64,000 nt of DNA from Selaginella tamariscina (Eukaryota > Streptophyta > Lycopodiopsida > Selaginellales > Selaginellaceae), in NCBI GenBank assembly GCA_003024785.1, contig PUQB01000064.1:496001-560000 (forward strand), read 5' to 3'. Below the pieces are notes generated by a model. The model saw only the letters and a program-made list of their open reading frames with translations, was not told where the DNA came from and ran no database searches. Both the position numbers and the translations under genes were made by a program. Position 1 is the stretch's first letter; the number at the start of each line of letters is the position of its first letter. Positions 1 to 64,000 of the stretch are shown in pieces.

Positions 1-734
1 CAAGGCCTCAACCACTAGTTTGTGGAACGTGAACTCGGCAATGCCTTTGAGCTTGCGAGCAGGTTTTCGGACCAAGGAATCTGACTAACTCCTTGGAAGT
101 GACGTGCCCCTTCTCAAAGGCAAGATCCTGCCAACGATAAGGATAGTCTAACCCTAGGGTGGGTTGTACCCCTGTCGTGTGGAAGTTTGGGCGGCACAAC
201 AGAGGGTTGCACCTTACGACACAAGCTTAGCTTGCACCGGTAGGAGGTTAACGAGCTCTCTTTTGAACCCAGGAAGCCTCACTACATATACTCTACCTTA
301 TTTATGTGACGGACCCCCCCCCCCCTGTTTACCTAAGTGAGTAAGTGGGCTGGCACGGAAATGCCAGCCCTTAGAGAAAATGGTTGTCCTAACCTAATCC
401 TAAACCTAACCCCTAGGGGGGGGTTTAGGACGTGGGGTTAGGGCAACCCTAGGGTTAGGTCAACCCTAGGGGTGTCCCTAACCCTTATTTTGACAAGCTA
501 TAATTCAACCCTAACGGAACGTCAAAATGGGGGGGAGGGTTCTCTAAATGGAAGTGCTAGCTTCGCCTAGAGTTTCTTGCAAATACCTAACGACACCCGG
601 CCGGACCATCACTAGATACCCAAGTGCACTATGCGGGCCTGTTTCTTCTACATCTAGGGTTCGTCACATAATCCAGTAGGTAACAACAGTCAAACCCCAA
701 AGTAAAGGGTCGAGTCATAGTAAAAACTATGACA
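1..734 (-). repeat. 3' LTR of element A, cut by the window edge
   Basis: The LTR start, TGTCATAG on the minus strand, lies at 734 going down, directly after a polypurine tract. The sequence matches the two LTRs at 48546-49533 and 54008-54992 in reverse orientation. It contains the same GGCTGGCA...TGCCAGCC hairpin, the poly-C (poly-G on the coding strand) tract near 317, and the telomere-like CCTAAC/CCCTAG block. Confidence 0.9.
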
Positions 735-749
735 CACTCCCCGCCTTTG
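735..749 (-). other. Polypurine tract of element A
   Basis: On the minus strand a purine-rich run (CAAAGGCGGGGAGTG) ends immediately before the LTR. It is the expected plus-strand priming site for reverse transcription. The same tract precedes the 3' LTR at 54008. Confidence 0.75.
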
Positions 750-1108
750 AAAATGTCAACGTCCTCGTTGACGTCTAACTCCAAGACTAGACTAGGTTAG
801 GAAAAATTAACTGAAAACTAACGCTAATCACTCTATGCGGAGTCAGCAAAAAGTTCACAAGTTTTATTACCCCCCTTGCATTACGCCCAAATACTTCAGA
901 ACCGTCGTTCACTGAGTGAGAACTCAGCTGCCGGAGGTACCACCTGCGACAAGAAGTCATTTGGAGACCTTTTGCACGTCTGCAAAGTCTGTCACCCGAC
1001 ACAGACAACAAGTTAGTTAATTTCTTTTAGTTAACTAGAATTTATATCGGAGGCCTCTAGTTAATGTTGTCTGTCGGCCCCTAGGTTAAGAAGAAATAAC
1101 TTTATTCC

Positions 1109-4100
1109 TTAATTAGTTTGAGACCTTGCCTCAAACTCATTCACCAACTCCATCGCGTTTTGTAGATTCTCCAATGGTTCCCATGTCGATTCGCACGCGG
1201 ATAGCCTTTCCATTTGACGAGATACTCAAACTTACGTTTTCGCGGTCCATAAACCTTCCTTTTGCCCAATATGGATTCGACTTCGTACTCCGTACCTTCA
1301 TGAACCAGCTCAGGGGGGACGTAAGTTTTCATATCTTTGCGGATGTTTCTCATCTTTGTGGAATGGCTCGAGCAAATTGACATGAAACACATTGTGTATT
1401 GTTCCCAACTCTGGAGGAAGATCCAACTCATAAGCCACTTTCCCTACTTGCTTCACCACCTTGTATGGACCTATGTAGTGCGATAGAAACTTCCTCGAAA
1501 GAGTCATTGGAACCTTCAGGTTTTTGGTACTCAACAATACCATATCCCCAACCTGATACTCTACATCCCGCCGATGCTTATCGTACTGCTGACGATACCT
1601 TTCCTGTGCTGCAGCCATCGCTTGACGAGCAGCTTCCCATGTTCGATACAATTGTCCCGTGAACTCTGCTACAGATGGAACTCGATTGCTATCGTCTTTC
1701 GGTAACACCATACTCTGAGGAATACCACCCTTATTCCCAGTTAACACTTCCATCGGGCTACATCCGATTGCAGTGTGCATCGAGTTATTGTAACATATCT
1801 CAGCCATATCTAAGTGTTCAGCCCAATCAAGTTGATCACCTTGAACATAGCATCTGAGATAGTCCTCGACTTGTCGGTTCACCCTCTCCGTCTGACCATC
1901 AGTTTGCGGATGGTAGCTGTACTAACTTGAGCATCGTACCAAATGCTTAAAATGTTCCCCAAAACTTCCAGTAAACCGAGGATCTCGATCTGAGATCATG
2001 GTTTCGGTCCGCGCACTCTTATGACTTCGTGGAAGAACAACTTTGCTGCTTGAATTGCATTCACTGTCTCTACAGTTGGAATGAAATGAGCAACCTTTGA
2101 AAACGATCGACCACCATGAGCGCATTAAAACCACAAGATTTTGGCAATCCCATGATAAAGTCCAAAGTAACACTTTGAAATGGCCTCTGGAATCGGTATA
2201 CATTGCAACTTCCCAGCTCGTTTTTGCGATCGGCTCTTTACTTGTTGACATGTGGGGCATGTCTTGACATATTGGCAACATCATCTATCATACCCGGCCA
2301 ATAGAATCCCTGTTCAACAAAGCCAACGTCTTATGCCTTCCACCATGTCCAAAAGGAACATCGTGATGCTCTCTTAACAGCCTCTCCCTCCATGTCCCTT
2401 CTGGAACATAGAGTCTCTTTTCTTTATAATAAAGAACTCCATCTCGTACCGCAAAATGCGCCTGTTTGAGTGCATCCATTCGACTTTCTATTCCTGCTGG
2501 AATATTACCATCTCTTCGTAACTTGATGTTTCCTCTTTTCCACCAGGCTCAAAGCCTCTTTAGCAAACTTGTCCTGAGGATACGCCGTCACAAATTCATC
2601 CACCAAAGTAGACATGGGTGCTGACATAATCGAAGATGGCCTTTCTACTGAGTGCATCAGCTACCACATTGTCCTTTCCCGCTTTGTTTGATTTCAGGCT
2701 GAAATCGTGCCAACTTTGCTGCCATCTAGCATACTTCGGCGATAGCTTCGGCTGCGTTTCAAAATACCTTAGAGTTACACTATCTGTCCAAACCACAGTG
2801 CCATGACTTGGAAGATAATGACGCCAATACTCCAAGGAAGCAACAATAGCATACATCTCCTTTTCGTGAGTAGGCCATCGAGTTTGCGCGGCATCTAACT
2901 TCTTCGAGAAGAAGGACACTGGATGTCCTTTTTGTTGCAATACACCACCAATTGCAAAGTCGGAAGCGTCACATTCTACTTCAAAGGGATCTTCAAAGAT
3001 GGGCAACTGCAAAACTGGCTCAGAAGAGATAGCCTCTTTGAGTTTGACGAACGCACGTTGGCACTCTGGAGTCCAATGCCATGGAATGTTTTTCGTAAGA
3101 TCTGTCAATGGGGCCGCTATTTCTGAGTAACCCTTTATGAATCTTCGGTAATACCCTGTCAGACCAAGAAATGATCTAACTTCATGCACATCTTTTAAAG
3201 TCATCCACTCAGTAATAGCTTGAATTTTCTTTGGGTCCATGGCAACCTCCCCACCTGAGATCAAGTGTCCCAAGAAATCTATCTTGGTTTGACCAAATGC
3301 GCACTTGCTTTCTTTAGCATACAATCTCTCTCAATCTCTGAAACACTTTTTCTAAGTGTTCCACATGTTCCTCAATTGTCGAACTGAAAATCAGAATGTC
3401 ATCAATATACACCACTACGAACTCGTCTAGATAGTCTCTAAACACATCATCCATCATTGTGCAAAAAGTTGCTGGAGCATTGCACAACCCGAATGGCAAG
3501 ACTAGAAACTCAAATGATCCATAACGCGTTCGAAAAGCGGTCTTCTCAATGTCATTCTCTGCTACCCGAATCTGATGGTACCCGATCTCAAGTCTATTCT
3601 TGAAAAATACTTTGCTTTCGATAGCTATCAAATAAGTCGTCCACTCGTGGAAGAGGATACTTATTTTTGATAGTTATCGCGTTCAGCTCGATAGTCCACA
3701 CACATTCGCATCGTACCATCCTTTTTCATTACAACAAGATAGGTGCACCATATGGCGATCGACTAGGTCGAATGTGTCCTCGACCATCAATTCTGTCAGC
3801 TGTCTCTTCAATTCTACTAACTCTTGAGGATTCAACCGATATGGGGCTCTTGCCGGTGGAGACGAACCTGGCAAAATCTCTATCCTGTGGTCCACAACTC
3901 GACGTGGAGGTAACTCGGGCGGCAAGTCTTCTGGCAACACATCCTTGAAACATGTTCAAGACTTCCAAAATAGGTTCAGGAACAGATTCTTGACCATCTC
4001 CTATTTTGACTTCACCAGTATCCAAAACCATTGCAAGAAACACACGTTCCCGATGTCTAACTGCCTTACGCAACTGAGTTAAGGTAAGGAACATAGGATT

Positions 4101-4539
4101 CCAATCCTTATCAGTTAGCGTTTCCATTTTGAGCGTGTCTTTCTAATGTCTTCTTTATCTGCTGCAAGCGTGATTCGATTGTCTCCAAACCCCTCATTTC
4201 GATTACATGTTTATGGTTCCATACCCAAACAAAGTCAAACCCCGTCATATTCAAGACAACTAAGTCTAGCTTAGCCTTCCAATCTTTGATTTGGACAGGA
4301 ACTGCCCTTGCTATATTATTAGTATTTTGAGAACCTTTGCCAAAATTGATCTTTATTTCACACATCTTTATTACATCCAAATTCAATCGACGAGCTAGAC
4401 TAGTCGATATGAAGTTGTATGTTGCTCCAGTATCGATCATCATTCGGACTCGGTCCCCTCGTATCCTTCCTGTCAAATATAGCAAAGGGTCAGTTTTGTC
4501 TTGAATAGCGAATAAGGCAGGTTGTGTCTGGCACAACAT
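1109..4539 (-). pseudogene. pol polyprotein of element A: protease, RT, RNase H, integrase, chromodomain
   Basis: Domain order on the minus strand: aspartic protease with motif MIDTGATYNF near 4440-4411; reverse transcriptase with the catalytic YIDD at 3410-3399 and the LPFGLCNAPATF block; RNase H ending in NVVADALSRKA near 2640; integrase with a GHGGRHKTL zinc-binding segment near 2350-2300, the ISDRDPRF aspartate block near 2000-1975 and the C-terminal region 1882-1310; and a chromodomain (EYLVKWKGYP) near 1210. Several frame changes are visible, near 3700, 2285, 1920 and 1310, so it cannot be read as one protein. It supplies the RT segment that is missing from the related element at 48546. 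Function in the family: replication and chromatin-targeted integration. Confidence 0.88.
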
Positions 4540-5335
4540 TACCTCTTCTGACTCATCTTCCGGATCTTCAAGCGTTTCTGGTTCAGCAACTTCCTCTTTA
4601 CCATCGCCTTGAAATGTCCTGATTGTTGGAGGGTGCCTGACATCTTTAGCAAAATGACAGGCTTGTTACAATATAACATTTCACAACCCCGCCTGCGGAA
4701 CGCGGGGGAGCAGACTTTGGAGCCGATCCTTTGGCCTGCTGAGGGGTGGTAACGCCAATGGTTTCCGAAATCCGGTGGGTCTTGATGTGTCCGAAAACTT
4801 GGAACTGCCACAAAGGGACTTGCACTTCGAATTGATGGCGATTGATCTGGTCGCCTATCAAACCTTCTGAACCCAGACTTTGGAGGAAACTTCCTTGGTT
4901 TAGGTTTTGCTTCCTCCCCTTTGTACAAGTCTTCTAACGACATGCCATAAGCAACCTTTTGAGCTGCCTCTTGACATTCCCGATAGCTTGTTGGCTTGTA
5001 CCTTAAGATTTCTCTTCGCGTCTTCTCATTCAAGCTAGCCATGAAGCAACTTCGAGCTTCATCATCACTCATATTTGGCACCAATCGCCGTACACTTTCG
5101 AATCGATAAACGTGGTCCATTGGACTTCCCCGAACTCCCTGTTGACAAAGTGCCAGGTCAGCACGCAATCGCAAACCGAGATCATCCGGCATATACTGCT
5201 TTTTGATCTCCTTTTTCATGTGCTTCCAGCTGTTTCGGTATCCACGTTCACCTTCAACAATTCGCCACCAAGTCTTAGCTTCTTCTTTAAGAAACTGCTT
5301 GGCACATGCAACCTTTTCTGTCTTTCTCACAGAAG
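4539..5335 (-). pseudogene. gag of element A, 5'-truncated
   Basis: The retrotransposon gag capsid region is recognisable (WWRIVEGERGY, QGVRGSPMDHVYRFESVRRL, NEKTRREILRYKP). It aligns throughout with gag of the element at 50250-51000. The CCHC knuckle is damaged: only part (YCNKP) remains near 4670 and the frame is shifted around it. The N-terminal 130 or so residues are absent because the element is cut at about 5335. Confidence 0.85.
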
Positions 5336-5400
5336 CCAGTTCCAGTGCTAACTATCTCGTTATTCCGAAGAAGACATACTTTATCTTCAGTATTATACAT
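5336..5400 (-). pseudogene. 5' fragment of the DUF7869-type transposase gene (copy A)
   Basis: The sequence matches 33517-33586 of copy B, which holds the start of the transposase-like gene. Only about the first 20 codons survive. The rest is replaced by gypsy element A at about 5335, so this copy cannot supply transposase. Confidence 0.8.
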
Positions 5401-5550
5401 ATTGTCCTACACATAAATAATTGTGTTATTTATGATATCTGTTTATGCAATATTTATAAGAAATCATAACTGCAGTTGCTTAATAATATGCATGTGTAAT
5501 AATACATAATTATATATAAAAATAATATCTCATGCTTTATTAATAAAACT

Positions 5551-6320
5551 GATGGGCGGATTAATCCCGCCGCAGACTCTACCCCTTCAAAGTGAGTCAG
5601 CGGGATTAATCCCGCCGCCGACTCTACCCCATCGGAGAGAGTCGGCGGGATTAATCCCGCCGCGGACTCTACCCCGTCGGAGAGAGGCGGCGAGATTAAT
5701 CCCGCCGCCGATACTTCCTCGTTGGAAAAGAGCGGCGGGATTAATCCCGCCGCGGGCTCCCTCCGACTAGGAAGTACCGGCGGGATTAATCCTGCCGCTG
5801 GATCTTCCTCGTCTGTGAGAGTCGGCGGGATTAATCCCGCCGCAAATTCCTCCGACGAGGAAGAGGGGCGGGATTAATCCCGCCACAACACTGACAACAG
5901 AGAATAGGCGGCGGGATTAATCCCACCCACAACTCTGACGACGGGGAATAAGCGGCGGGATTAATCCCGCCCACAACTCTCTCCGAAACTATGATTTTAA
6001 AGAGATTCGGGATGAATTCTGCCCACAAATATTTAAAACAGGGAAGTAGTGGCGAGATTAATTCCGCCACCCCTTCTCTGCCTCCTAAAATGATTGGCGA
6101 GATTAATCCCGCCAACAACTCTTTCTAATAAATTCAAGTAAATCATTATCCGTTGAAAGAGTTATCGGCGGGATTAATCTCGCCGCTCTTTTTAAAAGGC
6201 GGAGAAGCATTGCTCGAACTAATTCTGCCATAGTTATGAAAGAGATGGTGGCGGGATTAATCCCGCCACCCTTCAAAGAGGAGAAAAAAAATGGCCGAAT
6301 TAATCCCGTCGCCCCGGCTA
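5551..6320. repeat. Palindrome array 1, copy A (45-bp period)
   Basis: The perfect 18-bp palindrome GGCGGGATTAATCCCGCC and close variants recur with centres at about 5562, 5607, 5652, 5697, 5742, 5787 and 5832. These are exactly 45 bp apart. The next steps are 43-44 bp (5875, 5918, 5962), followed by more degenerate copies to about 6320. Intervening 25-bp stretches vary but are often imperfect palindromes themselves (for example ACTCT...AGAGT flanks). The array lies just upstream of the transposase start. Apparent open frames through it (GGINPAA / GLIPP peptides) are by-products of the repeat. It is not CRISPR: repeats are short and palindromic, and the spacers resemble one another. Confidence 0.95.
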
Positions 6321-7640
6321 ACCGAGAATACTAAGTTAAAAGTATATTTAAACGGGATAAATCCCTAACAGAATATATTGTAATCCTAATGCATTCCTAA
6401 ATCCCTAAATTCTAAAATTTAAGAGAGAATGTAAGAGAGTGAATCTTTATAAATATATCTAAATTTGTTTATAATACTTACTTGTAAACAGCACTGAAGG
6501 CGCCGTGCTTTCCTATAAACAATAGCGCACCCAATTTAATGTCGCTCCTGAGCTGATCACTAAGAAGAAAAAGAAAATCTGAAGAGTGAAAATGGAGAAA
6601 CCCTTGCCGGAGAAAGAACCAGATCTGAATTTAGTGGGAAATTAAATGTATTTTCAAATTTACATGTCAAACTGATTATACTTATGTCAAAAATTCAAAA
6701 ATTTTGAAATAACAGAAAAGAAAATTTAAGATGAATTGAAACAAATAACCGACAGTCTGACATATATACTCTCCAATTCCAATGAGTGTTTTAAAATTGC
6801 ATTTAATGTCATTTAAGTGCTTCAAGCTGTTTAATATTATGAAATTTTTGTAATTATTTTACATTCTTAATATTCAAGTATATATTATTAAGTTTATTTA
6901 TATATATAATATATACTAATACAATAAATAAATTGATATATTATTATGTATCATTTAAAAATATAGTCTATTTATTATTATTATTTTTCTTAATTACTCG
7001 AGTAAAATTTACATTTCCTACTATTAATTGGATATTCTTTGTTATTTTCTTAATATTTAAAGAATATTCCACTATTAAACATGATTATCATAAATTAAAT
7101 TAGTCTTATTCTTAATTATCTCAGTAATTATTCTACATTTGTATATATTATAGTGATTTTCTCAATTAATTTGTTATTATTTCAAGAATATTCTAGTGTT
7201 AAACCTTATTATCAATATAAATTAATTATATATTATTAAAACTATATATGGCTATATATTAGATAAAATCATATATTATTATGTATAATTTAAAATATGT
7301 TCATAGTGTGTATATTAATATTATTTTCTTAATTATTCGATGTTTGTTTTGCACATATTATATATAAACACAATCATAAATTTATATATACATGTGCACA
7401 CGCATTAGAAGCACTTACAGAGACACATATGCACACACATGCACATTGCCCTAAACCAAACTTGAGAAATTATATGCTTCTTTATTGAAAAACATCATGT
7501 TCAATGCATGTATGATCTATATGTACTCAGTGTGTGTGTATGTAACACATTGAATTTACACATGTAATATATATGTATGTCTGTGTGTATACACGTGTGT
7601 ATGTATATATGTTACTAATATAATATATGCAATGTGTACG
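6321..7640. other. AT-rich non-coding middle section, copy A
   Basis: No convincing coding sequence. The stretch aligns with 34181-35780 of copy B, which has an extra tandem duplication of about 330 bp in its AT-rich part. Many TAATTA/ATATAT runs are present. Confidence 0.7.
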
Positions 7641-8190
7641 ATTTTCATTTGTTAACACTCTATCTCTCTCATACATACACAGTGTCACCATGCATAATCC
7701 CTTCTCTCATACACCATGCATGATCATGATCCATAATATGTAGCCTGTCTCTTCTTCTCATACATACACACCATGCATGATCCATAATATGTAGATGTTA
7801 CAATATTATGTATATGTATAATGTATATCTGTGTATAACACTCCTCTCATACATAAACACCATGCATGATCCATCTAACCCTAAACCTAAACCCTATGTA
7901 ACACATTGAATTTACACATATAATATGTATGTGTCTGTGTGTATACACGTGTGTATTAATGTGTGTACTATAATCCAATGTGTATGAATTTAATTTGTTA
8001 ACATTCTCACTCTTCTCTCATACATACACACCAATGCATGATCCATGTAAAATGTACTATCTCTTCTCTCAAACATACACACCATGCATAATCCATAATA
8101 TATTGTCACTCTTCTCTCATACATACACACCATACATGATTCTTACTCTGTCTCTAATATTAATATGTATTATATATGTATGTCTATGAT
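7641..8190. repeat. Degenerate minisatellite (ATACACACCATGCATGATCC type), copy A
   Basis: A loosely tandem unit recurs at roughly 60-120-bp intervals. It is built from TCTCTCATACATACACACC, ATGCATGATCCATAATATG and GTGTATACACGTGTGTA blocks. One CCTAAACCTAAACCC telomere-like tract sits near 7880. The same minisatellite is longer in copy B (35760-36620). Confidence 0.7.
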
Positions 8191-8469
8191 AATACTATGT
8201 GTGTAATATGTATCGCTGCACGTGAAACTTTAACACTCTCATGGACACACACGTGTTAAACCCCTGCATGATATTTATTTTGGGTGTATGTGATACACCC
8301 ACGCACACGCACACGCTATATAAATGAAAGAATATTCATTTAGGGCGAATCACTAGTTTAATCTTTTTAGGTTTAATATATTCTTAGAAGCATATTCGAT
8401 TAGGTTAATATATATTCTATTCCTTTTGGTTTAAGTATATCTTAGGTTTTGTAAGGCGCGGCGGGCAGC

Positions 8470-8676
8470 GTGGAAATCTCCTTCTCTCTCTCACACAGGT
8501 GAGATCTCTCTCTCTCTCTCTCACACGCACACTCCTCTGAGTTTATTTATTTATTTTATTCACATATATATTTATATGTGTGTATCTTAATAATATAATT
8601 TAGATCTCTATCTCTCGCACACACACGCACACTCGTTATACATATATACACACACACATTATATATATAATATATC

Positions 8677-8708
<32 letters not shown>

Positions 8709-8716
8709 CTGTGTGG

Positions 8717-8761
<45 letters not shown>

Positions 8762-9320
8762 TTCTCCTTCTCTCTCTCTTCTTCTCTTCTCTCGCACACA
8801 CATGCACACTCGTATACGTATACACACACAGATATATATATATATATATATAATATATATATATAATATATATATAATATATATTCTGTATATATATATA
8901 TATAATATATCCTTTTCTCTCTCTCTCTTCTCTATAGATCTCTATCTCTCACACACATGCACACTCGTATACATATACACACACACACAGATATATATAT
9001 ATATATTCTATTTATTTACTATATATAATGTGTGTGTGTGTTTGTTTATCTGATGATTTTATTTGTTTCACACACGCCATACACACGATATACATATACA
9101 CAATATATATATATATATACCTATGTACATACATATATTGTGACCAGTATCTGTATAATTTTATTTATTTATCTATCTACTCGCACACACATGCGTATAT
9201 ACATATACATATAGTGTGTGTGTGTATCTGTATAATTTATCTGATTTGACTATCTCTGGCACACACACGCACTCTCCTACACACACATATACATATATAT
9301 ATCTGTATGTGTGTGTGTGT
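8470..9320. repeat. (TA)n, (CA)n and (TC)n microsatellites, copy A
   Basis: Long alternating TA tracts (for example 8685-8760 and 8830-8910), CACACA tracts and TCTCTC tracts dominate. Copy B (36900-38090) has the same material, expanded by extra tandem units of about 370-395 bp. No gene is supported here. Confidence 0.85.
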
Positions 9321-10757
9321 AGCGGCGGGATTAATCCCGCCGCTATATGGTGAGACCTGTTGTAGCGCAGGATTAATCCCGCCGCTATATAATTAGCCAC
9401 TCGGCGGCGGGATTAATCCCCACTCATTTGTTACCCTCATGAGTGGCGGGATTAATCCGCCGCCATTTCAGGTCCGAGTGAAGGGCCTGGGCGGCAAGAT
9501 TAATCCCTCTGCCTACGCATGCCCTGCGCGGAATCGGGCAGGATTCCCGCCGCCATTGGCCTGCCTGAAGGGCCTAGGCGGTGGATTAACCGCCGGATTC
9601 CGCACAGAGCATTTGGCGTCCGGCGGGATTACCCGCCGCCATTTCAGGTCCGAGTGAAGGGCTTGGGCGGCAGGATTAATCCCTCCGCCTACGCATGCCT
9701 GCACAGAATCGGGCGGGATTTATCTCGCCGCCATTGGCCTGCCTGAAGGCCTAGGCGGTGGGATTAATCCTGCCGGATTCCGCACAGAGCATTGGCGTCC
9801 GGCGGGATAATCCGCCGCCATTTCAGGTCCGAGTGAAGGGCTTGGCGGCAGGATTAATCCCTCCGCCTACGCATGCCTGCACAGAATCGGGCGGGATTTA
9901 TCCCGCCCGCCATTGGCCTGCCTGAAGGGCCTAGGGGGCGGGATTAATCCCGCCGGATTTCGCACAAGGCATTGGCGTTCGGCGGGATTATCCTGCCGAC
10001 TAAGGCCAAGTGAAGGGCCTGGGCGGCGGGATTAATCCTGCCGCATACGCATGCCCTGCACGGAATCGGGCGGGATTTATCCCCGCCATTGGCCTGCCTT
10101 AAGGCCTAGGCGGCGAGATTAATCCCGCCCGATTCCGCGCAGGGCATTGGCGTCCAGGCGGGATTAATCCCGCCGCCTAGGCCCGAGTGAAGGGCCTGGG
10201 GCGGCGGATTAATCCCGCTCCCTGCGGAATCGGGCGGGATTAATCCCGCCGCCAAAGGCCTGCCTGAAGGGCCTAGGCGGCGGGATTAATCCCGCCCGAT
10301 TTCGAGCAGGGAATTGGCGTCCGGCGGGATTAATCCCGCCGCATAGGGACCGAGTGAAGGCCCTGGGCGGCGGGATTAATCCCGCCGAGCCTTCAATGCC
10401 TGTTGGAGGAATGAATCCCGCCACCCTTCCTTTTTTCTCCATTGGTGAGTCGGACCAATCCCAAACGTTTCTGTCTGAGACGTAGAAGGTTTACAACATA
10501 CCAATGGAGAGAACTGGGAAGGGTGGGAAATTCATTTAACCATCCCTTACATGGTGGGCGAGATTAATCCCGCCTCCTTTCTGGAGTCACTGAAGGGGTG
10601 TGAAATAAATCCTGCCCAGTTCTCTCTGAGACCGAGAAGGGTGGCAAGATTAATTCCGCACTCCCGTTCAAGGCCTCCAGAAAGGTGGCGAGATTAATCC
10701 CGCCCACTCTTTCAGGAGGCATTGAAGGGTGGCGAGATTAATCCCGCCGCACCTTCC
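9321..10757. repeat. Palindrome array 2, copy A
   Basis: The same GGCGGGATTAATCCCGCC palindrome recurs at about 40-48-bp spacing through 1.4 kb. Good copies are centred near 9332, 9374, 9414, 10241, 10287, 10331 and 10377. The spacers differ from those of array 1 and form a higher-order repeat: blocks with ATGCCCTGCGCGGAATC, its reverse complement, CATTGGCCTGCCTGAAGGGCC and CGAGTGAAGGGCCTGGG alternate. Spacers therefore also form inverted repeats. The array ends about 320 bp before the ATG of the ParB-methyltransferase gene. Confidence 0.95.
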
Positions 10758-10780
10758 ATGTGAATATATATGTGTATTAG

Positions 10781-10790
10781 TATATATAAG
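10781..10790 (+). promoter_or_regulatory. Possible TATA box of the rightward genes, copy A
   Basis: TATATATAAG lies just after array 2 and about 290 bp before the first ATG. The same site is at 39702-39711 in copy B. A splice-acceptor-like TTTTGCAG at 11035-11042 suggests a 5' UTR intron. This is position and motif evidence only. Confidence 0.35.
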
Positions 10791-11078
10791 TTGCATATCT
10801 CATTTTATTTACTTTTATCATCTTATCATAATATTTCGAGTAAAAGCTAGGAAACTATGTAAAACTGTCCAGAGCTCACATTTGTGGTGGTTCTAAAACG
10901 AAATGTTATCTTTCTTTTGAAAGCACAAAAGGACAGTTAATTACGTCTACTTCTCTCTGTGTATTATTTTTGTATATTCGGGTTTATACAAGTGTGTGTG
11001 CGTTTTTATATGATTTGTATTCATAGTGTATTATTTTGCAGAAGGACGATTTAAAAACAAGGAGATCGAGTCATTAGT

Positions 11079-14000
11079 ATGGAGTCGTCGTCAAATTCTG
11101 GGTAAGAATTAAAATAAAATCTGTTATACTCGGATATGTGCTTGAACTAATCATTTTTGTATTCAGATGTGGAATTGAGGTGACATTAAAGACGAGAGCA
11201 GGAGAAGAGATGGGCAGGGGGATTCTGGAATCAACTTGGCCATATTTCAAACTAAACGGGAAGCGCATTGGAACAACCATGGTTGCTGTCAAACTAACCT
11301 CTGTCACATCGCATGGACAAGCAAAACAATGGAAAGTGGGTGTGCTAGTCAAGCATCCGAAAGCATGCTGAACCCAGATTGAACGATGCTCGACACATAT
11401 GCCTTGTTCCATCCAATGTCACGTTCTCGGATCCAGAGGTCCAGTTACAACATTAATTTCGGGTGGTTTTGTCGACTTGTGGATAATGACGTTCACGTGT
11501 TCACTAATGATGTTGACCTTGGAGTTCTTCTTCAACTCAACGAAAGCCCATCTATGGAGGGGATCCATCTGGATGTCTACTTCGAAGATCTTCAGACTCA
11601 TCGAGTAGGTGTATTGTCAGGAGATATTGCTTCACAATACAGAAAATCAGCAAGTGGAGCAATCGTCCCTCTTCACATTGAAGAAGAACACAGCGACATT
11701 AAAGGAGATTGAGAGGGTGGCTTGGTCTCAGGTTCTTTACAGATCACGTTCAATTTGCTTAGCAAATTTCGGGAGCTGGAAGAGTGTGCCGAGAACATTA
11801 GAACAGCATCAATCGGGGATCACACATGTTGATTCGGATCGTAGAAGAAAATCATTAGTCGTTTTGTCAGCTGCACCTGTGGCGTCCCATGCTGCAATAA
11901 GCCACAAGGAAATGATGTTGGATGATAGGATTTCCAGTGTAGGGTTAAGTATTGCAGCGTCAACCCAAACTTCAATTACAGGCCACTCAATCAGGAACGT
12001 GTAGCTGAGCTCATGGAGAAGATGAAGGACGACAATTCTTACACCGTTCCACATAATGCTGTTTTTGCGCATACGAAAGAACAAAGGCGCTGACAAAGTG
12101 TGGATCACAACACCGAACAAATGAGGAAGGTTCAGACGGAGAATAGAAAATCATTAAGTACTACATCATTAGTGGCCAGCACACAATAACGGCAGCCCAA
12201 CGACTTCTCGACGAACACAACAAAGGAACGATGGCAACAAAACTTTCCGAGCATACCCGTGAGAAGCTGACGAAAAGATCGGCGTTTTTAGCGAAGCCGA
12301 ATCTCACAATCGAGCAGTACCATAAGTTATCGGCGGAATGGGACGCTGCAGACACCAACCACTACAACAGCAAAATATGGGAGAAGTTCAAACACACGCG
12401 AGCCGTGTGGGAATCTCTTCAGCGACCACAAAGAGCTACCGCAGGGAATACACAATCTGCGGACTACCGGGTAAGCAAATTGTTTGGGCGGGATTTATCT
12501 CGCCGGTATATTAATCTGTCTTTTTCTCAGAGAGTTGAAGAAATTGTAGCAGTTGATTTTGCCCAGGTGGGGGGAAGGAAACATCCTTTTTGATGATGTT
12601 GATTTCTTGTCCCGAGGATAGGATCTTTGCAAATGGTTGGGGATTATGGAATCCTTTGCAAAAGGAACACTGAAGAAGAAGCAGACAAGTGAAGTGGAGC
12701 CCTCAGAAGTCTGCAAAGAAACCCAGTAAGACGCCGAAGGCTAAGTCTGTTCAATCTAAAGGATGTAGACAACGATTTCAAGCTCACATGGTTGAAGCCT
12801 TTAAATGGAACAACGATGGAGGAGATGGAAGTCTTGGCTGATTTGGTGATTGATGGCAAATTACAATTAACAACAGCAGCCCACCTCTCCTTTTCATCTC
12901 AAGGCAATGGAGTTGAAGACGGTCAGGCACTTCAAGGAGTGGTTGGGAATACACTGCCACAAACTGGGTTGGATTTCGGCTTCAACATACGAAGAGGTCA
13001 GCAAATATTTGCATGTGACAAATGATGATATGCTTGTCGAATGGGTGAATCAATCGGAAGATCTGGGCAAGAATCTATTGCACGCCAACGCCAAAAAGGA
13101 GAACATTGCGATGACGCCTTCTCTTATGGCAGTCCTTCAGCAGCGGAGAACCGAGTTGAACCTTATAAAGGAGGATGCTACGAATCACGACAAGCCCTAC
13201 AGATGTTTGTTGTTGGATTCGGAGACTTTATGGGGTACATCACTGCTTGTAGGAAACCGTTTCAATTGTTCGTGATGGATCGGCGGGTGTCAAAAAATCC
13301 TTCGACAGACAGGACACTAGAGGATTTGGTGGAGAAACTTAGCCGTGCAAGCATGTACAAAGAAGGTATTTATTATTGAATTCATACTTGCACTCTTGAC
13401 TGATATCTACGTTTTCAGGTATTTATTTCTTGATTCTTGCTCATGTCACCGATACCTTTGCCTTCCTTTGCCAAGAGGAATAAACATCGTTGGACAGGAT
13501 TTTATATGAATGATGCTGATCCGAAGTGCATTGATTCGGTTGTTCACTTGGTTGTTAGGAATGCGCCAAACATTTCAAACTTCCAAATGACTGGCCAGGC
13601 ATCTGTTTGCACTCCAACGGCCCTGAACCTCCATCCGATACACCGATAGGTGAGAGTGACGTATTCGGCAATGTACGTTATCCAAACATCACAAGTCAAG
13701 CGGCACGGAGCATCGTCAACTTGATCAGGGGTCCTCACAGTGATGCGTGGGTTTTTGACTACTGCACTAGGGGGTCCGTCTTGAAGGAGTGTTACCTTCG
13801 GCATACATGTGTATTTGCCGTTGAAAAGGATAAGACCATGGTTGAGGACCTGAACAAGTGGATAGATAGGTTCTCAACTGAGTACCCCAACGAATCCATA
13901 AAGGAGTATTTGAGAAAGTTCCCTCCAGATAAGTGCGATAGCTCTGAAGACGAATCTGGTTCAATGTCGGAGTCTGAGACGAACTTCAATCAGATATTAG

Positions 14001-14163
14001 ACCGGAAGTTATCTCGAGGAGTACAGAACATTCGCACACTCCATTACCCATGGAAACATCAATAGAAGATGCAGAAGATCTTGAACCATCTCACAAGCGG
14101 CTTAGACCTTCTTCGCCTCACTCAGAAGGTAATAGCGAAGAAGAATTGTTAATGAATTGTTAG
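11079..14163 (+). pseudogene. ParB-like domain plus DNA N4/N6-methyltransferase-like protein, copy A
   Basis: Exon 1 (11079-11101, MESSSNS) is spliced at GT to exon 2 at 11167 with the Gly codon split correctly. An unrecognised N-terminal region follows (KTRAGEEMGRG, WFCRLVDNDVHVFTNDVD). A ParB/sulfiredoxin-like domain begins near 11940 with NPNFNYRPLNQERVAELM and ends with YYIISGQHTITAAQRLL-type sequence near 12210. Introns: 12471-12530 (60 bp, containing a palindrome) and 13366-13418 (53 bp). The C-terminal half resembles N4/N6 methyltransferases: RYPNITSQAARSIVNL, DAWVFDYCTRGS (motif I position) and VFAVEKDKTMVEDL. The motif IV position reads MDRRVS instead of a DPPY-type motif. Frameshifts near 11368, 11440, 12070, 12600 and 13970 break it. 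A tail frame ending at the stop 14161-14163 contains HKRLRPSSP, which looks like a nuclear localisation signal. Known use of this domain pair: phage and mobile-element DNA modification proteins. Its role here is inferred. Confidence 0.6.
12486..12506. repeat. Array-type palindrome inside an intron, copy A
   Basis: GGGCGGGATTTATCTCGCCGG is a slightly degenerate copy of the array palindrome. It lies inside the 60-bp intron 12471-12530, more than 1.7 kb from the nearest array. Confidence 0.8.
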
Positions 14164-14271
14164 AGTGACGAATAGTTGTAAATGAGTGTAACATAAGGCA
14201 TTTTTGTATATTTCGTTTATATTTGTACAGAAAATAAATTCTCAAGGATTAATGAAGCTTTTAGTTCAAAC

Positions 14272-15349
14272 ATGGGTCACACATTAACAAGGTAAATAAT
14301 ATACCTTGATAATTTTAAGGTCAGCTAATTATCATTTTGCAGATGTAATGAAACAATTGAGAACATGGATTTTCAGCATTGGCATGAGGTAAGAGAGGGG
14401 TTTGGCGACAATTTCTTGTGCCACATGTCAGAATGACAGAGTTCATGCAGGAAATGGATAATAATGCAGCTCAAAACATCGTTACCATGGGGGCCACTTC
14501 AGTTTTTCATCATCATTTTTATTGGCTTCAGTTCCGAAATCAATTTCTTCAGCGCATGCAATATCTGAATCTTGTAAGGATGATGTACAATTAAATGATG
14601 AAGGGATAGGCAACGAGATAGTGGCAACGGATAAATGTGAAAGGGAGCAAACAAGTGATTTGCAAAGTATTCAAGAGGCAACGCTATCTCATGTTACTCA
14701 TGGCCATATTGTGTTGTTGGATGTCAATGGTGTTCTGCTTCATCGACAAAGGCCCGAGGATAGGAAAAAAGAAATCAAACAAGGAGATTTCATTCCTTGT
14801 CATGGTAAATTTCGATATGATATTATTTTTCGTCCAGGGTTGGATCGTCTCTTTCAAAAGCTTAAGGAGATGGGTGCGCTTGTGGGGATTTGGTCATGCA
14901 TGCAGATTCATAACTTAACACCGCTGTTGAATTTGCTTAAGAAACATTGTAGTGTTGCAGAAGAGGTGATTCGTAAAGATTGGATTTTTGACCAGCGAAT
15001 GTGTTATAAACCTCTCGAATTTCACAATATAAGAAAGGAAAGCAAGCCATACTTCTTCAAGAATGAAAGAATAATTGGGACTCATGGGGAGATCAGTCGC
15101 TTAAGGATAATGAAGAATGCACATATTAGTAGACGACTCTCCTCAGAAGGCTATGCTCAACCAAAACATTGCTTGTATTCATCCAATCACTTTCGATCCA
15201 TATTCTGATACCGATATCATGGATGAGCTAGTGAACTACTTGGATACGTGCCTCAGAAAGAAGAATCTCGAAAATTTTTGTGAGCAGTATCCACCGTATC
15301 ATACATTTCCTGAAGCTTTTCTTTCTCGTGATTTGAATTTTATAAAATG
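14272..15349 (+). pseudogene. FCP1/NIF-like HAD phosphatase domain protein, copy A
   Basis: Proposed exons are 14272-14291, 14343-14388 and 14451 onward. They join in frame as MGHTLTR / CNETIENMDFQHWHE / EMDNNAAQ. The domain starts with HIVLLDVNGVLLHR, the position of the HAD nucleophile motif DxDxT: the first Asp is kept and the second is Asn. IWSCMQIHNLTPLL follows, then LVDDSPQKAM, the HAD acidic motif, in this copy after a frame change near 15117. FCP1-like phosphatases dephosphorylate phosphoserine on proteins such as RNA polymerase II CTD. Whether this one is active is uncertain. It lies about 110 bp after the methyltransferase-like gene in the same orientation. The last residues seen in copy B are lost here by a further frame change near 15347. 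Confidence 0.7.
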
Positions 15350-15853
15350 AAGGATAGCAACCGGGCGCTTTATAATATTATTCTTAAGGAACGTCATTTT
15401 TAGATGAGCCTTTATGCAGACCTCTCTTATTACATCTTATGTATTAACAAGGATGGCAACTCCCAATTGCATTCGTGAGAGTGTTAGTGGTGGCAACAAC
15501 ATCAAGATATTGACCAAAATGATTTGATTAATCCGGAGAGTGATGATTTAGACAAAATGAGGAGATTTTCTGTATGTTAGGAAGAAAGTATTTATAAAAA
15601 ATTAACATGTTGATAAGAAATGATTTCATTTGTAATTATGTTTGATAGTATTTCTTCATTATTGTAAACTATTTTTAGAATAATATGAATATTCTAAGAT
15701 ATTTTAGGAATATTCCTTACTAAGTAAGGTTATTGAAGGATTAATTAATTAATTAATTAATATTTAAGGCTTAATTACATATTAATTAAATGATTAATTA
15801 ATAATTAAAACTTAAGTATTAATTAGTAATTTTATATTCCCATTTTCACGTAT

Positions 15854-15880
15854 CATGCCCACTTTAGTTACAACGTGCAT
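15854..15880 (-). repeat. Right terminal inverted repeat, copy A
   Basis: Read on the minus strand it begins ATGCACGTTGTAACTAAAGT and ends GGGCATG. It is identical to the right end of copy B at 44451-44477. Homology between the two copies stops exactly here, which supports a transposition boundary. Confidence 0.92.
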
Positions 15881-18190
15881 TAATATAAGAAAGACTGAAT
15901 TCCACTACAAATTCATCAAACAATATAGTGATAACGCTCAATCATTTATTGAAATATTTGCTAAGGAGGTACCATACAAGTGAACAAGCAACTAACTGAT
16001 AAAGGGCATTAAAAAGGGTTGACATGTTTTTGAGTCATTTGTTTGAGTCCACTAGTCAAACTTGTAGTCAATTAGGTTTGACTATGAATTAAAGGGTTTA
16101 AGACCAAATGAGATTTGTCATAAACCCCAAACATTATTCAAAATATATCTTTATTACCCAAATTTTGGTTAAATGAGTTTTTATGTCAAGTCATATGTGT
16201 CGACCTAAACATAATTATTCATCTTTGCTCAAACTAAAAAAAGGTTAAATTTTTTATAGTTTAGCTTAGTTTAAATTTTTGTATTTTAAATTTTACAAGA
16301 ATATCCTCTAAATATTTTAAAATTGTTAAGAATGTGATGGAGAAAATATGTATTTAATACTTTTTCAAAAGTCTTTTCATATATATAACGTAATACATAT
16401 ACTCTACTTTAAGAATTCATGCACTTGATGAAAGTTAACAACACTCATGAAACATGCTCTAATAAGTTATTTTCTGCTCCTCCTCTAGATTTGTCCCTTC
16501 ATCCATGAGCCAAATTTTAGGGGGGGTTAGCAAGCTTTATGACCACTAACTCAACCATTATGTCCCACATCAGAACCACAAAAAAATCATCCAATTAAAC
16601 ATAAGTTTTACATGGTTCATGACTTATAACTTTTAAATTACTAGCACATATCGCATTGGTTCTTATAATAGATCTTCACATAACCCAATCAAGAAATTGC
16701 ACTTTTTACTCCACAATGAATCTCTATAGTTGTGGGGGTTATATTGGAGCATCTTGCGTAACTGATTTTCTTAGATCAATTTGATGTTCATTTGCCTCAT
16801 TGGTTAAATCAATAATTTTTATAATTACCTACATTTAAGTGCTGATCGTAAATTGAAATCTAGGTGTCGGATGTAGTTGAACACAAAGAAAAGTCGAGAT
16901 TGATGCTTGTACAAACAAGGACATTATATATGTAGAGTGTACACTTGTTTTTTTAACTTGTTAATCCAGATTGTTAAGTGGATAAGCATATTATTAGCAT
17001 AATTTTAATCCTCTTGATTAATTAATTCTCAAATATTGAAATAAATTTAAATTAAGGCCACATATGTATGTCATTGCATCATGCTTTAGCCTCAATCTTT
17101 GTTGTACCAGCTTGGAGCCGCTCATGGCATATCAATTACGATCTTTCTAAAATTTTGGCTGGATATACAACCTCGTGGTTTGTTAAGGTTTTCAGTCTAA
17201 TGGACACACATGTCCACTCACAACCTGTCACAGGGGCTGCTCTATCTATGTTGTAAACCTCTCTCACAATAGACTAGTTAACACTAGGGGCATTAGTGAA
17301 GAATCCTTTAAGATTCAAAATGTTTATAATTCACTCCAACACAACCTTGTTAAAGATTTTCAAAAAGTCACTTATGCAACATGATGTTTTATTTTAAACT
17401 TGATGAGGTAATTGTTAAGTTACATCATAATCTATAAAAGTTTATAAAAAAATGAAAAATATAAGCATGAATACACTTACTTGGGATCATATACATGTGT
17501 TGCCATAGTAATCCACTTCTTCATATGATGAAGATAGTTGAATAATTTGCTAGGTCACCATCTCTTGACATATTCATTCTTTTGATTATGTTGACACTTA
17601 AAACAAGTCTTAGTGTTGACATTTTGAAGACATAACACCTTTGATATGTTAAATCAAGTTAATCTAAAAATCAATTATGTGTATATATTCATATGCACAT
17701 TTCACTTTAAATTGTAATCTTGACTTCTTACAATTTTGTATCTAGCGTTTTATCGTGTCAAGAAGTTGTCATTAAAAGAGTAAAAATTATAATAAAAAAA
17801 CATACCTTCTTGTAATTGTCAATTGAAGAGATGAATGAGTTCATTAAATTGGTTATCATCAAGGGTTGAACCATTGTGCAGAAAGATATCCGTGGCATGT
17901 GCCTTGTAGATCATTTTTAAAATATATTTAAAGTGTTTAAACATGCACTTGGATGCAATATTGACTATTACAACCTTCATATTTCAAAGAACAACCATGT
18001 TGATTCCTTGATCTAGAGGATAATCATGAACATTAATGTGCACATCTACTCTGTCAAAATTACCATTTACCAACTTGAAATAAAATTGTTTGGTTAAACA
18101 AAACACTCTTACAGAAACACACTTTGAATCTTTAATGAGTTATTTAGCACACAATCTTTTTTAGTTGTACCTTCAAATTTGTATCATTCA
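15881..18190. other. AT-rich stretch without recognised features
   Basis: No domain-bearing reading frame, RNA gene or clear repeat was found. The sequence is single-copy-looking within the window and ends where the LTR cluster begins. Confidence 0.5.
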
Positions 18191-19652
18191 TGTCATAGTT
18201 TTTACTATGACTCCTCTTTTACTTTGGACGTTGATTATTATTACCTACTGTACTATGTTGATAAGCCCTAGGTGAGAAGAAACAGGCCCGCTTAGTGCAC
18301 TTGGATATCTAGTGATGGTTCGGTCGGGTGTCATTAGATATTTGCAAGAAACTCTAGGCGAAGTTAACACTTCCATCTAGAAAACTCTTACCCTAGTTTT
18401 CCGTGTCCCAGTTAGGTTTTTGGGTGGTTCTAGTGAGTTCGGCAAGTCGGATATGAGTAGAGAAACACCCCAAGGGTTGCCCTAACCCCACGCCCTAAAC
18501 CCCTCATGTTAAGGTTAGGGGTTAATGAGTCATTAATTAACTTAGCAAGTACGAGATTCCGTGCCAGCCCACTTATGTAAACAGGAAAACGGGGGGGGGG
18601 GGCTCTGTCACATAAATAAGGTAGTATATAGGAGTGAGGGTTCCTGGGTTCATGACTGAGCTCGTTACTCTTCTCCCGGTGCAAGCTCTAGCTTATGTCG
18701 TCAAAGCACAACCCTCTATTGTGCCGTCCTAACTTTTAGATGACAGGGGTACGTGCCACCTTCGGGGTAGCTTACCCTTAACATTGGCGAATCCATGCTT
18801 GGGAGGTCTTGTCAGAATGCACGTTCCAAGAGGCAGAGGTTGAGGTTTGTCTTCAGCCTACGTCAAGCTAGGTGTAGCACTCACATCCAAGCAAGGTGCA
18901 TCCGTGTCCTTGTCCAACTATGGGCTTGAGATCTTGTTTGATAGGTTCACGTTACCCAGTTCTTGAGGGTTCACTAAGGGGTTCTAGAGTTGGCATTTAG
19001 GAGCCACATTTGTGGCACTTGGTGCAACTCTTGAATCTAAGGGCTATGGCATGATAACCCACAACGGGGAGGGCAGTGTCACATGGAGATGTGACACTGG
19101 ACTAAATGTCACACGATACAACGCTTGAGGCACGCCCTTTGGGGTTATGTCATGGCTTGTCGCCAAGGGTTGGATACTCTAGCAAACAGACATGCTTGTG
19201 CTCGCACTAGGGTGCTAAGCCTTGGGCATTTGCTCAAGGGAGGTTAGGTCTCGTAACTAGTGTGCTTAGGCACACTTGGCTAGAGGAGTGTTCTCCTTGG
19301 AATCCAGGGGTTGAACAACCTAAGCTTGTTAACATGAGCCTTTTCGTGAAGCACTCGCAAAGTCATGTACTAGGGTTATCCAAAACTAGCCTTAGGAGTT
19401 TACTTAGTAGAAACACTCGTGTTTGCCTACGGCGCACACTCTTGTCCTCAATAAGTATTAGCCCTAGGTCTAGGGTATGACTTGGCCACTCAAACCCTTA
19501 AGGGTACCCCTTGTCGCCCTAAAGGGGTTGTACTCTTGAATGAGGATGATTCCTCAAGGGGTAAGTGACGATGCTTTGGCTTTGTCATGGGGGTATGTGT
19601 GAGACACATCTCCTTTGTGGGGTTAGGGCATGAGCCTGTTTAAGTCTACTAG
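18191..19652 (+). repeat. Forward LTR body
   Basis: Starts TGTCATAGTTTTTACTATGAC and runs collinearly with the inverted LTR 22611-20902 up to GTCTACTAG. There the expected terminal segment is replaced by its own inverted form. Confidence 0.82.
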
Positions 19653-19880
19653 TGTCAGAGTTTTAACCCGGAGGGCTAACATGTGGCAACACGTGGCCAC
19701 CAAGTGGCCTTCTGACATCAATTCCCTGTTGTGAGAACACTAAGTCTTCCAAGACAACCCAAGAGTCTAACTCAAATGCCTAGTTAAATAGAAGACTTAG
19801 AGTCCTACCCTAAGTCCCCTAGAATGACCATCTCCCGAACCCTAGAGGATATTTCGAGTAGACTTTAAGATCCTATCCCA
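19653..19880 (-). repeat. LTR terminal segment, inverted in place
   Basis: Starts TGTCAGAGTTTTAACCC and ends GATCCTATCCCA. This is the reverse complement of the last ~230 bp of the same LTR type, as seen forward at 20655-20878 and inverted at 20902-21120. Confidence 0.78.
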
Positions 19881-19882
19881 GT

Positions 19883-20878
19883 TGTCATAGTTTCTACTAT
19901 GACTCCTCTTTTACTTTGGATGTTGACTGTTGTTACCTACTGAGTTATGTGATGAACCCTAGATGTAGAAGAAACAGGCCCGCATAGTGCACTTGGGTAT
20001 TTAGTGATGGTCCGGCCGGGTGTCATTAGGTATTTGTAAGAAACTTTAGGCGAAGCTAACACTTCCATTTAGAAAACTCTTTTCCGTTTTGACGTTCCAG
20101 GTTAGGGGTTTTTGCAAAGTATAGCTTGTCAAAATAAGGGTTAGGGACACCCCTAAGATTGACCTAACCCACGCCCTAAACCCCCCCTAGGGGTTTAGGG
20201 TTAGGTTAAGACAACTCAATTTCTCTAAGGGTTGGCATTTTCCGTGCCAGCCCATTTACCTTGTAGGGGTGTTCTCCTAGGATCTAAGGGTTGAACAACC
20301 TAAGCTCATTAGCAAAAAGCCCTATCATGAGACACTCGCAAGGTCATATACTTAGGGTTATCCAAACTTAACCTTAAAGAGTTTGCTTAAGTAGAACATT
20401 TGTGTTCGCTTATGGCGCACACTCATGTCCTCACTAAGTACTAACCCTAGGTCTAGGGTATGACTTGGCCACTCGAACCCTTAAGGGTTAGTCGTGGTTC
20501 AAGGTACCCCTTGTTTTGCCCTAAAAGGGTTGTTCTCCCAAATGAGGTGATTCCTTAAGGGGTAAGTGACGATGCCTTAGCTCTATCATGGGGGCATGTG
20601 TAAAGCACATCTCCTTTGTAGGGTTAGGGCATGAGCCTGTCTAGGTCTTACTGGGATAGGATTTCTAAAGTCTACTCAGGATATCCTCTAGGGTTCAGGA
20701 GAGGTCATTCTAGGGGGCTTAGGGTATTACTCTAAGTCTTCTGTTTAACTAGGATCTAAGTTAGACTCTTAGGGCATTCTTATAAGACTTAGCGTTATTC
20801 ACACAGGGAATTGACATCGGAAGGCCACTTGCAGCAAACGTATTGCCACGCATTATCCTCTAGGTTAAAACTCTAACA
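19883..20878 (+). repeat. Forward LTR with internal deletion
   Basis: Starts TGTCATAGTTTCTACTATGAC and ends CTCTAACA. It is about 700 bp shorter than the full LTR at 20902-22611: the middle between CAGCCCATTTAC and AGGGGTGTTCTCC is missing. Confidence 0.8.
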
Positions 20879-20901
20879 ACAACTCAAAAAGAGAAGTGAA
20901 T

Positions 20902-22611
20902 TGTCAGAGTTTTTAACCCAAAGGGCCAACACATGGCTACCAAGTGGCCATTCAGCGTCATCACCCTGTGTGAGCAATGCTAAGTCTTCCAAAAATCCTT
21001 AAGAGTCTGACTCAGATGCTAGTTAAATAGAAGACTTAGAGTAATATCTTAAGCCCCCTAGAATGACCATCTCCCGAACCCTAGAGGATATCCTGAGTAG
21101 ACTTTAGAATCCTATCCTAGTAGACCTAGACAAGCTCATGTCCTAACCCTACAAAGGAGATGTGCTTTACACATGCCCATGATAGAGCTAAGGCATCCTC
21201 ACTTACCCCTTAAGGAATCACCCTCATTTGGAAGAGAACAACCCCTTTAGGGCGACAAGGGGTACCTTGAACCACGACTAACCCTTAAGGGTTCGAGTGG
21301 CCAAGTCATACCCTAGACCTAAGGTTAGTACTTAGTAAGGACATGAGTGTGCGCCATAAGCGAACACAAATGTTCTACTTAAGCAACTCTTTAAGGTTAA
21401 GTTTGGATAACCCTAAGTATATGACCTTGCGAGTGTCTCATGATAGGGCCTCTTTGCTAATGAGCTCTTAGGTTGTTCAACCCTTAGATCCTAAAGGAAA
21501 ACACCCCCTAGCAAGGTATGCCCAAAGCCACCTAGTTACGAGACCTAACCTCCCTTGAGCAAATGCTCAAAGTTTAGCACCCTAGTACTAACACAAACAT
21601 GTATGTTTACTAGAGTATCCAACCCCTTGGCGACAAACCATGACACAACCCCAAAGGGCGTGCCTCGGGTGTTGTATCGTGTGACTTCTAGTCTAGTGTC
21701 ACATCTCCATATGACATTGCCTTCCATGATGTGGCTATCATGCTATAACTCTTAAATTCAAGAGTTGCACCAAGTGCCACAAACGTGGCTCCTAAATGTC
21801 AACTTTAGAACCTCTTAGTGAACCCTTACGAACTGGGTAATGTGAACCCGTCAAACAAGATCCCACGCCCACGGTTGGACAAGGACACGAATGTGCCTTG
21901 CTTGACCATGAGTGCTACACCTAGCTTGACGTGGAGGAGGAGGCTGGGACAAGCCGCAACCTTTGCCTCTTCGAATGTGCATTCCGACAAGACCTTCCAG
22001 GCATGGATTCGCCAACATTAAGGATGTGCTACCCTAAAGGTGGGACGTACCCCTGTCATTTGGAAGTTAGGGCGGCACAACAGAGGGTTGTACCTTAACG
22101 ACACAAGCTAGAACTTGCAATGGCAAGAGCAACGAACTCAGTTATGAACTCAAGAGCCCCCCCCCCCCCCCCCCCAACTTTTCCTGAATATGTAAGTGGG
22201 CTAGCACGAAATTAGCTAGCCCCTTATTAAGTTAATGAGAGTGTTTAACTTAGCCTAACTCTAACCCTAAAAACCTACCCAAGGTTTTTAGGGCGTGGGT
22301 TAGGGCAACCCTAGGGTTAGGTCAACCCTAGGGGTGTTCCTATCCCTACTAAACATGCTGAACTCATCTACATTAACCAATTAGCCTAACTGGGATGTCA
22401 AAATTGGGAGTGGGTTTTTAGAAGGTAAGTTCTAGCTTCGCTTAGAGTTTCCTACAAATACCTAATGACACCCGGTTGGATCATCACTAGATACCCAAGT
22501 GTATTAAACGGGCCTGTTTCCTGCTACATCTAGGGTCCATTAACATAGTACAGTAAGTAACAATAATCAACATCCAAGTAAAGGGTTTGAATCATAGTAA
22601 AAACTATGACA
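20902..22611 (-). repeat. Full-length LTR, reverse orientation (1.7 kb)
   Basis: On the minus strand it starts TGTCATAGTTTTTACTATGA and ends CTCTGACA, with canonical TG...CA ends. It includes a 19-base poly-C run near 22157-22175 and a CAAGTGGC-rich terminal part. It has no adjacent internal region, so it could be a solo LTR or half of a rearranged element. Confidence 0.82.
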
Positions 22612-23305
22612 ATTGCGATTTGAATTTGTACATTAGTGATATCTAGTGCACTTTGATATTGAACAAGTCTCAAGAAGCCACCCACAATTGCAATCAATAA
22701 TTGACACCAATTATGAACATTCATATGTGTTTTCATCCCTTTATTGGGGGTACTATAATCTTTAAGTAGTAAATGAATGAAATAGATATTGTCAATGTAT
22801 AAATATATAATATGTTGAACCTTATAGTTTTTCATATCAATTATCAAGTGAGAGTTGAGAAGAGACACTTTATGAAAAACATCATTGGAAGTAGAGGTAT
22901 TTAAATGACTAGCTTCAATAAAAATATCAACATATTAAGCTGCGTTTAGGGAACTAAAAATGAACAACTCAAAACTGGGCAAATGACAAATTTAATTGAA
23001 ATTGTTCCACGTTTTTTTTTAAAATCTTCTACATAAGAAATCATTAATAAATCGAGCTCTAGGGGTCTAAAAGAAAAGAGGAGCATTAGTTTTGTAATGT
23101 GAAACTAGTCATTGTAAAAGAAATTGTGATCTATATTGTTTAACTTGGTCGACCATGATAAATTATTATTATTTTAATATTGATTATAATAAATAACAAT
23201 AATGGTTTAGGGAGAAAGTACTAAATTAAAAATTGTTAAATTGATTAACTAGTTGGTGAAGAAGTTGGGTATTCCTTTCTTCCGCCTTTTCTTTTTCTTG
23301 TTTCC
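22612..23305. other. Non-coding, no recognised feature
   Basis: AT-rich sequence between the LTR cluster and the gag ATG of element C. I looked for the 5' LTR of element C here and did not find a match to its 3' LTR start (TGTAAGATATTG). Confidence 0.5.
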
Positions 23306-24394
23306 ATGACAATGAACATGGAGACGGCTTTTAGCATTATTGCTACTGCTATTGATGCACAAACTAAGTTGTTGGAGCGCTTTGTTGAGGGTCCGTCTTC
23401 CTCTTCCCTGTCTGAGCCTCATGCCGGGGGATCTGCTTCTAGTACTCTTTCATCTTCTTCACATGCCACAAATTCGAGGGTTCGACCCCAATCTTTTTGT
23501 GGTGATCCGGGAGATGATGTATACCACTGGTTTGATCATTTCCAAGTCATTGTTCGTTACCATGGTTAGGATGAGGCCCGTGCTCTCAGAGAATTCCCTA
23601 CATGTTTGGAAGGCCCTGCGCTTAAGTGGTATAATGGATTGGCTGCGGAGATTCAAGTCAATAGTAATCGGTTAACGGAATGCCTCAAACATACGTTTGG
23701 CAAAGTTGAGGATTCAGATGATGCTTTCCAACAACTGCATGCGATACGACAACATCCTGGTGAGTCTGTTATGCGGTTTAGTATTAGGTTCGGGGATTTA
23801 GTTCGGCGTGCATATGCATATCCTAACATGCCTGAGCCTATTAAGCTCGGTATGTTATGGCCAACTATGCGACCCGAACTTGTTCGATTCGTTCGGGCTC
23901 TTCGTCCTACCACATTGGAGGAAGCTTTTGCACTAGCTCAACGTTTTGAGTTGGTGCCTGGTGAGGGCCGTGTTCCCCTTGGGTTACCTGCTCCTCTTGT
24001 TCAGCGTGCTGATCCAATGGAGGTTGATGCTGCTGCATATGTGCCCGCACGGCAAGCCTTTCGTGGTCGACCTCGGGGCCCACCCCGTGGACCACCTCCA
24101 CGAAATCGTCCTGCACCTGCTCCAGTACCTGCCCGTGGTGGTCAAAATCCACGGATTCATGACAGGAGGAATCGGAACAATGCAGGTCAACCCAATCAAG
24201 TTCATTGTTGGGCATGTTGGGCGCCTGGACATACTTGGCGGGCATGCGATGTGTATCCTAATTGGCGTCCACCACATCTAGGCTGGCGACCATATGTTCT
24301 GGATGGTGTGCCTGTGGTGGCCATTATGTCTGATGATGAACTTCCAGATGACGAAGTCTCTCTTGCAAATGGATCTGTTGCGGAAAACCAGTAA
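23306..24394 (+). pseudogene. gag of element C
   Basis: The frame runs from ATG 23306 to 24394 with a single in-frame TAG at 23567-23569, where related sequence has Trp (YHG*DEARA). It contains the capsid-like segment (WYNGLAAEIQ, QLHAIRQHPGESVMRF), a proline/arginine-rich linker, and an intact CCHC knuckle CWACWAPGHTWRAC near 24210-24250. It packages retrotransposon RNA in the family. Confidence 0.85.
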
Positions 24395-24423
24395 TCGTAC
24401 GAGCGACGGAGGGATCCCGTGCG

Positions 24424-24795
24424 ATGGAGACTTCACCTCCATGCTTTTTCCACTATGCATATCAGGGTTTGCAAGTTCCACAAGATCATCCGGTTTTCAC
24501 ATTTTCTGCACGAGTGAATGATCTTTCAGTAACAGTGCTTGTGGATACAGGATCCAGTATGTCTTCCATAACTTCTTCTCTAGCGCATCGGTGCTCGTTA
24601 CCCTTAAGACATGCAGATAAGGTCTTGCACATTTTATATAGTAATGGGCAGTCTCGTGCAATATCACAGTACACCACTTCAACTACGCTGATTTTGGGTG
24701 ACAAACGTAAGTTTCCCTCTAGGTCTCTTAGGGTTGTCCCTTCCCAGGTCTTTGACATTATTCTGGGATGTGACTGGTTGAAGCAATCGAAAGGT
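24424..24795 (+). pseudogene. Protease domain of element C
   Basis: The aspartic protease core LVDTGSSMSSITSS lies near 24538-24580, followed by FDIILGCDWLK near 24750. It is in a different frame from gag. The reading then leaves pol homology at about 24795, where the RT/RNase H block is deleted. Confidence 0.8.
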
Positions 24796-24834
24796 ATGTG
24801 TGATTTTTCACTTCTCCTCCTGTATTACGCTTGG

Positions 24835-25907
24835 AGTCTGTGTCTCTGCAGTCTATTCCTTTACGTCCAGAGAAGCTTGTTGCTGTTTGTATCACACATA
24901 CAGCTCCTTTGATTCCAGTCTTGGGTGGTTTATCTCAACAGGTTCAAATCATCAATGTCTCTCGCCCTTTTGAGTTAATTGCAGTGGATTTAATGGGACC
25001 TTTTCCACGTTCTTCTCACGGTAACTAGTACATCATTGTTGTATCCGATTATTTAACTCGATGGGTGGAGGTTGGTGCTCTTCCAGATGCAACTGCCATG
25101 TCAACAGCTTTGCTTCTGTTCGATAATGTGGTTTTGCAGCATTATTGTCTAGAGCGGATGTTATCAGATAATGGCCCCGCTTTCATTGTAGAGGTAATCC
25201 GAGTGTTGTGTGAGAGGTTAGGGGTAAAACATTCATTTGCCTCTCCGTATCATCCACAAACTGATGGTTTGGTGGAGCGATTGAATCGGACCTTCAAGGG
25301 TATGATCTCGAAGTATGTGAACTTCAATCACACGGACTGGGATTGGTATTTGCGATGTTTGAGATTTGCTTATGTAACAGGCATTCAGAGTTCGATTGGT
25401 ATCTCTCCATTCAAGGCATTGTATGGATATGATCCTAAGTTGCCTAGTGAATTGGGGTTATCATCGAATCTGCCACGTGCTGAGGATGCAAAGATGTGGG
25501 CTCGACATTTGGATGCTGTTTTGCCTCTTCTGCGTGTAGAGTCTGCTGAACATCTTGGTTGAGCTCAAATGCTGCAGCAATCTTTCTTACAATGCACGAC
25601 ATCAAATTCCACTAGATTTTGCTGACGGTGACTTAGTCCTGGTACGTTTTCCCAAGCTGACTGCACCTGGGCTTGTAACTGGTTTATTACATAAGTGGCT
25701 TGGTCCCTACCAAAGGTTGGTCCTCATGTATATCAAGTACAGTTGGTGGGATCTCATGAGGTTGAGATAGTTCACGTGGTTCGAATGAAACGGTTTGTCG
25801 TTCGAGACTCGTTGAGTACATTTGGTCATACCTTAGATGGCCCAGCTCACACGGATCCAGGACCATCAGATCCATCACCATCTACACAGCCGCAGAGGGG
25901 AGGATAG
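24835..25907 (+). pseudogene. Integrase of element C
   Basis: Catalytic core blocks are visible: AVDLMGPFPRSSHG, LSDNGPAFIVEV and HPQTDGLVERLNRTFKGM, which give the D, D and E of the DDE triad. The C-terminal part contains GDLVLVRFPKL and VEIVHVVRMKRFVV. In-frame stops at 25027-25029 and 25559-25561 and a frame change near 25560 and 25720 break it. The product would join cDNA ends to host DNA. Confidence 0.85.
25891..25907 (+). other. Polypurine tract of element C
   Basis: CGCAGAGGGGAGGATAG lies directly before the LTR start TGTAAGATATTG. Confidence 0.7.
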
Positions 25908-26410
25908 TGTAAGATATTGTATATTAGGTAACATACCGTATATACGCATGTGTATATACACACATGCGTAGTGACACATGAGTGGTGATCTAGCCCCCAT
26001 GTGTCAGCGCCACGTGTCGCATGTGTGCCATGTGGCAAGAGGTCTCTTGTATATACATTTCATTTAATATATCTGCTCTTTCAATATATTTATTCAGAAA
26101 ATTATTTAAATAATGGAAATATGTAATTTAATTATGTCAAAAGTAATAAATGCATTTAATATTTTTTAGATTATATACATTTTCTATTAAATATGTGCAA
26201 CCGCCAAAAGAATATTCCCGTTGAGGTAAATTGACGTTAACACCTTCCCTTAGAGGGTGACACCTGTCCCGACATGCGAAGCCTGTATAAAGGGGGAATG
26301 TCCCTCGGTTTCTTGGTTTCCTGTCGAAGCTATTCCAAAGTTCCAGTTTATATAGTTTCTATAAGTTTGCTGATTCTTCTGTAGAGTATGGCGCCTTTTA
26401 GTTTGTTCAT
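25908..26410 (+). repeat. 3' LTR of element C
   Basis: Begins TGTAAGATATTGTATATTAG after the polypurine tract. A TATAAA-type box lies near 26285. No second copy exists in the window, so the right end is a guess. Confidence 0.55.
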
Positions 26411-26821
26411 CCATCTGCAAATGAAGAATATTAAAAAAACTTTAAAAAAGACCAAATGAACATCAAGAACAAACTCATACACATAAGACAAGTAGGCACT
26501 CTATAAAATTCTAAGAAATTCTAAAAATGAGCCAGATCCTAAGATCCTAAGACATTACCGGAGTCTAAAGAATTAAATCAAGCCTATGACAGCATGACAC
26601 TCTTTAAAACTATTGTTCCTGAACAACAGTCAATTCCAAAGAAGAAGGTTGAACTATTAATTTGCGTGTTCTCATGTCTTTTATTGAGACAATTTTGGGG
26701 TTTGCCGGCCTGTTCAGTGAAATCCTGACAAAGAAGCATTCCGATGCCATCAATCCTTTGGACTGTGAAAAAGTTGATATAGAAAAATTTGTGACAAATT
26801 CGAATCAATTTTAATAAAAGA

Positions 26822-28357
26822 TCATATGGTGGGATCCTTATACCGTTTGTAAATCTCTTCTACTCCGGCCGTGACGTGTAGTGGAAGAGGCCTAATTACA
26901 TTAAATGCATTAATGTTTTCTTTCAGTTGGTTTATTGTGGTGGCGCCAATAATGCTACTTGTCACAAAGGGACGATCACGAACATATCCCAGTGCAAGCT
27001 CGACAGGTGTGAGACCATGCTGCTCAGCAAGGCCGATGTACTTGTCCACAGCTTCCTGTTGATAAACAAATAGCATAATTCATAGAGTTGTTCTACATAA
27101 ATGTTAAATACCTTCGCAGGGGAGGATTTGTATCTGGCCATGTATCCTGGAAACACATTAAACCTTCCCCCTTTGGCTGCTAGGCTGTCTGGGTTGGCAT
27201 ATTTCCCAGTCAGGGCCCCGCCCGCGAGTGGGAATACGCCAGTAAGCCAACATTGCAGTTGTGGTGACTGCATACTTCCGCCAAATCAACTGGACAATGT
27301 GAAATGTCAACAAAGAGGACAGTATCAAAAGCAATGCACCTTCAAAGCGACACCGCACCAGCAGGCTATAATTGTTTTGGATGCTCACTATCTTTTCAAG
27401 CCCAAGCGTTTCAGCAACATCTGTAAATTTCATCACTCCAAATGACGTTTCATTCGATACTCCAATGTGCCGGACCTGCGAGAGATATGTGTTCAAGTAA
27501 TCAAAATAACATGTCATCTATATCTTACTTTGCCCTCTTCTATCATGGCCTGCAGAGCTCTTAGTTGGTTTTCAAAGGGAACGCTCTCTCTCCACCTCGT
27601 TACATCGTAAAACAGCTCGCCAAAAAGAGGCACATAGCGGTCGGGCCTGTTGCAAGAAAATAACCATGAGTGACTATCATCTATGTCTTAAAACTAACCA
27701 ATGTATCTGAAGGAGATCAATGTAGTCGGTTCCAAGGCGTTTCAAACTTTTTTCAACGCTTTCCTTTATATTTTCTGCATTAACTCTAACGGTTTTTCCA
27801 CTCTCTCTGAGGTACACAGATCGATCTGAATAGCCTGCAACTTTGGTTGCAAGTACTATCTATATAACAAAGTGAGAACAAGTTAACCAAGAAAGACATG
27901 ATAGTGCTTGCCTTGTCTCGCTGTTGGGTTTTCAGCCACGACCCAATGTAACGGTCAGTCCGGCCTTGGGTGTCTTTAGTCGGAGGCACAGGATACTGGA
28001 CCAAACGAGTTTTAAGCTCTTGAAATCATAAACCAAGCTCCGTACCATTTCGGCAGTGTCCAATATGTTAATGCCATTGTCAAATGCATAATTAAGCTGC
28101 TCATGTGCATCTGCCTCCGTGTTCTGGACACCCCATGTCATCTGCGATAGCATTTCATGTCAGCTAAGCCAAGTCTATAATATGCCAAATTTTACCGTTC
28201 CAAGAGTGACTTCACTGACCACAAGGTCAGAATTTCCTAGCTTGTTATAACGCATTGAAGCACAGACAGTGCTGCTCAAAGTGCCAGCTCTCAATGCACT
28301 CTGCACTGAAACTGGGGAGACGAGCTCAAGGCGGCCATATTTGAGCCAAAAAGAGCC
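26822..28357 (-). CDS. Aldo/keto reductase (Tas-like), split gene
   Basis: Eight exons can be delimited on the minus strand: 28357-28196, 28141-28046, 27995-27912, 27859-27699, 27646-27529, 27475-27340, 27289-27112 and 27055-26822. Introns are 50-56 bp with GT-AG ends, except 27911-27860, which is GC-AG. The tetrad of NAD(P)H-dependent aldo/keto reductases is visible: Asp and Tyr around ILDTAEM/YPVPP, Lys in LATKVAG and His in LLQIHW. C-terminal cofactor-loop sequence (SSIIGATTINQLKENI) follows. MRYNKLGNSDLVVSEVTLGT starts at 28255. The Ser/Thr-rich residues before it could be part of a plastid transit peptide whose first exon I could not find. One C seems missing in a CCC run near 27235, shifting frame inside LLAYSPLAGG: a real lesion or a sequencing error. 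This is the only clear host gene in the window. Confidence 0.85.
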
Positions 28358-28360
28358 CTA

Positions 28361-29486
28361 GCACACGATTGAGATAATGTGTGGAATCAGTTTGCTGCCT
28401 TCTGAGGGCTTAACAGAATTAAGCCACGTGCAGGAACCTGCATAAGTTGGGACGGTGCCGTCGACTCCAGCCGCGTACTGGAAACCTTGCGGCCTTTATC
28501 TAGCAAAGTACAAAGAGAATGCTATTGAAAGACGAGAGGATCGTAATGAAGGAGACGTCATGGGCATACTTGCTCATAAGAACATATTACAGCACGATCT
28601 CCACTTTCATCTTCTTTTCTTGACTCCAGGATAGTTCCATAGAGTTGCAAACACACCCGAACCCAGCTATACCATAGATTCAATGGATTGTGCACTGCAT
28701 TTATAAACTTATCAAGCACGCAGAGGAAAGTGAGTTTGTCTGGCTCTGGACCCTGAGCCAGCATTGCCTCAAAAAGGCTTCATCAGCAAAATAACACTAG
28801 GAATAAGCAGAAACAATTGTTGAACGAGAGACTTGAAAGAGTATGCGAGCTAATCAGGAAAGAACGTCCGGTGGGACAAATTGATTTGTAAAGCTGCAGC
28901 TTTTAAGTCGTCTTATGCGCAAAACCTTTGAGCCGCATTATCTCATCAGACACAAGGATATCCAGCAGTGACATGGTTAGAACTAGGTATCGACGCAGTC
29001 AAGAGGCAGTAAATTTCATGGTCGTCATGACAGAGGGCCATCCTTGAAGTGGCTCAAATGTAGACGGACCGGACCTCTTTTTGCCCTTTTCTGTGATGAT
29101 GGGACGAAAATAACGACATTTTACTACAGGCAGTTTTCTAACCGCCTGTTCATTATAATATCTTCGTTCCAAAAGATATACTATTTCTACTGTGCGCATA
29201 TAAAGCATTAAGCCATATGATTTCTGCACATGACGTATATTGGGGAGTACGATGGTTGCTCCATCACACAGGTATAAACAAAAATGCGGGCACATATGCT
29301 AGAACTGGCTCATGAATCACGTAAAAAAGGAGAACGGATTGCTCAAGGCAGTTTCCCTTGGGCAAGTCCTTGTGTGTGTTTCTCGATTCCAAGCAAGCTA
29401 GAGCTCTCAGTGGTAAATTAAAACATCACTTATGAACTGGGCATAAAAATAAATTGTTAAAATTAAATATTATATAAATTAAACAC
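28361..29486. other. Intergenic sequence upstream of the reductase
   Basis: It probably contains the promoter and any first exon of the reductase gene. Two minus-strand open frames (28558-28764 and 28999-29295) have no recognisable domain, and I do not call them genes. Confidence 0.45.
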
Positions 29487-29621
29487 TGTGAGAACTCCGA
29501 ATATAGAAATGTATATATCCATTACTTTAGAAACCTAACTTATGTACAAAAGCGAGTGGTTCAGATTGAAACTAATCGACGGCTATCAAACCCATTATTC
29601 CAATAAGAGTGGATCAATACA
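29487..29621 (-). repeat. 3' LTR of old element B
   Basis: On the minus strand it starts TGTATTGATCC after a purine-rich run (AAGAGGAAGGGAATGA) and ends GTTCTCACA. It matches 55001-55161 (shared ACCACTCGCT, ATGGATATA, TTTCTATATTC). Confidence 0.8.
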
Positions 29622-29736
29622 TCATTCCCTTCCTCTTGAAAGGATGTAAGTTGGTTTCTCTTGTAAATAGACCCAGATCTGGAGAAACATTAGAAGGAGG
29701 CATTGGTGGATTTATATGTGGCACAACTTGTTTCTG

Positions 29737-29960
29737 TTACACAAAATGCTTCAACCGTCGCACGTGTACAATCTCCAAAGGATTAGGTTGAATGTCGTGC
29801 CGAACCTTATAAACTTGCGGCCCTACTTGCCGTAGCACTCGATATAGTCCTTTCCACTGAGTAATGAGACTCTTAATTAAACCACGTACCATAAACTTAA
29901 GAAAATGAACCAACACCAGTTCCTCAACCTTGTACTCTGCAGGTGGACAATGGTGCGAGT
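29737..29960 (-). pseudogene. Integrase C-terminal end of old element B
   Basis: Reads PPAEYKVEELVLVHFLKF through GPQVYKVRHDIQPN to RRLKHFV and a stop at 29737-29739. The frame continues without a break into the integrase at 44478 when the intervening 14.5-kb element is removed. It resembles the integrase end of element C. Confidence 0.88.
29957..29960. other. Target-site duplication GAGT, left
   Basis: GAGT directly precedes the left TIR and is repeated at 44478-44481 after the right TIR. Confidence 0.9.
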
Positions 29961-29987
29961 ATGCAAGTTGTAACTAAAATGGGCATG
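29961..29987 (+). repeat. Left terminal inverted repeat, copy B
   Basis: Begins ATGCAAGTTGTAACTAAAAT and ends GGGCATG. It differs from the inverted right end only at positions 6 (A/C) and 19 (A/G). Confidence 0.93.
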
Positions 29988-30462
29988 GCTATAGTCCCAT
30001 TTCCTAATAATTAGCAATTTTAGCTATTTAATTAATATTAAAGGAATATTCTTTAGAATATATTTGAAAAAGAATATTCTTTAGAATATTCTATTTTGTA
30101 TTCTACCCTTTAATAAATTATAGCATTCATTGAACAAAAATTAATAACATTATAAAAGTAAAGGTATTAAATATATATATTATATAATTATGCCTAATAT
30201 AACAATTAAGGAAGAGCATAAGAGGTACATTATATAAATATTGATGTTGTTATTAAAATATTAATATTTAAATATAACATTATTAATTAAAAATTTGTAG
30301 TAGTAATAATATATATATATATATAAAACCTATAATAATATAGTCAATCTTCCATATCTTTTTTAAATTTATATAGTTAAGTATACAATTTGGTACTATT
30401 ATTAAAGAGTTTATAATAATTATGAATATTAAATATATGATATTTTATAATTTGTAATTGCT
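29988..30462. other. AT-rich subterminal region
   Basis: Non-coding, very AT-rich, between the left TIR and the transposase stop. It contains repeated AGAATATTCTTTAGAATAT blocks near 30045-30095 that could be subterminal motifs. Confidence 0.45.
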
Positions 30463-33400
30463 TTAAGCTTCAGAAAACATACATTCCCTTGCAGTTTTGT
30501 TAATCGTGACTTTATCAACGCTTCTTGACATCCACCCATATCGAATGGATTTAACATTTATAAAACATGCTGGGTCTTTTTGATTGGGAGACCATGTTTT
30601 CTCTAGGCATCCATTATATCTTTCGCTCTCCTTCTCGTGTCGCCTTTTTTGTGGTTTGAACCATGCAACCTTAACAATACTATTTTTTGTGATTACTTCA
30701 GGTGTGTCGATAATTTGACCCATCCAAATAGGCTGATTATATGACGCATCTGGAGTAATGAGAACCATCATTAGTTTTTGAAGATCCTTGCAGCAATCAA
30801 AGTATGCTTTAGGTTTTTGGTTCCTTTGTCCAACAAAGTGTGGGGTTTGCACTTCCACATCACTACTGGCTTCTATGTCGTCTGTGCTCAGTGATGTCAT
30901 TTCAATCTCCTCTCGCCACCTTGTTTTAGGCCAAAAGGGTGTTGCAATTCTGTACTTGTGACAGTAGGCCCTTCCAACTCTCGAACAACAGTCTCCCAAT
31001 AGTCGACCACATGCTTATATAGTTCTGAGTAACCAGTTGCCTTATCAGAATTCTTTGGCATCGATTTTTGAACCCATGCCACATATTTTTTGATGCCATC
31101 AATAATAACCTCTTGTTCCTTGAGCTGGGCACTCAATGGAATAGGGTCTGGTTGTCCTTCTGGGAGAAGTGGCTTTCCATCCTCTCCACTTTTGAAGAGC
31201 ATTAAGCCCTCTTTCGGTAACCACTCCTGCTCTGATGGCCGTAACTTGTACTGCATAATAGGTATACCATCTCGTATGGAGAAAAAGAATTGTAGCGGCA
31301 CAAGGTGACCAACTAAAGAATCACTCCCTTCTTTTATATACTCCTTGAGAAATTTTTTGAAGTCTGGCACCTCAGTCACAAGCAAAGCACAACTTTTTTT
31401 GGAGATGCAATTTTCAAAAAGATTCATCATATGCGGTAAGGTAAGTGCACTTGTCCTTTTTGTAGAGTTGGAGACCTTGCTGAAGAACGCATCAATATCT
31501 TCATGAGTGTGACCAACCATAAGGAAACTGAGCGTGATTGTTTCAAACACACCTTTGGCAACAAGCATTGACAAGTATGCTAGCACATATCTAGAAAATA
31601 AAAGTAAGTATGAGCTTGAGAAACCCTTAAGTAAAATGATTTACCTATTTTTGTTCTCGCCTGCACAATTATCCATCTGTAAAAGCAAATGACGAGGAAG
31701 CTTATTTGATGTTGAGGACACATGTACACTATTTGAGCTAGATCCCTCCACTGAACCAGAACTCTCAACAGGGCCATCTGTTTTCTGTGCAGGCTGTTGA
31801 CAATGCCTCTCATATTCCCAAGTAGCCTCAAGTGCAGACGTGTTCATGAGAGCATTATGTAAAGGTTGAAGGTGTTGTTTCTTCACTTTGAGATCACTGA
31901 TAGGACTTGTCTGTGAGTGGGCTTCAAGGTTTCTGAAACACATGGCTAACGACCCAATAGTGAAATTGGAGTCGCTAGACCAATGTGGAAGTGAAAAGTG
32001 TCCATATGACTCACAACCGTGTCCATGTGTTAGCACACCTGTCAATGAAATCGGAAGTTTCATGACATTTCCAAGGCACTTTGGTGTTGCAAAGAGCTTT
32101 GGAATGCTGGTCTTTGAATGATCCATCTTGTCATGGATCAAGCACAGGTACTCTGATGGGCGTGACACAGAAAGCATGCGGTGTGCATAGTACTGAGACC
32201 GGCAAGTTTGTTGTGCAATCATGTGGGCCTCCATCTTCTTTTGAATGGCAGTGATCTCCACCAAGGTTTTTGCACAAGCCTCTGCAGCCTTCAATGATGT
32301 ACAAGTGTCACACTTGGAAAAGCTAGAGTGTTTTGCAATCTCCACATCCTTAAAATGAGTATTCCATATGTTGTTGAAGGTACCAGTGCAGATTGCTTGG
32401 AGCCCCATCAAACTGAGGCACTTGTTCACATGTTCACACAGCTTCAATTGAGTGTAGATTGAAGGCAAAACCTTGAGATTTTCCCTGACCCCTGCATTTG
32501 TGGTTCGGCATTTGTGAGGCATCCTGTCTGCATTTGCTTCCACAAAAGCCTTGAGTATCTCTATGGCTGCCATGATGTGAGAGCGGGTTTTGACCAAGCG
32601 AGTGTTCCCATGAACTGAGGTTCGCGCTCCATCTAGCCACTCATCCCTCCGACGGTAGAACGTGGTCTTTGGGATCCCGTATATACTGTACCAAGCTTTG
32701 AAGCAGATGGCCACCTTATTAAATACCATGGATGTACTCTGATAACCTGTGTCCGAGGCCATTCCATCAATACACCCAGTTAGTGCAGCATATACAAACT
32801 CATGCCTTTGCTTTTGGGTGAGCATACGAAAGACATGTCTACATTGGGTAATTTCATTCCGGTCTGCCATCTGACAACACTTCTTCTTGCAACAGTCAAT
32901 CGTGGAAATGCTCGTAACACTTTCGGAAGATGTAGGATCCATCTTTACCCTCTTGCTGAAACTTGCAGGGGAAGATCTACAACCCATGAATCGCCTTTTT
33001 CTTACAATAGGACCAATGCAAGGAACCTCTTCAAATATGAGTTGTTCTTCCGGGTTGTTATTATTGAAATCCAACCCAGAATATGTTGAACCATCTTGCC
33101 GTCTTAATTCAGATGTTCGCCACCTCACGAGGGATCCAGGATACAATGTGCCATTAGGTGAAACCTCTGTCACAACTACACCCACGAAGTCGGACCCTAG
33201 TTTCTCTTCTGACACTGCTTCCATTGGATTTATAGCTGTGATGATGCCTCTTCCGACTTCAATCTCACGAAGAAAGAGAATCACCTCATCCATCACAGCA
33301 GGCAAGCCATCATCTGGTAAACTCGTGCTACTATTTGTTTGTGACTCTGCATATTCTGTGTCAGCCTTGACTTCATCCAAATTCCACAATACAGGAGAAC

Positions 33401-33593
33401 CCTCCTCAAATTCCATTCCCAGAACCTCAACATGCTTGTAAATGGTGTTCACCCATACGTACACACAAGATCCTTGGGCAATATTGTGACATGATGCATT
33501 ATTATCTCGAACTTCCACAGTTCCAGTGCCAACTATCTCGTTGTTCCGAAGAAGACATACTTTATCTCCAGTATTAAACATATTGTCCTGCAA
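30463..33593 (-). CDS. DUF7869-type DDE transposase-like protein
   Basis: Exon 1 is 33593-31645, a 54-bp GT-AG intron spans 31644-31591, and exon 2 runs from 31590. The start Met (MQDNMFNTGDKVCLL) opens a beta-rich N-terminal region. Cys-rich CCKKKCC (near residue 240) and SKCDTC (near residue 430) could bind zinc. Three acidic blocks fit an RNase H-like DDE core: IHDKMDHSKT (Asp about 485), LQMDNCAGENKN (Asp about 641) and VGHTHEDIDAFF (Glu about 680), with the second and third about 39 residues apart. The intron falls just after the second block. A frame change near 30930 separates the last ~150 residues, whose PIWMGQIIDTPEV...VKVAWFKP stretch resembles a BAH/Tudor-like fold. It is probably the mobility protein, transcribed away from array 1. 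It is intact apart from that one shift. Confidence 0.8.
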
Positions 33594-33704
33594 TATATAT
33601 ATATGATATTTCTAAGAAATCTGAATTACGGTTACTTAATAATATGCATATGCAATAATACATAATTATGTTTAGAGATAATATCTCATGTTTGATTAAT
33701 ACAA

Positions 33705-34180
33705 CTGATGGGCGGGATTAATCCCGCCCACGAATCCCTCCGACGAGGAACGGTCGGCGGGATTAATCCCGCCGCCGACTCAACCCCTTCGGAGAGAGTC
33801 GGCGGGATTAATCCCGCCCACAATTCTTACGACGGGGAATGGGTGGCGGGATTAAACCCGCACATAACTCTCTCCAAAACTATGATTTCAAAGAGATCTC
33901 GGGATAAATCCTGTCCCCAAATCCTTAAAACAGGGAGTGGTGGCGAGATTAATCCCGCCACCCCTTCCCTGCCTCCTAAAATGGTTGGCGGGATTAATCC
34001 CGCCGACAACTCTTTCTAATAAATTCTGGTAACTCTTCATCAGTTGAGAAGGTTATCGGCGGGATTAATCCCGCCACTCTTTTTCAGTGGCGGAGAAGCA
34101 TTGCCCGAGAGATGGTGGCGGGATTAATCCCGCCACCTCTTCGAAGAGGCGAAAAAGAAATGGCCGGATTAATCCCGCCG
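33705..34180. repeat. Palindrome array 1, copy B
   Basis: GGCGGGATTAATCCCGCC units are centred near 33719, 33764, 33809, 33853, 33906, 33950, 33995 and 34066, then near 34115 and 34170. Several steps are exactly 45 bp. It is shorter than in copy A (476 bp versus about 770). It starts about 110 bp upstream of the transposase ATG. Confidence 0.95.
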
Positions 34181-35760
34181 CCCCGGTTAACCTAGAATAT
34201 TAAGTTAAAAGGATATTTAAACGGGATAAATCCCTAACGGAATATATTATAATCCTAATGCATTCCTAAACCCCTAAATTGTAATTTTAAGAGAGAATGT
34301 AAGAGAGTGAATCTTTATAAGTATTTTTAAATTTGTTATATAATACTTGTAAACAGCACTGAAGGCGCCGTGCTTTCCTATAAAGAATAGCACCCAATTT
34401 AATCTCGCTCCTGAGATGATCACTATGAAGAAAAAAGAAGATCTAAAGAGTGAAAAATACAGAAATGAAGAAACCCTTGCCGGAGAAAGAACCAGATCTG
34501 AATTTGAGTGGGAAATTAAATGCATTTTCAAATTTACATGTCAGACCGACAATACATATGTCAGAAATTCAAATTTTTTAAAAAGAACAGAAAATAAAAT
34601 TTAAGATGAGTTGACACAAATATCCGACACTCTGACATATATACTCTCCAGTTCCAATGAGTATTTTAAAATTGCATTTAATGTTATTCAAGTGATTCAA
34701 GCTGTTTAATATTACGAAATTTTAGACTATATTCTACATTCTTAGTATTCAAGTATATTTATATTATATATATATATAAATATATACTTATACAATAAAT
34801 AAATTGATATATTATTATGTATCATTTAAAATATATTCATAGTCTGTTTATTATTATTATTTTCTTAATTACTCGAGTATTTAGTTTTCATTTCCTAGTA
34901 TCAATGGGATATTCTTTATTATTTTATTAATATTTGAAGAATATTCTAATATTAAACCTGATTATCATAATTAAATTAGTCTTGTTCTTAATTATTGCAG
35001 TAATTATTCTACATTTGTATATATTAATGGGATTTTCTCAATTAATTTGTTATTATTTCAAGAATATTCATGTGTTAAACCTTATTATCAATATTAAATT
35101 AATATATATTATTAAAACTATATATGACTATATATTAGATAAAATGATGTATTATTATGTATAATTTAAAATATGTTCATAGTGTGTATATTAATATCAT
35201 TTCCTTAATTACTTGAGTAATTAATCTTCTTTATATTAATGGGATATTCTTTATTATTTTTTCTTTATTTATTCAAGAATATTCCAATATTAAACATGAT
35301 TATGATAATTAATTTAGTTAATTATTTGAGTACTTAATTTACATTTGTATATATTAATGGGATTTTCTCAATTAATTTCTTATTATTTCAAGAATATTTC
35401 AATGTTAAACCTTTTTATCAATATTAAATTAATATATATTATTAAAACTATATATGGCTATATATTAGATAAAATCATATATTATTATGTATAATTTAAA
35501 ATATGTTCATAGTGTGTTTATTAATATTATTTTCTTAATTATTCGATGTTTGTTTTGCACACATATATAAACACAATCATAAATTTACACACGCATTACA
35601 AGAACTTACAAAAACACATATGCACACACATGCACAACCCTAAACCAAACTGAAGAAATATGTTGCTTCTTTATTGAAAACATCATGTTCAACGCATGTA
35701 TGATATATGTACTCAATCTGTGTGTATGTAACACATTGAATTTACATGTGTAATATTTAT
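34181..35760. other. AT-rich non-coding middle, copy B
   Basis: No gene seen. A block of about 200 bp ending in GTATAATTTAAAATATGTTCATAGTGT occurs twice (about 35020-35200 and 35345-35530), a tandem duplication of about 330 bp absent from copy A. The sequence is otherwise collinear with 6321-7560. Confidence 0.65.
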
Positions 35761-36620
35761 ATTAAGCTTGTTGGAGCAAACCCTAAACCCTAAACCCTAA
35801 ACCCTGTGTATACATGTGTGTACAAAAATAATTTTTCAACACTCTCTCTTCACACCATGCATGATCCATCCTAAACCCTAAACCCTAAACCCTAATATGT
35901 AACACAATGAATTTACTCATGTAATATGTATGTATGTCTGTGTGTATACACGTGTGTATGTATATATGTGTACTCTGTATGTATATATGTGTACTTTCTC
36001 TCTTCTCTCATACATACACACCATGCATGATCCATGTTAATATGTACTGTCTCTCTTCTCTCAAACATACACACCATGCATGATCTATAATATGTACTCG
36101 GTCTCTCTAATATTATGTACTAATATGTATGTATGTCTGTGTGTATAATACACACCATGCATGATCCATAATATGTACTGTCTCTCTTCTCTCATATACT
36201 ATGTATGTATATCTGTGTATAATATGTGTAAGTATATATGTGTACTAATATATGCAATGTGTACAAAAATAATTTTTCAACACTCTTTCTTCTCTCATAC
36301 ATACACACCATGCATGATCCATCCTAAATCCAAAACCCTAAACCCAAAACCCTAAACCCATGTAATATGTATGTATGTCTGTGTGTATACACGTGTGTAT
36401 GTATATATGTGTATTAATATATGCAATGTGTATGAATTTAATACTTTAACACTCTCTCTCTTCTCTCATGCATACACACCATGCATGATCCATGTTAATA
36501 TGTACTGTCTCTCTTCTCTCAAACATACACAATATGATCCATAATATGTACTCTGTCTCTCTAATATTATGTACTAATATGTATGTATGTCTATGTGTAT
36601 AAAATATGTGTGTATGTATG
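35761..36620. repeat. Degenerate minisatellite with telomere-type tracts, copy B
   Basis: The same ATACACACC/ATGCATGATCC unit as in copy A, with more copies. It is interspersed with short CCCTAAA tracts near 35782-35812, 35871-35894 and 36325-36360. Confidence 0.7.
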
Positions 36621-36899
36621 TATTGATACACATGAAACTTTAACACTCTCATGGACACACACATGTTAAATCCCTGCATGATTTATATTTTTGGGGTGTA
36701 TGTGATACACCCACGCACACGCACGCGCTAATAATATAATGAAAGAATATTCGTTTAGGGCGAATCTATATTTTTATTTACTCTCAGAAGGAATATTCTC
36801 TTAGGGTTAATATATATATTTAATTCCTTTAGGGTTTAGGTATATTCTTAGGGTTTCAAGAGGCGGCGGCTGTGAAATTGGCGACGGCTATGCACACAG

Positions 36900-36909
36900 G
36901 TGAGATCTC

Positions 36910-36942
<33 letters not shown>

Positions 36943-38090
36943 ATATATGTATAGGAGTGTGCGTCTAATTTTATTTATTGATCTATCTCTCGCACACACA
37001 CGCACACTCCTGTGTATATATATGTGTGTGGGTGTGTATTTGTTTATCTGTATGATTTTATTTGTTTCGCTCACACACGCATACACACGATATACATATA
37101 CACATATATATATATACCTATATACATATATACATACATATATTATGTGTACCAGTATCTATATAATTTTTTTTTATTGATCTATCTCTCCCACACACAC
37201 GCACACTGCTTTACATATATATATATATAATCAATGCATATTAACAAATAGTATACAACACTAGTTTATATATATGCTTATATATTCATATGGGTTATAT
37301 ATCTATATACACACATATATATATGTGTGTGTTTATCTGTATAATTTTATTTATTTATTAGTTTTATCTCTCGCACACACACGCACAATCCTGTGTATAT
37401 ATATGTGTGTGTGTGTTTGTTTATCTGTATGATTTTATTTGTTTCGCTTACACACGCATACACACAATATACATATACACATATATATATACCTATATAC
37501 ATATACATACATATATTATGTGTACCAGTATCTATATAATTTTTTTTATTGATCTATCTCTCCCACACACACGCACACTGCTTTACATATATATATATAT
37601 ATATATATAATCAATGCATATTAACAAATAGTATACAACACTAGTTTATATATATGCTTATATATTCACAGACTCTCTCTCTTTCTCTATGGGTTATATA
37701 TCTATATACACACATATATATGTGTGTGTTTATCTGTATAATTTTATTTATTTATTAGTTTTATCTTTCGCACACACACACACACTCCTGTGTATATATA
37801 TATGTGTGTGTGTGTTTGTTTATCTGTATGATTTTATTTGTTTCGCTCACACGCACACACACGATATACATATACACACATATATATACCTATGTACATA
37901 TATACACACATATATTATGTGTACCAGTACTGTATAATTTTATTTATTTATCTATCTCTTGCACACACACGTACACTCTATACATACATACATACATATA
38001 TATATATATATACACACATATATATGTGTGTGTGTTTTTATCTGTATAATTTTTTTATTTATTAATTTTATCTCTCACACACACGCTAAG
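36900..38090. repeat. Microsatellite block with ~380-bp tandem units, copy B
   Basis: Three tandem units begin near 37002, 37376 and 37770. Each runs from CACACACGCACA...TCCTGTGTATATATATGTG through GTGTACCAGTA and a poly-T/TTTATT stretch. Copy A carries about one unit (9028-9250). Open frames here are low-complexity artefacts. Confidence 0.75.
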
Positions 38091-38094
38091 CCCC

Positions 38095-39679
38095 TCGAGC
38101 GGCGGGATTAATCCCGCCGCTATAGGTTTATGGCCTCGGCGGCAGGATTAATCCCGCCGCTATATGGTTGGGGCCATGGCGGCGGGCCACCCATGCCCTG
38201 CGCGGAATGCGGTGGGATTTATTTCGCCGGCAATGGCTTGTGTGAAGGCCCTAATGGGCGGGATTAATCCCGCCGCATTCCGCGCAGGGCATTTATAGGG
38301 GATGGGCGGCGGGATTAATCCGCCGCTCATGAGGCTAACCGAAGAGCCTGCATGAAAAATCCTGCACAGAAGGCTAACCGAAGAGCCTGCATGACATGTC
38401 TTGCGCGTAAGGCGGCGAGATTAATCCCGCCGTCCAGGGAATTCACGCAGGACATGAACGGCGGGATTAATCCCGCCCCACGCTCATGCCCTTCGCGGAG
38501 GGCAGCGGGATTAATCCCGCCGTTCAGGCACTTCCGCAGGATATAACCGGCGGGATTAATCCCGCCCCCAACCATCCCTGTTCAAAATGCCGCGGCATTA
38601 ATCCCGCAGCCAATATATATGTGTGAGCGCATGATTTACGAGAGGGCGGCGGGATTAATCTCTCCGAACCTTCTATGCCCGGTGGCGGGATTAATCCCGC
38701 CATTCTTCTTTTTTTCCTCCATTGGTATGTTGAATCAATCTCGACTAACTCTGTCTGAGACGGAGAAGGTTTACAAAATACCAATGGAGGGAACTGAGAA
38801 GGGTGGTGGGATTAATTTCACCATCAATTACATGGTGGGCGGGATTAATCCCGCCGCCTTTTCGGAGCCCCTGAAGGGGTGTGAGAAATAAATCCTGCCC
38901 AATTCTCTCTAAGAACGAGAAAGGTGGCGTCCAACGGGATTAATCCCGCCGCCTACGGCCGAAGTGAAGGGCCTGGGCGGCGGGATTAATCCCGCCGCGT
39001 ACGCATGCCCTGCGCGGAATCGGGCGGGATTTATCCCGCCGCCATTGGCCTGCCTGAAGTGCCTAGGCGGCGGAATTAATCCCGCCCGATTCCGCACAGG
39101 GCATTGGCGTCCGGCGGGATTAATCCCGCCGCCTAGGGCCGAAGTGAAGGGCCGGGGCGGCGGGATTAATCCCGTTGCCCTACGCGGAATCGGGCGGGAT
39201 TAATCCTGTCGCCAAAGGACTGCCTAAAGGCCTAGGCGGCGGGATTAATCCCTCCCGATTTCGAGCAGGGAATTGGGACCGAGTGAAGGCCCTGGGCGGC
39301 GGGATTAATCCCGCCGAGTCTTCAATGCCTGTTGGAGGAATGAATCCCGCCACCCTTCGCTTTTTTCTCCATTGGTGAGTCGGACCAATCCCAAACATTT
39401 CTGTCTGAGACGTAGAAGGTTTACAACATACCAATGGAGAGAATTGGGAAGGGTGGGGAAATTCATTTAACATCCCTTACATGGTGGGTGAGATTAATCC
39501 CGCCTCCTTTCTGGAGTCACTGAAGGGGTGTGCCAAATAAATCCTGCCCAGTTCTCTCTGAGACCGAGAAGGGTGGCAAGATTAATTCCGCACTCCCGTT
39601 CAAGGCTCCAAAAGGTAATCCCGCCCACTCTTTCAGAGGCATTGAAGGGGTGGCGAGATTAATCCCGCCGCACCTTCCA
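38095..39679. repeat. Palindrome array 2, copy B
   Basis: The same palindrome in a higher-order arrangement with GCCCTGCGCGGAATCGGG, TTGGCCTGCCTGAAG and GAAGTGAAGGGCC spacers. Best-preserved units lie at 38950-39310. It ends about 330 bp before the ParB-methyltransferase ATG. Confidence 0.94.
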
Positions 39680-39701
39680 TGTGAATATATATGTGTATTA
39701 G

Positions 39702-39711
39702 TATATATAAG
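39702..39711 (+). promoter_or_regulatory. Possible TATA box of the rightward genes, copy B
   Basis: TATATATAAG, conserved with 10781-10790. It stands between array 2 and the first ATG. No transcript evidence. Confidence 0.35.
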
Positions 39712-39783
39712 TTGCATATCTCATTTTATTTACTTTTATCATCTTATCATAATATTTCGAGTAAAAGCTAGGAATCTATGTAA

Positions 39784-39869
39784 AACTGTCCAGAGCTCAC
39801 ATTTGTGGTGGTTCTAAAACAAATGTTATCTTTCTTTTGCACTAGCACAAATGTGAGCTTCGGACAGTT
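39784..39869 (+). ncRNA. 86-nt perfect-arm hairpin upstream of the ParB gene
   Basis: Left arm AACTGTCCAGAGCTCACATT... (39784-39807) pairs with 39846-39869 over 24 bp with two mismatches, around a loop of about 38 nt. In copy A the right arm is mostly deleted (10868-10945). It could be a small-RNA precursor, a MITE relic, or a DNA-level cruciform. The call as RNA is tentative. Confidence 0.35.
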
Positions 39870-40011
39870 AATTACGTCTACTTCTCTCTATATATTATTT
39901 TTGTATATTCGGGTTTATACAAGTGTGTGTGCGTTTTTATATGATTTGTATTCATAGTGTATTATTTTGCAGAAGGACGATTTGATCAAACAAGGAGATC
40001 GAGTCATTAGT

Positions 40012-42757
40012 ATGGAGTCATCGTCAAATTCTGGGTAAGAATTAAAATAAAATCTGTTATATTCTCGGATACTTGAACTAATCATTTTTGTATTCAGATG
40101 TGGAATTGAGGTGACATTAAAGACGAGAGCAGGAGAAGAGATGGGCAGGGGGATTTGGAATCAACTTGGCCATATTTTAAACTAAACGGGAAGCGCATTG
40201 GAACAACCATGGTTGCTGTCAAACTAACCTCTGTCACATCGCATGGACAAGCAAAACAATGGAAAGTGGGTGTGCTAGTCAAGCATCCCAAAGCATGCTG
40301 TGAACCCAGATTGAACGATGCTCGACACATATGCCTTGTTCATCCAATGTCACGTTCTCGGATCTAGAGGTCGCCAGTTACAACATTAATTTCGGGTGGT
40401 TTTGTCGACTTATGGATAATGACGTTCACGTGTTCACTAATGATGTTGACCTTGGAGTTCTTCTTCAACTCAACGAAAGCCCATCTATGGAGGGGATCCA
40501 TCTGGATGTCTACTTCGAAGATCTTCAGACTCATCGAGTAGGTGTATTGTTAGGAGATATTGCTTCACAATACAAAAATCAGCAAGTGGAGCAATCTTCC
40601 CTCTTCACATTGAAGAAGAACACTGCGACATCATAAAGGAGATTGAGAGGGTGGCTTGGTCTCAGGTTCTCTACAGATCACGTTCAATTTTTAGGAAGCT
40701 TTGGGAGCTGGAAGAGTGTGCCGAGAACACTAGAACAGCTACAGTCGGGGATCACACATGTTGATTCGAATCGCAAAAGAAAATCATCAATCGTTTTGTC
40801 AGCTGCACCTGTGGCATCTCATGCTGCAATAAGTCACAAGGAAATGATGTTGGATGAAAAGATTTATCCTTGTAGGGTTAAATATTGCAGCGTCAACCCA
40901 AACTTCAATTACATGCCACTCAACCAGAACGTGTAGCTGAGCTCATGGAGAAGATGAAGGACGATAATTCTTATACCGTTCCACATAATGCTGTTTTGTG
41001 TCCATACTATGAAAGAAGGAAGGGCGCTGACAAAGTCTGGATCACAACACCAGAACAACTCATGAAGATTCAGACGGAGAATAGAAAATCTATCAAGTAC
41101 TACATCATTAGTGGCCAGCACACAATAACGGCAGCCCAACGACTTCTCGATGAACATAACAAAGGAACGATGGCAACAAAACTTTCCGAGCATACCCGTG
41201 AGAAGCTGACAAAAAGATCGGCGTTTTTAGCTAAGCCGAATCTCACAATCGAGCAGTACCATAAGTTATCGGCGGAATGGGACGTTGCCGACACCAACCA
41301 CTACAACAGCAAAATATGGGAGAAGTTTAAACACACGCGATCCGTGTGGGAATCTCTTGAGCGACCACAAAGAGCTACTGCAGAAATACACAATCTGCGA
41401 ACTACCAGGTAAGCAAATTGTCTGGGCTTGATTTATCTCGCCGGTATATTAATCTGTCTTTTTTCTTAGAGAGTTGAAGAAATTGCAGCAGTTGATTTTG
41501 CCCAGGTGGGCGGGAAGGAAACATCCTTTCTGATGATGTTGATTTCTTGCCCCGAAGATAGGATCTTTGCCAAATGGTTGGGGATTATGGAATCCTTTTC
41601 AAAAGGAACACTGAAGAAGAAGTAGACAAGTGAAGGGGAGCCCTCAGAAAAGTCTGCAAAGAAACCCAGTAAGACGCCGAAGGCTAAGTCTGTTCAATCT
41701 ACAAAGGATGTAGACAACGATTTCAAGCTCACATGGTTAAGCCTTTAAATGGAACAACAATGGAGGAGATGGAAGTCTTGGTTGATTTGGTGATCGATGG
41801 CAAACTACAAATTAATAACAGTAGCCCAACCTCTCCTTTTCATCTCAAGGCAATGAAGTTGAAGACGGTCAGGCATTTCAAGGAGTGGTTGGGAATACAC
41901 TGCCACAAACTGGGTTGGACCTCGACCTCAACATATGAAGAGGTCAGCAAATATTTGCATGTGACGAACGATGATATGCTTGTCGAATGGGTGAACCAAT
42001 CGGAAGATCTAGGCAAGAATTTATTGCACACCAACGCCAAAAAGGAGAACATTGGGATGACGCCTTCTCTTATGGCAGTCCTTCAGTAGCGGAGAACCGA
42101 ATTGAACCTTATAAAGGAGGATGCTACGAATCATGACAAGCCTTACAGATGTTTGTTGTTAGATTCGAAGACTTTATGGGGTAACATCACTGCTTGTTGG
42201 AAACCGTTTCAATTGTTCGTGATGGATCGGCGGGTGTCAAAAAATCTTTCGACAGATAGGGCACTAGAGGATCTGGTGGAGAAACTTAGCCATGCAAGCA
42301 TATACATAGAAGGTATTTATTATTGAATTCATGCTTGAACTCTTCACTGATACCTACTTTTTCAGGTATTTATTTCTTGATTCTTGCTCATGTCACCGAT
42401 ACTTTTGCCTTCGCCTTCGCCAAGAAGAATAGACATCGTTGGACAGGATTTTATATGAATGATGCTAATCCCAAGTGCATTGATACTGTTGTTCACTTGG
42501 TTGTTAGGAATGCGCCAAACAATTTCAAGCTTCCAAATGACTGGCCAGGCATCTGTTTGCACTCCAACGGCTCTGAACCTCCATCCGATACACCGATAGG
42601 TGGGAGTGATGTATTCGGCAATGTACGTTATCCAAACATCACAAGTCAAGCGGCACGGAGCATCGTCAACTTGATTAGGGGTCCTCACAGTGATGCGTGG
42701 GTTTTTGACTACTGCACTAGGGGGTCCGTCTTGAAGGAGTGTTACCTGTTAGAGTGA
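40012..42757 (+). pseudogene. ParB-like domain plus DNA N4/N6-methyltransferase-like protein, copy B
   Basis: Same exon plan as copy A: exon 1 at 40012-40034, exon 2 from 40098, and introns 41409-41469 and 42313-42365. Here the central ParB-like region is open from 40927 to 41408 and reads PERVAELMEKMKDDNSYT, KVWITTPEQLMKIQ and YYIISGQHTITAAQRLL, then a helical, Lys-rich segment. The methyltransferase-like half is open at 41760-42087 and 42366-42750 (TVVHLVVRNAPNNFKL, RYPNITSQAARSIVNL, DAWVFDYCTRGS). A 361-bp deletion relative to copy A then removes the rest of the motif I strand-helix region and the acidic/basic tail. Stops at 41621-41623 and 42087-42089 and frame changes near 40365 and 40620 also break it. 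The deletion means this copy lacks part of the predicted AdoMet fold. Confidence 0.6.
41424..41444. repeat. Degenerate array palindrome inside an intron, copy B
   Basis: GGGCTTGATTTATCTCGCCGG, the counterpart of 12486-12506, lies in intron 41409-41469. The left half has decayed (GGGCTTG for GGGCGGG). Confidence 0.75.
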
Positions 42758-42861
42758 CGAATACTTGTAAATGAGTGTAACATAAGGCATTTTTGTAATA
42801 TTTCTTTTATATTTGTACAGAAAATAAATTCTCAAGGATTAATGAAGCTTTTAGTTCAAAC

Positions 42862-44136
42862 ATGGGTCACACATTAACAAGGTAAATAATATACCTTGAT
42901 AATTTTAAGGTCAGCTAATTATCATTTTGCAGATGTAATGAAACAATTGAGAACATGGATTTTCAGCATTGGCATGAGGTAAGAGAGGGGTTTTGGCGAT
43001 AATTTCTTGTGCCACATGTCAGAATGACAGAGTTCATGCAGGAAATGGATAATAATGCAGCTCAAAACATCATTACCATGGGGGCCACTTCATCATCATT
43101 TTTATTGGCTTCAATTCCAAAATCAATTTCTTCAGCGCATGCAATATCTGAATCTTGTAAGGATGATGTACAATTAAATGATGAAGGGATAGGCAACAAG
43201 ATAGTGGCAACGGATAAATGTGAAAGGGAGCAAACAAGTGATTTGCAAAGTATTCAAGAGGCAACGCTATCTCATGTTACTCATGGCCATATTGTGTTGT
43301 TGGATGTCAATGGTGTTCTGCTTCATCGACAAAGGCCCGAGGATAGGAAAAAAGAAATCAAACAAGGAGATTTCATTCCTTGTTATGGTAAATTTTGATA
43401 TGATATTATTTTTCGTCCAGGGTTGGATTGTCTCTTTCAAAAGCTTAAGGAGATGGGTGCGCTTGTGGGGATTTGGTCATGCATGCAGATTCATAACTTA
43501 ACACCGCTGTTGAATTTACTTAAGAAACATTGTAGTGTTGCAGAAGAGGTGATTCGTAAAGATTGGATTTTTGACCAACGAATATGTTATAAACCTCTCG
43601 AATTTCACAATATAAGAAAGGAAAGCAAGCCGTACTTCTTCAAGAATGAAAGAATAATTGGGACTCATGGGGAGATCAGTCGCTTAAGGATAATGAAGAA
43701 CGCACAGATGTTAGTAGTAAACGACTCTCCTCAGAAGGCTATGCTCAACCAAAACATTACTTGTATTCATCCAATCACTTTCGATCCATATTTTGATACC
43801 GATATCATGGATGAGCTAGTGAACTACTTGGATACGTGCCTCAGAAAGAAGAATCTCAAAAATTTTTGTGAGCAGTATCCACCGTATTATACATTTCCTG
43901 AAGCTTTTCTTTCTCGTGATATTGAATTTTATAAAATGAAGAATAACAACCGGGCGCTTTATAATATTATTCTTAAGGAACGTCAGTTTTTAGATGAGCC
44001 TTTATGCAGACCTTCTCTTATCACATCTTATGTATTAACAATGATGGCAACTCCCAATTGCATTCGTGAGAGTGTTAAGTGGTGGCAACAACATCAAGAT
44101 ATTGACCAAAATGATTTGATTAATCCGGAGAGATGA
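42862..44136 (+). pseudogene. FCP1/NIF-like HAD phosphatase domain protein, copy B
   Basis: Exons 42862-42881, 42933-42978 and 43042-44136 join in frame. One in-frame TGA at 43396-43398 replaces the CGA (Arg) of copy A in GKF(R)YDIIF; otherwise exon 3 is open to the stop at 44134-44136. HAD motif I reads LLDVNGVLLHR, the second block IWSCMQIHNLTPLL, and the acidic motif LVVNDSPQKAM, where copy A has VDDSP. Loss of one Asp in each of two HAD motifs argues for weak or no phosphatase activity in this copy. The C-terminal ~100 residues (KWWQQHQDIDQNDL) have no match I know. The gene ends 315 bp before the right TIR boundary. Confidence 0.75.
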
Positions 44137-44450
44137 TTTAGACAAAATAAGAAGATTTCTTTGTATGATAGGAAGAAAGTATTTATAAAAAAATGAACAT
44201 GTTGATAAGAAAATGATTTCATTTGTAATTATGTCTGATAGTATTTCTTCATTATTGTAAACTATTTTTAGAATAATATGAATATTCTAAGATATTTTAG
44301 GAATATTCCTTACTAAGTAAGGTTATTGAAGGATTAATTAATTAATTAATTAATATTTAAGGCTTAATTACATATTAATTAAATGATTAATTAATAATTA
44401 AAACTTAAGTATTAATTAGTAATTTATTTTATATTCCCATTTTCACGTAT

Positions 44451-44477
44451 CATGCCCACTTTAGTTACAACGTGCAT
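44451..44477 (-). repeat. Right terminal inverted repeat, copy B
   Basis: On the minus strand it begins ATGCACGTTGTAACTAAAGT. It is identical to 15854-15880 and matches the left end at 25 of 27 bases. Confidence 0.93.
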
Positions 44478-44481
44478 GAGT
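44478..44481. other. Target-site duplication GAGT, right
   Basis: Second copy of the 4-bp duplication. Collapsing the two copies restores the codons RYNSHHCPPAEYK across the gypsy integrase. Confidence 0.9.
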
Positions 44482-46620
44482 TGTAGCGTTGTTGTTGTCC
44501 TACTTATACGCGGCCTAAGTGTTCTGCTGACTTCGCACAAACCAATGGAAGAATGCTCATCAGATACCGATCTTACGACCTAGCATCAGCAACTCGTGGT
44601 AATCGAGAAGGCAAACCCAACTTTGTTGGCAACACCGGGTCACGGCCATACAAGAGTTTATATGGGGAAGTACCAATGGAACTTTGTACTCTAGTGACAT
44701 AAGCATATCGGAGAGACGACAGATAATCATCCCAATCCGAATGTTGAAAGTTCACATACTTCGCGATCATCCCCTTGAAGGTTCTGACGAGCCGTTCCAC
44801 CAAACCATCCATCTGAGGATGATAAACACTTGTGAACATGTGGCGTATCCCTAGCCGAGACGTCAAAACATGAAATGCCTCAGCCATAAATGCAGAACCA
44901 TTATCCGAGAGAATTCACTCCGGACAAGAATGCTGAAACACGACCCGATTAAGGAAAAACTGACCAACAACAGAAGTAGTCGCACTAGAAAGAGCACCAA
45001 CTTTTAGCCAACGAGTTAGGTAATCAGAAGCAATAATAACGTATTTGTTACCAGCAATTGACCGCGGAAAAGGTCCCAATGCCACCAACTCAAACGGACA
45101 TGAAACTGCAATTGATTCTAATTGTTCTTCTAAGCACACGGGGGAGTATTGCGAGTTTGGCACCACACACAGCTATGCACATACTAAATCACATCTCCTT
45201 GCAACTCCGGCCAATAGAAAGATTTGCGCAGCTTCTCCATCACACGACAATGTCCCATGTGCCCGCCAAGAATAAGAGAGTCATGGTAAGCATGGAGGAA
45301 ATGTGGAATGAAGAACGAAGGCACCACCAACCACAAATGATCATCTGGATTAGTCCCACAAAATAAAGAAGGCTGTCCTGAAGGCGATATTGCAAATGTA
45401 AATACCTGAAAGGCAAGTCATCAGTTAGCAAGTGATGCAGGATTCTCAAATCCATCACAAAGCCTTCGAATCCACGGCTCAACCTTTTGAGCTTCCCGAA
45501 CCTCATCCAAAGATGGCAAATCTAACTCTGCATTTTGTGGACACTAAACGTCAAGCACAGCAATTGCTGATGGTACAGAATTTTCGTCCAAAAAGTCCAC
45601 TGATGCTGGAATAACTGGCTCCTTAGGGGTAGAAGAAGAGAGAGAAGGTGGAAGAAGAGCCCGAAAAAGAGTATCAGCATCAATCATGGAACTTCCTGGG
45701 CAATGAACAACTTCAAAGTCGTAAATTTGAAGCTTCAAGGCCCATCGAGCAGTACGACCAATCAAATTCTTCCGCTTTAGCAACGAAGTGACTGCTGCAT
45801 GATCGCCTTCTAACAACATCCATGAACCATGCAAGTAGGCATGGAGCTTCTCAAAACCCCAAACTGCTGCTAGACACTCATTTTCTATCGTGGAGTAATT
45901 CACCTCTGCTGGTTGCAATGTACAGCTGATGTACGCAATGGGATGTCGTTGGCCAGAAACACTTATACTCTCCTGCATCAATACACACCAAGACCGATGT
46001 CAGAAGCATCTACACGCAAGATGAAAGGACGAGTATAATCCGGGTACGCCAAAACTGGAGGAGTCGTCAACAGCTCTTTGAGATCTGCAAATGTCTGCTT
46101 ACAATCCTTAGACCAAACAAAAGAAGTCATTGACAACTTCAACAACGCCCACAACGGTGTAGTACGATCTGAAAGATGATCCACAAAACGACCGAGATAT
46201 TGTACCTTGCCAAGAAAGCGTTGAACATTATTCACACACTTCGGCATAGGGAACTTCAAAATTGTAATTAGTTTGTCAGGATTGACTTGCAAACCTTCAC
46301 GTGAAATGCAATAACCCAGATAAGTGGTGTCCTTGGATCCAAATACACTTAGATGGCTTCAACTTCAAACCAACTTCTCGCATCCGATCCAAACCTTATG
46401 TACATCACCAACATGCTCCTTCCACGTTCCATCCGAAATGGATTAAAACATCATCGATGAAGTCAGCAGTCACATCCGACATATCACAGGGAACCCCGTC
46501 CATCATACATTGGAAAGTTGTTGGAGCATTGCTTAAACCGAAAGGCATCACCAAGAACTCGTACATGCCAAATCTAACTTGGTGAACCAACGACTCCGCC
46601 CCAGTTGATCCAAAAGGTCT
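44478..46620 (-). pseudogene. RT, RNase H and integrase core of old element B
   Basis: On the minus strand: RT with MPFGLSNAPTTFQ and the catalytic box FIDD at 46461-46450 (Phe for the usual Tyr); the RT connection VNNVQRFLGKVQYLGRF near 46220; RNase H (RVDASDIG near 46000, ENECLAAVWGFEKL near 45870); and integrase blocks LGPFPRSIAGNKYV near 45060, SVYHPQMDGLVERL near 44800 and YGRDPVLPTKLG near 44640. Stops near 44580, 44915 and 46290 and a frame change near 45980 make it non-functional. The integrase continues at 29960 beyond the nested DNA element. Confidence 0.85.
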
Positions 46621-48545
46621 ACAATATGAGGAAGTGGGTACACATTTGAAATAGTTACATCATTTAATGGGTAATAGTCGATACAGAATCGAATGCTCCC
46701 ATCCGGCTTTGTCACAAGATGAGGTTCGCACGCCCAAGGACTTTGAGATTTTGGATAACACCTTTCTTCAACATCTCCTTAACATTCGCTCGTAAGATCT
46801 TGAGCTCCTTTGGTGATCGACGCCGCACAGGTACCCTAATCGGCCTAGCATCTCTAGTTGGATATAAGGTGGCGTGTCGCACAAGTTAAAGTTGAAAAGA
46901 TCAGCATACTCCTTAAGTTGATTAATAACTACAGCATGACAATTATTTGATGGATCTAGAGAGGGAAATGAGGAATATGAAGGGAAGATGGTTGGGAGTA
47001 AAGGTGAAACAAAAGTGATACAAGCGAAGGTGGAAGCAGATGAACAAAGTGGAATAGAAGTAAGAGAAATTGAAAAAAGATGAGGGAGAGTCAAATAGGG
47101 GGGAGACTTTTTGAAGTCACACTTAGCATAATTGCGAGTCAACTAATCCATACCAAGAATAAGGTGAAAAGCTTGACTCGGCACCACCAGCAGAGATTGA
47201 AGCTCAAGCTCACGATTGCACACGAACAACAATGTCAATTTCATCATGCGAACAAGCATGAGTGTGTCCGTTGCCGTACAGAATGAAGACTGGTTCTACA
47301 CACGACGCAAATGAAGGCTGCAACGTGTAGTAACAAACTGAGAAATAAAGGACAAACTCGAACCTGTATCCACCAACACTGAAAGAAAAATAGGATGTGG
47401 CATGTGATTAAATCGAGCTTGAAAAGTGAAGACTGGATAAACTGGTGCCGAGTGAACCCCTTGATGATACTCCCAAAAGAAAGATGGAGGGATCACTAAT
47501 TTATTCGCATAAGGACCCCCTCTACTTGTGCGATTCGTTGTTTCCCTAAAGATCCACCACATCAGGACCTTCTACTGTAGCAGCGCCAATCGGACGTTGT
47601 TGATGCCAAGGCCTCCACCCTAGAAATGGGGGGCGCCTATCAAGAACCCGTTGACAACGCCGATACATGTGTCCAACCTCATCATAGGCCCAACAACGAA
47701 CTGCACATCCACGTCCTCGTCCATGGCCCAACCTTGTGCTGGTACACGAGCAGCAACAGCATCAACCTCCATCGAAGCAGGTCCATCCCCAACATGAAGT
47801 GGAATGAGAGATTGTGAAGGTGCAAGTGGGAGAGGTGATGACTCATATTGTTGCCATCCTCAAAGCATCATCAAGAGTCATTAGAGCTAGTGCATGCACA
47901 AGCCCACAAGGTCTTGACAAAGTGATGGCCACAACATACCTAACTTGATGCATTCCGACATGTTAGGTTCTGCACGCAGCAAAAGGCTCCAAAAGCAAAC
48001 ACCAAACTGCATCACCGACTCAGATGGCTCCTGACAAATACAATGCAATTACTGAAAAGCATCATCATAGTTGCTACATGCCCAATGCACGTTTGAAGAT
48101 CTCTAGAAGAATACTCCAATCTTCACAAGTTCCAACGTTCAAACCATTGTACCACTGCAACGCCGTCCCTTAAAGACAAGTAGGAAACTCGTGCAAACAC
48201 TGAGCACTATCCCATGAATGATATGTGGCAACCACGGTGAAATGGTCAAACCAATGATACAAATCATTTCCAGGATTTCCGTGAAAGAAATCCGACTGGA
48301 TGTAGGGGTTTGCAACATGAGTAGGAGTACCCTGGGCTGTGAATGCTGCCATCAGCTGAGAGTGATTGTTCAGTTGCATCCGCATGACATTTAACAACTG
48401 CATGAGTAGCTGCTCCACAGACAAAGGATTTGCATGTTGTGGATACATGGACGAAGAAAGGACAAAATCTACAAGAAAGGAATATATAAACAATGGAAAA
48501 GTTAAATCTAAGAAGACACAAATTAGAGATGCCCCTCACCTCCAC
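46621..48545 (-). pseudogene. gag and protease of old element B
   Basis: Gag begins near 48460 (MYPQHANPLSVEQLLMQLL) and contains NDLYHWFDHFTVV, the same block as in element C. The zinc knuckle near 47690 reads CWAYDEVGHMYRRC and has lost its second Cys. The protease core LVDTGSSLSFISQ lies near 47370-47330. Frame changes and stops interrupt the region 46770-48170. The 5' leader is interrupted at 48545 by element D. Confidence 0.8.
48541..48545. other. Target-site duplication TCCAC, left of element D
   Basis: TCCAC is repeated exactly at 54993-54997, flanking a TG...CA-bounded element. Confidence 0.92.
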
Positions 48546-49533
48546 TGTCATAGTTTTTACTATGACTCGACCCTTTACTTTGGGGTTTGACTGTTGTTAC
48601 CTACCGAGTTGTGTGGCGAACCCTAGTTGTAGTGAGAAACAGCCCCGCTTAGTGCACTTAGGTGTTTAGGGGTAGTCCGGCCGGCTGTCACTAGGTACCT
48701 CGAGAAACTCTAGGCGAAGGTAGTACTTACCCTCTAGAAAACTCTCCCCCAGTTTGACGTTACAAAAGATAGGTTTTCCATTAAATATAGCTTGTCAAAA
48801 AGGGTTAGGGACACCCCTAGGGTTGACCTAACCCTAGGGTTGCCCTAACCCCACGCCCTAATACCCCCCCCTAGGGGTTAGGTTTAGGGTTAGGTTAGGA
48901 CAACCAGTTTTTCTAAGGGCTGGCATTTCCGTGCCAGCCACTTACTCATTTAGGTAAACAGGGGGGGGGGGGGGGGGGGTCCGTCACATAAATAAGGTAG
49001 AGTATATGTAGTGAGGCTTCCTGGGTTCAAAAGAGAGCTCGTTAACCTCCTATTGGTGCAAGCCAAGCTTGTGTCGTCAAGGTGCAACCCTCCGTTGTGC
49101 CGCCAAACTTCCACACGACAGGGGTACAACCCACCCTAGGGTTAGACTATCCTTATCGTTGGCAGGATCTTGCCTTTGAGATAGGGGCACGTCACTTCCA
49201 AGGAGTTAGTCAAATTCCTTGGTCCGAAAACCTGCCCGCAAGCTCAAAGACATTGCCCGAGTTTACGTTCCGCAAAACTAGTGGTTGAGGCCTTGCTCCG
49301 GCCACCTCAACCACGCCAAGCTAGGAACGACACCTAAAGCTCGGCTAGTCTGTGTATCATGATTCACAAGGTGAGTCTCGTTTGTGGACTTAGTCAGTTA
49401 GGGGTTTGACTTCTTAAGGCTTGGGTTCCTAATACGGGTTACTTTACCAGGTTCTGTGGGGTTTTCAAGAGAGGGGATTCCAGGGTTGGCACCTGGCAAG
49501 CCGCCTTTGTGGCACCAGGTAAAAACACTGACA
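48546..49533 (+). repeat. 5' LTR of element D
   Basis: TGTCATAG...CTGACA. It contains GGGCTGGCA-tttcc-g-TGCCAGCC hairpin sequence near 48917-48940 and a 19-base poly-G run at 48961-48979. Just after that run, ATAAATAAGG may serve as the TATA region. Confidence 0.95.
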
Positions 49534-49535
49534 AT

Positions 49536-49547
49536 TGGTATTGGAGC
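49536..49547 (+). other. Primer-binding site of element D
   Basis: TGGTATTGGAGC, two bases after the LTR, resembles the initiator tRNA-Met complement TGGTATCAGAGC used by most plant LTR elements. Confidence 0.8.
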
Positions 49548-49861
49548 AAGTTCTCTGCGGTCAGTAGGACTGCCTTAAGTCATAGGGTGTTTCAATGTTT
49601 AGATAACTCTAAATTCTTGTTATACTCTATTGCTTTTGGTTGACATGTCTGTATTCTGCGCAGAGAGTTTGATCCTGTGAGTTGTCAAACTTCGGAGAAC
49701 ACTTGCTCAGTGAGTCGGCATGAGATTCTAGGTATGTCCGAAAGTCTTATGCTAGTTTAAGCTGATGTGTGTGGGTGTATAACCTGTGCAGGGTGTTTCC
49801 AATTTCACATTGGAAATATTCCAAGCATATTCTCCGAGTGTTGACACTAGGGTTTAATACG

Positions 49862-51050
49862 ATGAGCAAGAGAAAGCAACCAGAGCCTGAGGCAGAGAGG
49901 GCTGTCGCAGAGGCTCAAAATGAGGAGATGGATGAGGCTGATCCAGGTCGACCCCCTAGAGTTAGACAACGACCTGGATGGCGAGAAATAATGATGGATG
50001 CTCTAAACGAACTTCGAGGAGATGTTTTGGGGTTGAACGACCGAATCGATAATGTTGCCGTTCGGATTCCGACGAATACTGCAATGCCAAATGTTCCGCA
50101 ACCAGACACACGAAAAAAAAAAAGAAGAAGCATGACTCAGAGTCAGGTTCCTCTGAATCAGATTCTTCGACGGAGGAAGGTGGTAGAGGTCCTAGTAAAT
50201 TCAAACGGTAAAGCCTTCGAATTTCATGGGTTCAAAGGATTACAAGGTTTTGGATGACTGGTTGTATGATATGGAAAGCTATTTCGAGGCTGCTTCAGTG
50301 AGAAAGACAGAAAAGGTTGCATGTGCCAAGCAGTTTTCTTAAAGAAGAAGCTAAGACTTGGTGGCGAATTGTTGAAGGTGAACGTGGATATCGAAACAGC
50401 TGGAAGCACATGAAAAAGAAGATCAAAAAGCAGTATATGCCGGATGATCTTGGTTTGCGATTGCGTGCTGACTTAGCACTTTGTCAACAGGGAGTTCGGG
50501 GAAGTCCATTGGACCACGTTTATCGATTCGAAAGTGTACGGCGATTGGTGCCAAATATGAGCGATGATGAAGCTCAAAGTTGCTTCATGGCTAGCTTGAA
50601 TGAGAAGACGCAAAGAGAAATCTTAAGGTACAAGCCAACAAGCTATTGGGAATGTCAAGAGGCAGCTCAAAAGGTTGCTTATGGCATGTCGTTAGAAGAC
50701 TTGTACAAAGGGGAGGAAGCAAAACCTAAACCAAGGAAGTTTCCTCCAAAGTCTGGGTTCAGAAGGTTTGATAGGCAACCAGATCAATCGCCATCAATTC
50801 GAAGTGCAAGTCCCTTTGTCGGCAGTTCCAAGTTTTCGGACACATCAAGACCCACCGGATTTCGAAAACCATTGGCGTTACCACCTCCTCAGCAGGGCCA
50901 AAGGATCAGCTCCAAAGTCTGCACCCCCGTGTTTCGCAAGTGGGGTCGTGAAATGTTATAATTGTAACAAGCCTGGTCATTTTGCTAAAGAGTGTCCGGC
51001 ACCCTCACAACAATCAGGACATTTCAAGGCAATGGTAGAAGAGGAAGTTG
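49862..51050 (+). pseudogene. gag of element D
   Basis: ATG at 49862 (MSKRKQPEPEAERAVAE) opens an acidic N-terminal region. A frame change near 50200 leads into the capsid domain (YDMESYFEAASVRKTEK, WWRIVEGERGY, QGVRGSPLDHVYRFES). Another near 50335 (an extra T) and one near 50930 precede an intact knuckle CYNCNKPGHFAKEC at 50954-50995. Length and order fit chromovirus gag. An A-rich run at 50114-50123 marks a likely indel-prone site. Confidence 0.88.
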
Positions 51051-53634
51051 TTGAACCAGAAACGCTTGAAGATCCGGAAGATGAGTCAGAACAGGTAATG
51101 TTGTGCCAAACACAACCTGCCTTATTCGCTATTCAAGACAAAACTGACTCTTTGCTATATTTGACAAGAAGGATACAAGGGGACCGAGTCCGAATGATGA
51201 TCGATACTGGAGCAACATACAACTTCATATCGACAAGTCTAGCTCGTCGATTGAATTTGGATGTAATAAAGATGTGTGAAATAAAGATCAATTTTGGCAA
51301 AGGTTCTCAAAATACTAATAATATAGCAAGGGCAGTTCCTGTCCAAATCAAAGAATGGAAGGCTAAGCTAGACTTAGTTGTCTTGAATATGACGGGGTTT
51401 GACTTTGTTTTGGATATGGAGTGGTTCCATAAACATGTAATCGAAATGAGGGGTTCTGGAGACAATCAGATCACGCTTGCAGCAGATAAAGAGGACATTA
51501 GAAAGACCACGCTCAAAATGGAAACGCTAACTGATAAGGATTGGAATCCTATGTTCCTTACCTTAACTCAGCTGCGCAAGGCAGTTAGACATCAAGAACG
51601 TGTGTTTCTTGCAATGGTTTTGGATACTGATGAAGTCAAAATAGGAGATGGTCAAGAATCTGTTCCTAAGCCTATTTTGGAAGTGTTGAACATGTTTAAG
51701 GATGTGTTGCCAGAAGACTTGCCGCGAGTTACCTCCACGACGAGTTGTGGACCACAAGATAGAGATTTTGCCAGGTTCGTCTCCACCGGCAAGAGCCCCA
51801 TATCGGTTGAATCCTCAAGAGTTAGTAGAATTGAAGAGACAGCTGACAGAATTGATAGGTCGAGGACACATTAGACCTAGTCGATTGCTATCGCCGAAGT
51901 ATGCTAGATGGCAGCAGAAGTTGGCACAATTTTAGCCTGAAATCAAACATAAAGCGGGAAAGGACAATGTGGTAGCTGATGCACTCAATAGGAAGGGTCA
52001 TCTGCGAATTATGTCAGCACCCATTTCAACTATAGTGGATGAATTTGTGACGGCGTATCCTCAGGACAAGTTTGCTAAGGAGACTTTGAGCTTGGTGGCA
52101 AAGAGGAAAAAGTTCATCAGTTACGAAGGGATGGTAATATTCCAGCAGGAATAGAAAGTCGAATGGATGCACTCAAACAGGCACATTTTGCGGTATGAGA
52201 TGGAGTTCTTTATTATAAAGAAAAGAGACTCTATGTTTCAGAAGGGACATGGAGGGAGAGGCTGTTAAGAGAGCATCATGACGTTCCTTTGGCAGGACAT
52301 GGTGGAAGGCATAAGACGTTGGCTTTGTTGAAGCAGGGATTCTATTGGCCGGGTATGATAAATGATGTTGCCAAATATGTCAAGACATGCCCCACATGTC
52401 AACAAGTAAAGAGCCGATTCTATTGGTCGGGTATGATAAATGATGTTGCCAAATATGTCAAGACATGCCCCACATGTCAACAAGTAAAGTTGCAGTGTAT
52501 ATCGATTCCAGAGCGGCCATTTCAAAGTGTTACTTTGGACTTTATCATGGGATTGCCAAAATCTCGTGGTTTTAATGCGCTCATGGTGGTAGTCAATCGG
52601 TTTTCAAAGGTTGCTCATTTCATTTCAACTATATAGATAGTGAATGCAATTCAAGCAGCGAAGTTGTTCTTCCACGAAGTCATAAGAGTGCGCGGACTAC
52701 CGAAAACCATGATTTCAGATCGAGATCCTCGGTTTACGGGGAAGTTTTGGGGAACATTATTTAAGCAGTTTGGTACAATGCTCAAGTTCAATACAGCCTA
52801 CCATCCGCAAACTGATGGTCAAACGGAGAGAGTGAATTGACAAGTCGAGGACTATCTCAGATGCTATGTTCAAGGTGATCAACTTGATTGGGCTGAACAC
52901 TTAGATATGGTTGAGATATGTTACAATAACTCGATGCACACTGCAATTAGATGTAGCCCGATGGAAGTGTTAATTGGGAATAAGGGTGGTATTCCTCAGA
53001 GTATGGTGTTACCGAAAGACGATAGCAATCGAGTTCCATCTGTAGCAGAGTTCACGGGACAATTGTATTGAACATGGGAAGCTGCTCGTCAAGCGATGGC
53101 TGCAGCTCAGGAAAGGTATCGTCAGCAGTACGATAAGCATCGGCGGGATGTAGAGTATCAGGTTGGGGATATGGTATTGTTGAAGTACCAAAAACTGAAG
53201 GTTCCAATGACTCTTTCGAGGAAGTTTCTATCGCACTACATAGGTCCATACAAGGTGGTGAAGCAAGTAGGGAAAGTGGCTTATGAGTTAGATCTTCCTC
53301 CGGAGTTGGGAACAATACACAATGTGTTTCATGTCAATTTACTCGAGCCATTTCACAAGGATGAGAAACATCCGCAAAGATATGAAAATTTACGTCCGCT
53401 TCCTGAGCTGGTCGGCGATACGAAGGAGTTCGAAGTTGAGTCAATATTGGATGCAAAGGATATTAAACGCCGAGGGACGCGAAAACGTAAACGAGAATAT
53501 CTTGTTAAGTGGAAGGGTTACCCGGCATGCGAGTCGACATGGGAACCATTGGATAATCTACAGAACGCGATGGAGATAGTGAAGGAGTTTGAGGCAAGGT
53601 CTCAAACTGTTAGTAATGATGGAGAAATAAAGTG
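51051..53634 (+). pseudogene. pol of element D: protease, integrase, chromodomain (RT deleted)
   Basis: Protease motif MIDTGATYNFIS lies near 51197. Sequence ahead of RT continues to about 51888, then jumps to the RNase H tail (NVVADALNRKG, near 51968). Integrase has a zinc-binding segment duplicated in tandem (52341-52496, 78-bp period, VKTCPTCQQVK twice), an ISDRDPRFTG block near 52708 and HPQTDGQTERVN ending at 52837. The C-terminal region and chromodomain (REYLVKWKGYP near 53495-53525) end at the stop 53632-53634. In-frame stops at 52635, 52838 and 53068 follow. The defects rule out autonomous replication. Confidence 0.9.
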
Positions 53635-53993
53635 AACTTATTTCTTATTAACCTAGGGGCCGACAGACAACCTTAACTAAAGGCCTCCAATATAAATTCT
53701 AGTTAACTTAAAGAAATTAACTAACTTGTTGTCTGTGTCGGGTGACAGACTTTGCAAACGTGCAAAAGGTCTCCAAGTGACTTCTTGTCGCAGGTGGTGC
53801 CTCCGGCAGCTGAGTTCTCGCTCAGTGAACGACGGTTCTGAAGTACTTGGCTTCGCGTAATGCAAGGGGGGTAATAAAACTTGTGAACTTTTTGCCTGAC
53901 TCCGCATAGAGTGATTAGTGTTAGTTTTCAGTTAATTTTTCCTAACCTAGTCTAGTCTTGGAGTTAGACGTCAACGAGGACGTTGACATTTCC

Positions 53994-54007
53994 AAAGGCG
54001 GGGAGTG
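53994..54007 (+). other. Polypurine tract of element D
   Basis: AAAGGCGGGGAGTG lies directly before the 3' LTR, as in element A. Confidence 0.75.
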
Positions 54008-54992
54008 TGTCATAGTTTTTACTATGACTCGACCCTTTACTTTGGGGTTTGATTGTTGTTACCTACCGAGTTGGTGGCGAACCCTAGTTGTAGTGAGAAA
54101 CAGCCCCGCTTAGTGCACTTAGGTGTTTAGGGGTAGTCCGGCCGGCTGTCACTAGGTACCTCGAGAAACTCTAGGCGAAGGTAGTACTTACCCTCTAGAA
54201 AACTCTCCCCCAGTTTGACGTTACAAAAGATAGGTTTTTCGTTAAATATAGCTTGTCAAAAAGGGTTAGGGACACCCCTAGGGTTGACCTAACCCTAGGG
54301 TTGCCCTAACCCCACGCCCTAATACCCCCCCCTAGGGGTTAGGTTTAGGGTTAGGTTAGGACAACCAGTTTTTCTAAGGGCTGGCATTTCCGTGCCAGCC
54401 CACTTACTCATTTAGGTAAACAGGGGGGGGGGGGGGGTCCGTCACATAAATAAGGTAGAGTATATGTAGTGAGGCTTCCTAGGTTCAAAAGAGAGCTCGT
54501 TAACCTCCTACCGGTGCAAGCCAAGCTTGTGTCGTCAAGGTGCAACCCTTCGTTGTGCCGCCCAAACTTCCACACGACAGGGGTACAACCCACCCTAGGG
54601 TTAGACTATCCTTATCATTGGCAGGATCTTGCCTTTGAGATAGGGGCACGTCACTTCCAAGGAGTTAGTCAGATTCCTTGGTCCGAAAACCTGCCCGCAA
54701 GCTCAAAGACATTGCCCGAGTTTACGTTCCGCAAAACTAGTGGTTGAGGCCTTGCTCCGGCCGCCTCAACCACGCCAAGCTAGGAACGACACCTAAAGCT
54801 CGGCTAGTCCGTGTATCCTGATTCACAAGGTGAGTCTCGTTTGTGGACTTAGTCAGCTAGGGGTTTGACTTCCTAAGGCTTGGGTTCCTAATACGGGTTA
54901 CTTTACCAGGTTCTGTGGGGTTTCCAAGAGAGGGGATTCCAGGGTTGGCACCTGGCAAGCCGCCTTTGTGGCACCAGGTAAAAACTCTGACA
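54008..54992 (+). repeat. 3' LTR of element D
   Basis: TGTCATAG...CTGACA. It differs from the 5' LTR by scattered substitutions and a shorter poly-G run (15 versus 19), indicating a young insertion. Confidence 0.95.
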
Positions 54993-54997
54993 TCCAC
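54993..54997. other. Target-site duplication TCCAC, right of element D
   Basis: Exact copy of 48541-48545. Confidence 0.92.
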
Positions 54998-55000
54998 CAA

Positions 55001-55161
55001 TGTGAAAACTTGGAATATAGAAATGTGTATATCCATTAGTTTAAAAACCCTAAATTATGTACAAGAGCGAGTGGTCCAGATTGAAACCAATCCGACGGTT
55101 ATCAAAACCCACTACGCTAATAATAGTATGTGCACATGCAGCCGTACACGTGGATCTTACA
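55001..55161 (-). repeat. 5' LTR of old element B
   Basis: On the minus strand it starts TGTAAGATCCACG and ends GTTTTCACA. It matches the 3' LTR at 29487-29621 with a short internal gap in the latter. ACAC follows at 55162, as before 29487. Confidence 0.78.
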
Positions 55162-55880
55162 ACACCTTAATAATAATAAAGTAAATAAACTAATTAAATA
55201 ATATATAATTATATATAATAAGTGTTGTATAGTATTTATATAGAACATATCATAAAGTAAATACTCCATACATGTTACTTGAGATATTTATGATGTAGTT
55301 AATCATGTAATTAAGACAACTTATATTTGGTTTATAAGACATTTAAATACAATGAAGGATATATATTCATGTATATAAACCTTGATTTAAATATAAAGAT
55401 TATCTCGAGTTACGTTCTCGGGTCCTTACAGAATTCTTTTACTTAATTTCTTATTATGTAATTTTTTAAAAAAATAACAAATATAAAAACATTAAATCTA
55501 GAGGAGTTATTAACTAATCAAAGCCTTAAAGAAAATAGAAAGAATAATCATACACACACACACACACACACATATATAGTGTCAAGTAGCAAAATAAATG
55601 CATTGAGATGTTTTTGTTCACTCTTAACAACCTCCCTCTATGGTTTGCTCATGCCCTTCACAAAAGATGTTCATGATAATACATATATACATATACATGC
55701 TACATCTATTTGTGTATGCATTATAGTTCAATTGTAATATTGTAATATGGATAACATAGGCCTTGTGCAACTTTTTTTTTAATCAATAATAACTTAATAT
55801 GTGCCCTCTCCATATGTGTACACAACTTAAGTACAATAGTTAAAAGGTAATGTAATATAACATGTGGTTAACTCATACAT
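55162..55880. other. AT-rich flank of old element B
   Basis: Non-coding. A sequence reading TGTAAGGACCCGAGAACG on the minus strand at 55430 downward looks like an LTR tip of another family, but no partner is present. Confidence 0.45.
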
Positions 55881-56006
<126 letters not shown>

Positions 56007-57820
56007 TGTACTCTTGCAATTTACTACATGTATATGTATGTATTTGATTGATGGTTAGATGTTACTAATTAAAAGTTATTCGATACCTAAAATATTTAAT
56101 CAAGGAGTCAACGATGTATTTAAGTAATTGTAGGTTGGCACCTTGGAGGTTACATAGAGCTATTGAAACAGGTTGGCACATAGTAATAAATTAAGGATGT
56201 GGTAAATAAAATATGTAGTGTAAATGTACTATCAGACATGAAGCTTATGATAGAAATAGTAATTGAACTTTGATGGCCAAAGAAGATTAAACCATGTTCA
56301 CTTGGTTATCTAAGGTATTTGTATTTAGCATGTTTTTTCTCAGTATCTTGTGAGCTCTATTTCTAACTCTATATGCAGGGGATAAGGTGGTCATTGCACT
56401 AAGGTAATACTAGTGGAAGGTAGAGGTTCTTCCCCTCTCTTCATTAAATGAATAATTTTTCTCTTTCCCTTTTTTTTCTCTTGTGAATGTGTGCATGAAG
56501 TTGGTAGCTAGGTGTTCCATCTGTCATTCATTCAAATTGCATCCTTTAGAAACCTTATGGTTATATGCATTTCCAACTAAGATTCCTCTTGGTGGATGCC
56601 CTTTAAAAGACACAATTGACTTGGCCATTGTTCAATGTGAGTAGGGAGATGACAATTAATAACAACTCTTTAATAATTATGTTTTTCCACATTAGCCTAT
56701 GAAGATGATGACCATTTGGGTAACCACGATAGAATACTATAATTCTAATGTGTGTGTGAAGGGTGTGAGTGTCAAAGTATATATTTTCTTTAATGAGCCT
56801 TCCCAACCTTGGACTTGCAATTACATGATTTATTCATGACAAAGTGATAGAGTACCATCTAACCATGCAATTAAGGAGAAAAGCTTGCAAATGACAAAGT
56901 GGGCTAGACAATGTTGAATGAGTATTGGAGATTGGATTTGCTTCCTTAAGGTACATAAGAAGTGACCCATGTTTAAGGTCTTGTAGAATTGCTAAGAGCA
57001 TGGAGAAGAATAGTGTCACTCATTGGAGACAATGAGCCACGCAAATTTGATAGGGAAGTGACATTAATAGGGCTAATAATGTAGAGAAGCAATTGTATGA
57101 GCATCAACACAAGGTGGTGAAGCTTAAATTACATTGGAAGGACACTACAAACAAGGTTGGAGTTTGGTAGTCATACCGACCCACTTAAACACCAAAGAGG
57201 AATTGTTCATAGTCCCCATGGCCGATGGATAGAAGTTGATGACTCCGAGAGAGGTGGATGGAAGAGAAGAGCCCACAAGGGAAATGTGAACCTCCCGACT
57301 TTTATGAACCTCAACATAGCACACTTGGTCCACAACCCACATTAGCATAGGCCCATGGAGAGGGAACATTGCATTGTGATGATGGAGATTAGAGTAGTGA
57401 GTAGCAATTGGTGGAGTGCAAAATGCCTAAGGTCCAAGGTTTGATGTGTGTTTCTTGAAGGTAGATAAAGAAAGCTGCATCATCAAGCTGTGGAAGCCTA
57501 ACAACACCAACAAACCAAGAGGATCTAGTCCTAGGAGAGCAAATGAGCAGCTCAACCCAAAGGCCTTAGAGGGAGGCAATAAACATCCACCTAGGCACCC
57601 CTTACTACATGATTTTGGACAATAGGAAGGTTGGACAAGCCACAACAAGTACCAATGAAGCAATGCTAATATAACAACCCTTTGTCAATATGTCAGGAAG
57701 AAAACACCTAGCATTTAAATGTTTAAAGATAAAGTAAGAAACTCTAACAAAGAGATGGGCAGCAGTTGTAGGAAAACAACAATTGATACTACCATACCCA
57801 TTTTAAAGAGTTGACTATGC
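56007..57820. other. Non-coding, no gene recognised
   Basis: No domain-bearing frame on either strand. Short open frames (for example 57145-57369 minus, 57427-57663 minus) have no recognisable features. Confidence 0.45.
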
Positions 57821-57849
57821 CTCAGATTGAACAAGGGTGCTTGATCTTG

Positions 57850-58560
57850 ATGACAATTACATAGCAAAGTTCAATTATGATGAGGTATACCTAGGGCACC
57901 CTAACTCAAGTTAGTTCAAAGCTTGATTACAATGAGGAGGTACCTAACTCCTTGAATTGGTTCATAGAATTCAATTATGATGAAGAGATACCTAGGGCAC
58001 TCTGACTCCCTAAGCTGGTTCTTATAGCTGCAAGAGAAGAAGCCCCAATTATGATGAGGATATACTCAAAACACCCCAACTCCCTAAGCTAGTTCTTATA
58101 GGCGTATGAGGAGCTTGATGATGTGGCAAAACTAGGAGGACAATGAAAAAAATACCACTAAGGTGGATGGCAAACTTTGGTTCATGCTAGGCTCTCAATA
58201 AGGCAGCCAACACAACACGTGCCACAAACTTCAATGTTGAGAGCCTCCTCGACACATGCCACATTAGTAAGAGCAAAATGACTAGGTAGCTAGAGAAGCA
58301 ACATGTTGTAAAAAATAGGAAGTAAAAAACACCATATCATTTATTCAAGGATTAATAATTATTTACCATGGCAACCAACATGACAAATTCTCGATAAGGT
58401 AGTCAAAGAAGCACCATGCGGGAGAAGGCATAAAGCATAAGGCAACATGTCATTATAAAAGGACTAATAATTGTTTATTGTGACCAGGCCCTTAGCAAGG
58501 CAGCAAACACATACACATGTCACAAACATCATGAGCAAAATGACCACATAATCAAAGAAG
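57850..58560. repeat. Degenerate tandem repeats
   Basis: A unit of roughly 70-80 bp (CAATTATGATGAGG, TACCTAGGGCACCC, TCCCTAAGCTGGTTCTTATAG) repeats about four times to 58110. A longer unit with AAGGCAGCCAACAC, GTGCCACAAAC and GGATTAATAATTATTTA-type blocks follows two to three times to 58560. Confidence 0.65.
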
Positions 58561-59680
58561 ATCTTGGGTTCAAGTTTGCCTTAATAATTTAAAGAACTTC
58601 CAGTTATTAGTCCTTGATGTGGTGCCTTTTGCACCTCCCACATGGTGCTTCATAACATTCTTATCATATTCTCATAAACAAATTGAATAAAGAAGTAATT
58701 GCTTGTTTGAATTCTTGTTCTAGTTGGACTTAATTATGGTGTATAATATTCATGAAAATATGTGTGTAATATTCACCACACTTTCATGAAATATGTTGAA
58801 ACCCCATTTATTTGAACTTTACTTGAACTCATAAAACTTGGACTTTGTGAAATGCACACATATGATAGCTCCCATGGTGAACAAACTAGGGGTAGGAGAT
58901 GCCTCCAATACCAAATGTTATAGTCCTTGGTAAACAATGTTATTTACCTAAAGACTAATGATTGTCCACGATAGACCAAAATTGTTATTTCAATCGGGTA
59001 GACTTGAACCAAAGAGACCTTATAATTCACATGATTATTAATTCTTAGATAAATAGTGTGGTTGATTAGAGAGTATAACATTTGGTATTGGAGATTATGG
59101 GGAAGATCATGTGTATTGAGACCCCAAGGCTAGCATCCCCCACTCCTCAATTGTTTGCTAAGGGGCTCTCCAATTAATTTGGGTCTCAACTATATTCAAG
59201 AATACAGATTTTGTGAAAGTGTGGTGAATATTACACATAGTGGTTAAAGCTAATTGAAATAAAAGTTCAAATATTGAGCAACTAAATATTGCAACTACTT
59301 TATTGATTTATGAGACCATAATAAGAATCTTATGGATCATGTGTGTCATTATTAACTTTGGACAACCACACTTAGTAACATGTTTTGGAGCATAAACACA
59401 ATCTCTATAATGCACTTAAAAACTGAGAGTATTTTAAATTGTCAAGGCTATAATAAACTTTATTTAGGTTTGTACTCTTATGGTATTAATAGTTAAGGGT
59501 TTCTAAGAGTAGTTTAGGGTGGGGTTTCGGATCCATTATTATATTTTAGTGCAATGACCTGAGTTAAGAGTTGAAGGAGTTTCAAAATGTTCACTTGGGA
59601 CTTCGTTGAAATATTGACTCAATGCACTAATTTTATCAACCCTTCCTACATTTTTCAACCATGGATTTTTGCATGGCATA
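58561..59680. other. Non-coding; possible LTR-element relic
   Basis: No gene. TTTGGTATTGGAG near 59080 resembles a tRNA-Met primer-binding site after a TAACA end, so this may be a decayed LTR/leader junction. Confidence 0.3.
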
Positions 59681-59689
59681 AGGTATGTG

Positions 59690-60040
59690 ACAACTAGGCA
59701 TTAGGCCAATCATTGATGTCTAAGCATTTCCTTGCTAATGGTCTTCCCATGTGATGCTTGGCATTCCTTGGTATCATGCTGATGTGCTGGTACTCATTGT
59801 GGCATGTCACATCGTTGGACTTGCTGAAGTTTTGGTGTGGAGGCCTCCTCGGTGGTCATTGACGTCCTTTCAGATGAGCCTCTTCATCCACTCTTCTTAG
59901 GCATCCATGTGCACTCCCCTATGGCAACAACCTTGGGCTTTCTACACAATGTTTCCTGCTCCCTTGGCCATGTTGGACCCTTGATGAACCCAACTTGTTG
60001 TCGTCTAAGATCATTTGGTAGTGCATCCTAAACAGTCATG
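59690..60040 (+). repeat. Left arm of a ~4.2-kb-spanning inverted repeat
   Basis: Shares GTTTTGGTGTGGAGGCCTCC, GGTCTTCCCATGTG and ATTTGGT-GTGCATCCTAAACA blocks with the reverse complement of 63125-63870. Confidence 0.65.
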
Positions 60041-62060
60041 TAGCACTTGACTCATGTCCTCAAGCTGGCAATGTAGGTGCTAAATGTGGCATTTGTTGTA
60101 CTCTGCCTTGGTCAACTAGCCTTTTTTTGGCTTCAAATTTCAACCTACTAGCCATTTGGTACTTGTTGTTGATGTTGAGTTGTTCGAATGAATTAACTCC
60201 TTCCTAATCTCTTTTGTGAGCTGCTACTCTACCAGCCATTGTGAAGTCAATGTGTATTGGGTGATTATCATTGTGGTTACCATATATGGTTCTCAAAGAC
60301 TCTACAAGCCAATCAAAGCGTGCTTGTTCTACTAGTGGGAGTGCTTGGTGGTCTCCAAAACACCACTATCAATGCCCTACTCCCGAAGGTTTGGCTGGGG
60401 AACGGCCTTCCGCCTAAAGTGTGACATGGTGTCTTGGTTGAATGGTGGTGTCCTCTACTCATATGCTGCACATGAGTTTGTGCCCTTGAGATGTAGGATT
60501 CATGGAGTTTTATAATAGTGCTAGTGATGTTGTCTTCAGAGGAGCAACATAGTGAGCAAAATGTGTAAGTAGCTTACATTGTAGAAGGGACATATAATAA
60601 GAAGGCCATTATCTTGCATTCTATTGAGGAAATACTATAAACAATCTGCTGCATGGAGCAGACTAATGTAACTAGAAGGAGACTAAGGAGCAAGATCTAG
60701 CATGGGTAGAAGAGTTGCAAGAAGAAGAACCATGTCCACTAATCACCTCCCTCCAAATATAGCAGCTGGAGGTGGCCATGTGCTGCCCTCTAGTTGGTTA
60801 GGCATCCTCCACATGGCGCCTCCCTGTTGGGGCTCTCCTCATGATGCATCAATTTGTACTTGGTCAATTGTCATAATGTGCATCCCACTTACAGTACCTT
60901 GAGGTTGTTGGCTAGATTTGTTTGTAGGATTGCATGACAACATGTCCTTGTTTGTTGACGTTACCTAACACATGTCCTTGTTGAGGGGCTAAGTTCAGAG
61001 TTTTGCGCAATTGGTCGTTGCACTATCATGTTAGCACTTTGTTGCAGAGTGGTGGTTACTCCATCGACAATCATAAGTACACACTATTAACTATATTTTT
61101 ACTAATTAAAACACTAGGTAAACTTTAACTAAGTACACATAAGAATCATATTAAACTTTCAATGTTAAACATTTATTTCAAAGTTAGTCTCAACTACCTC
61201 TTTTACTTATTATTGTGAATATGCATTTATTGATGGTATGTTCTAAGTTCAACAATGTTTTTTATAACCTGGCTCTTTACTTTAAAGGAGATGCACTTGT
61301 CATATTTGAAGAAGCTGTTGTGCTTTGCAATTGTGATATTCTTAAAATCAAAGTTCCACAACTTATTGAAGATAAACAAACTAAGTTGAACTTCCATTAA
61401 TTTTAGGATTCCATTGGCCTCCTCGGAAATTGTCTTTTGGGTTTATGTTGAGGGGAATCTTAACATGCCATATATTGTATGCCATGCCTTAGAGTTTGGT
61501 TGAAGATGCAACAACCAGTAATTGGCTCTATGTCGATTGCCCACACATTGTTCTTGGATTTTGACACCTTGATAGGTGACAAGCCAAACAACAGCAACAT
61601 GAGGACAACAAAGTAGCAAACAAATGATAGGTTGTTAGGTGGTAGGGTAGGACAAACAGGTTGTTAGGCAATGGTCACATATTAGATATTATGGACCTAA
61701 CCAGCTATCTCCAGGTATTAAATTATGGTCCATATGGGGGAGGTGCATTATGACAATTGATGATGTACAAGCTCATCACAAAGACAGTCCCAACTTGGAG
61801 CCGCCACATGGAGTTCGATAGGTCTACAAGGGAGTGACACATGAATACATTTAGTTACTACTTAAGGAGGGAGGTAAGTAGTGGATGGGGTTCTTGAATG
61901 CACACGTCTTCCTCTCTTTTGGGTTCTTCTAGCTCCAAGCTCATCTATATTGTTCTAGCTCAATCTTCTCCTAAGTGAATTTCGGCAAGGCCTCACGATC
62001 AGCCTCCTAAGAAAGGAGTAGGTAAGAGCCCCCTATTGTATTTCATCCATTCTGCACTTA
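60041..62060. other. Non-coding, no gene recognised
   Basis: Short open frames at 60702-60902 and 61215-61400 show no motif. The stretch lies between the arms of the inverted repeat. Confidence 0.4.
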
Positions 62061-62061
62061 G

Positions 62062-62680
62062 TGCCATAGTTTTAAATGAAGGGCCAAACACATGGCAACA
62101 TGAGGCTGCCAAGTGGTGGTCTAGCATCATCCCCATGACACTAAGTCTTTTGAGACAAACCAGAGAGTCTAGCTTAAATGCTTATGTGAAGGACATAGGG
62201 TTCCACCCTAAGTTCTCTAAAGTGACTATCCTCAAGACCTCAAAGAATAACACAATGAGACCTAGATAAACTCATGCCCTAAATCTCATCAAAAAGACAT
62301 GTACCCCCATGACAAAGCTAAGTCATCATCACTTACCATTTGAGGCATCACCCTCACTCAAAAATATAACCCCTATAGGGTGGGCTTACCCTGACATACC
62401 CTCACATGTTGGAAGTTTGGGTGGCACAAAGGGTGTGCCTTAATGACATAAGATATGTTCATGTTGGTTAAGAGCAAGAAATAAGAAACCTCTTAATCTC
62501 TAGAATGCTTACTCCACACCTATCTTACTTAATATACATGACATAGCTCCCTCCCCCCACCCCCACTATATTAGGGTTAGTGAGTTTATACAAATGACCA
62601 TCTACTACCCCAACGAGTTAAGGCGTGGAGTTAGGTCAACCATAGAGATCAACACCAAACTCACCCAACTGCATCAAACG
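62062..62680 (-). repeat. Degenerate LTR of the 18-22-kb family, reverse orientation
   Basis: Blocks run in the same order as the inverted LTR at 20902-22611: GTTTTAAATGAAGGGCCAA, CATGGCAACATG, TGACACTAAGTCTT, CCTAAGT, AGACCTAGATAAACTCATG, TTGGAAGTTTGGGTGGCAC, a C-rich tract and TTAGGGTTAG. It is heavily mutated. The distal ~900 bp is not recognisable. Confidence 0.65.
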
Positions 62681-63124
62681 CATATCCAAGCTGGAATTTT
62701 CCTAACTTTCCTCCACCATGTGCTACTATGGAACTTTGGGATGTTTCTACGTCCCAAGTACATGGACCATCGCAACATCCAGGTAAGGGCCACCCATTTC
62801 TAACCACCCCATTAGCAGCACTCCATGTAGATCATTGGGCCTCTAGTCGGACCTCCATGAGTTAGACATTGGTAAGCAAACATCGAGCATAGACATATTA
62901 ACACCACCTAAGCACTCAATTGGCCATGCAAGGATAATCCTCCAATACACATGGAGTTCATAGTGGCTAATCAAGTAGCAACTCATAAAAAGATTGAACA
63001 TCAAGAGTCAGTTCATTAAAACCGCTTGACATCAATGAATATGAATGACCAAGAGGTTGCAACAATAAGTTAGAGTCCCATGGATGCCACAATCAGCACT
63101 TGCATCACCAACTCAAGGCCATCA

Positions 63125-63870
63125 CTCAAATGTTGCAAGATTGTTTAGGATGCACCACCAAATGGTCTCGCACGATGACAAGTCAAATCCATCGAATGAC
63201 CAGAAAATGGCAATGAAGACTGACAACGACAACAAAAGGCCAACCTCGCACCAATGAAGACAAAGAAAGGTATAAAGAACCCCAACAACATCCTAATGAG
63301 TTTCTTGGTGTAGAGGAATGCATGGGAATGAACAACACATGATTGACAGACCCACCACAGCATGACCCATGGAGAGGGTTGGGAGAGATGGTTGTACAAA
63401 GGGAGTCTTTTACCTGCTCTCGATGTAGGAGAGAAAACAAATTTGAAGAGACTTTGAGCAAAGTTGCTGGAATTGCATTTAAGGAGTACCTTGCAGTGAG
63501 GAGACCTCATGCTGGAGGACCCCAAGGAATAGGAAGCTTGTGTTGGAGGTAATGAACTTGGAGCATTGATGACAATTAATGGAGCAACATTGCAAACTAG
63601 AAGTCCAACATACCCAAGGGAGTTGGGAACACCATGTAGAGAATCCAGCATATGGATGCCTAGAAAGAAGGAATGAAGAGCCTCTCATGGAAGGACCACA
63701 AGGGGCAGGTTGATGACCCCAAGGAGGAGGCCTCCACACCAAGACTTCAACAAGTCTAACAACCCATGGTGAGTATTAGCACAATGGCTTGAGGCCTAGG
63801 AATGCTAGGCAGCATATGGGAAGACCACAAGTGAGGAGGCACCTAGACGTTAGTGAGTTGATAGACTATG
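63125..63870 (-). repeat. Right arm of the long inverted repeat
   Basis: Reverse-complement counterpart of 59690-60040, about twice as long. It contains an extra segment (about 63180-63600) absent from the left arm. Confidence 0.6.
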
Positions 63871-64000
63871 AGGTATCGGGTGAAGGGAGTACCACAAAGG
63901 GAGCAACCCAACAGTGTGGATGTTAGGCCAAGTTAAGATGTTAATTTTGTTCTAGAGAAGAGCAACCCAAACATGCCATTTGAATGCACATATGAGTACC

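Follow-up and report, generated by a model that had tools for sequence, protein, structure and literature searches.

Arrays of an 18-bp palindrome between the divergent genes of a DUF7869-type transposon in Selaginella tamariscina: candidate clusters of regulatory protein-binding sites

The window analyzed here, 64,000 nt of Selaginella tamariscina contig PUQB01000064.1 (all coordinates are window positions), contains two copies of a DUF7869-type DNA transposon, a large and little-known plant element. Copy B is complete and 14,517 bp long (29961–44477). Its terminal inverted repeats (left, 29961–29987, forward strand; right, 44451–44477, reverse strand) match at 25 of 27 positions, its ends read ATGCA, and it is flanked on both sides by the 4-bp target duplication GAGT (29957–29960 and 44478–44481). 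When the flanks of copy B are rejoined, a single reading frame resembling a gypsy integrase C-terminal region runs across the junction, with one stop shortly upstream of it. Copy A (5337–15880) has the same right end (15854–15880) and lacks most of the left part (gene 1 and the left end), where it adjoins a gypsy gag fragment; it aligns with positions 33518 to 44477 of copy B in blocks of 79–97% identity.

Gene 1 of copy B (30463–33581, reverse strand, with a predicted start codon at 33581) is DUF7869 transposase-like (PF25273), and its first long ORF is 34% identical to the DUF7869 relative P0001, with the two starts aligned. The HDKMD motif is invariant across nine aligned sequences, and LQxDN and GHTHEDID are present in their consensus; no relatives of the DUF7869 protein were confirmed in the viral_contigs or genome_contigs collections. 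Gene 2 (40012–42756, forward strand; 11079–14065 in copy A) has predicted introns and a frame that is broken in both copies, and its pN/pS is 0.18–0.29 (three blocks). A 37-residue segment, N-terminal in gene 2, is common to genes 1 and 2 (one BLASTP comparison, E 2e-5), and profile searches of gene 2 gave no match above cut-off to a DNA-binding domain. A DNA methyltransferase suspected by eye at the gene 2 C-terminus was unsupported in Pfam, NCBIfam and PHROGs, and also among PDB sequences and phage records (one of two pieces each). Gene 3 (43009–44136, forward strand) is NIF phosphatase-like (PF03031, E 2e-10, with stops read as X).

The non-coding DNA between the divergent genes 1 and 2 carries, at corresponding places in both copies, two arrays of an 18-bp palindrome that lie close to both predicted start codons. 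Array 1 occupies 5554–6310 in copy A and 33711–34179 in copy B, and array 2 occupies 9324–10748 and 38101–39669, respectively. Sites were scored by matches to the 18-mer, and at a threshold of at least 14 of 18 there are 76 in the four arrays, in numbers that vary between copies A and B (15 and 9 in array 1, 25 and 27 in array 2). The region 5551–10757, picked out by a sequence-only reading, is two arrays with 3.0 kb of AT/CA-rich DNA between them; in copy B the region between the arrays (34180–38100) is AT-rich with CA/TA microsatellites. In copy B, 130 bp separate the predicted start codon of gene 1 from array 1, and the end of array 2 lies 331 bp (copy A) or 343 bp (copy B) away from the predicted gene 2 start. 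The distances of the copy B arrays to the ends of the element are 3.75 and 4.8 kb.

The motif is strongly enriched in the window: GGCGGGATTAATCCCGCC with up to three mismatches is found at 71 sites versus 0.01 expected, 70 of them inside the four arrays, and GATTAATC at 63 sites versus 1.67 expected (100 dinucleotide shuffles). The sequence-only reading had described these as perfect palindromes, and that part of its observation is confirmed for only 28 of the 76 sites, including three (5644, 5734 and 5824) of the seven that are phased at 45 bp. The best-conserved part of the palindrome is ATTAAT, not CCCGC, and A7, T8 and A11 are invariant in all 76 sites, which were themselves picked by score.

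Seven consecutive palindromes of copy A array 1 (5554, 5599, 5644, 5689, 5734, 5779 and 5824) keep a step of exactly 45 bp, which makes the leftmost six intervals equal, and the next steps are 43, 43 and 44 bp, just as had been read from the letters. The further claim of constant spacing, however, does not extend to the arrays as a whole, where the spacing is only modal: among 72 intervals separating sites that score at least 14/18, 39 are 43–47 bp and four are 86–92 bp, and the other 29 range from 31 to 176 bp (some longer intervals contain a weaker 13/18 site). Nor are the spacers of array 2 unrelated, as had been thought. That array contains a higher-order repeat of about 178 bp, made up of four palindromes and four spacers (in copy A at 9445–10387), and a comparison of 59 spacers of 10–40 bp from all four arrays (1711 pairs) found 150 pairs related in the same orientation and 89 as reverse complements, versus 1.7 expected at the threshold. 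Tandem Repeats Finder gives periods of 44, 45, 90 and 135 bp in array 1 and of 44, 46, 90, 167 and 355 bp in array 2. Twelve of 17 orthologous intervals differ in length between copies A and B, by −24 to +3 bp, and the helical coherence of the spacing (R 0.38, 0.43 and 0.46 at 10, 10.5 and 11 bp) adds nothing to what the modal spacing of about 45 bp already gives (R 0.64). Selection on spacing is therefore without support, since related spacers get their length through duplication, and the period of about 45 bp reflects duplication more than selected spacing.

The palindromes themselves present a different picture in array 1 than in array 2. When the seven 45-bp units of array 1 are compared in fixed register, neighbouring palindromes are 93% identical versus 58% for spacers, and units one to five steps apart give 89–93% versus 52–58%. 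Between copies A and B, 19 of 370 palindrome positions have changed versus 74 of 732 spacer positions (rotation P = 0.011, Fisher P = 0.006), a modest contrast that comes from two copies only and loses significance when base classes are taken separately (P 0.11 and 0.06). In the seven 178-bp repeats of array 2, on the other hand, palindrome identity is 86.6% and spacer identity 85.8%, and in the middle part of that array 8.6% of palindrome-arm positions and 9.4% of spacer positions differ between the copies. The sequence-only interpretation is accordingly upheld in part: the palindromes are better conserved than their spacers in array 1 and, modestly, in the copy comparison; in array 2 the two have diverged equally, which is the outcome that the sequence-only reading had itself named as the mark of ordinary tandem duplication.

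An alternative is that the arrays are a functionless minisatellite, in which a unit containing the palindrome multiplied in tandem, with period and motif persisting through recent duplication and homogenisation alone. The Tandem Repeats Finder periods in both arrays, the 150 related spacer pairs and the equal divergence in array 2 are what such a history would give, but it does not readily account for the far better conservation of the palindromes in array 1 or for their fewer changes between copies, and we regard it as a possible but rather unlikely full explanation. A coding minisatellite (45 bp being 15 codons) was rejected; the longest open stretches of the four arrays are not above those of 300 shuffles each (P 0.19–0.99), and the frame is broken by the 43–44-bp steps. 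The array CpG observed/expected ratio of 0.93–1.22, which we considered and rejected as a sign of hypomethylation, comes mainly from the palindromes; the spacers alone (0.61–0.78) are like genes 2 and 3 (0.62–0.79).

The arrays may well be clusters of cis-acting sites for a dimeric regulator, probably encoded by the element, that would act like the VANC proteins of VANDAL transposons. A dimeric DNA-binding protein, probably supplied by the element itself, is the most likely ligand of each 18-bp palindrome. The binding, the dimer, the identity of the protein and its effect on transcription or silencing are inferred. An element-encoded dimer would bind the palindromes between the divergent genes, and with many sites near both start codons it could control both transcription units or keep them unsilenced, as VANC does on VANDAL elements. 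Tandem duplication expanded and shrank the arrays, giving the periods of about 45 and 178 bp, and selection would afterwards have preserved the motif more strictly than the intervening spacers.

Sites for a host transcription factor would be an alternative to such an element-encoded regulator. The arms are GC-rich and palindromic and lie near both start codons, and the half site AATCCCGCC resembles an E2F-type site, so that expression would follow the cell cycle; the conservation of ATTAAT rather than CCCGC makes this unlikely, although CG/CCG sites in the arms may mutate more. We consider equally improbable a structural role, as cruciforms or as hairpin RNA feeding small RNAs. Two array stretches, folded in silico as RNA, fell far below 100 shuffles each (z = −15.1 and −16.8), which is not independent evidence because any palindrome array folds so. 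Spacers recurring as reverse complements create inverted arms as long as 76 nt (the reverse-complement 8-mer count of copy B array 1 is 13, within the shuffle maximum of 14), and Rfam lists microRNA precursors up to E 2.4e-8, but the Rfam matches are far under gathering scores; the best by score, MIR3454 (E 5.7e-7, 44.3 versus 142 bits), and the others fit a generic hairpin, so we rejected a microRNA precursor. Cruciforms, also proposed from the sequence, can form from any palindrome, but the arm halves vary independently (three doubly changed pairs versus 4.2 expected, one of them compensated), and compensated changes are not above chance. Loading of a gene 2-encoded ParB-like clamp at the palindromes, followed by spreading as from parS, is very improbable: the sites do come in clusters and gene 2 carries YYIISGQHTITAAQRLL, which by eye resembles ParB motifs, but Pfam, NCBIfam and PHROGs list no ParB family for a 175-aa piece of gene 2 (limit E = 10, with filters that drop most matches above 0.1), and a search of 35 candidates (limit E 0.001) found no homologue, nor did one with 7991 scored (limit E 1).

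The proposed regulator-site clusters most resemble the VANDAL (Mutator-like) elements of Arabidopsis, in which, according to two reports (PMC5735166; PMC10398659), a dense short motif also forms tandem repeats in non-coding DNA of a plant DNA transposon, occurs in the upstream region of one gene and inside the introns of others, and varies in copy number between copies. For VANDAL21 the VANC21 motifs are described as tandemly repeated within introns and upstream of its genes, arrayed in a single orientation (PMC5735166). At 9 bp (VANC21) and 8 bp (VANC6) the VANC motifs are shorter than the 18-bp palindrome here and, as spelled, not palindromic, and "palindrom" is absent from the main text of both papers (PMC5735166, PMC10398659). 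The present element differs further in its DUF7869 gene and 4-bp duplication, and Pfam scans (three frames each of 39901–44300, forward, and 29001–33600, reverse, plus single ORFs) contained neither of the VANC-type domains DUF1985 and DUF287. Not identifiable as a VANDAL element by these features, it may nevertheless work like one. VANDAL elements already provide a known case of anti-silencing in which transposon proteins read arrays of tandem motifs, and a comparable arrangement built on a palindrome, in an element that seems unrelated, would point to repeated origin of such systems. Rather unlikely is the specific proposal that this DUF7869 transposon, outside the Mutator group, represents a second, independently evolved sequence-specific plant anti-silencing system with palindromic target arrays between divergent genes, with the gene 2 product acting as reader, its ParB-like segment loading at the palindromes and spreading over the element. 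The palindrome is a defined bait for identifying the putative reader protein.

Other transposon groups share single features with the element. CACTA (En/Spm) elements likewise have a reiterated motif bound by an element protein (TNPA), as is putatively the case here, and of six DUF7869 relatives that were scanned, two (P0001 and P0006) have a weak, sub-cut-off match to TNP1/En/Spm PF03017 near the N-terminus. CACTA repeats, however, are subterminal and accompany 3-bp duplications (PMC2613891, PMC8978399); with central arrays, ATGCA ends and a 4-bp duplication the present element falls outside that group. Sola elements make 4-bp duplications, are found in the moss Physcomitrella and in some cases exceed 15 kb (PMC10741241). 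The 4-bp duplication, here from one insertion, is common to both, but the Sola2 duplications reported from slime moulds are AT-rich (PMC3627910) and GAGT is not. Literature searches retrieved neither the spelled palindrome nor DUF7869, shorter palindrome pieces returned only apparently unrelated titles, and a search combining anti-silencing with palindrome gave no work matching all aspects. In the collections searched, viral_contigs and genome_contigs, neither of them a plant collection, the arrays have no identified relatives; genome_contigs contains no palindrome pair, and the exact palindrome is present in one stretch of viral_contigs, near chance by a rough estimate.

One solitary palindrome (16/18; 12487–12504, copy A) lies inside a predicted gene 2 intron and has a 14/18 counterpart in copy B (41425–41442); we counted its presence there in both copies in favour of regulatory sites.

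Self-comparison of the window shows that 5337–15880 and 33518–44477 are two copies (A and B, respectively) of one DUF7869-type element, with blocks at 79–97% identity and a common right end; copy B reaches further left, to 29961. Its termini are inverted repeats (25 of 27 positions identical), and it is flanked by GAGT on both sides. When copy B is excised with one GAGT, a single frame spans the junction, resembling a gypsy integrase C-terminal region such as that of a relative at 25191; a stop lies just ahead of the junction, and the frame breaks if both GAGTs are retained. The nucleotide match to this relative stops short of the junction with one or both. Because of its inverted-repeat ends, GAGT flanks and the frame restored by excision, copy B is regarded as a complete DNA transposon, 14,517 bp long, with a target duplication of 4 bp. 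The left side of copy A ends at a gypsy gag fragment, where gene 1 is reduced to its first bases. The end of a gypsy integrase, matching SH3-like and chromodomain profiles, also lies at 53096–53635.

Gene 1 (30463–33581, minus strand) matches DUF7869 (PF25273, E = 6.5e-41, read as one frame with stops as X) and has eight relatives among 4754 scored candidates; one of these, P0001, is 34% identical to it across almost the entire first long ORF. Among six relatives scanned, P0001 and P0006 have a weak, sub-cut-off N-terminal match to TNP1/En/Spm (PF03017). HDKMD is invariant across the nine aligned sequences, whose consensus also has LQxDN and GHTHEDID, and by eye the gene 1 product looks like a DD(E/D) transposase. 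The frame of gene 2 (plus strand; A 11079–14065, B 40012–42756) is broken in both copies, and an N-terminal 37-residue stretch is similar to one in gene 1 (E = 2e-5, single comparison). By eye, gene 2 also contains a string resembling ParB and, at its C-terminus, a degenerate stretch resembling a DNA methyltransferase (40885–41412 and 42323–42754); no profile supports the latter, and three profile libraries list no ParB family, so the ParB-like partner proposed for the arrays is a purely visual resemblance. Gene 3 resembles NIF phosphatases (PF03031, E = 2e-10). Compared between the copies, three blocks of gene 2 give pN/pS values of 0.20, 0.18 and 0.29, and gene 3 gives 0.32, each from 4 to 19 changes. 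This transposon-borne NIF/CTD-phosphatase-like gene (43009–44136 and 14340–15560) is among the parts best conserved between copies, with 1.8% of aligned positions changed.

The 18-bp palindromes are clustered in array 1 (A 5554–6310, B 33711–34179) and array 2 (A 9324–10748, B 38101–39669). In copy B the distance from array 1 to the predicted start codon of gene 1 is 130 bp; the end of array 2 is 331 bp away from the gene 2 start codon in A and 343 bp in B. AT- and CA-rich DNA, 3.0 kb long in A and 3.9 kb in B, separates the two arrays, which in copy B are 3.75 and 4.8 kb from the element ends. Thus the arrays occupy the non-coding middle between divergent genes, unlike the subterminal arrays of CACTA elements. 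Short runs of plant telomere-like AAACCCT are present between the copy B arrays (35770–35900 and 36320–36360).

The window contains 63 occurrences of GATTAATC (1.67 expected) and, allowing up to three mismatches, 71 of the 18-mer GGCGGGATTAATCCCGCC (0.01 expected), 70 across the four arrays and one intronic; the extra palindrome in the predicted gene 2 intron scores 16/18 in copy A, its copy B counterpart 14/18. The sequence-only reading called the palindromes perfect, which is true of 28 of the 76 array sites (at least 14/18 matches), the others being imperfect; these counts exclude lower-scoring slots, such as shortened ones in array 2, so conservation figures from scored sites are biased upward. 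The phasing it described is exact for seven centres (5554–5824) precisely 45 bp apart, followed by steps of 43, 43 and 44, but constancy does not extend throughout: 39 of 72 intervals are 43–47 bp, four are 86–92 bp and 29 have other values. Only 5 of 17 orthologous intervals (a list omitting one site lost in B) are equal in A and B, the other 12 differing by 1 to 24 bp, and palindrome number is 15 versus 9 in array 1 and 25 versus 27 in array 2.

Whether palindromes are better conserved than spacers depends on the comparison. In seven 45-bp units of array 1, chosen by their palindromes yet compared at fixed register, neighbour identity is 93% in palindromes and 58% in spacers, a difference attained by 3 of 45 block rotations, the true one included. 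Between A and B, 19/370 palindrome and 74/732 spacer positions changed in three orthologous stretches (two copies; rotation P = 0.011, Fisher P = 0.006); per base class the direction is the same but alone not significant (P = 0.11 for A/T, 0.06 for G/C). Spacers, palindrome arms and core changed by 13.4, 7.5 and 7.8% in array 1, 9.4, 8.6 and 1.8% in the array 2 middle, and 8.1, 1.8 and 0% in its tail. The advantage disappears among seven units of the 178-bp repeat in array 2 (copy A contributing five and copy B two, one partial unit omitted), where identity is 86.6% in palindromes versus 85.8% in spacers, a difference equalled by 178 of 300 rotations, although gaps are 3.6% versus 9.6%. Dyad partners vary independently: changes are one-sided in 88 cases, two-sided in 3 (4.2 expected) and compensated in 1. 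Array 2 spacers, supposed to be unrelated, are not: inside the 178-bp repeat a spacer alternates with its approximate reverse complement, an arrangement that goes with long predicted hairpins. Over all four arrays, 150 of 1711 spacer pairs are related directly and 89 in inverted orientation (1.7 expected at threshold). The symmetric motif would let a spacer invert without damage to the array.

The arrays are best read as a set of putative binding sites, because the motif is kept amid decaying surroundings, lies near both start codons and varies in copy number. The closest worked-out case is VANC/VANDAL; two reports (PMC5735166, PMC10398659) describe a VANC21 motif dense within tandem repeats in VANDAL21 gene introns and upstream regions, copies differing by gain and loss of motif repeats, and methylation loss across the whole element brought by VANC. 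This likeness concerns how the present element may work and implies no VANDAL membership.

The genes and repeats of the window point to a plant host. Elsewhere in the window, a 1.26-kb inverted repeat (20257–21518) has arms of about 0.63 kb that are 88% alike, and repeats beside it are related to 1–734, 48546–49295 and 54008–54992. Minus-strand exons at 26800–28900 are aldo-keto reductase-like by eye, and five frame pieces from them had no Pfam match at E 0.01. Finally, CpG observed/expected is 0.19 at 55000–64000 versus 0.40–1.22 in 18 other stretches measured, and this strong depletion suggests old methylated DNA.
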